Shown: positions 1-64,000 of the stretch, in pieces | Numbering within the stretch: position 1 is the stretch's first letter | How the letters are laid out: every line of letters begins with the position of its first letter | Source of the DNA: Haematococcus lacustris | Lineage: Eukaryota; Chlorophyta; Chlorophyceae; Chlamydomonadales; Haematococcaceae | Direction of reading: 5' to 3' | Length of the DNA stretch: 64,000 nt | Assembly (NCBI GenBank): GCA_030144725.1 | Contig: JASKMD010000001.1 | Span: 153,501-217,500, forward strand | Made by a program: the position numbers and the translations under genes | Notes under the pieces: model-generated | Seen by the model: only the letters and a program-made list of their open reading frames with translations | Told to the model about the DNA's origin: nothing | The model's database searches: none

Positions 1-3000
1 TTGTCTAGTGTGGTCAGGAAGCGGGTGGCTTCTGTGTATATTGGAGCCAGGTAAGCTGTCAGTTGAGCATGGAGCTGTGGGGCACCTGAACTGGGTTGTT
101 GCACGGCAAGGCGGTAGGCTTCCCTGTCGCTGTTGGTGATGGGGGTGGTGAGGATGGTGTGACTGTGCTTTTGGGGTTCGTGTGTGGCTGCTAGGTCTAT
201 GCCCAGTCTGGCAGTGGTAAGTGTGGCGGTAAGTGGTCTGTGGTCGCTGAGGTAAGCGTGCGTGCCGACGTGTGTGCGGTGTTCAGGGCCGTGTCTCGCG
301 TCCCGCGTCAGGATGGCATCGATGCGGCTGTTGCAGTGTGGTTGCTGGTAGGTCCAGTCCCGGTCGCCGGGGTCGGCTTCGGACAGGCGCAGCTGTGTGG
401 CGAACTCCCTTGTCATGTGGTCCTGGATGTATTCGGTGCGTTCGGGGCGGTCTTCTGTTTTCATCGTGGCGTTGATATCTCCCGCGAGGATGAGTGAGCC
501 GGGCAGGTGACCAGTGACAGTCCGTATGTGTTCCTGCATCTTCTTCCTTAGCGGGATCGCGTCGTCGTTGTTCCCCGAGGGCCAGTACGTGGCGACGATA
601 GTGAGCTCTTCACTCTGCCGTTGACGGAGGTTCAGGATGACACATCGTGTGTTAACATTCGCGTCTGTGCACGGCGGCAGCATGGTGGTTTGCATCTGGA
701 TAGCTAGGTCGTGTCTGATACCAATGAGAACTTCGCTGTGCCCTTCATGGCGGTGGACGATATAGTTGGGTATAACCCTCTTCAGCCAGCCAGAGCTAGG
801 GTTGTTGCTCTTGGGTTGGGTCATAGTCTCTGTGAGGATCAGGATGTCCGGGTTTTGTGTGTGCACCAGGTTTAGCACGTCGTTTCTGGATCTACATAGA
901 CCTCTGACATTGAGGGTTGTGAGGGTGATGTGTTGCCGGTTAAGGGTGGGTGGTGGTGGTGGGCTGTGTTGTAGGTTCGTGCCCAGGTCGTTGTCAGGCG
1001 TGGGTTTAGATGTCTCGGCTGTGGTGGAGACTGGCCCCGTGTTGTGGGCCTTAGCGGTGGGTTTGCAAAGATATTTGAACATGAGGGTTTGAGTGTGTGT
1101 GTCGTTACAGTGTCTCTTGGTGACTCGAACGCGCTTTTTGGCAGCGTCGGTGGCGTTGCCGAGGGGTGCAGTGGGTCGATGGGAACTTGGTGGACGGAGA
1201 GTGACCGTAGGTGTGTCCCTGCGCTGTCGCAGCCGGGTGGGCTCGTCGTGGTGAGGGATGCCCTCTGCTGTCGCCCTGCGCTTGCTGTCGGCTGTGTAGC
1301 TGGTCTCAGCGATAGTGGTGGTCGCGTGTAGGGGGGCGGTGGTCTCTCTTTCCACTGTGTGGTCTGTGGTCAGGTCTATCGGGTCCAAGTGATCTCGGAA
1401 GTGTGCTGCTAGGGCTGATGGGTTGGTGGTCTCCAGCGGGTCCGCTATCCAGATCTCCCTCCTAACGAATCTTGTGTGCCTTACGTCGCCCTTGCATATG
1501 GTGAGAATGTTCCCTTGGAGGCTGCCCCATTCCTCGGGTGTGGAGAGTGGTTTGGGCACCCGGTTGAAGGAGTCTAGCTGGTGCCAACCTTGCTCTGTGT
1601 GTTTGATAGCGGTTGCGTGTTGGTAGGATAACAGGATGACAGCATCGTTGTGTGTTGCGCCCGAGCTTGCTATAGCGGCAGTGACCACCTCAGGGGTGAT
1701 GCTCTGGGTGGGTAGGAAGGTTGAGGCTGGGTGCAGGTATGTGCGCATCTCGTGGTGTTTACGGTAAAGGTAGTGGTTTAGTGTGTCGGATGAGAACTTG
1801 CCTTTCTCATGGTAGATGTGGTCTGTTTTGAGGGCTCGGATCGTATACCCTGCTTCTCGTGCTTCTTCAGCCCGGTATTGCAAATTCTCTGCTAGCTGCT
1901 TGCAGTGGTTGATGACTGCGTGGTGGTCTATGGTCTTGTTTCCCATGGCCATGTTGAAGGCATGCACTAAGCAGCATTCTTCGTATTGCCTTTCCATGTA
2001 CGGGTGGACTGGGATACGGGCTGTGACTGTGGGGGGGGTGGGGTCGGCTGCTGTGGTGTTGCGATCGTGGTTGCTTGTGCTTTCTGCATGGCTGATGATG
2101 TGGTGGATGCCCTTTTCTGCGCACAGGCGGATCTGCTCACGTGAGCGGGTGGTGGGCGTGATGACGAAGAGTTGGTGCAATGTCCGCTTAGCAGTAGCAG
2201 GGATGCGCGGGAGGGGCGTTGGTGTACTTTTCATGGAGTCCAGTAGGTGCCATGTGCCATTTATGCATGTCAAAGCCATGCTATGACCTGGCCTTCTGCA
2301 CAACAGCGTGTGTGTGCCGTACTGTGCGGCTAAGTTCTCAAGTTTGTCCGTGGTCCAGTCGTTGGGTTCATTGAGTTGGGCAATGCTTTGCACTGCTAGG
2401 CCGTAGTGGGCATGCAAGTACATCTCGATGACTTCGTCCGAGTAGCCGTCAGCGCCCCTCGCCATCAGCCATGCGCCGCGTTCGGATTGATCCGTTATTT
2501 GTAGGAGCCTATTGTCATAGAAGTTGTCTATGTCTTGCATGGTAACCCATTCATGGCCTGCCGCGTTGTTCAGAGAGTAGGCCTGGCAAGTAGCGCTGTT
2601 AGCGGCCTGTTGAAAGTGGTGTCGAGTTGGACCTGGATTGGCTTCCACGTCCCCAGCAGCGAGCAGAAGCCAGGCTATGTAGGTAGCCCGGGCGACGAGA
2701 GTGGAGATGAGAGTGCTTGTTGTTTGGTCTTGCCTAGTGCATTTAGCTGCCGTCTGGTAGCAGTAGTAGACGTGGAGGGTGTTGTTGAATTGGTGGACCG
2801 TGTAGGGGTGGCTGTTGTTAGCTCCTTGGGTAGAGAGGTGGAATCTATTTGTCAGTTTGCAGAGGGAGCTAGAAGCGGCTAGGGTGCCATCCACCCCTGC
2901 CAGGACGTTGTACCCTATGACACGGACTGTGGCCCTCAAACGGCCTAGGAGTTTCCTATGTTTGTTGAGACAACGTTGGGAGTCCCTGGCCGTGGGCTTT

Positions 3001-6000
3001 TTGGTGTGGCTGAAGTTGGCTCGGGGTGCTGTGAGCATGAACGTGAAGGTGGCAGTGGCAGTAAGTATTAGTATGCTTGTAAGGCAAGTGGTCGTCCCTT
3101 TGAGGGTGGGGATAGTGGGTTGCCGGGTTGTGCCTGTTTTTCCATGTATGGTGTCCGCATGGTGGGGTGGGCCACTCTGTACATTACAGTGTTTGACGCT
3201 CAGGTGCAGGTCTGTTGGGATATGGTACCAGCCGTTACAGGTCTCCCTATGGGCCTGAGGTGCAATGATACGGGTGTGGGAGTCCTCAGCTTGTCTAGTC
3301 CCATGCCTGGCCGTCACTAAGCTGGGCTGGAGGGCTCTCATGTTGATGCTTGTGCTGCTCCTTCCTTGGGTGTGGTCGCTGTCAGCCAGAGCTGTGGAAG
3401 CTGTCCTAGCATACCCCCCACTATCTGCCTTACGTCTTGCTGGCGCCCTGCCCAATCTCCTGTTAGCATGAGCATGCTTGGTCCGCTGCTGCCCATTGGC
3501 GCTTCTCCATGTCCGGCCTGAGCCCATGCAGGCAGCAGTGGTGTGAGGTGCATAGGTGCAAGTGTGCAGGTCCGTGTCCGGTTGGGGGTTTGTGATGGGG
3601 TGGGGATGGGGTGTGTGTTCTATGCAGAGTCCCGTCATATTGGTGTGTGGTAGTGTAGGTGGTTGATGTGCTAGTGGTGCATCTAGTGGGGCAGCAGGTG
3701 GGCCAGTGCCCGTGACGGCAGTAAGGGCATCAGGTGGGGCACCAGGTGGAGCGGTAGGCGGTGCAGTAGGTGGGGCAGCGGGAAGGGGGGGCGGTGGGGC
3801 AGCATGTGGGGAGTAAGGTGGGGAAGCAGGTGGGGCAGTGTGTGGGGCCGGTGGGTGGGCAGTGCGGCTGGCAGCTGCATGGATCAGCGTAATGGTGGTG
3901 GGCCTAGCAACAGCTTGTGCGTGGGCATTGAGGCTGGCTGTGGCAGGCCAAGTGTGTGTGTTGGCAGTGGCTTGTGGGGCATTGCCGTAGTTCAGCGGCC
4001 CCATGGTACTTGCCTGCTCAGGGTTGTTGGTGTGCCTATGGTCCAGGCTTGGGGTTAGTCCTTGTCTGCAGGGGCAAGAACAGAGGGCGGGGGCTTGCAT
4101 CCCAGGCCTGGAGTATGGGTTAGGGACTGATTGAGAGTTAGGGTTGGAGGTTAGTGAGTGAGTGAGGCGGGGCCGTGTCGGCGCTTGGCCATAGCGCTGT
4201 GTCCCATTTTGAGTTGGGGTCTCTCTATTGCTCACCCAGGTGTGCCAAGGGGTCATAATCCTGGTCTTCACCGGAGCCAAGTCCCTCGTCGGCCTTGCGC
4301 TTTGTTGCCTGCGTGGTATGTGGACCATGGTGTGTTGTGAGCCAGGGTGGTGCCGTCGAGGGGCAGTAGTGACGTGATGGCTTTCTGGGGTGGATTGTTT
4401 GCGTTGGATACATTGTGTACGCGGTGTCAAATGTGCATCAATATCTTGCATGGTATATGTCATGGTATATGGCATGGCGTATGTCTTGCATGGCATATGG
4501 CATGGTGCACCGACCTTGTTGGCTTGCAGGGCGGCTGTGAAAGGGTTCACTGGAGCCTCCTCTGGGGAGGCTGGTGCCTGAGGTGGCGGGGCAGGCCGCT
4601 GTGAGCCTGTGGCCTGCAGTGGGCCTTTGCCCTTGTTGGTCCCGGCATGCGAGCCTACTGAGGCGTGGCTGCCGGCCTGTGGGATGAGGGAGGCTGTCAC
4701 TTGTTCAGCGCTGATGCTCTCCAAGCCGTCAAGCAGGTTCTCCAGGCTGTCCTCCTGCTCCTCTGCCGGCATGGCCTCCCGTAGGGGTTTGGCCCCTGCC
4801 CCCAGGTGTGCTGCAAAGGCCTCCACCGCGAGCACTGCCATGGACGCCCTGGCTGTGGTCTTGTCCAGGGGTGGCAGGCTGGTGAGAGTGGGCAGCGGTT
4901 TGCCAAGGGGGTTGAAGTCTGTGGAGAGGGAGGCAATGCCGGCTGCGATGAGGGTGTAGCTGGCTTGAGCAGCCGTGAGTGGGGGGGTGGGGTAATCCGG
5001 GCGTTTGCCCGCAGAGAGCCGCAGAGACATGGTGCCGACAGCAAGGGGCGGAGCGGTAGCTAGGCCCAGGGCGGTGAGGACCATGGAGTGGTTGTCACCC
5101 AGCAGGATCTGTGCCTGGCTGTGCCTGGCTACATGCTCGTCCCTCATCTGCTGTGGGGTGGAGAGGAAGAGCGGCCTGCCTGTGGCACTGCATGCCACGG
5201 CCAGTGGGTCTAGTTTGGCTTCCTGTAGGGGGACGCGCTTGCCTGTGATGTGCTGGAAGTGCACGCTCTGCACCATCCTGTCGACGGTGGTCGCGCATCC
5301 CACCCTGATCGCGTGCTGGCCTGCTGCCCTCAGGGCAGATCCTGATGCTCCCATGCTGCCGCTGCTGCTGCTGCTGCTGCTGTTTGCAGCTTCCATGGCC
5401 TTTCTGACTACTGACTCCAGTCCAATGCGCAGCTGTGCCTCGAAGGCTGTCAGGATAGCCATCATGGTGGCGGGTTGGGTCTTAAAGAGCGGGTCGCTGA
5501 AGCCGTCTACGTTGATCGAGTACGCCTGCGCTGTGGCCTTCGGTGGCAACACCCATAGAAGGGCGTGCCCGGTGCACTCGAAGCACACCGGAAGCGTTAG
5601 AGTGTGGTCTGGCTGTTTGGCGCATGCTTGCGCGACGGCTGGGCTGTTGCTAGTGATGCTGTAGATCTGCTTGCCCTTGTGCATGCATTGCACTGCCATG
5701 GATTCTGCTGATGCAGCTGCAGCGGCTGCCTTGGCCAGGTATCCGCCCCAGCTGTCCTGGCATTCCTGGTCTGGGTTGGGCTGGGTTGGTAGGGGAAGGG
5801 AGGGCAGCCCACCGACCTGTGCTTTGACCGCGTGTGCCCCCAGGATGTGGAGCAGGCTGGTTACCCTCTCCTCTAAGGGGGCTGTCGGCTCTGCTGGGAT
5901 GCCCAGAGCCTCCCACCCCTGCTCCGCAATGATGCTGACGCTGCCCTGGATGCTGTTGTTGTCCTGGGTCAGGCGGCTGTTAGCTCCCTGCACTATGCAG

Positions 6001-8669
6001 GTAGCTTTGCACCCATAGCTGAACCCCCCATTCTCCCAGCGGGTGAGAAAGTCTGCTCTGCTGCCTAGGGCCACCGCCTGCTGGAGCGCTGAGGCATGGC
6101 TGTGTCCTACCCTGGTGGTGCACACCAGGGCTAGGCTGAAGGCTTGAAGTGCTGTCCCAGACTCAGGCTGCACGGTGTACCGGCTGGGGAGGATCTCCTC
6201 CACCTGCAGGGCTGGAGCATGCACGGCTACCATCTCGAGGTACTGGGCTGTGACGCTGTCCACTGGGTTGTGCGGGGGGGTCTGTGGGAGGTAGGTCACC
6301 TCCCCCTTCTTGGCCTGCATGGCATGGGGAACCTCAATCATATTGTGACCCCTTTGCCTGGTCTCTATGTGTGTATGGCGCGGTGGTTGGTGCCTATCTT
6401 GCCGGCGGTCTGCTAGTGGGCACGTGGGTATAGGCCTGATGGTTAGTACCTGGAGGATGTGGCCACCAAGCTTGACCACTATGGGCGCGCCCGGGATGAG
6501 GCTGCTGTCGAGCCCGTTCGTGATGGGCGAGCAGGGCATCACCGGTGGCATCAGCGCCGGTTGCATCACGTCCAGCGTGGAGGGGCGGTCGGGCTGGTCC
6601 GCCGCCGCCGGGGCAGTGAACTTGTCAAACGCGAAGGGGTCGACGGCTGGAGCAGGGCCGATGGGCATCTGGATCTCTTGCATCCCAAGGCCCGGCTTTC
6701 CCACCAGAATCCGTGTCGCCGGGATAGTGCCTACAGGGATGTGTTGTTTCTTCATATCATAACTATCTTCCTCGAGTTCCTCCGTGCCTCCTAGGCGCCG
6801 CCTACCAGCGCTGCGGCTCGCCAAGATCTCGGCTTTGGCTTGTTTAGTGGCCTGCCACAGCTTTCGTGTGGCGTTTTTCTTGGCTGGTGGCACGTAAGCT
6901 ATCATACTCATGTTGGGAGTTCGTGTGTCAGGCTTGTCGCAGTGTGTGGCGCGGGCTCTAACAGTACCAAGCCTGTTAATTTTGAGAAGCACCATGTGTG
7001 TAGAATATTGAGAGTCACTTTCTTTTCCCTTGAAAGAGGCAGGGTCATCAGCATGCGCACGTAGGGGTGGGTCTTCCCCACAACTTTGTGGCGGCTGGCG
7101 GCTGGCGCTTCTATTGTCAGATTGCACCTCAGCGTTTCTGTGAGTGGTTTGCGTCTCTGTGTCGGGCGGTAGGTCATGCTTGGCTGCAGCGGGTAGGGTT
7201 GTTGGCTGGTGGTAGTGCTGGGTGGCATGTCTTATGTTAGTCTGCTCATCCCCATGTGAGGCCTTCATAGATATGACATGGGACTGTTTCTGCACGTCTA
7301 TAGCAGCCAAGATGGGGAGGTGGTTGTGTGGTTGTGTTGCCTGTCTCTTGTTAGCCTTCGCGTCAGCATCTGCGGTGTGTGTTGTCCTGGCTAGCAAGAG
7401 GTGGCCATGCAAAGGTGCATGTCTAGTGGCCGTCTGCGCCTCAGCATGTGTAACTAGCATAGTTGTGTCATGTGTCTGGGTATACCGGGCTGCAGCGGTT
7501 ATTGCTGACAGGTGATGGGAGTGTTGGAGTGCATGTCTATCAGCATGGGTAGCTAGCATGGCTCTGTCGTATGGCTGTTCATGCCAAGTAGCATCAGCTA
7601 AGAATGACAGGTGGTAGTGCGGCTGAGGTGCATGACTATTGGCTGCCTGCGCATCAGCATGTGTTGCTAGCTTGGCTGTGTCATAAGGCTGGTCGTGCCA
7701 GGTTGCCGCAGCTAGGGCTGGCTGGTGGTGGTGCAGCTGAGTAGCATGTCTATGTCCGGCCTGCACATCAGCATCCGCAGTTTGCATAGTAGAGTCAGAT
7801 GTCTTGTTGTGACGGTGTGCAATATTCATAGCTGGCAGGTAGTGGCAGTGCTGAGGTGCATGACTATTGGCTGCCTGCGCATTAGCGTGTGGCGCTAGCT
7901 TGGCTGTGTCATAAGGCTTGTCGTGCCAGGCTGCCGCCGCTAGGGCTGGCTGGTGGTGGTGCAGCTGAGTAGCATGTCTATGTGTGGCCTGCACATCAGC
8001 ATCCGCAGTTTGCATAGTAGAGTCAGATGTCTTGTTGTGACGGTGTGCAACATTCCTGGCTGGCAGGTAGTGGCAGTGCTGAGGTGCATGACTATTGGCT
8101 GCCTGCGCATTAGCATGTGTGGCTAGCTTGGCTGTGTCATAAGGCTTGTCGTGCCAGGCTGCCGCCGCTAGGGCTGGCTGGTGGTGGTGCAGCTGAGTAG
8201 CATGTCTATGTGTGGCCTGCACATCAGCATCCGCAGTTTGCATAGTAGAGTCAGATGTCTTGTTGTGACGATGTGCAACATTCCTGGCTGGCAGGTAGTG
8301 GCAGTGCTGAGGTGCATGACTATTGGCTGCCTGCGCATTAGCATGTGTGGCTAGCTTGGCTGTGTCATAAGGCTTGTCGTGCCAGGCTGCCGCCGCTAGG
8401 GCTGGCTGGTGGTGGTGCAGCTGAGTAGCATGTCTATGTGCGGCCTGCACATCAGCATCCGCAGTTTGCATAGTAGAATCAGATGTCTTGTTGTGACGGT
8501 GTGCAATATTCATAGCTGGCAGGTAGTGGCAGTGCTGAGGTGCATGACTATTGGCTGCCTGCGCATTAGCATGTGGCGCTAGCTTGGCTGTGTCATAAGG
8601 CTTGTCGTGCCAGGCTGCCGCCGCTAGGGCTGGCTGGTGGTGGTGCAGCTGAGTAGCATGTCTATGTGT
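1..8669 (-). CDS. Giant retroelement polyprotein, downstream part (partial, runs off the left edge)
   Basis: The minus-strand frame whose codons begin at positions equal to 2 modulo 3 has no stop from about 8,795 to position 1. I checked every line to about 7,860 and sampled the 228-bp repeats above it. In protein order it carries 76-residue repeats (8,665-7,220), an unassigned middle (about 7,200-4,000), a proline-rich stretch (about 3,900-3,680), a hydrophobic segment near 3,060, a 2A motif at 2,628-2,654, two Josephin-like cysteine-protease domains (about 2,600-1,560) and an EEP endonuclease (about 930-190). EEP followed by RT is the standard order in APE-type LINEs, so an RT is expected beyond the window. 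In-frame ATGs occur at 6,911, 6,905 and 6,755, but the same frame continues upstream of 10,127, so the likely start is 12,059. The whole may be one LINE ORF with an unusually large N-terminal half, or a LINE ORF joined to another gene. The open frame and domains are clear. The element family is inferred. Confidence 0.82.
190..930 (-). other. EEP (APE-type) endonuclease domain of the polyprotein
   Basis: Motifs of the endonuclease/exonuclease/phosphatase fold appear in the correct order. TTLNVRG is near 905-925, ILTETM has its catalytic Glu at 828-830, and VATYWPSGN is near 560-590. GDINA has Asp at 477-479 and Asn at 471-473, NSRIDAIL has Asp at 318-320, and LSDHRPL has Asp 243-245 and His 240-242. 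All catalytic positions of the family are present, so this domain looks active. In LINEs it nicks the target DNA and the freed 3' end primes reverse transcription. The approximately 80 codons left before the window edge look like an EEP-RT linker. Confidence 0.93.
1560..1985 (-). other. Josephin-like cysteine protease domain 2
   Basis: The nucleophile motif CLVHAFNMAMG starts at 1,971-1,973 and follows the pattern C-x5-N-x-A-x-G. A hydrophobic strand and the motif QHATAIKH place the catalytic His at 1,617-1,619, and GWHQLDSF places the acidic residue at 1,572-1,574. Cys to His is 118 residues and His to Asp is 15. Josephin-type deubiquitinases (peptidase C86) have a Cys followed by an LNN-like motif, a His about 105 residues later and an Asn 15 residues after the His. 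The fit is good, but OTU or another papain-fold family cannot be excluded by eye. This domain lies between domain 1 and the endonuclease. Confidence 0.68.
2236..2592 (-). other. Josephin-like cysteine protease domain 1
   Basis: The motif CQAYSLNNAAG starts with Cys at 2,586-2,588. The motif GHSMALTC has its His at 2,283-2,285, and TWHLLDSM has its Asp at 2,238-2,240. Cys to His is 101 residues and His to Asp is 15, the same last spacing as domain 2. C-x4-L-N-N is the hallmark of the Josephin nucleophile region. It begins about 14 residues after the 2A cleavage point, so the protease would sit near the N-terminus of the released downstream protein. Its likely role is peptide or ubiquitin cleavage, inferred from the fold only. 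Some algal LINEs (Dualen type) are known to carry an OTU-like protease, so a protease in a LINE has precedent. Confidence 0.7.
2628..2675 (-). promoter_or_regulatory. 2A ribosome-skipping motif
   Basis: The in-frame peptide AWLLLAAGDVEANPGP matches the 2A consensus D-[VI]-E-x-N-P-G-P, preceded by the usual leucine-rich upstream residues. The skip would fall between Gly (2,631-2,633) and Pro (2,628-2,630). 2A sequences are known in several non-LTR retrotransposons, where they separate the N-terminal protein from the replication part. Here it separates the repeat and proline-rich half from the protease-endonuclease half. Confidence 0.88.
3680..3905 (-). other. Proline/histidine-rich low-complexity segment of the polyprotein
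   Basis: In the polyprotein frame this stretch reads as degenerate Pro, His, Ala and Ser repeats such as APPASPPYSPHAAPPPP. The DNA is a degenerate GGTGGGGCAG-type repeat. It looks like a flexible linker upstream of the 2A motif. Confidence 0.6.
7220..8665 (-). repeat. 228-bp (76-aa) tandem coding repeat, left block
   Basis: The marker GTAGCATGTC recurs at 7,741, 7,969, 8,197, 8,425 and 8,653, exactly 228 bp apart. Each unit encodes a 76-residue repeat with landmarks HATQLHHHQPALAAAAWHD, KLATHADAQAANS, CHYLPAMNVAHRHN and TMQTADADVQA. Below about 7,640 two or three decayed copies remain (QPYDRAMLATHADRHA; TADADAKANKRQATQ). The unit length is a multiple of three, so the frame is kept. The repeat is rich in His, Ala and Gln and matches no family I know. 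Confidence 0.9.
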
Positions 8670-10126
8670 AGTAGTAGTTGTTACACTAAGGAGGTAGGGC
8701 TCGGGTGGATACAAGCCAACCTCCAAAGGTAAAAGACTAAGGAGAGAACAGAGAAAAAGGGAAAGAGAAGGGGAACTACCTAGGAGAGAAAGAACTCAGG
8801 AAGGGAAGGGGAAGGGAGCATAAGGGAGCGGGGGAGAGACCTCGAGAAGCGGAGAAGCCAGAGAAGCGGAGGAGCTAGGGTCGCAAAAGGTTGGAGGGCT
8901 AGAAAGGGCGCCAAAGCTAGGAGGGCCAGAGAGGAGAGGGGAGTGAAACACGTTATGAGGCAGAGGGACTAGGAGGAGTAACCGGGAAAGAGACACTAAG
9001 GGATCCGTCTCGAGTAGAGATGAAGGGATGGGGATGGGGGAGGTTCCAGCCAGGAGGGTTGGGATGGGCTAGGGTGAAGTCTTGTAGGTGAAGCCAAAAG
9101 GTAGAGATAGCAAGCTGGCTGGCTGTAGAAATGGGGGAAAGGGTGGTAGGAGCGGTCGCTTGAGTGGTGGGGTGATGGGTGAGAGCCCAGAGACGGCGAC
9201 GGCCAAAGTCCATCGCATCAAGGGCAGCCATGCAAACCAGGCTCCAGAGGGGAGGAGGGAAGGTAGGGGTGGGGGGGATGAGGCACCAGAGGGAGGATTG
9301 GTGAACTTGGGTGCCGAGGCTGAGGGAGAGCTGTTGTCTAATGGTAATGGCGATGGGGCAACTCCAGAAGCTATGTTGGCGGCTGTGACGGGGATGGTGA
9401 GAGGGGTCGCAAGGGCAAGACCAGGGAGTGATGCGGCTTCCAGGGATGGCATTGATGCTCAAGCGCCAAAGGGTCTCTTTAAGGAGGTTGGAACAAGGAA
9501 CCTTCCAGGCTTTGTTAAGGTTGGTAGTGAAAGCTTGAAGGGCTAGCGCTCGAGTGGTGGGTGGGTGAGGTGTGGATAGTGCTTGGGTGATGTAAGAGAG
9601 GTGGGCCTGCTTGCGGGCGGAGGTGATGTGGGGTGTGAGCATGGAGGTGAAGACCCTCACAGGGGTCCCTATGAGGGTGGGGAAGACCCGAGGGGTAGAG
9701 GTGGTGGGTGAGGACCAAGAGAGGGAGGTAAGGTGTTGGAGGGGGACTGGTGTAACTGGGAGGGGTTGGTTGGGAGAGGTAGCGGGAAGGGATAAAGGGC
9801 CGAGGGCTTGGAGGGCTTGGCAAATGAGGGTAATGATGCCTTGGGGGAGGAGGTGGGGTTGGTGGAGTGAAGGGAGCCCTATGATGCCTCGAGTAATGTC
9901 AGGGACGGTGGCTTGGGTAGAGAGAAGGAGGGTATGAGCAGGGTGGAGAGAGGGACAGGCGTGGGTGAGGAGGGTGGCTGCTAGGGGGATCCATGAAGGG
10001 GATGATGGAGAGGGAGTTGGGGGTGTTGGTGAAGGGGGGAGGGTGGAAGGCTGGGTAGGGTGGGAGGGGCTGTCCCGGGAGGGGCCAGGTGGTCGGCTGG
10101 AGGAGAGAAGGGGGGTGAGAAAGCCG
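8670..10126 (-). mobile_element. 5'-truncated LINE inserted in the 76-aa repeat array
   Basis: The inserted DNA is flanked by GTGT at 8,666-8,669 and 10,127-10,130. Removing it restores the repeat sequence ctatgtgtggcctg. On the minus strand it encodes a LINE C-terminal region. It is open from 9,660 to 8,953, with KETLWRLSINAIPG followed by a zinc-binding segment, PCDPSHHPRH then HSFWSCPIA, typical of algal L1-type elements. Upstream, 10,126-9,660 is proline-rich and broken into several frames. The 3' end (8,670-8,690) is a short ACT/AAC-rich tail rather than poly(A). The copy has no RT or endonuclease and is dead on arrival. Insert plus one target copy is 1,461 bp, a multiple of three, so host codons on both sides stay in register. 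Confidence 0.8.
8953..9660 (-). pseudogene. LINE C-terminal domain with zf-RVT-like motif (fragment)
   Basis: The open frame encodes VRVFTSML, an alpha-helical segment ending in KETLWRLSINAIPG, then a Cys/His cluster (CPCDP, then HSRQH, then FWSCP) and ALDAMDFGRRR. This is the region that follows the RT in many algal LINEs and probably binds nucleic acid. It lies inside the truncated LINE. The residues around the cluster deviate from the usual C-x2-C spacing, so binding may be lost. Confidence 0.6.
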
Positions 10127-11732
10127 GTGTGGCCTGCACATCAGCATCCGCAGTTTGCATAGTAGTGTCAGATGTCTTGTTGTGACGGTGTGCAACATTC
10201 CTGGCTGGCAGGTAGTGGCAGTGCTGAGGTGCATGACTATTGGCTGCCTGCGCATCAGCATGTGTAGCTAGCTTAGCTCTGGCATAAGGCTGGTCGTGCC
10301 AGGCTGCCGCAGCTAAGGCTGGCTGGTGGTGGTGCAGCTGAGTAGCATGTCTCTGTGCGGCCTGCACATCAGCATCCGCAGTTTGCATACTAGTGTCAGA
10401 TGTCTTGTTGTGACGGTGTGCAACATTCATGGCTGGCAGGTAGTGGCAGTGCTGAGGTGCATGACTATTGGCTGCCTGCGCATCAGCATGTGTAGCTAGT
10501 TTAGCTCTGTCATAAGGCTGGTCGTGCCAGGCTGCCGCAGCTAAGGCTGGCTGGTGGTGGTGCAGCTGAGTAGCATGTCTCTGTGCGGCCTGCACATCAG
10601 CATCCGCAGTTTGCATACTAGTGTCAGATGTCGTGTTGTGCCGGTGTGCAACATTCCTGGCTGGCAGGTAGTGGCAGTGCTGAGGTGCATGACTATTGGC
10701 TGCCTGCGTATCAGCATGTGTAGCTAGCTTGGCTGCGTCATAAGGCTGGTCGTGCCAGGCTGCCGCAGCTAAGGCTGGCAGGTGGTGGTGCGGCTGAGTA
10801 GCATGTCTCTGTGCGGCCTGCACATCAGCATCCGCAGTTTGCATAGTTGTGTTAGGTGTCTTATTGTGACGGTGTGCAACATTCATGGCTGGCAGGTAGT
10901 GGCAGTGCTGAGGTGCATGACTATTGGCTGCCTGCGCATCAGCATGTGTAGCTAGCTTGGCTGTGTCATAAGGCTGGTCGTGCCAGGCTGCCGCAGCTAA
11001 GGCTGGCAGGTGGTGGTGCGGCTGAGTAGCATGTCTCTGTGCGGCCTGCACATCAGCATCCGCAGTTTGCATAGTTGTGTTAGGTGTCTTGTTGTGACGG
11101 TGTGCAACATTCATGGCTGGCAGGTAGTGGCAGTGCTGGGGTGCATGACTATTGGCTGCCTGCGCATCAGCATGTGTAGCTAGCTTGGCTGTGTCATACG
11201 GCTGGTCGTGCCAGGCTGCCGCAGCTAGGGCTGGCAGGTGGTGGTGCAGCTGAGTAGCATGTCTATGTACGGCCTGCACATCAGCATCCGCAGTTTGCAT
11301 AGTAGTGTCAGATGTCTTGTTGTGCCGGTGTGCAACGTTCATGGATGGCAGGTAGTGGCAGTGCTGAGGTGCCTGACTATTGGCTGCCTGCGCATCAGCA
11401 TGTGTAGCTAGCTTGGCTCTGTCATAAGGCTGGTCGTGCCAGGCTGCCGCAGCTAGGGCTGGCAGGTGGTGGTGCAGCTGAGTAGCATGTCTATGTACGG
11501 CCTGCACATCAGCATCCGCAGTTTGCATAGTAGTGTCAGATGTCTTGTTGTGCCGGTGTGCAACGTTCATGGATGGCAGGTAGTGGCAGTGCTGAGGTGC
11601 CTGACTATTGGCTGCCTGCGCATCAGCATGTGTAGCTAGCTTGGCTCTGTCATAAGGCTGGTCGTGCCAGGCTGCCGCAGCTAGGGCTGGCAGGTGGTGG
11701 TGCAGCTGAGTAGCATGTCTCTGAGTAGATGT
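10127..11732 (-). repeat. 228-bp (76-aa) tandem coding repeat, right block
   Basis: The same marker occurs at 10,342, 10,570, 10,798 and on to 11,710, giving seven 228-bp units. These units share sub-variants, such as LPSMNVAHRHN in the first two and LPAMN or LPARN later, which suggests local unequal exchange or gene conversion. The block joins the left block in the same frame once the LINE between them is removed. Confidence 0.9.
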
Positions 11733-12059
11733 CTGGATGTTGGCACCACTCCACCTGTTCAACTCTTCTGTCGTTGGCGTCCGAGTGGTTTTTAGCACCG
11801 TCTGTTCCACGTCGTTGCATCTGTTGCAGACATCGCATCTGGGAAGCATTTTGAACCCATCTCCTTCCCGATTTGTGGCCAGCGAGTCAAAGGTGAACAT
11901 ACTCCAGGACCCACTGGTTGGACCCGCCGCGTTTGTATACTCAGACGATTGCAGCCGAAGGCCCGCAATCCCGTTAGCATAGCCGCATTGGACCAGTGGG
12001 GGAGCAGAGGTCCCCATCAGAAAATAGCACAGGCACAGGCAGGTAAGCAGGCGCGCCAT
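10127..12059 (-). CDS. Giant polyprotein, N-terminal part with hydrophobic leader and 76-residue repeats
   Basis: An ATG at 12,059 sits in a strong context (acaATGGCG, A at -3, G at +4, alanine second codon), typical of green algae. The first residues, MARLLTCLCLCYFLMG, form a short hydrophobic leader that could be a signal peptide or anchor. A unique stretch of about 100 residues with several cysteines (CDVCNRC near residue 65) follows. Seven copies of a His/Ala-rich 76-residue repeat then begin near 11,730. The frame is the same modulo 3 as the downstream part. It is interrupted at 10,126 by a LINE and ends there in unrelated codons at 9,981. Before the insertion it would have continued at 8,669. 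The next upstream in-frame stop is at 12,120-12,122, so no longer N-terminus is possible without an intron. The function of the leader is not known. Confidence 0.7.
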
Positions 12060-12335
12060 TGTCTTCGGCGTCCAGGTCCAAGGTCCAGGGTCCACGATGC
12101 GGTACTCGTTCGGCTCGTCTCAGCGTGCAGCTTCACGCGCTGTGCCCAAACGACCTCGTTGATGCGTCTGCGGTCAGAGAAAACAAAGCAAAAATTTGTT
12201 GGTGCAGTTATCCAACACCTCCCTACGATGTGACAAGGTAGCAACGACACAACACAACAAGAAGGTGACACCACACACCACCATCACCATCACCATCACT
12301 CAGGTTAAACATCCATCACCATCACCGTCACCACA
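12060..12335. other. Upstream flank of the giant gene, no gene seen
   Basis: This is the only candidate promoter region for the minus-strand polyprotein. It has no clear TATA box and no long frame. Short (CCATCA)n stretches begin at about 12,275. Confidence 0.4.
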
Positions 12336-12448
12336 CATCACCACACATCACCACACCACACCACACCACACCACACCACACCACACCACACCACACCACA
12401 CCACACCACACCACACCACACCACACCACACCACACCACACCACACCC
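12336..12448. repeat. (CCACA)n pentanucleotide satellite
   Basis: About 20 near-perfect copies of a 5-bp unit follow two longer degenerate ACACATCACC units. Frames through it are artefacts of low complexity. Confidence 0.95.
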
Positions 12449-12650
12449 CAACAAGGTGACAACACAACAACATCGCAGCAAGGCGGCAAGATGACGAGGA
12501 CAACAAGCACGGGCTGACAACCACCCAAGCGCTCAGCTATCCCTTTTGATAGGGATGGGTAGGGTCATTGTGGTGTGTGTGCATGGCATGGCCAGGGTGG
12601 GCTGGGTGGGCTGCTACTCCAAGCTGCCCGCTCCAGGTTGCCCGCTCCAG
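12449..12650. other. Spacer between satellites, no gene
   Basis: Non-repetitive except for three CCCGCTCCAGGTTG-type copies at 12,625-12,655. No supported gene. Confidence 0.4.
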
Positions 12651-12867
12651 GTTGCTACGCCAAGGGTAGGGTAGGGAGAGGGCTGCTACGCCAAGGGTAG
12701 GGTAGGGAGAGGGCTGCTACGCCAAGGGTAGGGTAGGGAGAGGGCTGCTACGCCAAGGGTAGGGTAGGGAGAGGGCTGCTACGCCAAGGGTAGGGTAGGG
12801 AGAGGGCTGCTATGCCAAGGGTAGGGTAGGGAGAGGGCTGCTACGCCAAGGGTAGGGTAGGGAGAGG
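12651..12867 (+). repeat. 31-bp minisatellite, 7 copies, G-quadruplex type
   Basis: Units begin at 12,651, 12,682, 12,713, 12,744, 12,775, 12,806 and 12,837. Each contains GGGTAGGGTAGGGAGAGGG, four G3 runs with 2-3-base loops, the classical intramolecular G-quadruplex pattern. Only single-base differences separate the units. Confidence 0.92.
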
Positions 12868-13007
12868 GCTGCAGCGTGTGTCGAGGGGCGGGGGGTGGGA
12901 AAGGCGGGAGGTAGGTGGGGTGCCAGGCTTGGAGGTGGTGGGACAGGGGAGGGGAGGGGGAAGGGGGAAGGAGGAAGGGGGGAAGAGGGAAGGGCTGACC
13001 GTGGGAC

Positions 13008-13081
13008 CTGCAGTAAACAAGGAGCAACTTTGCGGTTAGGCTGGGCATCGGACCACCCATGTGCAAGGGCTGGCCACTCAC
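13008..13081 (-). other. Intron-like module A (74 bp)
   Basis: On the minus strand it starts GTGAGTGGCCAGCCC and ends TTGTTTACTGCAG, with an exon-like GTCCCACGGTC after it. It is near-identical to four other modules in the window. Confidence 0.5.
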
Positions 13082-13215
13082 TCTTTGCTAGCGCCACTTC
13101 TATACCTACCTGGCAGCGCCTCCATGGCTGCAGCTCCTGGCTGCTCCTGCGCTCCATGCACCTGCTTCTTGTGGTAGGGTGATGAAGGAGGTGGTGGTGG
13201 GGGAGGGAGGGGAGG

Positions 13216-13966
13216 GCTGGGCTGGGCTGGGCTGGGCTGGGCTGGGCTGGGCTGGGCTGGGCTGGGCTGGGCTGGGCTAGGCTGGGCTGGGCTGGGCTGG
13301 GCTGGGCTGGGCTGGGCTGGGCTGGGCTGGGCTGGGCTGGGCTGGGCTGGGCTGGGCTGGGCTGGGCTGGGCTGGGCTGGGCTGGGCTGGGCTGGGCTGG
13401 GCTGGGCTGGGCTGGGCTGGGCTGGGCTGGGCTGGGCTGGGCTGGGCTGGGCTGGGCTGGGCTGGGCTGGGCTGGGCTGGGCTGGGCTGGGCTGGGCTGG
13501 GCTGGGCTGGGCTGGGCTGGGCTGGGCTGGGCTGGGCTGGGCTGGGCTGGGCTGGGCTGGGCTGGGCTGGGCTGGGCTGGGCTGGGCTGGGCTGGGCTGG
13601 GCTGGGCTGGGCTGGGCTGGGCTGGGCTGGGCTGGGCTGGGCTGGGCTGGGCTGGGCTGGGCTGGGCTGGGCTGGGCTGGGCTGGGCTGGGCTGGGCTGG
13701 GCTGGGCTGGGCTGGGCTGGGCTGGGCTGGGCTGGGCTGGGCTGGGCTGGGCTGGGCTGGGCTGGGCTGGGCTGGGCTGGGCTGGGCTGGGCTGGGCTGG
13801 GCTGGGCTGGGCTGGGCTGGGCTGGGCTGGGCTGGGCTGGGCTGGGCTGGGCTGGGCTGGGCTGGGCTGGGCTGGGCTGGGCTGGGCTGGGCTGGGCTGG
13901 GCTGGGCTGGGCTGGGCTGGGCTGGGCTGGGCTGGGCTGGGCTGGGCTGGGCTGGGCTGGGCTGGG
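13216..13966. repeat. (GGGCT)n pentanucleotide satellite, about 150 copies
   Basis: About 750 bp of a perfect 5-bp unit with one visible variant (GGGCTAGGCT) near 13,276. On the minus strand it reads as Pro-Ala-Gln-Pro-Ser repeats without stops. It lies inside the exon-like interval between intron-like modules B and A. The array length should be treated as approximate, because such arrays often collapse or expand in assemblies. Confidence 0.95.
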
Positions 13967-13997
13967 TGTAGGGAAGGGGAGGTTGGGACCATTGAAC

Positions 13998-14072
13998 CTG
14001 CAACAATTCAGTGGTTGGCAAATAGTCAGGCAAGGTACTTGGAGCCACATGACTGCAAGATAAAATACTCAC
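13998..14072 (-). other. Intron-like module B (75 bp)
   Basis: The minus strand begins GTGAGTATTTTATC and ends GAATTGTTGCAG, followed by GTTCAATGGTC. The ends fit the other modules, but the interior has diverged. Confidence 0.42.
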
Positions 14073-14598
14073 CATTCGCTAGGGTGGGGTTTGTGTGGGT
14101 GCACCCAACTTTTTTATAAGTGCACCCAGCTTCGTCTCTTGCATGGCTCCTGACCGCCTCCGGGCTCCTCCACTCCTCTTCCGCTCCGTCTCACAGGCTT
14201 CGGGCTACGTGTCCTAGTTGCACCTCATGCATTTGCCGCATCTTTGCATCGCTCTGTCGCTGCATCGCTGCACCTCCTTCCGTTTTCTGTCGCTATATCT
14301 TGATCCTATCGCTTAACCTGATGGCATCTGGTCGCCTAAGCGGCTGGCTGGCTCGTAGCTAGCCTTTTGGCGACGATTTTTGTTGGCTGCTCCTGGCTGC
14401 TCATTGCTGCTATGTGGGGCAATCTAGGCTCCTTCGCGGTTCCTTGGCTTCCTTCGCGCCACCTTTGCGAAAACTTCATGCAGATATCACATAGATTGTT
14501 GAATAATGGAAGAGTCTTGATTCCTTCGCGGTGACTTTGCTTCCTTCGCGGTGCCTTTGCGTAACCTTGATGCAAGCCTTATCTTCATGTGCACAGCT
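14073..14598. other. No supported gene
   Basis: A mixed sequence with CTCCTTCGCGGTxCCTTxGC direct repeats at about 14,425-14,560. Short frames only. Confidence 0.4.
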
Positions 14599-15012
14599 GC
14601 ACTACTTGGCATCTGTGCAGATGTCGAGGTATTCATCTGTGCAGATGTCGACATTGTCGGCATCTGCACAGATGTCGCCCTTATTAGCATCTGCACAGAT
14701 TTAAATACCGGCATCTGCACAGATGTCGCCCTTTTATGCATCTGCACAGATTCAATTACCGACATCTGCACAGATGTCGCCCTTAATAGTATCTGCACAA
14801 ATGTCGCCCTTCAATTATAACCAACATCTGCACAGATGTTGCTTTTTTATGCATCTGCACAGATTTAATTACCGGCATCTGCACAGATGTTGCCTTTATT
14901 AGCATCTGCACAGATTTAATAACCGGCATCTGCACAGATGTCGCTTTTCGTAATGGCATCGACATGCAGCTGCACAGATGACATGCTCATTTAACCGACA
15001 TCTGCACAGATT
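14599..15012. repeat. Hairpin satellite 1: CATCTGCACAGAT arrays
   Basis: About 16 copies of CATCTGCACAGAT(G) are spaced 24-27 bp apart, alternating with CGCCCTTATTAG and TTAAATACCGG spacers to give a roughly 51-bp dimer. The first two copies (14,609-14,650) are in the opposite orientation, CATCTGTGCAGATG. Each copy can form a 6-bp stem. Confidence 0.9.
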
Positions 15013-15024
15013 CCCAAAAAGGGG

Positions 15025-15100
15025 GGGGGACCTCGCGCGCGGATCGATGTATCTTCGCAACCGCTGCGAGTTAGGACTTCATTCAAGAGCGAGGTCCCCC
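15025..15100. repeat. 12-bp inverted repeat
   Basis: GGGGGACCTCGC at 15,025-15,036 is matched by GCGAGGTCCCCC at 15,089-15,100. It may be a small foldback or the ends of a very short element directly after hairpin satellite 1. Confidence 0.55.
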
Positions 15101-15311
15101 TTAAACTCAACGCTCTATCGTTCTATCGGAGCGGAATGTCCATACGATGCAAAAAAGGCCCTCGCGTCGGCCTTATTTACCGTGAGTGTTCCGAGTCTGC
15201 CACCTACCTACCCTCCTCCCCTCCCCTGTCCTTCCCCCCACCCCATGGCACCCAGGCGTAACAGCTTGGAGCGGGCAGCCTGGAGCGGGCAACCTGGAGC
15301 CAAGCCTAGAC

Positions 15312-15392
15312 CAGCCCAGCCTAACCTAGCCTAGCCTAGCCCAGCCCAGCCCAGCCCAGCCTAGCCTAGCCTAGCCCAGCCTAGCCCAACCT
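15312..15392. repeat. (AGCCT/AGCCC)n pentanucleotide array
   Basis: About 16 units of a 5-bp repeat mixing AGCCT, AGCCC and AACCT. It is a complementary-strand relative of the GGGCT array at 13,216. Confidence 0.85.
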
Positions 15393-15905
15393 GTTTTGGT
15401 GCCATGGGGCATAGGCAGCAAGGCAAAGTGCTTAAGGTGATAAGTGATAAGGTGTTAGCCCACAGCAAGGAGGTGCAGCCAGTCCTTGTGGTTGTGCACA
15501 TGGCATAAGTGGTGTGTAAGGCATGAGTCGCTGTGTTGTTGCTGTAGTGATGTTGTGTTGTGTTGTTGTGTGGTGTTGTCACCTTGCATCAATGCATGTG
15601 CTTAGCATCAGCAATACATGTCGTTTGTAGTGGTGTTGCGAGGTGTTCGGGCGTCGTTGCATACGTTGTGTAGTGGTGCTGCGAGGTATTCAGGCGACGA
15701 TGCATACATTTTGCAGTGGTGTTGCGTGGTGTTGCAAGGTGTATGGACGTAACGACTTGTACTCTGCAGACCCTGTGCGAGGTGTTTGAGCAAGGTGTGC
15801 GAGGTGTTTGTGGAAGGTGATTTAGCGTTGAGACGTGTCTTATGTAGGTCCTTTGCGACGTGTTGCGAGGTGTTGCGACGTTAAGACATGTACTTTAATG
15901 TTGAC
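15393..15905. other. GTTGTG-rich spacer, no gene
   Basis: Degenerate repeats of GGTGTTGCGAGGTGTT type lie between about 15,620 and 15,880. I see no gene. Confidence 0.45.
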
Positions 15906-15909
15906 CGGC

Positions 15910-16033
15910 AGGACCCTGCAAACGTGTAGCAGGACCCTGCAAACGAGGTTGGTAGGACCCTGCACAGGGTCACCAGAACCCTGCACAGGGTTGCAGGACC
16001 CTGTAAAATGGTCAGTAGGACCCAGTAAAATGG
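15910..16033. repeat. Hairpin satellite 2: ACCCTGCACAGGGT copies
   Basis: About six units of AGGACCCTGCA(CAGGGT) and AGGACCCTGTAAAATGGTC are spaced about 20 bp apart. ACCCTG and CAGGGT form a 6-bp stem around CA. The same units recur at 20,096 and 28,595. Confidence 0.85.
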
Positions 16034-16090
16034 TCAGTAGTTGGGTGTTACTAGCGTTTAAAGACTCATTTACGGCTCATTTAGGAGGCC

Positions 16091-17468
16091 ATAATAGGGG
16101 GGTGAGGGCTGTTTAAGGTACGCTTTTCGCTGTTTAAAATACGCTTTTCGCTGTTTAAGAACCGTTTGAAAATCTAAACATGCGTGTTTAAGAGACTTCG
16201 CACCAACCAAAGCTCTCTAATCCTTACGCATGTTCGACATGAACAAAGCACCCTGCAGCACCCTGACAGCTATTACGCTTGCAGCTGCAACAACTGGGCT
16301 TGCATGTTGGAAACATGCCCTGACAACCCTGACAGCCCTAACAGCAGCCCCGCCACACACGCACACGCACTCGCACACATGCGCAGCCCCGCCACACACA
16401 CACACACTCTCACACACATGCGCACGCGCACACACACGCCGTACACACACACCACGCACAGGCTTGCTGCTAGCTCGGCACCACGCACGGAGCTGGCACC
16501 ACGCACACGCACACACACACAACCCGCCTCGCACTCTCACACGCACACGCAGCCCCCTCACATACGCATACGCACTCACACACATGCTCACGCGCACACA
16601 CACACCGCACACGCACACATCAAGCACACACACACACGCACACACACAAACACACACACACGCACACACCAAGCACACACACGCACGCACACGCACACAC
16701 ACACACGCACGCACGCACACGCACGCACACACACACGCACACCAAACATACAACTCTTACCGCCACATGAAGGCTAGAGGCAAAGCAAGAAAAGGCAAGC
16801 TAAGGCAAGCATGGCAACTATTCCTAGGCTATGCAAGCTAGCAGTCCCTAGGCTGTGCATACAGCTCACTCCGCTAAAAAACTAGGAGGCACTGGAGCGC
16901 CATCAACATAAACACTCCTCTGCGCTGCAAAGGACACACCTCCGTGTCCTTCGTCTTCTTGTTCACCGTGCTTGTTTGCTGAGCCTTGCTGATAGCCGGG
17001 TCAGACCGTAACAGCGTGAACAGTCCTGCGCACACGCACAGTACAGATGTACACCGTTCGTCTTCCGACAAACCAGCTCCGAATCACATCACCTGCTCGT
17101 CCACTAGCTGCAGCTAGGCATGCCTGGCCCGCAAGCCTGGCCCGCAGCAAATTGTGGAACAGCGGAAGAAGCGACTACGAGCACACAAGCTACTGTAGAG
17201 AGGCTAAAACACAACTAGAGCTAAAGCAACTAGCACACCTGCAGCTCCGGCTGAATCAGCGGCTGATTTTTCGGCTGGGCTGGAGATGGGTGCGGCTGCA
17301 AATGAGGAGCAATGCAGGTTAAGCAACGCGAATAAAAAAGTAGCCGCTGATGTACGGTTGGCTTACCAGCCCGAAGAGCGCCAAGAGCTGTGTTGAACCA
17401 CTATTCGGCCACTCCAACGGCTCTTCCATGCCGCCAACACAAGTCGGCAAGAGAGGCCAGGCTTCCAA
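16091..17468. mobile_element. 1.3-kb dispersed element, copy A (left segment)
   Basis: From ATAATAGGGG onward this segment matches 27,049-28,286 along most of its length. Shared landmarks are GGGCTGTTTAAG, CGCTTTTCGCTGTTTAAG, a CA-rich core, GGCTAGAGGCAAAGCAAG, GATAGCCGGGTCAGACCG and GATGTACGGTTGGCTTACC. No coding domain was recognised, so it is probably a non-autonomous element. The copy is split by a Harbinger element at 17,469-19,793 and resumes at 19,797. Confidence 0.7.
16355..16745. repeat. (CA)n/(CACACG)n microsatellite
   Basis: A long CA-rich tract interrupted by G. It gives spurious Thr-His frames on plus and Cys-Val frames on minus. The paralogous tract at 27,291 differs in length and phase. 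Confidence 0.95.
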
Positions 17469-17843
17469 CAGTGCGTTTCCAATGCGTGGGAGTTGGGAGC
17501 TGGGAGCTGCATGGCGCTTTTTTGCATGGAGGCGTTGGAGCGGGAGCTGGGAGCTGGGAGCTCGAGCCAAACACGGTGCATGCGGCCTCCATGCGGCTCC
17601 TCCGCGCTCCCGTTTCCAATGCTTGGAGATGGGAGCTAGGCATGCATCCCCCATGTCCTGCGCATGTTCTCCCAAAAGGGCCTCCTGGCTCCAATGGATC
17701 CCATGATTGGAGCTCAGTGGAGCCAGGCGCGGAGGACATGGGGCGCTTGGAGCTGCATTTCAAATTTTACTTTTTGCTCTGCTCTGCTCTGCTATGCTCT
17801 GCTCTGCGCACCTGTGTCCCAGTCTGTGCCCGAGGCGGCCGCG

Positions 17844-18562
17844 ATGGCGACGCTGGTCCGTCCTGGGCCTGGTTCACCCCGCCGCCCTATCGCATCCTCG
17901 CAACAGGACCCTCACCCCCTCAGCAGGCAGGAAAAGGTGGATGCGGGTGACGTTGTGCTTGTCAAAACTGTGGTGGACTACTGCGTTCTTCACAAGCTCT
18001 CGCTGAACAAGAACTTCGCCACTAAGACCTGGGCCGACATCAGCGTCATCACGCGCAATGCCTGTGAAGTGAGAGGTCTGCTGGACTCCGAAGCCAAGCG
18101 CCAATTTAGCGAGGCTCAGTGCAAGACGCTGTGGCACAAGTTTACGCAGAGCTTCAGGCAAATCCATGCCTACATCAACAAGCACACCGGTAAGCACGAC
18201 AGCAGGCTTGGCAGTAACCCTGCTATCTGCCATAACTTCTTGTATGCCTAGCCAGAGGTTCCCTGTCACTTCTCACCCCTGCTGCTGCGGGTGGTGTGCA
18301 GGTGGTGGTCTCCCATTCTTTGAGCAAGATGATGAAACACGCAAGCAGCTGGCCAATCTTGGCGGCAAATGCAAGAACATGAAGCAGGAGGTGAGTGTTG
18401 GAAACCTAATGTTGATGTATATTTGATGATGTTGCTGATGTTGCTGCTGATGTTGACTTGCTTATGGTATCGCTGCTGCAGATGTATGACCTGATGGCTC
18501 CAGTCATGGCCAATGATTCAGCCACTGCACCCCTGTGCTTGGTGTCTGGCGGTGTCGACACG
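17844..18562 (+). CDS. Harbinger-associated Myb/SANT-like protein (3 exons, possibly incomplete)
   Basis: ATG at 17,844 has the context gcgATGGCG. Exon 1 (17,844-18,189) encodes a helical region with VDAGDVVLVKTVVDYCVLHK, TKTWADISVI and LWHKFTQSFRQIHAYINKHTG, resembling the trihelix/Myb-like proteins that accompany PIF/Harbinger transposases. Exon 2 (18,302-18,390) encodes GGLPFFEQDDETRKQLANLG, and exon 3 (18,482-18,562) encodes MYDLMAPVMANDS. Introns 18,190-18,301 and 18,391-18,481 have GT-AG ends and the phases join exactly. A further GT at 18,563 suggests another exon, but the next open stretch (18,654-18,884) is antisense to the transposase, so the 3' end is uncertain. The family's role is to help transposase nuclear import and binding to element ends. 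Confidence 0.62.
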
Positions 18563-19603
18563 GTACGCAGACTGCTAATGTAACATTGCATCTGCAACTT
18601 GTGGTCATATTGAGCAAATGTGTCCCCATGTGCTCTTGCGCTGCACTGCACAGGGAGTGTACAAGCGGGGCCGTGGACGTGTGGACTCTAGCGACACCCT
18701 TGTGATCACACACACAGTGCACATTAATGGAGTTGAAGCCCTTGTAGTTGTAAAACTCGTGACCTGTGCTCGGTGGGGCACGCATGATGGGGATCTGGAC
18801 GCCATCCATGGCAAGCGCCACTTGTGGCAGGCCCTGTTGTATGCCCCAACGCAACCGCACAAAATCAGAAAATCCTACCACTAGTTCTTGCCATTCCCCA
18901 TCCGTGCTGGGCATTGCCATGAAGTTGGAGAGCCGAGACCGGATGGCCCGACTCACGCCCTCCACACACCGGTGCACAGATGTGACGCTGCAACCCCAGT
19001 GCCCGCCCACCAACTGGAAGCTGCCACCTTTGGCAAAGTAGGAGAGGGCAATAGCAAACTGTTCCTCAGGTGGGAGGTAGTCTCGCCTCCGGCAATTGCG
19101 TTGCAGCCATGGGTGATCCCGGATGGACGTGAGCACAAAGTTGAAGGAGGCCCTGCAACATCACCATCGTCATGTTGTTGCACAGAGGTTGCGCATATAG
19201 GTAACAAACTATAGTACTTCCTTTGCTGGGCTGTGGAGCTGAGCTAGATGCTGGATTAGTGCTCACTTGGACACATGGAAGTAGTGCTGGTAGAGGTCGT
19301 CTCGGCAGTCGCGCACGAGGCGGTAGTATGCCTTGTAGTTTCGAGGGCGCTTCCAATAATGCGAGGACCTAAAGTACCTGTAGCAAGCAAGTTCAGTGTG
19401 GGTCGCTGGTCAGTGTGGGTCGATGGGTGTGCAAGGATTGCGAAGGCAACCCACCTTCGGCCACCCTGTCTGCGCTGAGCCGCGGCAGCTGCGCACACCA
19501 TAATGCCGCGGTGGAAGAGGATGCGCCGGTTGCTGCTGCCGCTGCTGACGCTGGACATGTCGTGTCCGCTGCTCGAAGAGCTGGTCGAAGAACCAGAGTC
19601 CAT
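18504..19603 (-). pseudogene. Harbinger (HARBI1-like) transposase, truncated
   Basis: Three exons join in frame. Exon 1 (19,603-19,455) starts MDSGSSTSSSSS and is serine-rich. Exon 2 (19,377-19,267) encodes HYWKRPRNYKAYYRLVRDC then DLYQHYFHVS. Exon 3 (19,152 on) encodes LTSIRDHPWLQRN, EEQFAIALSYFAKGGSFQLV, a helix-turn-helix (CSVTSVHRCVEGVSRAI) and the first catalytic block ALAMDGVQIPI then EFYNYKGFNSINVHCVCD. The frame stays open to 18,504, but the tail after VCDHKG no longer resembles the family. The second Asp and the Glu of the DDE triad are absent, and a full-length protein would be roughly 150-200 residues longer. The two introns have GT-AG ends (19,454-19,378 and 19,266-19,153). Confidence 0.8.
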
Positions 19604-19796
19604 TTCGCTAGCAGCAGCATCGTTACAATGTGCGAGAAGCGCGGGGTAGTCGGAGGTCGCAAGCCGCCAAAAAGTGGTCCATGCAGCTCCAAGCTCCCAG
19701 TTTTAGCGCGATGGAAACACCATTTCGGTGCATGGGCCCATGCGGCTCCGCTCCCAGCTCCAAGCTCCCATGCGGCCTATTGGAAACGCACCGCAA

Positions 19797-19893
19797 ATCT
19801 GCGCCTCACTTTGAAATGTGAGATTTGAGCGGGGTGGAAGACGACCAAACTAGCGTCAACGAACGTTAAAACGCGCGTAACACCCAACTACAT
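19797..19893. mobile_element. 1.3-kb dispersed element, copy A (right segment)
   Basis: It continues the element after the Harbinger insertion: GCGCCTCACTTTGAA, GTGAGATTTGAGCGG, CCAACTACAT. It matches 28,287-28,384. Confidence 0.7.
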
Positions 19894-20095
19894 TAGATAG
19901 TTGGCAAACATGTGCGTGTTAAGCCCGCCTAAAGACGCGAGGCCGAGGTCCGAGCGCGTAACAGCCCGAGACCTCAGCCAGAGGCCGCGGAGCGTAGCGA
20001 CGCGGCCGATGGCTGAGGTCGAGGGCTGTTACGCGCGAGGACCGAGGCCGAGCGTCTTTAGGCGGGCTTAACACTCCATGTTTGCCAACTATCTA
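19894..20095. mobile_element. Foldback element P1 (202-bp near-perfect palindrome)
   Basis: It starts TAGATAGTTGGCAAACATG and ends with the inverse, CATGTTTGCCAACTATCTA. Inner arms (TTAAGCCCGCCTAAAGACGC) are also inverted, and the CG-rich core continues the palindrome to about CGGAGCGTAGCGACG. It has no coding capacity, so it is a MITE or foldback type. P4 has the same outer ends but an inverted core. Confidence 0.85.
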
Positions 20096-20390
20096 CTACG
20101 TAGGACCCTGTAAAATGGTCGGCAGGACCCTGCACAGGGTCACCAGGACCCTGCGCAGGGTCACAAGACCCTGTGAAATGGTCAGTAGGACCCTGTAAAA
20201 TGGTCGGCAGGACCCTGCACAGGGTCACCAGGACCCTGCACAGGGTCACCAGGACCCTGCGCAGGGTCACAGGACCCTGTAAAATGGTCAGTAGGACCCT
20301 GTAAAATGGTCGGCAGGACCCTGCACAGGGTCACCAGGACCATGCGCAGGGTCACAGGACCCTGTAAAATGGGCATTAGGACCCTGTAGT
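20096..20390. repeat. Hairpin satellite 2, second array
   Basis: Fourteen or so AGGACCCTGCACAGGGTCACC, AGGACCCTGCGCAGGGTCAC and AGGACCCTGTAAAATGGTC units are arranged in a repeating order of about 80 bp. It lies between foldbacks P1 and P2. Confidence 0.88.
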
Positions 20391-20404
20391 TGGGTGTTAC
20401 GTAG

Positions 20405-20605
20405 TAGATAATGGTGTCGCGGGTCGTTTTAGGCGGTTTAAATAGGCGAGGCCGAGGCCCTGGCGCGGGGCAGCTCGAGACCGAAGCCAGCGGTCACGGA
20501 GCGTAGCGACGTGACCGCTGGCTGAGGTCGAGAGCTGCCCCGCGCCAGGGCCGAGTCCGAGTCTTTTTCAACTGCCTAAAACGGCCCTGGCGACTCCATT
20601 ATCTA
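20405..20605. mobile_element. Foldback element P2 (201-bp palindrome)
   Basis: Ends are TAGATAATGG and CCATTATCTA. The core has GAGGCCGAGGCCCTGGCGCGG and its inverse, with the centre CACGGAGCGTAGCGACGTG, similar to P1. Confidence 0.82.
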
Positions 20606-20921
20606 GTGTAATTGAGTTTTACGTAGGCAAGGCTCTATTGGCGCGGCGAAGCCGCGCACTGTGATGCTTCTTGCCCCTTGCGATGGTGCTGGCCGGTTAC
20701 GTGTTCGTTGGGAGCACTTTTTGTTAATACACCAGGTCGCTGCAGTTAACGATTCTTAAAACGAGGTCTATTAACGATTACAACTGAGTAAAACTCAATT
20801 ACTAGCGTTTAAAGACTCATTTACGGCTCATTTAGGAGGCCATAACTTCAATTTACCCGGATCTAAACGGTTTCTGCCCGCATTTTAAAAGGCTGTAACA
20901 AGGGCAACCGACGGCGAATTA
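20606..20921. other. Mixed repeat-derived spacer, no gene
   Basis: It includes a second copy of the segment at 16,047-16,090 (ACTAGCGTTTAAAGACTC...GGAGGCCATAA, here 20,802-20,845). Confidence 0.5.
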
Positions 20922-21042
20922 TGTCTCAACCGTCAATTACAGCCAACCGTCAATTACAGCCAACCGTCAATTATAGCCAACCGCCAATTATAGCCAACCA
21001 CCAATTATAGCCAACCGCCAATTATAGCCAACCGCTAAGTCG
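20922..21042. repeat. 17-bp minisatellite (AACCGTCAATTACAGCC), about 7 copies
   Basis: The unit drifts from CGTCAATTACAGCC to CGCCAATTATAGCC along the array. Confidence 0.85.
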
Positions 21043-21358
21043 CAACCACTACACATGGCAACACACAATGTAAACCTCATATCACGCGCTTTGCACCTCC
21101 TTGCACCTCATGCAATTCATGCGCCCATGCCCTTCATTTCTTCATCAAGCAATTCATCATGTGCATTCGCATGCACTCCATCATAGCAAAGCTAATTTGC
21201 ATGCGCCCCGCCTAATACACGGCACCACGAACACCACTTGCAACACATTATGACAGACAGATGACTAAGCAATAGCCGAGACATGAGTAGTGCCATGCCA
21301 TGCATTATGCGTGGCATTCCTAAGGCTGGTGAGGGACAACAACGCTATCTAAGAGAGA
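21043..21358. other. No gene seen
   Basis: AT-richer sequence with many GCAT/ATGC runs. No frame is worth calling. Confidence 0.4.
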
Positions 21359-21625
21359 ATGGCAGGTGGTGAAGGTGGTGGTGGAGGTAGCCTGGGCGGT
21401 GGTGGTGGTGGAGGTAGCCTGGGCGGTGGTGGTGGTGGTGGAGGTAGCCTGGGCGATGGTGGTGGTGGTGGTGGTAGCGGTGGTGGTGGCGGTGGTGGTG
21501 GCGGTAGACTGGGAGGTGGTGATAGTGGCGGTGGTGGTGGCGGTAGACTGGGAGGTGGTGATGGTGGCGGTGGTGGTGGCGGTAGACTGGGAGGTGGTGA
21601 TGGTGGCGGTGGTGGTAGCCTGAGC
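21359..21625. repeat. GGT-rich minisatellite
   Basis: GGTGGTGGTGGAGGTAGCCTGGGC and GGTGGTGGCGGTAGACTGGGA units of 24-45 bp. It gives a poly-Gly frame on plus and Pro or Thr frames on minus. There is no evidence that it is a gene. Confidence 0.85.
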
Positions 21626-21934
21626 TGGGGCGGGGGGCAGGCTGGGAGCACCACCTGTGTGATGTGCGCCACCCTCAACGGCGCCTGCAACAACATTACT
21701 TGGTATTGGTAGAACAGAAGCCACCTCAAAAATAACCCCACATCAGTAGCCGCAATGGATAAATGACTTGAGCTCCTGCAAACAAGGACATTAAAGAGGG
21801 CACTCGTGGAGAATAAGGCCGAGTCGGCGATTTTAGTTAAGGGGTACTGCAGATAGCCCTTTCAAAGGCCGTCCCATCGCCATATGTTTCATGATTTTAA
21901 TCGACGTGGTTGGGCTGTAATCGGCCTTTAGCTG
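21626..21934. other. No gene seen
   Basis: A unique-looking spacer with short frames only. Confidence 0.35.
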
Positions 21935-22362
21935 AAGCGGTCAAACCTTGTGCAGGGTTTCGCCAAACCGTGCACAAGGTTTCAACTGGCTCAGCCCCTA
22001 GGTGGCCGTCAAGCCAGTTCCTGACCTTGTGCAGCGTTTCTGGACCGTGTGCAGGGTTTCGTTGACCGTGCACAGGGTTTCAAAGACCGTGCACAGGGTT
22101 TCATAGACCGTGCACAAGGTTTGGTGTGGCTCGGTTCCTAGGCGTTTCTGACCGTGTGCAGGGTTTCGCTGACCGTGTGCAGGGTTTCATTGACCGTGCA
22201 CAGCGTTTCATTGACCTTGTGCAGGGTTTCATAGACCGTGCACAGGGTTTGGTGTGGCTCAGTCCCTAGGCGTTTCTGACCGTGTGCAGGGTTTCGCTGA
22301 CCTTGCACAAGGTTTCAAAGACCTAGTGCAGGGTTTCATAGACCGTGCACAGGGTCTCAAAG
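21935..22362. repeat. Hairpin satellite 3: ACCGTGCACAGGGTTTC
   Basis: About 18 units of GACCGTGCACAGGGTTTCA and GACCTTGTGCAGGGTTTC. Every fifth or so is followed by GGTGTGGCTCAGTCCCTAGGCGTTTCT, which gives a higher-order period near 125 bp. Confidence 0.85.
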
Positions 22363-23481
22363 CATGAGTGTATAGTCAGCATTGGCTTACAACCTACATG
22401 CATGCTGACATCTGCTGCCTCATGTGGCCTCCTACATCAATGTAACATCATACGGCATCACCATTAGAGTCATTCCTAGCACACAAACTGACTCATGGCT
22501 AATAACTGCTGTTTGCACACTGAAACTGGTGCTGCCAGGCATGCACCACATGACACAAGCCACTAGACACAGGGGTGCACCCGCCATGCACCTCTCATCT
22601 CATGCCCTGCAACTGACACACTGCTACACACGCCATGCATTGCTCATCTCATACCAGTTGACTAATGGCTATTCTAACTATGTACTCACGACGAACAGCA
22701 GCAAACACATGGCTAACGTAGCCATGCACCTCATGACACATGGCAGCTGACTCAGGGCTACACATGCCTTGCCACACCTGGCAGCTGTGTCATTGCTTGG
22801 GATAAGGGAAGGGCTGTTGCCCGGCTGCTGCCTTGTAGTGATGGCCTGGGAGGTGGTGGTTGTGGGAGATGGGAGGGTGTGATGGAGGGCTAGCTCCGGC
22901 TGAGGCTGTGTGCTGCCACAAACAGCATGTCACGACGCACAAACACTTCGAAACAACTCGGTACACCTCGCTAAACCACATGGCACGGCGCTCGACAACC
23001 CCGCAAAGACATGTACAAGACACCACTCATGGCATTCGCAATCCTGGCTGCCACTCATGGCATGCGCACCCCTGGCTGCCAATTCTGGCTGCCGGTCCTG
23101 GCCATTGCACTTGGCTGCTGTTGACAGCTAGGAGGTGGTGGTGGTGATGGGGGGAAGGGTGCACCAGCCGCGCTGCAGCTGCCTCTTGGCTGATCATGCC
23201 TTGCACCACCTGCCCCAGCAGGCTCCTTGTTGCTCATGCCTTGCCACACCTGCCACATGGCAGCTGGCTCATGGCTACACACGTCATGTACCACCTCATG
23301 GCTGCCACTCCTAGCTGCCGCTCCAGGCTGCTGCTCCGGGCTGGGAGGTGGTGGTGGAAGTGGGGTAAGGTGAGGGTAAGGTAGGGGAGGGGCTGCAGTG
23401 TAGCGCAGGAGGGGGAAGCGGAGCGACACGGGTGAGTTTGTGGGTAAGGGGAAGGACAAGGGAAGGGTGTGACCATTAGAC
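22363..23481. other. Degenerate repeat-derived region, no confident gene
   Basis: CATGxCACATGGC and CTCCTGGCTGCC-type repeats occur, including a segment (23,196-23,350) similar to 13,110-13,170 and 23,960-24,060. On the minus strand an open frame reads through 23,055-23,981, but it is low complexity. Confidence 0.4.
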
Positions 23482-23558
23482 CTGCAGCAAACAAGGGGCA
23501 TGCTAGCCATCAGGCTTGGTACCAAGAGCCACAAATCTGCTTCATGCTGGCCACTCAC
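23482..23558 (-). other. Intron-like module C (77 bp)
   Basis: Minus strand: GTGAGTGGCCAGCATG to CCTTGTTTGCTGCAG, followed by GTCTAATGGTC. Confidence 0.5.
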
Positions 23559-23566
23559 CGTTTGCT

Positions 23567-23709
23567 GGGGTGGGGTGGGGTGGGGTGGGGTGGGGTGGGG
23601 TGGGGTGGGGTGGGGTGGGGTGGGGTGGGGTGGGGTGGGGTGGGGTGGGGTGGGGTGGGGTGGGGTGGGGTGGGGTGGGGTGGGGTGGGGTGGGGTGGGG
23701 TGGGGTGGG
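23567..23709. repeat. (GGGGT)n pentanucleotide satellite
   Basis: About 28 perfect units immediately inside module C. It occupies the same relative position as the GGGCT array beside module A. Confidence 0.95.
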
Positions 23710-23757
23710 CTAGGGGAGGGGTGGGGTGGGCAAGGGGTGGGCGTGTGACCGTCACAC

Positions 23758-23834
23758 CTGCAAGCAACAAGGGGCGTGCTCACGGTAAGGCTGGGCAATG
23801 GGGGCCACTGATGTGCAAGGGGCTGGCCACTCAC
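23758..23834 (-). other. Intron-like module D (77 bp)
   Basis: Minus strand: GTGAGTGGCCAGCCCC to CCTTGTTGCTTGCAG, followed by GTGTGACGGTC. The interval to module C plus one module is 276 bp. Confidence 0.5.
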
Positions 23835-24303
23835 TGTTATCTCCATGTGCCATTGCTGACTCCTTGCTGCCTCCTTGTTGGCTGCTGCTCCTCCCTCCTG
23901 GCTGTGCCTTCTGGCTGTGGGGGGCATGGGCCTCTTGGCCTTGGCCAACCACTTGCCTTGCCCATGCCTCCTGGCTGCCACTCCTGGCTGCCGCTCCTAG
24001 CTGCTGCTCCTGGCTGCCGCTCCTGGCTGCTCCTCTTGGCTGCTCCTCTTGGTTGCGCCTCCTGGGGAGTGGTGGGTCTGGCAGGTGGTGCCACCAAGGG
24101 TGAGGGTGAGGGTGTGCACTCCTGTCCTGGGTCCTGTCCTGGGTCCTGGGTACTATGTGCACTCCTGGCCTGGGTAAGGGTGAGGGAGAGGAGGAGGAGG
24201 GGTGTGTGAGGGAAGGAGGTGAGGGGGAGGAGGTGAGGGGGAGGAGGGAGAAGAGGTATGTTGCTCCTTGCTGCCGCTCTGGCGGCTGAGCTGACCATCA
24301 CAC

Positions 24304-24380
24304 CTGCAGCAAACAAGGGGCGTGCTAGCGGTTAGGCAGGGTACAAGGGGTCACTTATGTGCGTGGGGCTAGCCACTCAC
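24304..24380 (-). other. Intron-like module E (77 bp)
   Basis: Minus strand: GTGAGTGGCTAGCCCC to CCTTGTTTGCTGCAG, followed by GTGTGATGGTC. The interval to module D is 469 bp and open on the minus strand, with AAARSGSQEWQPG-like repeats. Confidence 0.5.
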
Positions 24381-24469
24381 TGCTTGCTCCATGCGGTCCC
24401 TTGATCATTCCTTAGGGGGAGGGAGAGGGGGAGTGGGGGGTCTGGCAGGTGGTGGTGGGCAGTGTTGTA

Positions 24470-24542
24470 TGAAGAGGGAGGAGGGAAGAGGGAGGAGGGA
24501 AGAGGGAGGAGGGAAGAGCGAGGAGGGAGGAGGGAGGAGGGT
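24470..24542. repeat. (GGAGGGAAGAG)n purine minisatellite
   Basis: Six to seven degenerate 11-14-bp units. A homopurine tract like this could form H-DNA. Confidence 0.8.
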
Positions 24543-25140
24543 ACGCTTTTGCTCTTGTCTTGGCTTGCCCTGGCTGCCGCTACTTGTTGCCGTTGTGGTT
24601 GCTGCTTCTGGCTGATGGAAGGTGCCACTGCGCCTTGACACTGAACCTGCTCAAGCAACACATGGCACATGACACATGCCACGCTCCAACCTCGCGGTCG
24701 CACCTCAGAGTCGCATCTATGCATCGCACCTTTGCAAGCTACCTTTGTGCCGTTCGCCCTCAACTCTGCTTGATCACAAATACCCTATTCCTTTCGCTGA
24801 TCGCTAATGGCTGCGAAACCGAGCTGCATGCTGGCCTCTTGGCTGACGACTGATGGCTGCGAAGGCTAGCTGGCCCGCATTTCATGGCCGGCTGCGAGGC
24901 TGCGCATTTGAGCGCTGTCGATGTCGCTGCTGCTGAGTTTGGGATGGACGTGTCGCGTGTTGCGTGTTGCTGCATTACTGCGGGCTTTGCGAGGTCGACA
25001 TGGTTTCCTCTCATGACGCCTCGCGACCTCATGGCACACCAACGGCATGCTTGGTGGCAGCTAGCGCAGATCCCAATACCCAGCCCGTCAGTTTTCGCGC
25101 TCATGCATGCAAGTCACATGCACAATTGATAATTGACTCT
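24543..25140. other. No gene seen
   Basis: Mixed composition with GCTGCGAA and TTGCGTGTTGC repeats. Short frames only. Confidence 0.4.
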
Positions 25141-25149
25141 GCAGACTGC

Positions 25150-25662
25150 AGTGCCAAACCCTGCACTAGGTTAGCGAAACCGTGCACAAGGTCAGGGTTG
25201 ACTTAAGTGAAATCGAGGCTGTGAGCGAGACCCTGCACAAGGTCGGCGAAACCCTGCACTAGGTTAGCGAAACCTTGCACAAGGTCAGGGTTGACTTAGG
25301 TGAAATCGAGGCTGTGAGCGAGACCCTGCACAAGGTCGGCGAAACCCTGCACTAGGTTAGCGAAACCTTGCACAAGGTCAGGGTTGACTTAGGTGAAATC
25401 GAGGCTTTGAGCGAGACCCTGCACAAGGTCTGCCAAACCCTGCACTAGGTTAGCGACACCCTGCACAAGGTCACGGTTGACTTAGGTGAAATCGATGCTT
25501 TGAGCCAAACCCTGCACAAGGTCGGCGAAACCCTGCACTAGGTTTTAAAACCCTGCACAAGGTTTGCGAAACCCTGCACAAGGTCAATTGAAACCCTGCA
25601 CTAGGTTTCAAAGGCTAATTGTGCCTCAAAGAGAGATTAAACCGTGTGCAGGGTTTCAGTAA
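25150..25662. repeat. Hairpin satellite 4: ACCCTGCACAAGGTC / ACCCTGCACTAGGTT
   Basis: A higher-order unit of about 118 bp is repeated about four times: three hairpin units followed by AGGGTTGACTTAGGTGAAATC. Spacing and orientation are constant, unlike the other hairpin arrays. Confidence 0.87.
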
Positions 25663-26860
25663 ACTGGCCCCCATTTCTTACTGGCTTTGACTTTGCACAT
25701 GCTACCTACTAGGTTGTGCTTCTATTCTGATGCCTGACAACTCCTCATACTCAGAAAATTTAAAAAGTCACTTCAGTCAGTTAGCACCATCTCCCTCAGC
25801 CAAATTCGGGGTGAGGGCCCAGCTGATGGTCCAGCAGCACCGCAATGACCAAGAATTTCACTTTGGCCCAAGGGAGTCTTCTCCTCCACTAGGTCACAGC
25901 AGCCTACATGCCAAGTCTCAGACCTCAACTCGCAAATTTGCCGAGCCAGCCAGCCCTTGTTTGCCAGGAGTGGGTTTTGGCAGCCATCATGCACCATGTA
26001 AACTCCATACCACCGAGATCTGAACACCCTCCCCAAGGGGCACACATAGTGCAATGTAAAAGGGTGCTCACTGACCTGACTGAGCTTGAGGTTCTGTTTG
26101 ACTTGATGATTGGCCAAAGCATTAGCGTTAGCATGCTAAGAAGGATAGCGATAGCATGCTAAGAAGGAAGTCCACAACCAAGCAACTCTGCAAGAGACAA
26201 AACAACATGATGTAGCAAACATGAATGCACACAGATACAATTGCACAGGCGCATGTTGCTGCCCTGATTTCTACTAGCCCTGGCAGCTGCGGCAAAGGCA
26301 ATAGCACGGCTGCCCTAGCGGCCAAAAAGATGGTCACAACGCCTACACGGTTGAGGAAACACCTACGTTAATAGTCACGATAGCAACATGGGGACAAGGA
26401 AGTGGCGGCTGTAGCTGGGCACTTGAAGTGGCGGCGGAGGCGGCGGCCCGCTGAGAAAACATGTTATCCACATCGTGGCTTCCACAACAACGTTACGTTG
26501 TGACCTTTACAAGGGCCTTGGATGACTTGCGGGTGTCCCTACGAGCAAATCGGAGGGGTGTTTGCCGATGGCGATTTCAGTGAGACCATATTAGTGCGTG
26601 GCTAGCCGCACCATCTCGGCAATAGTGAAGTTCGAGCTTACAGGTTTGGTGCCACCGTCGTCGCCGTCAATGTCGCCGCCGCTCCAATCCGTCGAAGAAC
26701 GCCACTAGTGCCTCGTCCATTGCGCGCGCCATAGCAACGAATGACCTTCACCAAACAACAAACAAAGAATTGCCTCAAATGTTACACTAAAGACTATGAT
26801 CAGCTCGGCTCCGCCGAGCTCAGAATCGATTTAGCGCCTCTGTAAATTGAAGTTATACAA
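25663..26860. other. 1.2 kb of non-repetitive sequence, no gene recognised
   Basis: Lower GC than the surroundings. Frames of up to 114 codons (25,773-26,117 minus) show no recognisable domain. A direct repeat of TTAGCATGCTAAGAAGGA lies at about 26,128-26,166. Confidence 0.4.
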
Positions 26861-27041
26861 GTTAACTGCAACGCCTCAGCTTTTCCGGGTTTGTAAACGA
26901 CCTCGGCCTCGCAGTTCCTCGTGAACGCTCTCGACCTCCGCCAGGGGCCTCCGGCCCCTGGCGTCGGTCTCGAGCGTTCACTCGGAACTGCTTCGGCCTC
27001 GGTCGTTTACAAACCCGGAAAAGCTTCGTCATTGCAGTTAT
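26861..27041. mobile_element. Foldback element P3 (about 180-bp palindrome)
   Basis: TTTTCCGGGTTTGTAAACGACC and its inverse lie within arms starting GTTAACTGCAACG and ending CATTGCAGTTAT. The centre CAGGGGCCTCCGGCCCCTG is a perfect small palindrome. It directly abuts copy B of the 1.3-kb element. Confidence 0.8.
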
Positions 27042-27048
27042 CCTCATC

Positions 27049-28384
27049 ATAATAGGGGTGTGAGGGCTGTTTAAGATGCGCTTTTCGCTGTTTAAGAACA
27101 GTTTGAAAATTCAAAAACATGCGTGTTTAAGAGAGCTCTAATCCTAACGCATGTTTTGCATACACAGCAACATGCAACAGCTGAATCTGCTCTGGCAGCT
27201 ATTGCACTTGCAACTGCAGCTAGGCTTGCATGTTGGAAACTTGCCCTGTCAACCCTAACAGCCCAAAAAGCAGCCCCACCACTCCCGCACACGCACACAC
27301 ACACACACACCCACTCACACTCACACACACGCGCACACACCAAGCACACACCAAACACACACACACACACACACACGCACACACGCACGCACACACACGC
27401 ACACACCAAGCACACACACGCATGCACACACACACGCACACACACACCAAGCACACACACACACACACACGCACACACCAAGCGCACACACGCACGCACA
27501 CATGCACACACACGCGCACGCACACACCAAGCACACACACGCACACACCAAGCACACACACGCACGCACACATGCACACACACACACACACGCACGCACA
27601 CACACACGCATACACACACACCAAGCACACAACTATTACAGTCACATGAAGGCTAGAGGCAAAGCAAGAAAAGGCAAGCTAGGCAAGCTAGGCAAGCATG
27701 GCAGCTATTCCTAGGCTGTGCATACCAAGAGGCACTGCAACGCCATCATTGTGCGCGTCTCCGTGTCCTTAATCTTCTTGTGATGCGTGCTTGTTTGCGA
27801 AGCCTTGGTGATAGCCGGGTCAGACCGTAAAAGCGTGAACAGTCCTGCGCATCCATAACACACGCACAGTACAGATGTATACCGTTCGTCTTCCCACAAA
27901 CCAGCTACGAAGCACATCACCTGCACGTCCACTAGCAGCAGCTAGGCGGACGTCACCGCATGCCTAACCCGCTTGTGGAGCAGCGGAAGAAGACCCTACG
28001 AGCAAACAAGCTACTGTAGAGAGACTAAAACACAACTAGAGCTAAAGCAACTAGCTCACCAGCAACTGCGGCAGATTTTTCGGCTGGCCTGGAGATGGGT
28101 GCGGCTGCATATGACGAACAATGCTGGTTAAGCAACGCGAATAACAATGCAGCCGCTGATGTACGGTTGGCTTACCAGCCCGATGAGCGCCAAGAGAGGA
28201 GTGGGTCCCAGAGAACCACTGTTAGGCCATTCCAACGGCTCTTCCATACCGCCAACACAAGTCGGCAAGAGAGGCCAGGCTTCCAAATCGGCGCCTCACT
28301 TTGAAGGAGTGAGATTTGAGCGGAGTGGGAAACGACCAAACCAGCGTCAGCGAACGTTAAAACGCGCGTAACACCCAACTACAT
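27049..28384. mobile_element. 1.3-kb dispersed element, copy B (without Harbinger)
   Basis: Matches 16,091-17,468 joined to 19,797-19,893. At 28,284-28,286 the sequence ttcCAAatcgg is the intact target of the Harbinger insertion in copy A. The left edge abuts foldback P3 and the right edge abuts P4. Confidence 0.75.
27291..27625. repeat. (CA)n/(CACACG)n microsatellite in copy B
   Basis: Equivalent to the tract in copy A but with several CACACCAAGCACACACA units inside. Confidence 0.95.
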
Positions 28385-28586
28385 TAGATAGTTGGCAAAC
28401 ATGTGCGTGTTAAGCGCGCCTAAAGACGCTCGGCCTCGGTCCTCGCGCGTAACAGCCCTCGACCTCAGCCATCGGCCGCGTCGCTACGCTCCGCGGCCTC
28501 TGGCTGAGGTCTCGGGCTGTTACGCGCTCGGACCTCGGCCTCGCGTCTTTAGGCGGGCTTAACACTCCATGTTTGCCAACTATCTA
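28385..28586. mobile_element. Foldback element P4 (202-bp palindrome, core inverted relative to P1)
   Basis: The outer arms (TAGATAGTTGGCAAACATGTG, and ACTCCATGTTTGCC on the right) have the same orientation as P1. The core from GACGC to GCGTC is the exact reverse complement of the P1 core as far as I can align it. Confidence 0.85.
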
Positions 28587-28594
28587 CTACGTAG

Positions 28595-28818
28595 AATGGT
28601 TTCCAGGACCCTGCACAGGGTCGGCAAGACCCTGCGCAGGGTTGCAGGACCCTGCAAATGGTCGGCAGGACCCTGCAAATGAGGTCAGTAGGACCCTGCG
28701 CAGGGTCGCTAGGACCCTGCGCAGGGTCACAGGACCCTGCAAATGGTCGTCAGGACCCTGCAAATGGCCGATGCGCTAGGACCCTGCGCAGGGTCGGCAG
28801 GACCCTGCGCAGGGTTTT
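28595..28818. repeat. Hairpin satellite 2, third array
   Basis: AGGACCCTGCGCAGGGTCGGC and AGGACCCTGCAAATGGTCGGC units, about ten copies, next to foldback P4. In the other locus the same satellite also follows the foldback (P1). Confidence 0.85.
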
Positions 28819-28834
28819 TTCGGATTTCAAATGG

Positions 28835-29466
28835 TTATAACATCGCAGCAACATTGAGTTTTTCAATGTCAACAACGGCGATGAGTCGGCCTTTCCTGGG
28901 GCTATCTGCGGTATGCCTCCCGGGAGAAATGATGTGTGTGACTTCCGGCCTTAATCGGCGCGAGTGCTGCTGTTCGCTGCCTCCGCTGCCGCTGCCCAAC
29001 GGTGTACCCGCACCGACGTCCTCCCCCTCCTGTAATCTCCGCTTCTGCTGCCTGGTCGTCACCAGGATTTTGTCAGTATCAGTCTTAGCCGTCGCTGAAG
29101 TTACTGGGATACGTGACAGTGGATCGGCAGGATTAGTGTTGCCAGGTAGGTATTTAATGGTGTAATTAAATCGGGATAAGAACTCCAACCAGCGGCTCTG
29201 CCTACGGGACAGTGTAGACTGCGTAGGTAGGGCCTCTAGAGGGCGGTGATCAGTAAACAGGGTGAATGGCACTCCTTCAAGGTAGCACCGCCACTGTGTA
29301 CACGCAGCAATAATAGCCAAAGTTTCCTGTTCCCCAGTGGTATAATTCATTTCAGCTTTTGACAGCTTACGTGAATAGTATGCCAGGGGGTAACCAGCCT
29401 GTGTCAATACTGCGCCAACACCTAAGAGTGAGGCGTCACAGTAGACTTCAAAGGGCTTGGTTATAT
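28835..29466 (-). pseudogene. Ty3/gypsy RNase H fragment and end of pol
   Basis: The frame begins at the insertion edge with ITKPFEVYCDASLLGVGAVL, then LAYYSRKLSKAEMNYTTGEQE, FTLFTDHRPLEAL, YLPGNTNPADPLSR. The RNase H acidic residues (YCDAS, GEQE, FTDH, NPADPLS) are present. After about 28,990 the sequence is no longer recognisable and stops at 28,835. No integrase HHCC or DDE region follows, only satellite. Upstream, the RT half lies beyond an 822-bp insertion. Confidence 0.85.
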
Positions 29467-29857
29467 TTGAGGTATAGGGAAAAATATAGGCGTCAATATT
29501 TTTCCATAACTCGGGTCAGTTAACCAAGGCCGCAAAGTGCTAGCAGCCAGATCCGCGTGTTCCGCAAGTGTGGCGCAAGTCGCGAGTGTGCTAGTTGCAT
29601 GTATGGCTTGCACGTCGCAACTTGCAAGTCGCGAGTTATTCAAAAACAACTTCCTACCGCTACTGATGCAACCTCAACGTAGCCAATGCGACGCTACGCG
29701 ATAGCTTATCGAGCATATTGCCAGGCTGGCATGTCTACTTATAAGTGCCAGGCTGGCATGTTGACTAGAAGCTACGTCTTTCGTCGTTTTTCAGGTCGGA
29801 GTAAGCCGCTTAGGAGAGGGATGAGGTTATAGGCTAGTTGAGGCAGTCGATATGTGT

Positions 29858-29995
29858 CGACCGGCAACGCATAATGGTCGAGCGGCAAAGCATAATGGTC
29901 GAGCGGCAACGCATAATGGTCGAGCGGCAAAGTGCACTTTTTGATAATGGTCGAGCGGCAATTGATAATTGTCGAGCGGCAAAGTACGATTCTCG
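29858..29995. repeat. 20-bp repeat (CATAATGGTCGAGCGGCAA), about 6 copies
   Basis: Units of 19-32 bp inside the 822-bp insertion, with drift to TGATAATTGTCGAGCGGCAA. Confidence 0.8.
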
Positions 29996-30127
29996 CAATC
30001 AGTATCGGGAAGCGTTTATAGAGCGGCTATGTTAAGAAGGGTTGGTGAAAGCGTTGGTCAACGGGATGTACGGTGTTGGTCAACGGGGGAGGGGGGCGGT
30101 TACGGGATTGGGGAACCTCAAATATAC

Positions 30128-30284
30128 TAGATAACCGCCTTGACCTCGCGCACTATGCGAAATAATGGTCTCGTCCTCGGCTCTGCTACCATACATCCCT
30201 CGGCTGCGCCTCGGGATGTATGTCCGCGCCACCTCGGCCTCGGCCATTATTTTCGCATAATGCTCTCGGACCGCCAATTATCTA
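30128..30284. mobile_element. Foldback element P5 (157 bp)
   Basis: Ends TAGATAACCGCC and CCGCCAATTATCTA. Inner arms ATGCGAAATAATGG and CCATTATTTTCGCAT, centre ATACATCCCTCGGC and its inverse. It is the right end of the 822-bp insertion. Confidence 0.75.
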
Positions 30285-30288
30285 CTAC

Positions 30289-31876
30289 ATATCAGGCAAG
30301 CGGAGCATAGGCACCTGGATAATGGCCTGCTTTAGAGCATTGAAAGCATCTAACTGGGGTTTAGGCCATTGTGCCCAGTTGAATGTTTTGCCTTCAGGGC
30401 CAGTTAAATTTGTAAGTGGGACAGCAATGGAACTAAAATTACGCACAAATTTACGTACATAATTAGCCATGCCAAGGAATGACTGCAGAGCTGTCAAGTT
30501 CGTAGGAACAGGCCAGTCTTTGATTGCAGTCACCTTGCTGGGGTCTACAGCTACACCATCTTTAGAGATGATGTGCCCCAGGAAAGGTAGAGACTCTTTC
30601 ATAAACTCACATTTGGATAATTTAGCAAAATACTTATGTTGTCTTAGCAAACTGAATATTTCACGAAGGTGTGACAGGTGTTCCTGGATAGACTTGGACA
30701 TGATTAGAATGTCATCAAGATATACCAGAGCACACCGGTCAATCACCGTGGCAAATGCCTGGTTCATCGCCCGTTGAAACGTAGCGGGAGCATTGGTTAA
30801 ACCAAAGCATAACACTTTATACTGATAGTGTCCCATGGGCGTCCTAAACGCAGTTTTAGGAATATCCTCATCAGGTATTCTGATTTGATGATAGCCAGCC
30901 TGGAGATCCAGGGAAAAAAAAAAGTCATACCAGACAATTTATCAAATAAATCATCAATTCTGGGGAGAGGGTACTGATCACGTATAGTGAGCTTGTTAAG
31001 CTGGCGGTAGTCTACGCACATGCGTAGCTCCCCTGACTTCTTCTTTACAAAAAGAACTGGTGCTGCAAATGGGGAGGAGCTAGGCTCTATCAGCCCTTTG
31101 GACAACATGTCAGTAACCTGTTTCTTCACTTCTTCCTGCTCTGGCTGACTCATCCTATAACTGGGCCTGGCAGGAGGTTTAGCACCATCCTGCAGGGGTA
31201 TAGAGTGCCCTACATCACGTGCAGGAGGCAACCCAGTGATAGGCTCAAACACATCAGATAACTCCATAAGGAGGCTCCTTAACTGTGCCGCCTGCTCAGG
31301 GGGAACACCAGGTGGGTCTTGCAGGTTCTCATAAGAGACCAGTGCAACCACACCTATGCCTCCTTCTTTGAGCCACTTAGCAGCCGTTTTAGCAGACAGG
31401 GGGGTAGGTACCACCTCTGTGCCAGGCATCAGGAAATCAGAAGGAATAGCAAAAGCTTCTTTTACAGGTTTTACAGTTTGTAGAGACTCAACTGTACAGT
31501 TTACTGACCCCTTCTTGCTTACCGCTGAAGGCAGTAGGGTAGGCTGGCCCTTAGGGTTACGCAGGGTGAGGGACTTGTCGACATAGTCAAGCAAGGCCCC
31601 CTTGCCATCACGTCCAACCATGCCCAGCACATGTGCCTGTTGAGGCTGAGCCACAGAAGGGGCAGCAGTCTTACATGGCACGGTATTCAAAGCAGGACTA
31701 CACAGTCTTGCTGACAGGGCAGGCAGGGGCTCTACAGGGCAAGCAGGCAAAGAAGCTGTTGTTGAGTTGGCCTGAGGCACACTCACATCATCATCAGCTC
31801 CTACAACAGCAGCATCATGCAACAGTTGTTCAGATTGATCCACAGCACAGTCCTGGCTGGCTGGCTGGGCAACACC
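30289..31876 (-). pseudogene. Ty3/gypsy pol: RT (copy 1, frameshifted)
   Basis: The upstream frame (31,876-30,797) has [38 protein letters not shown] and [10 protein letters not shown], the RT N-terminal part. A 10-base A run at 30,914-30,923 breaks the frame. The next frame gives [31 protein letters not shown] and FLGHIISKDGV, with catalytic YLDD intact. Before RT I see [17 protein letters not shown] but no DSGA-type protease motif, so the aspartic protease is missing or too degraded to see. The region is preceded in the same frame by a single TAG at 31,877-31,879, after the zinc-knuckle segment. Confidence 0.9.
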
Positions 31877-32495
31877 CTAGCGGTTGGTAGCAATACGGGC
31901 CCGGCTGACGCCACGGCGCATGCCCTGATCCCTAGGCTTAGCAGCCTTAGGTGGGGGCTGGGGCTCTGGCTCCAGGTCTGACTCAGAAGCACCAGACTCA
32001 GAGGGAGGCTTGGACTTGGCTTGGCCAGGCTTCTTGGCACCCTCAGGTGGGTGAGGATACCCAGACCTGCGCCGGGCCTCAACAGCCGTGAAGTGGCGGA
32101 AAGGGCAGGGGTGGTTGGTCAGGTGGCCGGGATGGTTGCACTTGAAGCAATACTGCCCAGGCAACAGGGGTTTCTTGGACCACAGCTCATCATGTCTGGG
32201 CCTCTTGCCAGCACCACCAGAAACAGGGGGCTTAGAGCCACGCCTGCCGGGGTGGGCTTCCCCTCGACTGAGCCAGGTCCTTCATAACAGCGGGCTGCAA
32301 AGCAGAGCTGAGACCCCTGGTGAAAACCATGGCCAGCAGGGGCTGACACATGCTGTCATTTCCTGCAAACAGCAGGTTGTTGCGGAAATCAGTGATGTAC
32401 TGGCCCAGGAGCATTCCTGCAGACATCTTGATGGCACCATCAAGAAGCTTAGTACGGGCGACATTACAGTCGTCACGCAGGTCGTCTCCTGTGTA
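30756..32495. repeat. 1,740-bp tandem duplication in Ty3, copy 1
   Basis: Appears identical to 32,496-34,235, including the shared A-run frameshift and TAG. All frames I compared translate identically. Confidence 0.93.
31877..32240 (-). pseudogene. Ty3 Gag zinc-knuckle segment, copy 1
   Basis: Encodes LLPGQYCFKCNHPGHLTN then HPCPFRHFTAVEARRR. The knuckle spacing is C-x2-C-x4-H-x5-C, one residue longer than the usual C-x2-C-x4-H-x4-C. It ends with ARIATNR and TAG, then pol continues in the same frame. Confidence 0.8.
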
Positions 32496-32576
32496 TGCCT
32501 GGTTCATCGCCCGTTGAAACGTAGCGGGAGCATTGGTTAAACCAAAGCATAACACTTTATACTGATAGTGTCCCAT
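32232..32576 (-). pseudogene. Chimeric RT-Gag frame at the duplication junction
   Basis: The RT peptide FQRAMNQA is fused in frame to the Gag peptide [14 protein letters not shown] by the tandem duplication. It is a by-product of the rearrangement, not a functional gene. Confidence 0.85.
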
Positions 32577-33616
32577 GGGCGTCCTAAACGCAGTTTTAGG
32601 AATATCCTCATCAGGTATTCTGATTTGATGATAGCCAGCCTGGAGATCCAGGGAAAAAAAAAAGTCATACCAGACAATTTATCAAATAAATCATCAATTC
32701 TGGGGAGAGGGTACTGATCACGTATAGTGAGCTTGTTAAGCTGGCGGTAGTCTACGCACATGCGTAGCTCCCCTGACTTCTTCTTTACAAAAAGAACTGG
32801 TGCTGCAAATGGGGAGGAGCTAGGCTCTATCAGCCCTTTGGACAACATGTCAGTAACCTGTTTCTTCACTTCTTCCTGCTCTGGCTGACTCATCCTATAA
32901 CTGGGCCTGGCAGGAGGTTTAGCACCATCCTGCAGGGGTATAGAGTGCCCTACATCACGTGCAGGAGGCAACCCAGTGATAGGCTCAAACACATCAGATA
33001 ACTCCATAAGGAGGCTCCTTAACTGTGCCGCCTGCTCAGGGGGAACACCAGGTGGGTCTTGCAGGTTCTCATAAGAGACCAGTGCAACCACACCTATGCC
33101 TCCTTCTTTGAGCCACTTAGCAGCCGTTTTAGCAGACAGGGGGGTAGGTACCACCTCTGTGCCAGGCATCAGGAAATCAGAAGGAATAGCAAAAGCTTCT
33201 TTTACAGGTTTTACAGTTTGTAGAGACTCAACTGTACAGTTTACTGACCCCTTCTTGCTTACCGCTGAAGGCAGTAGGGTAGGCTGGCCCTTAGGGTTAC
33301 GCAGGGTGAGGGACTTGTCGACATAGTCAAGCAAGGCCCCCTTGCCATCACGTCCAACCATGCCCAGCACATGTGCCTGTTGAGGCTGAGCCACAGAAGG
33401 GGCAGCAGTCTTACATGGCACGGTATTCAAAGCAGGACTACACAGTCTTGCTGACAGGGCAGGCAGGGGCTCTACAGGGCAAGCAGGCAAAGAAGCTGTT
33501 GTTGAGTTGGCCTGAGGCACACTCACATCATCATCAGCTCCTACAACAGCAGCATCATGCAACAGTTGTTCAGATTGATCCACAGCACAGTCCTGGCTGG
33601 CTGGCTGGGCAACACC
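32577..33616 (-). pseudogene. Ty3/gypsy pol N-terminal part (copy 2, truncated by the duplication junction)
   Basis: Same protein as 31,876-30,797, with the same A-run break at 32,654-32,663. It lacks YLDD because the copy ends at the junction. Confidence 0.88.
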
Positions 33617-33980
33617 CTAGCGGTTGGTAGCAATACGGGCCCGGCTGACGCCACGGCGCATGCCCTGATCCCTAGGCTTAGCAGCCTTAGGTGGGGGCTG
33701 GGGCTCTGGCTCCAGGTCTGACTCAGAAGCACCAGACTCAGAGGGAGGCTTGGACTTGGCTTGGCCAGGCTTCTTGGCACCCTCAGGTGGGTGAGGATAC
33801 CCAGACCTGCGCCGGGCCTCAACAGCCGTGAAGTGGCGGAAAGGGCAGGGGTGGTTGGTCAGGTGGCCGGGATGGTTGCACTTGAAGCAATACTGCCCAG
33901 GCAACAGGGGTTTCTTGGACCACAGCTCATCATGTCTGGGCCTCTTGCCAGCACCACCAGAAACAGGGGGCTTAGAGCCA
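33617..33980 (-). pseudogene. Ty3 Gag zinc-knuckle segment, copy 2
   Basis: Identical to copy 1 (YCFKCNHPGH and the rest). It lies in the +1 frame relative to the Gag frame that ends at 33,972. The shift would occur near AGGGGAAGCC at about 34,000. Confidence 0.8.
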
Positions 33981-35042
33981 CGCCTGCCGGGGTGGGCTTC
34001 CCCTCGACTGAGCCAGGTCCTTCATAACAGCGGGCTGCAAAGCAGAGCTGAGACCCCTGGTGAAAACCATGGCCAGCAGGGGCTGACACATGCTGTCATT
34101 TCCTGCAAACAGCAGGTTGTTGCGGAAATCAGTGATGTACTGGCCCAGGAGCATTCCTGCAGACATCTTGATGGCACCATCAAGAAGCTTAGTACGGGCG
34201 ACATTACAGTCGTCACGCAGGTCGTCTCCTGTGTACTCGCAGAAGGCGGCACGCAGGTAAGGCCAGTCAGGAACATCAGCATACAAGGCAGCAAAGGACT
34301 CCTTGATGGATGGATACCAAGTGTTGCGAGCAGCGCCAGTCAAGAAAGCAGGCAGCGTGGAGGCAACATCAAGGCGGTAGCGTTCACAGTGACGCTCAAG
34401 GTCGTCGCAGAACGCTAAGGCTCTGCGATGAGTGTTGCTGCACGCATCAGTCCACTTATCTAGGCCAGGTATAGACCTGGAACCCAAGGACAAGGGAAAC
34501 GGCAGGGTAAGAGGAGAAGGACCCATAGGGGCGCCTCGATCTAGTCCTGCAGCACCTGCACCAGGCTGTCCAGTCGACGCAGGGGCACCTGCCCTGCCTG
34601 CTGGATCTACCCTGCGAGGTGGAAGGGGTCGAGACGGTACCTTAGCAGTGATGGAAGACAGCGCTTGGCGGAGAGCTTCATTCTCGGCCTGAATCTGCAG
34701 CTGTTGCGCCTCCAGCTCGAGGATGTAGTCCTCATCTCCTCCGACGTAGCGAGGTCGTTGCTCGTCCATCTCGCCCTCTTCCACGTCGCCACCAGGGGTA
34801 TCCTCTGGGTTATCGCCAGAAGGAGAGTCACCAGGGGCTTTAGAGCCACCTGAGAAAGTTTCCACGACGGCGTTGAACTTCGCCCGAAGCACTGGATTAG
34901 TCCGAGCTGCTTCCAGGAGCTTATCTAGCATATCAACGCCGGGCTCTGAAGGGGTATTGTTGGGGGGTTCGGCTACGGCGGATGACCCGCCATTGCCTGG
35001 ATTGTCTGTCATGTTGCTGTACCGACGTCGGTCGGAAACCAT
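33972..35042 (-). CDS. Ty3/gypsy Gag (capsid region)
   Basis: A 356-codon frame. It starts MVSDRRRYSNMTDN, has an acidic segment, a coiled-coil-like stretch (DYILELEAQQLQIQAENEAL), a proline-rich linker and a capsid-like part ([55 protein letters not shown]). This order fits Ty3 Gag. The downstream zinc knuckle is in the +1 frame, so either a frameshift mutation or programmed +1 shifting separates them. No LTR or primer-binding site was recognised upstream. Confidence 0.8.
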   Translation of the reverse strand: MVSDRRRYSNMTDNPGNGGSSAVAEPPNNTPSEPGVDMLDKLLEAARTNPVLRAKFNAVVETFSGGSKAPGDSPSGDNPEDTPGGDVEEGEMDEQRPRYVGGDEDYILELEAQQLQIQAENEALRQALSSITAKVPSRPLPPRRVDPAGRAGAPASTGQPGAGAAGLDRGAPMGPSPLTLPFPLSLGSRSIPGLDKWTDACSNTHRRALAFCDDLERHCERYRLDVASTLPAFLTGAARNTWYPSIKESFAALYADVPDWPYLRAAFCEYTGDDLRDDCNVARTKLLDGAIKMSAGMLLGQYITDFRNNLLFAGNDSMCQPLLAMVFTRGLSSALQPAVMKDLAQSRGSPPRQAWL

Positions 35043-35149
35043 TTGTAACGGCGTAGCCGCTGCCTTTAATCTTACAGTGTGAGCGGCATGTCCACTTAGA
35101 AATGTCCAACGCAGTCTCTACTATCCACACTCTCGCACAGCAACTGAGC

Positions 35150-35233
35150 CCAGGTTTAGAACGGGACCCTCGGGAGTCGAACCCGAATGGTGAGCTGGTA
35201 GCAGCCCACCATTGACCTCCTCAGTCACTCTGC
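35150..35233 (-). other. tRNA-like sequence with pol III A and B boxes
   Basis: The minus strand has TAGCAGAGTGAC (A-box-like), GGTTCGACTCC (perfect B box) within a TCGGG/CCCGA T-arm, followed by GGGTCCCG. The 5' acceptor half that would pair (GGGACCC) is missing and the anticodon arm is irregular. It is probably a degenerate tRNA or the head of a tRNA-derived SINE, sitting between the Ty3 element and the LINE array. Confidence 0.5.
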
Positions 35234-35273
35234 TAAAGTGTGGTTTACGGATACGCGTAAGCGCACCGTCACA

Positions 35274-38200
35274 GGGGCGGCCTGGGAGCCAGCTGCGGTG
35301 GACCGGCTCAACAAGCCCAGCTATAGGCTGACCCCGGAGGAGCGAGCCACCCACCTCTGCCCTCTACCCGCCCAGCGTCATGTGGAGCAGGAGCAGGCTC
35401 AAGGGCAGGAGCAAGGAGAGGCCAAGGGGGTGGGCAGGGGAGGGGGGCGGGCAAGGGGGCGAGGCGGGGGTAGGGGGAGAGGGCGTGGAGGGGGGGAAGG
35501 GCTTAGAGGGACAGGGGGCGGAGCGAATGGGCAGGCTGCCGACCCAGCTGAGGAGGGGCCGGGCACCTGGCCTAAGGAGGAGTGGCTCTTGGGCCCTTGG
35601 GCTCACCGGCAGCTGGACCCTCACGTGTGGGGCATGGGCATCACCACTCTGCTGGACTTGTCTGTCAAGCATGCCAGGGTGCGCCTCCACCAGCTCCAGC
35701 GCGTCAGTGCCGACCCCTCCTACCTACCAGGTGGGGGCCTGTGGCCTGCGCTGTGGGGCGTGCGCCCCCCCCGGGCAGCGGGAGACCCGGAGGTGACCAC
35801 GGTGGCTGATGGGGCCCTGAGGGAGCTGGAGCACAAGTGGGAGGCCAGCGCGCAGCAGGTGGCAGGCCAGGGGGCAGCGGAAGAGCGGTAGGAGCGGCTC
35901 CACGAGGAGGTGCAGGCCAGCCAGCCGCCCCGCTGGCTGAACACCTCTGCCAGGGCGGCAGTGGCCAGCGCTCACCTCGTGCGGCAGCTGGTGCGGGTGG
36001 AGCGAGAGGGGGAGGCTGAGGTGCAGGCGGCGCAGCACCTGGGAGAGGCTTCAGCCCGGGCGGGTGTGGGGGCGAGGGAGCAGGGGGCCCAGCAGTCCCT
36101 GCTGGCCAGCGCAGTCCTCGACCAGTACTATGGCGACCGCTCCTCTTTCTACTTTTACCATCGCGATCAGCCTGCGCACACCCCCACCCTCATCTCCTCT
36201 CTCCCGCTCCCTAGCCAGCCAGGTCAGCTAGCAGACCTCACCACGCCGGCCGGGGTGAAGGCAGCGTGCAAGGCTTTCCAGCAGCACTACTCAGCCGCCG
36301 AGCCCACCGGAGTCTACGCAGCCAAGCCGATGGACACAGCTGCGCGCGTCACGCTGCTGGGCAGCCTCACCTCCCACCTCACCCCCACCCAGGCCAGGGC
36401 TGCCGAGGGCCCCACAAAACAATATGGCAGCCCTATGCTGTCAGAGGAGGAGCTGGGCCGGGCTCTGCAGGGCTGCGCGCACAGCAAGGCCCCGGGGCTA
36501 GATGGGCTGCCTTTGGAGGTCTATGACCGGTTGTGGGTGGAGCTGGGGCGGCCGCTGCGGGCTATGTTGCAAGAGGCCCTGGCAGACACCGCTGACCCTG
36601 CCCCTCTGGTTGAGTTCCAGACAGGCATCATCACCCTCGTTCCCAAGGCTGGCAAGCCGAGGGACCAGGTGGCTGGATACCGCCCCATCACGCTCCTCAA
36701 CTGCGACGGGCGCCTGGTGGCCAGGGCAGTGGAGGACCGGCTGCAGCTGCCCTTGGACCTGCTGGTGTCCCCCTCTCAGTCCGCCTGCATCCTAGGCAGG
36801 GACATCAGCGACAGCGTGCAGTTCCACCTAGGCCTGCTGGAGTACCTGCAGCAGCGGGGCAGCCCAGCCTGGCTGTTGTTGCTGGACCTAGCGGGGGCCT
36901 TTGACAACGTGTCCTGGGGCTTGCTCCAGGACACGATGGAGGCCATGGGGTTCTGCCGGGAGGGGCATGTGCGCTGGGCTTAGCTGCTGCACCGGGGGGC
37001 AGGAGCCAGGTGTTGGTCAACGGCCACCTCACCGACAGCTTTCCCCTTGCGTCGGGGCTGCTGCAGGGCAGCGGGGCCTCCCCGCTCTACTGGTGCATTG
37101 TGCTCCAGCCGCTGGTCAGCTACCTCAGCTCGCTCCAGCTGGCAGGCCGCATTAGCACCCCCACCATCCGCTCCAGCCCTCTCGCCATACACAGGGCCTC
37201 CCTGACCCCCGCGCTCCCCTCCAAGGAGTATGCGGATGACCTCACCATCGTGGTGCTCGATCGGGTCAGAGACGGGAAGGTGGTAGTGGAGGCCCTGGGC
37301 CTGTTCCGCGCCGCTGGGGGCCCTGCGCTGAGCGTGAGCAAGAGCTCAGCCCTGCCGTGCGCCCAGCCAGAGCCTGGGCCGGGTAACCAGGAGGGCACGG
37401 GCCCCGAGGGGGCGGGGAGGAGAGGAAGGGGGGGTGACGGGGGGGAAGGGGGCGGGCAGGGGCAGGTGGGCGAGCTAGGGGGTGGGGCGGGGGAAGGTGG
37501 CGGGCAAGGGCCGCAGCAGGGCGGGCAGGAGCAGGGTGGGGAGCAGGAGCCGGAGGTGGTCATCCCAGCTGTCCGAGTGGGGGTGCCCGTGCGCCACCTG
37601 GGGGTCCCTCTTGGGGCGGCCTCCTACGCTGCCACCAGCGAGGCCGCCTTCGGTGGGGCGGCCGCGGCCATGATGGCAGCCTCCCTCCCTTGGCGGCCCC
37701 AAGGCCTCAACCTCCTGGGGCGGGTGCAGGTGGCACAACAGTGCCTGGCCTCCAAGTCCATCTACCAAATGGCTTTCGTGCAACCCTCCGCTCCTCCGGC
37801 GCAAGCCATGGCCTTGGCTGTCAACCGCTGTGTGGCAGCCTCAGACCTGCCCCAGGAGCGCAGCCCCAACAGCAGCCGCCTCTACCCCAGCAAGACCATC
37901 TGCGTGATGCCCCGGGGGGAGGGAGGGGGGGGGCTTCCCGACCTGGGGGTCACCAGCACGGCCATGCTGGCAAAGATGCTAGCCCAGTTCTGGTCGCCCC
38001 GGGTTCGTCCCTGGCAGCCTCGGACCCATAGCCTGCTGGCAGACCCCTCTCACGGCCTCAGCACGTGGATCATCAACGACCCCACCGCCCCCCCCCTCGC
38101 GAGGCATCAGCCCGCGGCTGCAAGCTCACGTGGCGGCCCTGGCTGAGCTAAAGCTGTTCCGTGCCGTGCCCCCGGCTAGCCAATCCTTCTTCTCGGTCCT

Positions 38201-38567
38201 GGCGGAGGCGCTGTGGTACAACGCGCAAGTCCGCTTGAACCCGGCAGCAAGGGAGGCGGCAGCTGAGCGGGGTTGGACCCACGTCCGCCACGTGAGGGAG
38301 GCCCTCCACAGCCCCCAGCTGGAGGGGGAGGCCCGGTGGGCTGCTGACCTGGTCAGGGCTTGCCTACCCGAGCCCTGGCAGGGCATGGTGGACCGCCTAC
38401 AACCACCTCAGCCGGAGTGGGAGTGTTTGAGGGTTGGGCCAGGTGTGGGGTTTGTGTTGCGGCGCACCCCCATGCTCCAGCCCTCCCACTCGGTGGGCCC
38501 AAACGGCCACCTCTACCCCCTAGACCCCACAGGGCAAGCGGCCCTCGGGGCTCTCTGGGCGGAGGAG
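35274..38567 (+). mobile_element. LINE array unit 1 (3,294 bp)
   Basis: Begins abruptly at the array edge with GGGGCGGCCTGGG, inside the LINE C-terminal domain. The C-terminal frame is broken by TAG at 35,889-35,891. The linker/RT frame (35,910-36,983) contains SKAPGLDGLPLEVY, GIITLVPKAGKP, LLLLDLAGAFDNVSW and ends at TAG 36,981-36,983. After a 1-base loss in GGGGGGCAGG the frame 37,010-38,146 carries LVNGHLTDSF, SGLLQGSGASPLY, the catalytic box YADD (37,229-37,240) and LNLLGRVQVAQQCLASKS. A 9-C run at about 38,088 shifts the frame. No EEP domain is present. Confidence 0.9.
35910..38146 (+). pseudogene. LINE reverse transcriptase, unit 1 (stop plus frameshift)
   Basis: The RT is in two frames, 35,910-36,983 and 37,010-38,146. 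Palm motifs are present: LLLLDLAGAFDNV (first catalytic Asp), LLQGSGASPLYW and EYADDLTIVV. The TAG and the 1-base deletion just after motif A make it inactive. It shares both lesions with units 2, 4 and 5. Confidence 0.88.
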
Positions 38568-39185
38568 GGGGCGGCCTGGGAGCCAGCTGCGGTGGACCGG
38601 CTCAACAAGCCCAGCTATAGGCTGACCCCGGAGGAGCGAGCCACCCACCTCGGCCCTCTACCCGCCCAGCGTCATGTGGAGCAGGAGCAGGCTCAAGGGC
38701 AGGAGCAAGGAGAGGCCAAGGGGGGGGGCAGGGGAGGGGGGCGGGCAAGGGGGCGAGGCGGGGGTAGGGGGAGAGGGCGTGGAGGGGGGGAAGGGCTTAG
38801 AGGGACAGGGGGCGGAGCGAATGGGCAGGCTGCCGACCCAGCTGAGGAGGGGCCGGGCACCTGGCCTAAGGAGGAGTGGCTCTTGGGCCCTTGGGCTCAC
38901 CGGCAGCTGGACCCTCACGTGTGGGGCATGGGCATCACCACTCTGCTGGACTTGTCTGTCAAGCATGCCAGGGTGCGCCTCCACCAGCTCCAGCGCGTCA
39001 GTGCCGACCCCTCCTACCTACCAGGTGGGGGCCTGTGGCCTGCGCTGTGGGGCGTGCGCCCCCCCCGGGCAGCGGGAGACCCGGAGGTGACGACGGTGGC
39101 TGATGGGGCCCTGAGGGAGCTGGAGCACAAGTGGGAGGCCAGCGCGCAGCAGGTGGCAGGCCAGGGGGCAGCGGAAGAGCGGTAG
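38130..39185 (+). pseudogene. LINE C-terminal domain spanning units 1 and 2
   Basis: Encodes LAELKLFRAVPPASQSFF, VLRRTPMLQPSHSVGP, a Gly/Arg-rich linker (GGRARGRGGGRGRGRGGG), GPWAHRQLDPHVWGMG and TLLDLSVKHARVRLHQLQ. The middle is an RGG-like RNA-binding type of sequence. It is stopped by the shared TAG before the EEP-RT linker. Confidence 0.75.
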
Positions 39186-41862
39186 GAGCGGCTCCACGAG
39201 GAGGTGCAGGCCAGCCAGCCGCCCCGCTGGCTGAACACCTCTGCCAGGGCGGCAGTGGCCAGGGCTCACCTCGTGCGGCAGCTGGTGCGGGTGGAGCGAG
39301 AGGGGGAGGCTGAGGTGCAGGCTGCGCAGCACCTGGGAGAGGCTTCAGCCCGGGCGGGTGTGGGGGCGAGGGAGCAGGGGGCCCAGCAGTCCCTGCTGGC
39401 CAGCGCAGTCCTCGACCAGTACTATGGCGACCGCTCCTCTTTATACTTTTACCATCGCGATCAGCCTGCGCACACCCCCACCCTCATCTCCTCTCTCCCG
39501 CTCCCTAGCCAGCCAGGTCAGCTAGCAGACCTCACCACGCCGGCCGGGGTGAAGGCAGCGTGCAAGGCTTTCCAGCAGCACTACTCAGCCGCCGAGCCCA
39601 CCGGAGTCTACGCAGCCAAGCCGATGGACACAGCTGCGCGCGTCACGCTGCTGGGCAGCCTCACCTCCCACCTCACCCCCACCCAGGCCAGGGCTGCCGA
39701 GGGCCCCACAAAACAATATGGCAGCCCTATGCTGTCAGAGGAGGAGCTGGGCCGGGCTCTGCAGGGCTGCGCGCACAGCAAGGCCCCGGGGCTAGATGGG
39801 CTGCCTTTGGAGGTCTATGACCGGTTGTGGGTGGAGCTGGGGCGGCCGCTGCGGGCTATGTTGCAAGAGGCCCTGACAGACACCGCTGACCCTGCCCCTC
39901 TGGCTGAGTTCCAAACAGGCATCATCACCCTCGTGCCCAAGGCTGGCAAGCCGAGGGACCAGGTGGCTGGCTACCGCCCCATCACGCTCCTCAACTGCGA
40001 CGGGCGCCTGGTGGCCAGGGCAGTGGAGGACCGGCTGCAGCTGCCCTTGGACCTGCTGGTGTCCCCCTCTCAGTCCGCCTGCATCCTAGGCAGGGACATC
40101 AACGACAGCGTGCAGTTCCACCTAGGCCTGCTGGAGTACCTGCAGCAGCGGGGCAGCCCAGCCTGGCTGTTGTTGCTGGACCTAGCGGGGGCCTTTGACA
40201 ACGTGTCCTGGGGCTTGCTCCAGGACACGATGGAGGCCATGGGGTTCTGCCGGGAGGGGCATGTGCGCTGGGCTTAGCTGCTGCACCGGGGGGCAGGAGC
40301 CAGGTGCTGGTCAACGGCCACCTCACCGACAGCTTTCCCCTTGCGTCGGGGCTGCTGCAGGGCAGCGTGGCCTCCCCGCTCTACTGGTGCATTGTGCTCT
40401 AGCCGCTGGTCAGCTACCTCAGCTCGCTCCAGCTGGCAGGCCGCATTAGCACCCCCACCATCCGCTCCAGCCCTCTGGCCATACACAGGGCCTCCCTGAC
40501 CCCCGCGCTCCCCTCCAAGGAGTATGCGGACGACCTCACCATCGTGGTGCTCGATCGGGTCAGAGACGGGCAGGTGGTAGTGGAGGCCCTGGGCCTGTTC
40601 CGCGCCGCTGGGGGCCCTGCGCTGAGCGTGAGCAAGAGCTCAGCCCTGCCGTGCGCCCAGCCGGAGCCTGGGCCGGGTAACCAGGAGGGCACGGGCCCCG
40701 AGGGGGCGGGGAGGAGAGGAAGGGGGGGTGACGGGGGGGAAGGGGGCGGGCAGGGGCAGGTGGGCGAGCTAGGGGGTGGGGCGGGGGAAGGTGGCGGGCA
40801 AGGGCCGCAGCAGGGCGGGCAGGAGCAGGGTGGGGGAGCAGGAGCCGGAGGTGGTCATCCCAGCTGTCCGAGTGGGGGTGCCCGTGCGCCACCTGGGGGT
40901 CCCTCTTGGGGCGGCCTCCTACGCTGCCACCAGCGAGGCCGCCTTCGGTGGGGCGGCCGCGGCCATGATGGCAGCCTCCCTCCCTTGGCGGCCCCAAGGC
41001 CTCAACCTCCTGGGGCGGGTGCAGGTGGCACAGCAGTGCCTGGCCTCCAAGTCCATCTACCAAATGGCTTTCGTGCAACCCTCCGCTCCTCCGGCGCAAG
41101 CCATGGCCTTGGCTGTCAACCGCTGTGTGGCAGCCTCAGACCTGCCCCAGGAGCGCAGCCCCAACAGCAGCCGCCTCTACCCCCGCAAGACCATCTGCGT
41201 GATGCCCCGGGGGGAGGGAGGGGGGGGGCTTCCCGACCTGGGGGTCACCAGCACGGCCATGCTGGCAAAGATGTTGGCCCAGTTCTGGTCGCCCCGGGTT
41301 CGTCCCTGGCAGCCTCGGACCCATAGCCTGCTGGCAGACCCCTCTCACGGCCTCAGCACGTGGATCATCAACGACCCCACCGCCCCCCCCCTCGCGAGGC
41401 ATCAGCCCGCGGCTGCAAGCTCACGTGGCGGCCCTGGCTGAGCTACAGCTGTTCCGTGCCGTGCCCCCGGCTAGCCAATCCTTCTTCTCGGTCCTGGCGG
41501 AGGCGCTGTGGTACAACGCGCAAGTCCGCTTGAACTCGGCAGCAAGGGAGGCGGCAACTGAGCGGGGTTGGACCCACGTCCGCCACGTGAGGGAGGCCCT
41601 CCACAGCCCCCAGCTGGAGGGGGAGGCCCGGTGGGTTGCTGACCTGGTCAGGGCTTGCCTACCCGAGCCCTGGCAGGGCATGGTGGACCGCCTACAACCA
41701 CCTCAGCCGGAGTGGGAGTGTTTGAGGGTTGGGCCAGGTGTGGGGTTTGTGTTGCGGCGCACCCCCATGCTCCAGCCCTCCCACTCGGTGGGCCCAAACA
41801 GCCACCTCTACCCCCTAGACCCCACAGGGCAAGCGGCCCTCGGGGCTCTCTGGGCGGAGGAG
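38568..41862 (+). mobile_element. LINE array unit 2 (3,295 bp)
   Basis: Same layout as unit 1. The C-terminal frame (38,130-39,185) ends at the shared TAG, and the RT frame (39,204-40,277) at the shared TAG. A further TAG lies at about 40,399 (GTGCTCTAG). An extra G in GGTGGGGGAGC near 40,832 shifts the glycine-rich linker. YADD is intact near 40,525. The C run near 41,388 has 9 C. Confidence 0.9.
39204..41441 (+). pseudogene. LINE reverse transcriptase, unit 2
   Basis: RT split at TAG 40,275-40,277 and again at about 40,399. Frames 40,544-41,326 and 40,776-41,441 hold the thumb and connection. INDSVQF replaces ISDSVQF. Confidence 0.85.
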
Positions 41863-44800
41863 GGGGCGGCCTGGGAGCCAGTTGCGGTGGACCGGCTCAA
41901 CAAGCCCAGCTATAGGCTGACCCCGGAGGAGCGAGCCACCCACCTCTGCCCTCTACCCGCCCAGCGTCATGTGGAGCAGGAGCAGGCTCAAGGGCAGGAG
42001 CAAGGAGAGGCCAAGGGGGGGGGCAGGGGAGGGGGGCGGGCAAGGGGGCGAGGCGGGGGTAGGGGGAGAGGGCGTGGAGGGGGGGAAGGGCTTAGAGGGA
42101 CAGGGGGCGGAGCGAATGGGCAGGCTGCCGACCCAGCTGAGGAGGGGCCGGGCACCTGGCCTAAGGAGGAGTGGCTCTTGGGCCCTTGGGCTCACCGGCA
42201 GCTGGACCCTCACGTGTGGGGCATGGGCATCACCACTCTGCTGGACTTGTCTGTCAAGCATGCCAGGGTGCGCCTCCACCAGCTCCAGCGCGTCAGTGCC
42301 GACCCCTCCTACCTACCAGGTGGGGGCCTGTGGCCTGCGCTGTGGGGCGTGCGCCCCCCCCGGGCAGCGGGAGACCCGGAGGTGACCACGGTGGCTGATG
42401 GGGCCCAGAGGGAGCTGGAGCACAAGTGGGAGGCCAGCGCGCAGCAGGTGGCAGGCCAGGGGGCAGCGGAAGAGCGGTAGGAGCGACTCCACGAGGAGGT
42501 GCAGGCCAGCCAGCCGCCCCGCTGGCTGAACACCTCTGCCAGGGCGGCAGTGGCCAGGGCTCACCTCGTGCGGCAGCTGGTGCGGGTGGAGCGAGAGGGG
42601 GAGGCTGAGGTGCAGGCGGCGCAGCACCTGGGAGAGGCTTCAGCCCGGGCGGGTGTGGGGGCGAGGGAGCAGGGGGCCCAGCAGTCCCTGCTGGCCAGCG
42701 CAGTCCTCGACCAGTACTATGGCGACCGCTCCTCTTTCTACTTTTACCATCGCGATCAGCCTGCGCACACCCCCACCCTCATCTCCTCTCTCCCGCTCCC
42801 TAGCCAGCCAGGTCAGCTAGCAGACCTCACCACGCCGGCCGGGGTGAAGGCAGCGTGCAAGGCTTTCCAGCAACACTACTCAGCCGCCGAGCCCACCGGA
42901 GTCTACGCAGCCAAGCCGATGGACACAGCTGCGCGCGTCACGCTGCTGGGCAGCCTCACCTCCCACCCCACCCCCACCCAGGCCAGGGCTGCCGAGGGCC
43001 CCACAAAACAATATGGCAGCCCTATGCTGTCAGAGGAGGAGCTGGGCCGGGCTCTGCAGGGCTGCGCGCACAGCAAGGCCCCGGGGCTAGATGGGCTGCC
43101 TTTGGAGGTCTCTGACCGGTTGTGGGTGGAGCTGGGGCGGCCGCTGCGGGCTACGTTGCAAGAGGCCCTGGCAGACACCGCTGACCCTGCCCCTCTGGCT
43201 GAGTTCCAGACAGGCATTATCACCCTCGTGCCCAAGGCTGGCAAGCCGAGGGACCAGGTGGCTGGCTACCGCCCCATCACGCTTCTCGACTGCGACGTGC
43301 GCCTGGTGGCCAGGGCAGTGGAGGACCGGCTGCAGCTGCCCTTGGACCTGCTGGTGTCCCCTTCTCAATCCGGGAGGGGCATGTGCGCTGGGCTCAGCTG
43401 CTGCACCGGGGGGCCAGGAGCCAGGTGCTGGTCAACGGCCACCTCACCGACAGCTTTCCCCTTGCGTCGGGGCTGCTGCAGGGCAGCGGGGCCTCCCCGC
43501 TCTACTTGTGCATTGTGCTCCAGCCGCTGGTCAGCTACCTCAGATCGCTCCAGCTGGCAGGCCGCATTAGCACCCCCACCATCCGCTCCAGCCCTCTGGC
43601 CATACATTGAGCCTCCCTGACCCCCGCGCTCCCCTCCAAGGAGTATGCGGGCGACCTCACCATCGTGGTGCTCGATCGGGTCAGAGACGGGAAGGTGGTA
43701 GTGGAGGCCCTGGGCCTGTTCCGCGCCGCTGGGGGCCCTGCGCTGAGCGTGAGCAAGAGCTCAGCCCTGCCGTGCGCCGAGCCAGAGCCTGGGCCGGGTA
43801 ACCAGGAGGGCACGGGCCCCGAGGGGGCGGGGAGGTGAGGAAGGGGGGGTGACGGGGGGGAAGGGGGCGGGCAGGGGCAGGTGGGCGAGCTAGGGGGTGG
43901 GGCGGGGGAAGGTGGCGGGCAAGGGCCGCAGCAGGGCGGGCAGGAGCAGGGTGGGGAGCAGGAGCCGGAGGTGGTCATCCCAGCTGTCCGAGTGGGGGTG
44001 CCCGTGCGCCACCTGGGGGTCCCTCTTGGGGCGGCCTCCTACACTGCCACCAGCGAGGCCGCCTTCGGTGGGGCGGCCGCGGCCATGATGGCAGCCTCCC
44101 TCCCTTGGCGGCCCCAAGGCCTCAACCTCCTGGGGCGGGTGCAGGTGGCACAACAGTGCCTGGCCTCCAAGTCCATCTACCAAATGGCTTTCGTGCAACC
44201 CTTCGCTCCTCCGGCGCAAGCCATGGCCTTGGCTGTCAACCGCTGTGTGGCAGCCTCAGACCTGCCCCAGGAGCGCAGCCCCAACAGCAGCCGCCTCTAC
44301 CCCAACAAGACCATCTGCGTGATGCCCCGGGGGGAGGGAGGGGGGGGGCTTCCCGACCTGGGGGTCACCAGCACGGCCATGCTGGCAAAGATGCTGGCCC
44401 AGTTCTGGTCGCCCCGGGTTCGTCCCTGGCAGCCTCGGACCCATAGCCTGCTGGCAGACCCCTCTCACGGCCTCAGCACGTGGATCATCAACGACCCCAC
44501 CGCCCCCCCCCTCGCGAGGCATCAGCCCGCGGCTGCAAGCTCACGTGGCGGCCCTGGCTGAGCTAAAGCTGTTCCGTGCCGTGCCCCCGGCTAGCCAATC
44601 CTTCTTCTCGGTCCTGGCGGAGGCGCTGTGGTACAACGCGCAAGTCCGCTTGAACCCGGCAGCAAGGGAGGCGGCAGCTGAGCGGGGTTGGACCCACGTC
44701 CGCCACGTGAGGGAGGCCCTCCACAGCCCCCAGCTGGAGGGGGAGGCCCGGTGGGCTGCTGACCTGGTCGGGGCTTGCCTACCCGAGCCCTGGCAGGGCA

Positions 44801-44982
44801 TGGTGGACCGCCTACAACCACCTCAGCCGGAGTGGGAGTGTTTGAAGGTTGGGCCAGGTGTGGGGTTTGTGTTGCGGCGCACCCCCATGCTCCAGCCCTC
44901 CCACTCGGTGGGCCCAAACAGCCACCTCTACCCCCTAGACCCCACAGGGCAAGCGGCCCTCGGGGCTCTCTGGGCGGAGGAG
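41863..44982 (+). mobile_element. LINE array unit 3 (3,120 bp, internal deletion)
   Basis: A 175-bp deletion at about 43,372 joins LVSPSQS directly to GRGMCAG and removes the motif-A block (LLLLDLAGAF). Motif C reads YAGD (about 43,644) in place of YADD. Around the deletion the unit carries variants of the unit 6-8 type (CTTCTCGACTGCGACGTG, GGGGGGCCAGG), while other parts are of the unit 1-5 type, so it is a mosaic. Confidence 0.9.
42499..44561 (+). pseudogene. LINE reverse transcriptase, unit 3 (motif A deleted, YAGD)
   Basis: Frames 42,499-43,620 and 43,881-44,561. Loss of the first catalytic Asp by deletion and of a second Asp by substitution makes the RT certainly inactive. A TGA at 43,618-43,620 and a further TGA near 43,837 add to the damage. 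Confidence 0.9.
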
Positions 44983-47900
44983 GGGGCGGCCTGGGAGCCA
45001 GTTGCGGTGGACCGGCTCAACAAGCCCAGCTATAGGCTGACCCCGGAGGAGCGAGCCACCCACCTCTGCCCTCTACCCGCCCAGCGTCATGTGGAGCAGG
45101 AGCAGGCTCAAGGGCAGGAGCAAGGAGAGGCCAAGGGGGGGGGCAGGGGAGGGGGGCGGGCAAGGGGGCGAGGCGGGGGTAGGGGGAGAGGGCGTGGAGG
45201 GGGGGAAGGGCTTAGAGGGACAGGGGGCGGAGCGAATGGGCAGGCTGCCGACCCAGCTGAGGAGGGGCCGGGCACCTGGCCTAAGGAGGAGTGGCTCTTG
45301 GGCCCTTGGGCTCACCGGCAGCTGGACCCTCACGTGTGGGGCATGGGCATCACCACTCTGCTGGACTTGTCTGTCAAGCATGCCAGGGTGCGCCTCCACC
45401 AGCTCCAGCGCGTCAGTGCCGACCCCTCCTACCTACCAGGTGGGGGCCTGTGGCCTGCGCTGTGGGGCGTGCGCCCCCCCCGGGCAGCGGGAGACCCGGA
45501 GGTGACCACGGTGGCTGATGGGGCCCTGAGGGAGCTGGAGCACAAGTGGGAGGCCAGCGCGCAGCAGGTGGCAGGCTAGGGGGCAGCGGAAGAGCGGTAG
45601 GAGCGGCTCCACGAGGAGGTGCAGGCCAGCCAGCCGCCCCGCTGGCTGAACACCTCTGCCAGGGCGGCAGTGGCCAGGGCTCACCTCGTGCGGCAGCTGG
45701 TGCGGGTGGAGCGAGAGGGGGAGGCTGAGGTGCAGGCGGCGCAGCACCTGGGAGAGGCTTCAGCCCGGGCGGGTGTGGGGGCGAGGGAGCAGGGGGCCCA
45801 GCAGGCCCTGCTGGCCAGCGCAGTCCTCGACCAGTACTATGGCGACCGCTCCTCTTTCTACTTTTACCATCGCGATCAGCCTGCGCACACCCCCACCCTC
45901 ATCTCCTCTCTCCCGCTCCCTAGCCAGCCAGGTCAGCTAGCAGACCTCACCACGCCGGCCGGGGTGAAGGCAGCGTGCAAGGCTTTCCAGCAACACTACT
46001 CAGCCGCCGAGCCCACCGGAGTCTACGCAGCCAAGCCGATGGACACAGCTGCGCGCGTCACGCTGCTGGGCAGCCTCACCTCCCACCTCACCCCCACCCA
46101 GGCCAGGGCTGCCGAGGGCCCCCCAAAACAATATGGCAGCCCTATGCTGTCAGAGGAGGAGCTGGGCCGGGCTCTGCAGGGCTGCGCGCACAGCAAGGCC
46201 CCGGGGCTAGATGGGCTGCCTTTGGAGGTCTATGACCGGTTGTGGGTGGAGCTGGGGCGGCCGCTGCGGGCTATGTTGCAAGAGGCCCTGGCAGACACCG
46301 CTGACCCTGCCCCTCTGGCTGAGTTCCAGACAGGCATCATCACCCTCGTGCCCAAGGCTGGCAAGCCGAGGGACCAGGTGGCTGGCTACCGCCCCATCAC
46401 GCTCCTCAACTGCGACGGGCGCCTGGTGGCCAGGGCAGTGGAGGACCGGCTGCAGCTGCCCTTGGACCTGCTGGTGTCCCCCTCTCAGTCCGCCTGCATC
46501 CTAGGCAGGGACATCAGCGACAGCGTGCAGTTCCACCTAGGCCTGCTGGAGTACCTGCAGCAGCGGGGCTGCCCAGCCTGGCTGTAGTTGCTGGACCTAG
46601 CGGGGGCCTTTGACAACGTGTCCTGGGGCTTGCTCCAGGACACGATGGAGGCCATGGGGTTCTGCCGGGAGGGGCATGTGCGCTGGGCTTAGCTGCTGCA
46701 CCGGGGGGCAGGAGCCAGGTGCTGGTCAACGGCCACCTCACCGACAGCTTTCCCCTTGCGTCGGGGCTGCTGCAGGGCAGCGGGGCCTCCCCGCTCTACT
46801 GGTGCAATGTGCTCCAGCCGCTGGTCAGCTACCTCAGCTCGCTCCAGCTGGCAGGCCGCATTAGCACCCCCACCATCCGCTCCAACCCTCTGGCCATACA
46901 CAGGGCCTCCCTGACCCCCGCGCTCCCCTCCAAGGAGTATGCGGACGACCTCACCATCGTGGTGCTCGATCGGGTCAGAGACGGGAAGGTGGTAGTGGAG
47001 GCCCTGGGCCTGTTCTGCGCCGCTGGGGGCCCTGCGCTGAGCGTGAGCAAGAGCTCAGCCCTGCCGTGCGCCCAGCCAGAGCCTGGGCCGGGTAACCAGG
47101 AGGGCACGGGCCCCGAGGGGGCGGGGAGGAGAGGAAGGGGGGGTGACGGGGGGGAAGGGGGCGGGCAGGGGCAGGTGGGCGAGCTATGGGGTGGGGCGGG
47201 GGAAGGTGGCGGGCAAGGGCAGCAGCAGGGCGGGCAGGAGCAGGGTGGGGAGCAGGAGCCGGAGGTGGTCATCCCAGCTGTCCGAGTGGGGGTGCCCGTG
47301 CGCCACCTGGGGGTCCCTCTTGGGGCGGCCTCCTACGCTGCCACCAGCGAGGCCGCCTTCGGTGGGGCGGCCGCGGCCATGATGGCAGCCTCCCTCCCTT
47401 GGCGGCCCCAAGGCCTCAACCTCCTGGGGCGGGTGCAGGTGGCACAGCAGTGCCTGGCCTCCAAGTCCATCTACCAAATGGCTTTCGTGCAACCCTCCGC
47501 TCCTCCGGCGCAAGCCATGGCCTTGGCTGTCAACCGCTGTGTGGCAGCCTCAGACCTGCCCCAAGAGCGCAGCCCCAACAGCAACCGCCTCTACCCCAGC
47601 AAGACCATCTGCGTGATGCCCCGGGGGGAGGGAGGGGGGGGGGCTTCCCGACCTGGGGGTCACCAGCACGGCCATGCTGGCAAAGATGCTGGCCCAGTTC
47701 TGGCCGCCCCGGGTTCGTCCTTGGCAGCCTCGGACCCATAGCCTGCTGCCAGACCCCTCTCACGGCCTCAGCACGTGGATCATCAACGACCCCACTGCCC
47801 CCCCCTCGCGAGGCATCAGCCCGTGGCTGCAAGCTCACGTGGCGGCCCTGGCTGAGCTTAAGTTGTTCCGTGCCGTGCCCCCGGCTAGCAAATCCTTCTT

Positions 47901-48276
47901 CTCAGTCCTGGCGGAGGCGTTGTGGTACAACGCGCAAGTCCGCTTGAACCCGGCAGCAAGGGAGGCGGCAGCTGAGCGGGGTTGGACCCACGTCCGCCAC
48001 GTGAGGGAGGCCCTCCACAGCCCCCAGCTGGAGGGGGAGGCCCGGTGGGCTGCTGACCTGGTCAGGGCTTGCCTACCCGAGCCCTGGCAGGGCATGGTGG
48101 ACCGCCTACAACCACCTCAGCCGGAGTGGGAGTGTTTGAGGGTTGGGCCAGGTGTGGGGTTTGTGTTGCGGCGCACCCCCATGCTCCAGCCCTCCCACTC
48201 GGTGGGCCCAAACGGCCACCTCTTACCCCTAGACCCCACAGGGCAAGCGGCCCTCGGGGCTCTCTGGGCGGAGGAG
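44983..48276 (+). mobile_element. LINE array unit 4 (3,294 bp)
   Basis: Carries an extra TAG at 45,577-45,579 before the shared TAG (45,598-45,600), TAG at 46,585-46,587 inside motif A (CPAWL then stop), and the shared TAG near 46,690. The G run at about 47,634 is 10 G (9 in units 1-3 and 6-8), which shifts the frame there instead of at the C run. Confidence 0.9.
45619..47741 (+). pseudogene. LINE reverse transcriptase, unit 4
   Basis: Frames 45,619-46,587 and 46,719-47,741. YADD is intact near 46,940, but three premature stops break the protein. Confidence 0.85.
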
Positions 48277-51200
48277 GGGGCGGCCTGGGAGCCAGCTGCG
48301 GTGGACCGGCTCAACAAGCCCAGCTACAGGCTGACCCCGGAGGAGCGAGCCACCCACCTCTGCCCTCTACCCGCCCAGCGTCATGTGGAGCAGGAGCAGG
48401 CTCAAGGGCAGGAGCAAGGAGAGGCCAAGGGGGGGGGCAGGGGAGGGGGGCGGGCAAGGGGGCGAGGCGGGGGTAGGGGGAGAGGGCGTGGAGGGGGGGA
48501 AGGGCTTAGAGGGACAGGGGGCGGAGCGAATGGGCAGGCTGCCGACCCAGCTGAGGAGGGGCCGGGCACCTGGCCTAAGGAGGAGTGGCTCTTGGGCCCT
48601 TGGGCTCACCGGCAGCTGGACCCTCACGTGTGGGGCATGGGCATCACCACTCTGCTGGACTTGTCTGTCAAGCATGCCAGGGTGCGCCTCCACCAGCTCC
48701 AGCGCGTCAGTGCCGACCCCTCCTACCTACCAGGTGGGGGCCTGTGGCCTGCGCTGTGGGGCGTGCGCCCCCCCCGGGCAGCGGGAGACCCGGAGGTGAC
48801 CACGGTGGCTGATGGGGCCCTGAGGGAGCTGGAGCACAAGTGGGAGGCCAGCGCGCAGCAGGTGGCAGGCCAGGGGGCAGCGGAAGAGCGGTAGGAGCGG
48901 CTCCACGAGGAGGTGCAGGCCAGCCAGCCGCCCCGCAGGCTGAACACCTCTGCCAGGGCGGCAGTGGCCAGGGCTCACCTCGTGCGGCAGCTGGTGCGGG
49001 TGGAGCGAGAGGAGGAGGCTGAGGTGCAGGCGGCGCAGCACCTGGGAGAGGCTTCAGCCCGGGCGGGTGTGGGGGCGAGGGAGCAGGGGGCCCAGCAGTC
49101 CCTGCTGGCCAGCGCAGTCCTCGACCAGTACTATGGCGACCGCTCCTCTTTCTACTTTTACCATCGCGATCAGCCTGCGCACACCCCCACCCTCATCTCC
49201 TCTCTCCCGCTCCCTAGCCAGCCAGGTCAGCTAGCAGACCTCACCACGCCGGCCGGGGTGAAGGCAGCGTGCAAGGCTTTCCAGCAGCACTACTCAGCCG
49301 CCGAGCCCACCGGAGTCTACGCAGCCAAGCCGATGGACACAGCTGCGCGCGTCACGCTGCTGGGCAGCCTCACCTCCCACCCCACCCCCACCCAGGCCAG
49401 GGCTGCCGAGGGCCCCACAAAACAATATGGCAGCCCTATGCTGTCAGAGGAGGAGCTGGGCCGGGCTCTGCAGGGCTGCGCGCACAGCAAGGCCCCGGGG
49501 CTAGATGGGCTGCCTTTGGAGGTCTATGACCGGCTGTGGGTGGAGCTGGGGCCGCCGCTGCGGGCTACGTTGCAAGAGGCCCTGGCAGACACCGCTGACC
49601 CTGCCCCTCTGGCTGAGTTCCAGACAGGCATCATCACCCTCGTGCCCAAGGCTGGCAAGCCGAGGGACCAGGTGGCTGGCTACCGCCCCATCACGCTCCT
49701 CAACTGCGACGGGCGCCTGGTGGCCAGGGCAGTGGAGGACCGGCTGCAGTTGCCCTTGGACCTGCTGGTGTCCCCCTCTCAGTCCGCCTGCATCCTAGGC
49801 AGGGACATCAGCGACAGCGTGCAGTTCCACCTAGGCCTGCTGGAGTACCTGCAGCAGCGGGGCAGCCCAGCCTGGCTGTTGTTGCTGGACCTAGCGGGGG
49901 CCTTTGACAACGTGTCCTGGGGCTTGCTCCAGGACACGATGGAGGCCATGGGGTTCTGCCGGGAGAGGCATGTGCGCTGGGCTTAGCTGCTGCACCGGGG
50001 GGCAGGAGCCAGGTGCTGGTCAACGGCCACCTCACCGACAGCTTTCCCCTTGCGTCGGGGCTGCTGCAGGGCAGCGGGGCCTCCCCGCTCTACTGGTGCA
50101 TTGTGCTCCAGCCGCTGGTCAGCTACCTCAGCTCGCTCCAGCTGGCAGGCCGCATTAGCACCCCCACCATCCGCTCCAGCCCTCTCGCCATACACAGGGC
50201 CTCCCTGATCCCCGCGCTCCCCTCCAAGGAGTATGCGGACGACCTCACCATCGTGGTGCTCGATCGGGTCAGAGACGGGAAGGTGGTAGTGGAGGCCCTG
50301 GGCCTGTTCCGCACCGCTGGGGGCCCTGCGCTGAGCGTGAGCAAGAGCTCAGCCCTGCCGTGCGCCCAGCCAGAGCCTGGGCCGGGTAACCAGGAGGGCA
50401 CGGGCCCCGAGGGGGCGGGGAGGAGAGGAAGGGGGGGTGACGGGGGGGAAGGGGGCGGGCAGGGGCAGGTGGGCGAGCTAGGGGGTGGGGCGGGGGAAGG
50501 TGGCGGGCAAGGGCAGCAGCAGGGCGGGCAGGAGCAGGGTGGGGAGCAGGAGCCGGAGGTGGTCATCCCAGCTGTCCGAGTGGGGGTGCCCGTGCGCCAC
50601 CTGGGGGTCCCTCTTGGGGCGGCCTCCTACGCTGCCACCAGCGAGGCCGCCTTCGGTGGGGCGGCCGCGGCCATGATGGCAGCCTCCCTCCCTTGGCGGC
50701 CCCAAGGCCTCAACCTCCTGGGGCGGGTGCAGGTGGCACAGCAGTGCCTGGCCTCCAAGTCCATCTACCAAATGGCTTTCGTGCAACCCTCCGCTCCTCC
50801 GGCGCAAGCCATGGCCTTGGCTGTCAACCGCTGTGTGGCAGCCTCAGACCTGCCCCAGGAGCGCAACCCCAACAGCAGCCGCCTCTACCCCAGCAAGACC
50901 ATCTGCGTGATGCCCCGGGGGGAGGGAGGGGGGGGGGCTTCCCGACCTGGGGGTCACCAGCACGGCCATGCTGGCAAAGATGCCGGCCCAGTTCTGGTCG
51001 CCCCGGGTTCGTCCCTGGCAGCCTCGGACCCATAGCCTGCTGGCAGACCCCTCTCACGGCCTCAGCACGTGGATCATCAACGACCCCACCGCCCCCCCCT
51101 CGCGAGGCATCAGCCCGCGGCTGCAAGCTCACGTGGCGGCCCTGGCTGAGCTCAAGCTGTTCCGTGCCGTGCCCCCGGCTAGCCAATCCTTCTTCTCGGT

Positions 51201-51570
51201 CCTGGCGGAGGCGCTGTGGTACAACGCGCAAGTCCGCTTGAACCCGGCAGCAAGGGAGGCGGCAGCTGAGCGGGGTTGGACCCACGTCCGCCACGTGAGG
51301 GAGGCCCTCCACAGCCCCCAGCTGGAGGGGGAGGCCCGGTGGGCTGCTGACCTGGTCAGGGCTTGCCTACCCGAGCCCTGGCAGGGCATGGTGGACCGCC
51401 TACAACCACCTCAGCCGGAGTGGGAGTGTTTGAGGGTTGGGCCAGGGGTGGGGTTTGTGTTGCGGCGCACCCCCATGCTCCAGCCCTCCCACTGGGTGGG
51501 CCCAAACGGCCACCTCTACCCCCTAGACCCCACAGGGCAAGCGGCCCTCGGGGCTCTCTGGGCGGAGGAG
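48277..51570 (+). mobile_element. LINE array unit 5 (3,294 bp)
   Basis: Shared TAGs at 48,892-48,894 and 49,984-49,986, and a 10-G run at about 50,928. Otherwise as unit 4 but without its extra stops. Frame 47,674-48,894 (C-terminal domain) crosses the unit 4/5 boundary. Confidence 0.9.
48913..51035 (+). pseudogene. LINE reverse transcriptase, unit 5
   Basis: Frames 48,913-49,986 and 50,013-51,035, with LLLLDLAGAFDNVSW and YADD present. Inactivated by the shared TAG and 1-base deletion. Confidence 0.85.
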
Positions 51571-54330
51571 GGGGCGGCCTGGGAGCCAGCTGCGGTGGAC
51601 CGGCTCAACAAGCCCAGCTATAGGCTGACCCCGGAGGAGCGAGCCACCCACCTCTGCCCTCTACCCGCCCAGCGTCATGTGGAGCAGGAGCAGGCTCAAG
51701 GGCAGGAGCAAGGAGAGGCCAAGGGGGGGGGCAGGGGAGGGGGGCGGGCAAGGGGGCGAGGCGGGGGTAGGGGGAGAGGGCGTGGAGGGGGGGAAGGGCT
51801 TAGAGGGACAGGGGGCGGAGGGAATGGGCAGGCTGCCGACCCAGCTGAGGAGGGGCCGGGCACCTGGCCTAAGGAGGAGTGGCTCTTGGGCCCTTGGGCT
51901 CACCGGCAGCTGGACCCTCACGTGTGGGGCATGGGCATCACCACTCTGCTGGACTTGTCTGTCAAGCATGCCAGGGTGCGCCTCCACCAGCTCCAGCGCG
52001 TCAGTGCCGACCCCTCCTACCTACCAGGTGGGGGCCTGTGGCCTGCGCTGTGGGGCGTGCGCCCCCCCCGGGCAGCGGGAGACCCGGAGGTGACCACGGT
52101 GGCTGATGGGGCCCTGAGGGAGCTGGAGCACAAGTGGGAGGCCAGCGCGCAGCAGGTGGCAGGCCAGGGGGCAGCGGAAGAGCGGGAGGAGCGGCTCCAC
52201 GAGGAGGTGCAGGGCAGCCAGCCGCCCCGCTGGCTGAACACCTCTGCCAAGGCGGCAGTGGCCAGGGCTCACCTCGTGCGGCAGCTGGTGCGGGTGGAGC
52301 GAGAGGGGGAGGCTGAGGTGCAGGCGGCGCAGCACCTGGGAGAGGCTTCAGCCCGGGCGGGTGTGGGGGCGAGGGAGCAGGGGGCCCAGCAGGCCCTGCT
52401 GGCCAGCGCAGTCCTCGACCAGTACTATGGCGACCGCTCCTCTTTCTACTTTTACCATCGCGATCAGCCTGCGCACACCCCCACCCCCATCTCCTCTCTC
52501 CAGCTCCCTAGCCAGCCAGGTCAGCTAGCAGACCTCACCACGCTGGCCGGGGTGAAGGCAGCATGCAGGGCTTTCCAGCAACACTACTCAGCCGCCGAGC
52601 CCACCGGAGTCTACGCAGCCAAGCCGATGGACACAGCTGCGCGCGTCACGCTGCTGGGCAGCCTCACCTCCCACCTCACCCCCACCCAGGCCAGGGCTGC
52701 CGAGGGCCCCCCAAAACAATATGGCAGCCCTATGCTGTCAGAGGAGGAGCTGGGCCGGGCTCTGCAGGGCTGCGCGCACAGCAAGGCCCCGGGGCTAGAT
52801 GGGCTGCCTTTGGAGGTCTATGACCGGCTGTGGGTGGAGCTGGGGCGGCCGCTGCGGGCTACGTTGCAAGAGGCCCTGGCAGACACCGCTGACCCTGCCC
52901 CTCTGGCTGAGTTCCAGACAGGCATTATCACCCTCGTGCCCAAGGCTGGCAAGCCGAGGGACCAGGTGGCTGGCTACCGCCCCATCACGCTTCTCGACTG
53001 CGACGTGCGCCTGGTGGCCAGGGCAGTGGAGGACCGGCTGCAGCTGCCCTTGGACCTGCTGGTGTCCCCTTCTCAATCCGCCTTCATCCTAGGCAGGGAC
53101 ATCAGCGACAGCGTGCAGTTCCACCTAGGCCTGCTGGAGTACCTGCAGCAGCGGGGCAGCCCAGCCTGGCTGTTGTTGCTGGACCTAGCGGGGGCCTTTA
53201 ACAACGTGTCCTGGGGCTTGCTCCAGGACACGATGGAGGCCATGGGGTTCTGCCGGGAGGGGCATGTGCGCTGGGCTCAGCTGCTGCACCGGGGGGCCAG
53301 GAGCCAGGTGCTGGTCAACGGCCACCTCACCGACAGCTTTCTCCTTGCGTCGGGGCTGCTGCAGGGCAGCGGGGCCTCCCCGCTCTACTGGTGCATCGTG
53401 CTCCAGCCGCTGGTCAGCTACCTCAGCTCGCTCCAGCTGGCAGGCCGCATCAGCACCCCCACCATCCCCTCCAGCCCTTTGGCCATGCACAGGGCCTCCC
53501 TGACCCCCGCGCTCCCCTCCAAGGAGTATGCGGACGACCTCACCATCGTGGTGCTTGATCGGGTCAGAGACGGGAAGGTGGTAGTGGAGGCCCTGGGCCT
53601 GTTCCGCGCCGCTGGGGGCCCTGCGCTTAGCGTGAGCAAGAGCTCAGCCCTGCCGTGCGCCCAGCCAGAGCCTGGGCCGGGTAACCAGGAGGGCACGGGC
53701 CCCGAGGGGGCGGGGAGGGGAGGAAGGGGGGGTGACGGGGGGGAAGGGGGCGGGCAGGGGCAGGTGGGCGAGCTAGGGGGTGGGGCGGGGGAAGGTGGCG
53801 GGCAAGGGCAGCAGCAGGGCGGGCAGGAGCAGGGTGGGGAGCAGGAGCCGGAGGTGGTCATCCCAGCTGTCCGAGTGGGGGTGCCCGTGCGCCACCTGGG
53901 GGTCCCTCTTGGGGCGGCCTCCTACGCTGCCACCAGCGAGGCCGCCTTCGGTGGGGCGGCCGCGGCCATGATGGCAGACTCCCTCCCTTGGCGGCCCCAA
54001 GGCCTCAACCTCCTGGGGCGGGTGCAGGTGGCACAGCAGTGCCTGGCCTCCAAGTCCATCTACCAAATGGCTTTCGTGCAACCCTCCGCTCCTCTGGCGC
54101 AAGCCATGGCCTTGGCTGTCAACCGCTGTGTGGCAGCCTCAGACCTGCCCCCAGGAGCGCAGCCCCAACAGCAGCCGCCTCTACCCCAGCAAGACCATCT
54201 GCGTGATGCCCCAGGGGGAGGGAGGGGGGGGGCTTCCCGACCTGGGGGTCACCAGCACGGCCATGCTGGCAAAGATGCCGGCCCAGTTCTGGTCGCCCCG
54301 GGTTCGTCCCTGGCAGCCTCTGACCCATAG
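50968..54330 (+). CDS. LINE polyprotein frame (C-terminal domain of unit 5 plus RT of unit 6), 1,120 codons
   Basis: In order: NDPTAPPSRGISPRLQAH and the C-terminal domain, the Gly/Arg-rich linker, WLLGPWAHRQLDPHVWGMG, the EEP-RT linker (LDQYYGDRSSFYFYHRDQP), then RT with SKAPGLDGLPLEVYDRLW, GYRPITLLDCD, LLLLDLAGAFNNVSW, SGLLQGSGASPLYW and YADD (53,527-53,538), ending in a frameshifted tail (PPGAQPQQQPPLPQQ). The C-terminal domain precedes the RT because the reading frame runs across a tandem-repeat boundary, so this is a circular permutation of the normal LINE order. The start codon is arbitrary. There is no EEP domain, so the protein could not nick target DNA by the usual route. Confidence 0.75.
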   Translation: MLAKMPAQFWSPRVRPWQPRTHSLLADPSHGLSTWIINDPTAPPSRGISPRLQAHVAALAELKLFRAVPPASQSFFSVLAEALWYNAQVRLNPAAREAAAERGWTHVRHVREALHSPQLEGEARWAADLVRACLPEPWQGMVDRLQPPQPEWECLRVGPGVGFVLRRTPMLQPSHWVGPNGHLYPLDPTGQAALGALWAEEGAAWEPAAVDRLNKPSYRLTPEERATHLCPLPAQRHVEQEQAQGQEQGEAKGGGRGGGRARGRGGGRGRGRGGGEGLRGTGGGGNGQAADPAEEGPGTWPKEEWLLGPWAHRQLDPHVWGMGITTLLDLSVKHARVRLHQLQRVSADPSYLPGGGLWPALWGVRPPRAAGDPEVTTVADGALRELEHKWEASAQQVAGQGAAEEREERLHEEVQGSQPPRWLNTSAKAAVARAHLVRQLVRVEREGEAEVQAAQHLGEASARAGVGAREQGAQQALLASAVLDQYYGDRSSFYFYHRDQPAHTPTPISSLQLPSQPGQLADLTTLAGVKAACRAFQQHYSAAEPTGVYAAKPMDTAARVTLLGSLTSHLTPTQARAAEGPPKQYGSPMLSEEELGRALQGCAHSKAPGLDGLPLEVYDRLWVELGRPLRATLQEALADTADPAPLAEFQTGIITLVPKAGKPRDQVAGYRPITLLDCDVRLVARAVEDRLQLPLDLLVSPSQSAFILGRDISDSVQFHLGLLEYLQQRGSPAWLLLLDLAGAFNNVSWGLLQDTMEAMGFCREGHVRWAQLLHRGARSQVLVNGHLTDSFLLASGLLQGSGASPLYWCIVLQPLVSYLSSLQLAGRISTPTIPSSPLAMHRASLTPALPSKEYADDLTIVVLDRVRDGKVVVEALGLFRAAGGPALSVSKSSALPCAQPEPGPGNQEGTGPEGAGRGGRGGDGGEGGGQGQVGELGGGAGEGGGQGQQQGGQEQGGEQEPEVVIPAVRVGVPVRHLGVPLGAASYAATSEAAFGGAAAAMMADSLPWRPQGLNLLGRVQVAQQCLASKSIYQMAFVQPSAPLAQAMALAVNRCVAASDLPPGAQPQQQPPLPQQDHLRDAPGGGRGGASRPGGHQHGHAGKDAGPVLVAPGSSLAASDP

Positions 54331-54865
54331 CCTGCTGGCAGACCCCTCTCACGGCCTCAGCACGTGGATCATCAACGACCCCACCGCCCCCCCCTCGCGA
54401 GGCATCAGCCCGCGGCTGCAAGCTCACGTGGCGGCCCTGGCTGAGCTCAAGCTCTTCCGTGCCGTGCCCCCGGCTAGCCAATCCTTCTTCTCGGTCCTGG
54501 CGGAGGCGCTGTGGTACAACGCGCAAGTCCGCTTGAACCCGGCAGCAAGGGAGGCGGCAGCTGAGCGGGGTTGGACCCACGTCCGCCACGTGAGGGAGGC
54601 CCTCCACAGCCCCCAGCTGGAGGGGGAGGCCCGGTGGGCTGCTGACCTGGTCGGGGCTTGCCTACCCGAGCCCTGGCAGGGCATGGTGGACCGCCTACAA
54701 CCACCTCAGCCGGAGTGGGAGTGTTTGAGGGTTGGGCCAGGGGTGGGGTTTGTGTTGCGGCGCACCCCCATGCTCCAGCCCTCCCACTGGGTGGGCCCAA
54801 ACGGCCACCTCTACCCCCTAGACCCCACAGGGCAAGCGGCCCTCGGGGCTCTCTGGGCGGAGGAG
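51571..54865 (+). mobile_element. LINE array unit 6 (3,295 bp, first open-type unit)
   Basis: The shared lesions are absent: GCGGGAGGAG replaces GCGGTAGGAG, and GGGCTCAGCTGC with GGGGGGCCAGG replaces the second stop and deletion. Motif A reads AGAFNNVSW. The only break is a 5-C run (CTGCCCCCAGG) at about 54,150. Confidence 0.92.
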
Positions 54866-57625
54866 GGGGCGGCCTGGGAGCCAGCTGCGGTGGACCGGCT
54901 CAACAAGCCCAGCTATAGGCTGACCCCGGAGGAGCGAGCCACTCACCTCTGCCCTCTACCCGCCCAGCGTCATGTGGAGCAGGAGCAGGCTCAAGGGCAG
55001 GAGCAAGGAGAGGCCAAGGGGGTGGGCAGGGGAGGGGGGCGGGCAAGGGGGCGAGGCGGGGGTAGGGGGAGAGGGCGTGGAGGGGGGGAAGGGCTTAGAG
55101 GGACAGGGGGCGGAGGGAATGGGCAGGCTGCCGACCCAGCTGAGGAGGGGCCGGGCACCTGGCCTAAGGAGGAGTGGCTCTTGGGCCCTTGGGCTCACCG
55201 GCAGCTGGACCCTCACGTGTGGGGCATGGGCATCACCACTCTGCTGGACTTGTCTGTCAAGCATGCCAGGGTGCGCCTCCACCAGCTCCAACGCGTCAGT
55301 GCCGACCCCTCCTACCTACCAGGTGGGGGCCTGTGGCCTGCGCTGTGGGGCGTGCGCCCCCCCCGCGCAGCGGGAGACCCGGAGGTGACCACGGTGGCTG
55401 ATGGGGCCCTGAGGGAGCTGGAGCACAAGTGGGAGGCCAGCGCGCAGCAGGTGGCAGGCCAGGGGGCAGCGGAAGAGCGGGAGGAGCGGCTCCACGAGGA
55501 GGTGCAGGGCAGCCAGCCGCCCCGCTGGCTGAACACCTCTGCCAAGGCGGCAGTGGCCAGGGCTCACCTCGTGCGGCAGCTGGTGCGGGTGGAGCGAGAG
55601 GGGGAGGCTGAGGTGCAGGCGGCGCAGCACCTGGGAGAGGCTTCAGCCCGGGCGGGTGTGGGGGCGAGGGAGCAGGGGGCCCAGCAGGCCCTGCTGGCCA
55701 GCGCAGTCCTCGACCAGTACTATGGCGACCGCTCCTCTTTCTACTTTTACCATCGCGATCAGCCTGCGCACACCCCCACCCCCATCTCCTCTCTCCAGCT
55801 CCCTAGCCAGCCAGGTCAGCTAGCAGACCTCACCACGCTGGCCGGGGTGAAGGCAGCATGCAGGGCTTTCCAGCAACACTACTCAGCCGCCGAGCCCACC
55901 GGAGTCTACGCAGCCAAGCCGATGGACACAGCTGCGCGCGTCACGCTGCTGGGCAGCCTCACCTCCCACCTCACCCCCACCCAGGCCAGGGCTGCCGAGG
56001 GCCCCCCAAAACAATATGGCAGCCCTATGCTGTCAGAGGAGGAGCTGGGCCGGGCTCTGCAGGGCTGCGCGCACAGCAAGGCCCCGGGGCTAGATGGGCT
56101 GCCTTTGGAGGTCTATGACCGGCTGTGGGTGGAGCTGGGGCGGCCGCTGCGGGCTACGTTGCAAGAGGCCCTGGCAGACACCGCTGACCCTGCCCCTCTG
56201 GCTGAGTTCCAGACAGGCATTATCACCCTCGTGCCCAAGGCTGGCAAGCCGAGGGACCAGGTGGCTGGCTACCGCCCCATCACGCTTCTCGACTGCGACG
56301 TGCGCCTGGTGGCCAGGGCAGTGGAGGACCGGCTGCAGCTGCCCTTGGACCTGCTGGTGTCCCCTTCTCAATCCGCCTTCATCCTAGGCAGGGACATCAG
56401 CGACAGCGTGCAGTTCCACCTAGGCCTGCTGGAGTACCTGCAGCAGCGGGGCAGCCCAGCCTGGCTGTTGTTGCTGGACCTAGCGGGGGCCTTTAACAAC
56501 GTGTCCTGGGGCTTGCTCCAGGACACGATGGAGGCCATGGGGTTCTGCCGGGAGGGGCATGTGCGCTGGGCTCAGCTGCTGCACCGGGGGGCCAGGAGCC
56601 AGGTGCTGGTCAACGGCCACCTCACCGACAGCTTTCTCCTTGCGTCGGGGCTGCTGCAGGGCAGCGGGGCCTCCCCGCTCTACTGGTGCATCGTGCTCCA
56701 GCCGCTGGTCAGCTACCTCAGCTCGCTCCAGCTGGCAGGCCGCATCAGCACCCCCACCATCCCCTCCAGCCCTTTGGCCATGCACAGGGCCTCCCTGACC
56801 CCCGCGCTCCCCTCCAAGGAGTATGCGGACGACCTCACCATCGTGGTGCTTGATCGGGTCAGAGACGGGAAGGTGGTAGTGGAGGCCCTGGGCCTGTTCC
56901 GCGCCGCTGGGGGCCCTGCGCTTAGCGTGAGCAAGAGCTCAGCCCTGCCGTGCGCCCAGCCAGAGCCTGGGCCGGGTAACCAGGAGGGCACGGGCCCCGA
57001 GGGGGCGGGGAGGGGAGGAAGGGGGGGTGACGGGGGGGAAGGGGGCGGGCAGGGGCAGGTGGGCGAGCTAGGGGGTGGGGCGGGGGAAGGTGGCGGGCAA
57101 GGGCAGCAGCAGGGCGGGCAGGAGCAGGGTGGGGAGCAGGAGCCGGAGGTGGTCATCCCAGCTGTCCGAGTGGGGGTGCCCGTGCGCCACCTGGGGGTCC
57201 CTCTTGGGGCGGCCTCCTACGCTGCCACCAGCGAGGCCGCCTTCGGTGGGGCGGCCGCGGCCATGATGGCAGACTCCCTCCCTTGGCGGCCCCAAGGCCT
57301 CAACCTCCTGGGGCGGGTGCAGGTGGCACAGCAGTGCCTGGCCTCCAAGTCCATCTACCAAATGGCTTTCGTGCAACCCTCCGCTCCTCTGGCGCAAGCC
57401 ATGGCCTTGGCTGTCAACCGCTGTGTGGCAGCCTCAGACCTGCCCCCAGGAGCGCAGCCCCAACAGCAGCCGCCTCTACCCCAGCAAGACCATCTGCGTG
57501 ATGCCCCAGGGGGAGGGAGGGGGGGGGCTTCCCGACCTGGGGGTCACCAGCACGGCCATGCTGGCAAAGATGCCGGCCCAGTTCTGGTCGCCCCGGGTTC
57601 GTCCCTGGCAGCCTCTGACCCATAG
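54128..57625 (+). CDS. LINE polyprotein frame (unit 6 C-terminal domain plus unit 7 RT), 1,165 codons
   Basis: Begins at ATG 54,128 in SDLPQERSPNSSRL-type connection sequence. Continues through KTICVMPQGEGGGGLPDLGV (the conserved connection of LINE RTs), the C-terminal domain, the Gly/Arg linker and a complete RT palm with YADD. It overlaps the previous frame by about 200 bp in a different phase, because each 3,295-bp period adds one base. It differs from the next copy at few residues (GACLPEP versus RACLPEP; SVQFH versus SMQFH). Confidence 0.75.
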   Translation: MWQPQTCPQERSPNSSRLYPSKTICVMPQGEGGGGLPDLGVTSTAMLAKMPAQFWSPRVRPWQPLTHSLLADPSHGLSTWIINDPTAPPSRGISPRLQAHVAALAELKLFRAVPPASQSFFSVLAEALWYNAQVRLNPAAREAAAERGWTHVRHVREALHSPQLEGEARWAADLVGACLPEPWQGMVDRLQPPQPEWECLRVGPGVGFVLRRTPMLQPSHWVGPNGHLYPLDPTGQAALGALWAEEGAAWEPAAVDRLNKPSYRLTPEERATHLCPLPAQRHVEQEQAQGQEQGEAKGVGRGGGRARGRGGGRGRGRGGGEGLRGTGGGGNGQAADPAEEGPGTWPKEEWLLGPWAHRQLDPHVWGMGITTLLDLSVKHARVRLHQLQRVSADPSYLPGGGLWPALWGVRPPRAAGDPEVTTVADGALRELEHKWEASAQQVAGQGAAEEREERLHEEVQGSQPPRWLNTSAKAAVARAHLVRQLVRVEREGEAEVQAAQHLGEASARAGVGAREQGAQQALLASAVLDQYYGDRSSFYFYHRDQPAHTPTPISSLQLPSQPGQLADLTTLAGVKAACRAFQQHYSAAEPTGVYAAKPMDTAARVTLLGSLTSHLTPTQARAAEGPPKQYGSPMLSEEELGRALQGCAHSKAPGLDGLPLEVYDRLWVELGRPLRATLQEALADTADPAPLAEFQTGIITLVPKAGKPRDQVAGYRPITLLDCDVRLVARAVEDRLQLPLDLLVSPSQSAFILGRDISDSVQFHLGLLEYLQQRGSPAWLLLLDLAGAFNNVSWGLLQDTMEAMGFCREGHVRWAQLLHRGARSQVLVNGHLTDSFLLASGLLQGSGASPLYWCIVLQPLVSYLSSLQLAGRISTPTIPSSPLAMHRASLTPALPSKEYADDLTIVVLDRVRDGKVVVEALGLFRAAGGPALSVSKSSALPCAQPEPGPGNQEGTGPEGAGRGGRGGDGGEGGGQGQVGELGGGAGEGGGQGQQQGGQEQGGEQEPEVVIPAVRVGVPVRHLGVPLGAASYAATSEAAFGGAAAAMMADSLPWRPQGLNLLGRVQVAQQCLASKSIYQMAFVQPSAPLAQAMALAVNRCVAASDLPPGAQPQQQPPLPQQDHLRDAPGGGRGGASRPGGHQHGHAGKDAGPVLVAPGSSLAASDP

Positions 57626-58160
57626 CCTGCTGGCAGACCCCTCTCACGGCCTCAGCACGTGGATCATCAACGACCCCACCGCCCCCCCCTCGCGAGGCAT
57701 CAGCCCGCGGCTGCAAGCTCACGTGGCGGCCCTGGCTGAGCTCAAGCTCTTCCGTGCCGTGCCCCCGGCTAGCCAATCCTTCTTCTCGGTCCTGGCGGAG
57801 GCGCTGTGGTACAACGCGCAAGTCCGCTTGAACCCGGCAGCAAGGGAGGCGGCAGCTGAGCGGGGTTGGACCCACGTCCGCCACGTGAGGGAGGCCCTCC
57901 ACAGCCCCCAGCTGGAGGGGGAGGCCCGGTGGGCTGCTGACCTGGTCAGGGCTTGCCTACCCGAGCCCTGGCAGGGCATGGTGGACCGCCTACAACCACC
58001 TCAGCCGGAGTGGGAGTGTTTGAGGGTTGGGCCAGGGGTGGGGTTTGTGTTGCGGCGCACCCCCATGCTCCAGCCCTCCCACTGGGTGGGCCCAAACGGC
58101 CACCTCTACCCCCTAGACCCCACAGGGCAAGCGGCCCTCGGGGCTCTCTGGGCGGAGGAG
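54866..58160 (+). mobile_element. LINE array unit 7 (3,295 bp)
   Basis: Nearly identical to unit 6 and unit 8. Same 5-C frameshift at about 57,445. Differences from unit 8 are single bases. Confidence 0.92.
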
Positions 58161-60920
58161 GGGGCGGCCTGGGAGCCAGCTGCGGTGGACCGGCTCAACA
58201 AGCCCAGCTATAGGCTGACCCCGGAGGAGCGAGCCACTCACCTCTGCCCTCTACCCGCCCAGCGTCATGTGGAGCAGGAGCAGGCTCAAGGGCAGGAGCA
58301 AGGAGAGGCCAAGGGGGTGGGCAGGGGAGGGGGGCGGGCAAGGGGGCGAGGCGGGGGTAGGGGGAGAGGGCGTGGAGGGGGGGAAGGGCTTAGAGGGACA
58401 GGGGGCGGAGGGAATGGGCAGGCTGCCGACCCAGCTGAGGAGGGGCCGGGCACCTGGCCTAAGGAGGAGTGGCTCTTGGGCCCTTGGGCTCACCGGCAGC
58501 TGGACCCTCACGTGTGGGGCATGGGCATCACCACTCTGCTGGACTTGTCTGTCAAGCATGCCAGGGTGCGCCTCCACCAGCTCCAACGCGTCAGTGCCGA
58601 CCCCTCCTACCTACCAGGTGGGGGCCTGTGGCCTGCGCTGTGGGGCGTGCGCCCCCCCCGCGCAGCGGGAGACCCGGAGGTGACCACGGTGGCTGATGGG
58701 GCCCTGAGGGAGCTGGAGCACAAGTGGGAGGCCAGCGCGCAGCAGGTGGCAGGCCAGGGGGCAGCGGAAGAGCGGGAGGAGCGGCTCCACGAGGAGGTGC
58801 AGGGCAGCCAGCCGCCCCGCTGGCTGAACACCTCTGCCAAGGCGGCAGTGGCCAGGGCTCACCTCGTGCGGCAGCTGGTGCGGGTGGAGCGAGAGGGGGA
58901 GGCTGAGGTGCAGGCGGCGCAGCACCTGGGAGAGGCTTCAGCCCGGGCGGGTGTGGGGGCGAGGGAGCAGGGGGCCCAGCAGGCCCTGCTGGCCAGCGCA
59001 GTCCTCGACCAGTACTATGGCGACCGCTCCTCTTTCTACTTTTACCATCGCGATCAGCCTGCGCACACCCCCACCCCCATCTCCTCTCTCCAGCTCCCTA
59101 GCCAGCCAGGTCAGCTAGCAGACCTCACCACGCTGGCCGGGGTGAAGGCAGCATGCAGGGCTTTCCAGCAACACTACTCAGCCGCCGAGCCCACCGGAGT
59201 CTACGCAGCCAAGCCGATGGACACAGCTGCGCGCGTCACGCTGCTGGGCAGCCTCACCTCCCACCTCACCCCCACCCAGGCCAGGGCTGCCGAGGGCCCC
59301 CCAAAACAATATGGCAGCCCTATGCTGTCAGAGGAGGAGCTGGGCCGGGCTCTGCAGGGCTGCGCGCACAGCAAGGCCCCGGGGCTAGATGGGCTGCCTT
59401 TGGAGGTCTATGACCGGCTGTGGGTGGAGCTGGGGCGGCCGCTGCGGGCTACGTTGCAAGAGGCCCTGGCAGACACCGCTGACCCTGCCCCTCTGGCTGA
59501 GTTCCAGACAGGCATTATCACCCTCGTGCCCAAGGCTGGCAAGCCGAGGGACCAGGTGGCTGGCTACCGCCCCATCACGCTTCTCGACTGCGACGTGCGC
59601 CTGGTGGCCAGGGCAGTGGAGGACCGGCTGCAGCTGCCCTTGGACCTGCTGGTGTCCCCTTCTCAATCCGCCTTCATCCTAGGCAGGGACATCAGCGACA
59701 GCATGCAGTTCCACCTAGGCCTGCTGGAGTACCTGCAGCAGCGGGGCAGCCCAGCCTGGCTGTTGTTGCTGGACCTAGCGGGGGCCTTTAACAACGTGTC
59801 CTGGGGCTTGCTCCAGGACACGATGGAGGCCATGGGGTTCTGCCGGGAGGGGCATGTGCGCTGGGCTCAGCTGCTGCACCGGGGGGCCAGGAGCCAGGTG
59901 CTGGTCAACGGCCACCTCACCGACAGCTTTCTCCTTGCGTCGGGGCTGCTGCAGGGCAGCGGGGCCTCCCCGCTCTACTGGTGCATCGTGCTCCAGCCGC
60001 TGGTCAGCTACCTCAGCTCGCTCCAGCTGGCAGGCCGCATCAGCACCCCCACCATCCCCTCCAGCCCTTTGGCCATGCACAGGGCCTCCCTGACCCCCGC
60101 GCTCCCCTCCAAGGAGTATGCGGACGACCTCACCATCGTGGTGCTTGATCGGGTCAGAGACGGGAAGGTGGTAGTGGAGGCCCTGGGCCTGTTCCGCGCC
60201 GCTGGGGGCCCTGCGCTTAGCGTGAGCAAGAGCTCAGCCCTGCCGTGCGCCCAGCCAGAGCCTGGGCCGGGTAACCAGGAGGGCACGGGCCCCGAGGGGG
60301 CGGGGAGGGGAGGAAGGGGGGGTGACGGGGGGGAAGGGGGCGGGCAGGGGCAGGTGGGCGAGCTAGGGGGTGGGGCGGGGGAAGGTGGCGGGCAAGGGCA
60401 GCAGCAGGGCGGGCAGGAGCAGGGTGGGGAGCAGGAGCCGGAGGTGGTCATCCCAGCTGTCCGAGTGGGGGTGCCCGTGCGCCACCTGGGGGTCCCTCTT
60501 GGGGCGGCCTCCTACGCTGCCACCAGCGAGGCCGCCTTCGGTGGGGCGGCCGCGGCCATGATGGCAGACTCCCTCCCTTGGCGGCCCCAAGGCCTCAACC
60601 TCCTGGGGCGGGTGCAGGTGGCACAGCAGCGCCTGGCCTCCAAGTCCATCTACCAAATGGCTTTCGTGCAACCCTCCGCTCCTCTGGCGCAAGCCATGGC
60701 CTTGGCTGTCAACCGCTGTGTGGCAGCCTCAGACCTGCCCCCAGGAGCGCAGCCCCAACAGCAGCCGCCTCTACCCCAGCAAGACCATCTGCGTGATGCC
60801 CCGGGGGGAGGGAGGGGGGGGGCTTCCCGACCGGGGGGTCACCAGCACGGCCATGCTGGCAAAGATGTTGGCCCAGTTCTGGTCGCCCCGGGTTCGTCCC
60901 TGGCAGCCTCTGACCCATAG
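57423..60920 (+). CDS. LINE polyprotein frame (unit 7 C-terminal domain plus unit 8 RT), 1,165 codons
   Basis: Same architecture as the previous frame. RT palm and YADD (about 60,117-60,128) are present. Substitutions include SMQFH and AQQRLAS. It is followed by frame 60,718-61,797, which ends in the partial ninth unit after a 1-base loss in GGCGGAGCGATGG. Confidence 0.75.
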   Translation: MWQPQTCPQERSPNSSRLYPSKTICVMPQGEGGGGLPDLGVTSTAMLAKMPAQFWSPRVRPWQPLTHSLLADPSHGLSTWIINDPTAPPSRGISPRLQAHVAALAELKLFRAVPPASQSFFSVLAEALWYNAQVRLNPAAREAAAERGWTHVRHVREALHSPQLEGEARWAADLVRACLPEPWQGMVDRLQPPQPEWECLRVGPGVGFVLRRTPMLQPSHWVGPNGHLYPLDPTGQAALGALWAEEGAAWEPAAVDRLNKPSYRLTPEERATHLCPLPAQRHVEQEQAQGQEQGEAKGVGRGGGRARGRGGGRGRGRGGGEGLRGTGGGGNGQAADPAEEGPGTWPKEEWLLGPWAHRQLDPHVWGMGITTLLDLSVKHARVRLHQLQRVSADPSYLPGGGLWPALWGVRPPRAAGDPEVTTVADGALRELEHKWEASAQQVAGQGAAEEREERLHEEVQGSQPPRWLNTSAKAAVARAHLVRQLVRVEREGEAEVQAAQHLGEASARAGVGAREQGAQQALLASAVLDQYYGDRSSFYFYHRDQPAHTPTPISSLQLPSQPGQLADLTTLAGVKAACRAFQQHYSAAEPTGVYAAKPMDTAARVTLLGSLTSHLTPTQARAAEGPPKQYGSPMLSEEELGRALQGCAHSKAPGLDGLPLEVYDRLWVELGRPLRATLQEALADTADPAPLAEFQTGIITLVPKAGKPRDQVAGYRPITLLDCDVRLVARAVEDRLQLPLDLLVSPSQSAFILGRDISDSMQFHLGLLEYLQQRGSPAWLLLLDLAGAFNNVSWGLLQDTMEAMGFCREGHVRWAQLLHRGARSQVLVNGHLTDSFLLASGLLQGSGASPLYWCIVLQPLVSYLSSLQLAGRISTPTIPSSPLAMHRASLTPALPSKEYADDLTIVVLDRVRDGKVVVEALGLFRAAGGPALSVSKSSALPCAQPEPGPGNQEGTGPEGAGRGGRGGDGGEGGGQGQVGELGGGAGEGGGQGQQQGGQEQGGEQEPEVVIPAVRVGVPVRHLGVPLGAASYAATSEAAFGGAAAAMMADSLPWRPQGLNLLGRVQVAQQRLASKSIYQMAFVQPSAPLAQAMALAVNRCVAASDLPPGAQPQQQPPLPQQDHLRDAPGGGRGGASRPGGHQHGHAGKDVGPVLVAPGSSLAASDP

Positions 60921-61455
60921 CCTGCTGGCAGACCCCTCTCACGGCCTCAGCACGTGGATCATCACCGACCCCACTGCCCCCCCCTCGCGAGGCATCAGCC
61001 CGCGGCTGCAAGCTCACGTGGCGGCCCTGGCTGAGCTCAAGCTGTTCCGTGCCGTGCCCCCGGCTAGCCAATCCTTCTTCTCGGTCTTGGCGGAGGCACT
61101 GTGGTACAACGCGCAAGTCCGCTTGAACCCGGCAGCAAGGGAGGCAGCAGTTGAGCAGGGTTGGACCCAAGTCCGCCACGTGAGGGAGGCCCTCCACAGC
61201 CCCCAGCTGGAGGGGGAGGCCCGGTGGGCTGTTGACCTGGTCGGGGCTTGCCTACCCGAGCCCTGGCAGGGCATGGTGGACCGCCTACAACCACCTCAGC
61301 CGGAGTGGGAGTGTTTGAGGGTTGGGCCAGGGGTGGGGTTTGTGTTGCGGCGCACCCCCATGCTCCAGCCCTCCCACTGGGTGGGCCCAAACGGCCACCT
61401 CTACCCCCTAGACCCCACAGGGCAAGCGGCCCTCGAGGCCTTCTGGGCGGAGGAG
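58161..61455 (+). mobile_element. LINE array unit 8 (3,295 bp)
   Basis: Like unit 7 as far as about 60,800, then more diverged (ALEAFWAEE, EQGWTQVRH), which suggests less homogenisation at the array end. Confidence 0.92.
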
Positions 61456-62215
61456 GGGGCGGCCTGGGAGCCAGCTGCGGTGGACCGGCTCAACAAGCCC
61501 AGCTATAGGCTGACCCCGGAGGAGCGAGCCACCCACCTCCGCCCTCTACCTGCCCAGCGTCACGTGGAGAAGGAGCAGGCTCAAGGGCAGGAGCAAGGAG
61601 GGGCCAGGGGGGTGGGCAGGGGAGGGGGGCGGGCAAGGGGGCGAGGCGGGGGTAGGGGGAGAGGGCGTGGAGGGGGGGGAGGGCGTAGGGGGACAGGGGG
61701 CGGAGCGATGGGCAGGCTGCTGAGCCAGTTGAGGAGGGGCCTGGCACCTGGCCTAAGGAGGAGTGGCTCTTGGGCCCTTGGGCTCACCGGCAGCTAGACC
61801 CTCATGTGTGGGGCATGAGCATCACCACTCTGCTGGACTTGTCTGTCAAGCATGCCAGGGTGCGCCTCCACCAGCTCCTGCGCGTCAGTGCCGACCCCTC
61901 CTGCCTACCAGGTGGGGGCCTGTGGCCTGCGCTGTGGGGCGTGCGCCCCTCCCGGGCAGCGGGAGATTCGGAGGTGACCACGGTGGCTGATGGGGCCCTG
62001 AGGGAGCTGGAGCACAAGTGGGAGGCCAGCGCGCAGCTGGTGGCAGGCCAGGGGGCAGCGGGGGAGCGGGAGGAGCGGCTCCACGAGGAGGTGCAGGGCA
62101 GCCAGCCGCCCCGCTGGCTGGACACATCTGCCAGGGCCTGCCCGCGGCCTTCGCGGGAGGGGAGGGCGGTTGAGCAGGCTGAGCGGCAGCTGCAGGCCCA
62201 CAAGCGGCGTGGTTG
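61456..62215 (+). mobile_element. LINE array unit 9 (partial, about 760 bp)
   Basis: More diverged than units 6-8. The C-terminal domain is readable in frames 60,718-61,797 and 61,770-62,216 (DPHVWGMSITTLLDLSVK, SQPPRWLDTSARA). Homology to the array stops at about 62,130, and the frame ends at 62,216. Confidence 0.85.
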
Positions 62216-62449
62216 AGGCCTCGTGGTGGGGGCCTCATGGTGGGGGCCTTGTGGGCCCACATCCTCGGCAACGCCCGAGGGGGGGCGGGTGCCTGTGAGG
62301 TTGCCGTACTTTTCCAGCACCCACTCCCATGCCGGGGCCACGGCGGGGCAGGTCAAGAAGGCGTGGGTGAGAGTCTCAAGGTGCCCCGGCGGGCATAGCC
62401 GGCAGGCGGAAGAGCCTGGGGCAGCCGCCCCCTTAAGGGTGTGGCCCAC
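62216..62449 (-). pseudogene. Inverted LINE fragment with zf-RVT motif
   Basis: The minus strand encodes SACRLCPPGHLETLTHAFL then TCPAVAPAWEWVLEKYG, the C-x2-C...H-x4-C zinc-binding segment found after the RT in many LINEs. It is in opposite orientation to the array and abuts its end. The open frame continues into the array on the antisense strand (to 61,802), which is a chance overlap. Confidence 0.75.
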
Positions 62450-62496
62450 CCCCCTGGCTCCTCCTTGACATCCAAGGGATGGTCACAGGGCCAGGT

Positions 62497-63030
62497 GGGC
62501 CCGCCCCAAGCAGGGCCTGGCCATGCGTGCCCAGCACTTCCTTCAGGCCCAGCGCCGAGCGCTGTGGACCTGCAACAGCGCAGGGAGAAGGCGGCGGCAG
62601 TGGCCAGGACACACCTTGTGCGGCAGCTGCTACGGTTTGAGCGAGAGGGGAAGGCTGAGGTGCCGGCAGCGCAGCACCTGGGAGAGGCCGCAACTCTAGC
62701 TGGGGTGGGGGCGAGGGAGCATGGGGCTCAGCAGTCCCTGCTCGCCAGCGCGGTTCTCGACCAGTACTATGGCGAACGCTCCTCCTTTTACTTCTGCTCT
62801 GACTCATCTCCTCTCTGCAGCTCTCAAGCTTTCCAGCAACACTACTTAGCCGCACAGCCCACCACTACGCATCAAAGCCGGTGGACACAGCTGCGCGCGC
62901 CACGCTGCTGGGCAGCCTCACCTCCCACCTCACCCCCACCCAGGCCCGGGCTGCCGAGGGCCTCGATAGCAACCCGAGTCGATGGGGGTATCGATTTGTG
63001 TGACTCCGAGGCATGTTCGAGTCGGCTCCC
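62497..63030 (+). repeat. Direct repeat, copy 1 (LINE-derived, 970-bp offset)
   Basis: Matches 63,467-64,000. Contains the EEP-RT linker of a diverged copy of the array LINE (RTHLVRQLLRFEREGK, SAVLDQYYGERSSFYF) with a short deletion in the next block, then loses homology at CTCGATAGCAACCCGAG. Confidence 0.88.
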
Positions 63031-63270
63031 ATATCGATTCGATGGGGCATCGATAGTTGCAGGACACTCATCGATGTTACATTGGCTTGTTCCCAATGCG
63101 CAAGACCTACGGGAATTCTGACCACCTGCGTCGATGCATCACCGCCCCGCAACACAACACCAACAATAACACCAACACTTAGGCCAACACAACACCACCA
63201 CCAACAGCAATACCAACAACAAGCCATGTCGCACAATAGGCATCAACTTTAACCGCTACCTCTACCCCCT
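63031..63270. other. CAACACCA-rich spacer
   Basis: A stretch of AACACCAACAA-type low-complexity sequence (63,150-63,230) between LINE fragments. No gene. Confidence 0.5.
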
Positions 63271-63466
63271 AGACCCACCTCTACCCCCTAGACCCCACAG
63301 GGCAAGCGGCCCTCGAGGCCTTCTGGGCGGAGGAGGGGGCGGCCTGGGAGCCAGCTGCGGTGGACCGGCTCAACAAGCCCAGCTATAGGCTGACCCCGGA
63401 GGAGCGAGCCACCCACCTCCGCCCTCTACCTGCCCAGCGTCACGTGGAGAAGGAGCAGGCTCAAGG
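63271..63466 (+). mobile_element. LINE C-terminal fragment
   Basis: Matches 61,400-61,590 of unit 8/9 (ALEAFWAEEGAAWEP, RLTPEERATHLRPLPAQ), including CACGTGGAGAAGGAGC, a variant specific to unit 9. It then jumps at TCAAGGGGCC into the repeated segment. Confidence 0.85.
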
Positions 63467-64000
63467 GGCCCGCCCCAAGCAGGGCCTGGCCATGCGTGCC
63501 CAGCACTTCCTTCAGGCCCAGCGCCGAGCGCTGTGGACCTGCAACAGCGAAGGGAGAAGGCGGCGGCAGTGGCCAGGACACACCTTGTGCGGCAGCTGCT
63601 ACGGTTTGAGCGAGAGGGGAAGGCTGAGGTGCCGGCAGCGCAGCACCTGGGAGAGGCCGCAACTCTAGCTGGGGTGGGGGCGAGGGAGCATGGGGCTCAG
63701 CAGTCCCTGCTCGCCAGCGCGGTTCTCGACCAGTACTATGGCGAACGCTCCTCCTTTTACTTCTGCTCTGACTCATCTCCTCTCTGCAGCTCTCAAGCTT
63801 TCCAGCAACACTACTTAGCCGCACAGCCCACCACTACGCATCAAAGCCGGTGGACACAGCTGCGCGCGCCACGCTGCTGGGCAGCCTCACCTCCCACCTC
63901 ACCCCCACCCAGGCCCGGGCTGCCGAGGGCCTCGATAGCAACCCGAGTCGATGGGGGTATCGATTTGTGTGACTCCGAGGCATGTTCGAGTCGGCTCCCA
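63467..64000 (+). repeat. Direct repeat, copy 2 (runs off the window)
   Basis: Same as 62,497-63,030 with about one difference (AACAGCGAAGGG versus AACAGCGCAGGG). Continues past the right edge. Confidence 0.88.

Follow-up and report, generated by a model that had tools for sequence, protein, structure and literature searches.

A giant polyprotein frame with a 2A motif and tandem Josephin-like domains in a probable Dualen/RandI-kind non-LTR retrotransposon of Haematococcus lacustris

The window is a 64,000 nt stretch (G000:C1:153501-217500) of the Haematococcus lacustris assembly, which has 307.9 Mb in 597 contigs. It carries at its left end, and continuing beyond it, what is most probably (probability about 0.8) a copy of a Dualen/RandI-kind non-LTR retrotransposon that is present in high copy number, has moved recently and consists almost wholly of one giant frame. 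The element is much larger than is usual for its class. On the best reading, the new features are a front half with a signal-peptide-like leader, 38-residue repeats and a 2A, together with tandem Josephin domains. Membership in Dualen/RandI is likely, with a non-LTR reverse transcriptase (RT) and a restriction-like endonuclease (RLE) that is recognized at the motif level. The H. lacustris genome has 47.3% repeats with complex tandem patterns, and the giant element is not named in the accessible part of the genome paper (PMC7617258).

The presence of a giant multi-domain retroelement polyprotein frame is confirmed. On the minus strand the frame has 2,931 open codons between position 8795 and the window edge, and the leader and repeat frame at 12119–9981 (-) has the identical phase. 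From the ATG at 12059 to the window edge there are ~3,530 codons when a secondary insert is subtracted, which agrees with the figure of at least ~3,500 codons in the initial annotation. The segment order proposed there, i.e., leader, repeats, middle, proline-rich linker, 2A, Josephin pair and EEP, also holds, and every named segment is stop-free in frame. There are no stops in the leader (4.2 expected), the proline-rich linker (7.7 expected), the middle (18.7 expected) or the EEP segment (8.9 expected). Expectations are from 200 first-order Markov simulations per segment; stop-free simulations number 0/200 for the linker, middle and EEP and 0.5% for the leader. To the left of the window the frame runs 1,240 more codons (L010) to a TAG at C1:149779, past which it is open until a TGA at C1:147394. 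The segment past the TAG aligns with copies C2 and C182 over their C-terminal 1,100 residues at 62% identity. From the ATG to the final TGA the window copy has 5,568 codons without the insert, with one in-frame TAG. A search for tRNAs found none.

The back half displays the order 2A, Josephin A, Josephin B, EEP, RT, a zinc-finger-like segment, RNase H and a C-terminal CCHC-RHN-RPD-E.K segment. The EEP/APE-type endonuclease at positions 237–932 (-) has the motifs LNVRG, ILTET, GDINAT and SDHRPL and matches PF03372 with 40.7 bits (cut-off 24.5), as the initial annotation had proposed. The RT, which had been presumed to lie beyond the edge, was found in the same frame on leftward extension, ~1 kb or less from the edge, with an RVT_1 score of 81.4 bits (cut-off 29.6) and a YADD motif. 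The RT of a relative, P0006, scores 87.6 bits against R2 in the PDB vs 58.7 bits against L1. PHD-like zinc-finger matches to the left of the window are below cut-off. RNase H is present at 59.4 and 69.2 bits (cut-off 25.8) in both of the two copies with a complete back half that were scanned, and the window copy aligns across this part at 62% identity. The C-terminal CCHC, RHN, RPD and E.K are invariant in 8/8 copies. This segment has no PDB match up to E 10; in Pfam, zf-RVT is below cut-off in 8/8 copies and PDDEXK_9 appears in 1/8 at E 0.1. At the motif level it is probably a second, restriction-like endonuclease.

The 2A motif GDVEANPGP is at positions 2628–2654 (-), at residue 2048, in frame as claimed. 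The pattern G-D-[VI]-E-x-N-P-G-P is kept in 10/10 copies and in 7/8 short loci. By its motif, the 2A would split the front half from the enzyme half by ribosome skipping. It is preceded by a pre-2A segment (2655–3518, -) with a conserved pre-2A domain and a moderately hydrophobic stretch, which reaches a hydropathy of 1.6 in 3/10 copies.

Two Josephin-like domains follow, A at 2060–2588 (-) and B at 1450–2003 (-), both with Cys, His and Asp kept. Josephin B alone scores 37.4 bits against a Pfam cut-off of 26, and Josephin A alone scores 17.9 bits, below the cut-off. The two are homologous to one another by hhalign (90.5%, E 1.4e-6, with the window row in the A set only), and the part of Josephin-2 that contains Cys, His and Asp can be aligned with Josephin B. 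In Josephin B all three catalytic residues are present in 9/9 rows. In Josephin A, Cys is present in 6/7, His in 7/7 and Asp in 8/8 rows with letters; the one row lacking Cys is from gene model P0005, in which repeats are joined to mid-domain. A structure model of the pair has a pLDDT of 75.5 and a pTM of 0.49, and Josephin proteins are the first 11 of its 12 PDB matches with E <= 0.001. The target TM is 0.38–0.57; the low query-normalised TM is due to two domains having been searched together. Profile, A-B homology and fold model thus agree on the tandem Josephin-like domains. The initial annotation spoke of two protease domains. This stands for the Josephin fold, but the Josephin family consists of deubiquitinases, and a role in cleaving the polyprotein is putative.

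Protein relatives of the 2A-Josephin-EEP part number 14, of which 12 are from H. lacustris and two from Bosea sp., the latter probably being algal sequence in a bacterial record. A profile search for wider relatives, with 8,000 candidates scored, returned only the known Haematococcus and Bosea proteins, and none of 76 pattern matches in viral contigs is a relative. L001, a 4,083 bp contig filed under a Mollicutes MAG and apparently from another alga, has tandem Josephins at 25% identity. It consists of one open frame (1,360 codons) whose start looks coding and whose linker has 0 stops (10.3 expected). Six-frame searches of L001 and of L002 show no 2A motif. The tandem Josephins of L001 without an NPG motif imply that the Josephin pair is older than this species, while the 2A need not be. 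Alga-like retroelement sequence is thus filed under both a Mollicutes MAG (L001) and Bosea sp. (P0007, P0016).

A comparison between copies was made with dN/dS over segments set as offsets from the 2A, in blocks at least 50% identical, with saturated cases dropped. Values are 0.07–0.20 for EEP, 0.05–0.11 for RT, 0.10–0.17 for the RNase H-RLE part and 0.17–0.30 for the pre-2A segment. The Josephins have values of 0.12–0.22, except for Josephin B between C2 and C157 (0.98, with a pS of 0.04). The spacer before EEP reaches 0.84 (C2-C89). The enzyme domains, the pre-2A region and the middle, by these and the substitution ratios below, are under purifying selection.

The middle (positions 4515–6998, -) is in the position of an ORF1 domain. 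It shows a pN/pS of 0.17 (p 6e-14) between the window and locus L030. There are 23 matches to it among 37 genomic candidates, with four near-kin loci, and divergent forms at 30–32% are found within giant frames, the longest with 5,825 codons. The hhalign probability between the middle and the front half of copy C175 is 99.4%, with a reversed control at 0.2%, and the homology of these two is firm. A single ORF1 domain common to all subfamilies is not supported, as the front halves of C182 and C147 give 0.3% by hhalign. These two copies have another ORF1-position domain (28% between them) and short repeats replacing the 38-residue arrays. Front halves, which are wholly different from one subfamily to another, are thus exchangeable. 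To the eye the start of L001 resembles the middle, but this likeness was rejected: 229/500 shuffles score as high and hhalign gives 0.1%. The predicted structure of the middle is uninformative (pLDDT 29.5).

The proline-rich linker (positions 3519–4514, -) is removed by splicing in the public gene models P0018 and P0019. Both models depart from the polyprotein frame behind LQANK, P0018 with a 73-nt exon in another frame, and the window has GT-AG sites that match these splices. If the linker held spliceosomal introns, a spliced mRNA would yield the front half apart from the back half, with the unspliced RNA as the template. Consistent with this, a codon-usage score trained on the Josephins and EEP has a signal in the middle and the pre-2A segment, but none in the linker, and the first part of the linker (intron 1 plus exon 2) is unconstrained, with a pN/pS of 1.0 between the window and L030 (5 synonymous, 14 nonsynonymous, p 0.78). 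However, the second part is constrained in the same comparison (pN/pS 0.39, 20 synonymous, 21 nonsynonymous, p 0.003) and the linker overall has a pN/pS of ~0.5 (p 0.009). The linker is also stop-free both in the window and in L001, in-frame proline-rich linkers are found ahead of the 2A in C89, C157 and C143, and copying would lose introns. Functional splicing of this kind is rather unlikely. By the pN/pS values, the middle looks translated, as does the greater part of the linker; with the linker kept open and partly constrained, the introns are probably annotation artefacts or minor splicing.

The leader (positions 11739–12059, -) has 107 codons and a signal-peptide-like hydrophobic start. 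Its hydropathy of 1.49 in the window copy, in a stop-free segment, fits the hydrophobic leader described earlier. The N-terminal peak is 1.71–2.12 in 8/8 copies with a readable start, and the back halves have at most one comparable peak each. At the insert-free C251 locus, the leader and the middle are in one 3,062-codon frame with the 2A intact. Behind the leader are two repeat arrays. Array 1 (10128–11720, -) has seven 76-aa units, the last without its final residues, and array 2 (7560–8666, -) has four full units and a partial fifth; these are followed by degenerate 38-aa repeats in frame (6999–7559, -). The initial annotation counted 12 or more 76-aa repeats. There are ten full 228-bp units over the two arrays, an eleventh without its last residues, a partial twelfth and then the degenerate units, but the basic unit is 38 residues, as each 76-aa unit consists of two related 38-aa halves.

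The leader and repeats could be noncoding, with the 114/228-bp units representing promoter-like 5' monomers, as in mouse L1, that are open by accident, translation then starting further in. The repeats do lack a codon-usage signal and the constraint on them is weak (pN/pS 0.51; degenerate units 0.79, p 0.38). The repeat classes differ between subfamilies, and because the unit length is divisible by 3, an array built from a unit without stops remains open. Against this, the leader with its ATG region is found at 42 other genomic places, where 100 or more of the 107 residues align at 87–94% identity (51 matches among 52 candidates), and five of these are in frames above 4,000 codons. The leader has a dN/dS of 0.46 (C2 vs C89), the degenerate repeats have 0 stops vs 7.8 expected, and an exact 38-codon period is the strongest lag in 7/8 repeat regions tested, in unlike subfamilies (several of the regions are close kin). 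A noncoding 5' end is quite unlikely. Translation of the repeats as protein appears likely but weakly supported.

The element is bounded by a target-site duplication. The sequence AGGGAGGTGTTG is at positions 12213–12224 (-), 105 nt ahead of the leader frame and just upstream of the leader ATG, with the 5' untranslated start of the element (12060–12212, -) between it and this first ATG. An exact 12 bp copy of AGGGAGGTGTTG is outside the window at G000:C1:147261-147272, directly behind a (TCT)n tail, where 0.004 chance 12-mers would be expected. The duplications enclose 18,440 bp, or 16,979 bp (about 17 kb) minus the insert. They bracket everything from the leader and repeats through the middle, linker, 2A and Josephins to EEP and RT, and show that these moved as one element. 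On genomic DNA the duplication encloses both the repeats and the EEP part, which are therefore not separate host genes, a possibility that the initial annotation had allowed for. A host gene consisting of leader, repeats and middle beside an unrelated 2A-LINE, which might be favored by the middle having only two public protein homologues (among the best 8,000 candidates scored), is highly improbable in that the duplication brackets everything, the leader is at over 40 loci and the middle is inside several giant frames; a separate host gene for the front half is ruled out in the main by the duplication.

The single element so defined has many copies. A genome-wide search with the Josephin profile (799 candidates) gave matches at 150/150 places scored. 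The open frame has 3,000 codons or more at 62 of these places and 4,000 or more at 22; the 22 include one frame with an internal TAG and one (C143) that is partly N-masked. Nine further copies were examined in 20-kb stretches, giving 10 copies with that of the window. Complete stop-terminated frames of 4,197–5,825 codons are present in 8/10 copies, C143 being masked by N. Seven of the 10, the window copy included, have 11–14 bp duplications adjoining the element ends and (TCT)n tails. No duplication is found near the ends of C2 and C157, and C143 is unreadable. By eye, the 3' ends common to the copies consist of a GCCGG...CCGG hairpin-like stretch and the (TCT)n tail. Copies C182 and C64 are 99.855% identical across 13,746 bp and their flanks do not align; this near-identity in unlike flanks points to recent movement. 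The synonymous distance between C2 and C157 is 0.04 in Josephin B, 0.41 in Josephin A and 0.39 in the RNase H-RLE part, and neighbouring domains of C2 vs C157 and C89 differ sharply in this distance. The elements look like mosaics from template switching or recombination. C157 has a second, partial tail.

The secondary insert is another repeat element of 1,461 nt (positions 8667–10127, -) with a duplication of 3–4 bp at most. Its length represents 487 codons, a multiple of three. Nothing supports its earlier description as a LINE, the Pfam matches going no further than E 0.32. Another copy of the insert surrounds C74, one of the copies of the giant element, with 95.5% identity along 1,068 bp and 92.3% along 414 bp.

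The closest known systems are the Dualen/RandI elements of Chlamydomonas, which Kojima and Fujiwara reportedly showed in 2005 to combine APE, RLE, RT, RNase H and a cysteine protease. The cysteine protease of Dualen/RandI is OTU-type. The Haematococcus element is similar in its green-alga host and in a single long frame that joins APE and an RLE-like segment with RT, RNase H and a cysteine protease, but tandem Josephins replace the OTU-type protease, and the 2A, the signal-peptide-like leader, the 38-residue repeats and frames of 4,200–5,800 codons are further differences. APE LINEs that bear a 2A are said to have been described by Odon in 2013. These share a 2A inside the LINE protein that divides the front from the enzyme part, but the present element adds RNase H, an RLE-like end, Josephins and a leader. 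The interpretation in the initial annotation is supported overall; part of the novelty it claimed is known, as the APE/RLE/RT/RNase H/cysteine protease set is reportedly already combined in Dualen/RandI. No description of a Josephin or deubiquitinase domain in a LINE is among the literature matches listed.

In the accessible part of PMC4640811, Dualen is stated to encode APE and RLE, Dualen/RandI to have RNase H, and the NeSL and Utopia LINEs to have a Ulp1-like protease. The latter are similar in having a ubiquitin-like-protein protease N-terminal to RT, but it is a single domain of another family, and no APE or 2A is named for them in that part. Burro giant Gypsy elements encode a single polyprotein of 4,873–5,140 aa, as given in the accessible part of PMC6431247. 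They are comparable as a single giant polyprotein in a retroelement, but are of the LTR class and have other domains. Sea-urchin N-terminal 2A signal sequences link a 2A to secretory targeting in one protein (PMC4981915, accessible part). There the 2A itself is the signal, whereas here leader and 2A are 1,400–2,900 residues apart.

A working order can be proposed. A single RNA of ~14–17 kb would be translated from an AUG near its 5' end, and the leader may direct the front half with its repeats to the secretory pathway or a membrane. Ribosome skipping at the 2A would release the back half as a separate cytosolic enzyme, and the Josephin pair may trim this back half or deubiquitinate proteins of the element. 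Target DNA would then be cut by EEP/APE and the putative restriction-like nuclease at the C-terminus, and RT would copy the RNA from the 3' hairpin and (TCT)n end. Removal of the RNA by RNase H would leave the 11–14 bp target duplications that are observed with the tails.

The front half could be a secreted or membrane-held repeat protein, i.e., an envelope- or adhesin-like LINE product that the 2A separates from a nuclear copying enzyme in one ribosome pass. The putative parts are the signal peptide, surface-type 38-residue repeats, a proline-rich stalk and the pre-2A hydrophobic stretch. Membrane anchoring is the weakest of these, because so few copies reach the hydropathy of 1.6 given above. 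This proposal is speculative and unlikely; if true, it points to cell-to-cell passage or host-surface remodelling by a non-LTR element.

The retrotransposon reading is of significance in that a non-LTR element matches giant LTR polyproteins in size, with a frame of 4,000–5,800 codons intact in many copies. Host-protein-like modules (Josephin pair, leader, repeats) are joined to a probable dual-endonuclease core. The element explains many Haematococcus 'hypothetical proteins' and algal DNA filed under bacteria. With its near-identical copies, the element allows direct tests in an alga of mobility, skipping at the 2A, Josephin activity and where the front half goes.

Elsewhere in the window, positions 35200–62000 (+) represent a tandem array of a different LINE-type ORF (RVT_1 66–67 bits) with a period of ~3,295 bp and a GC content near 0.70 vs ~0.56 around it. 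Gypsy-type remains with RT and RNase H domains are at 28835–35117 (-), with a CCHC-bearing frame seen by eye; within them, 32537–33616 and 30797–31876 have an identical 359-aa translation. Matches to DDE_Tnp_4/HTH_Tnp_4 at 18504–19160 (-) are below cut-off and possibly represent a Harbinger-like transposase remnant. At positions 13214–13966 the pentamer GGGCT is repeated ~150 times at 99%.
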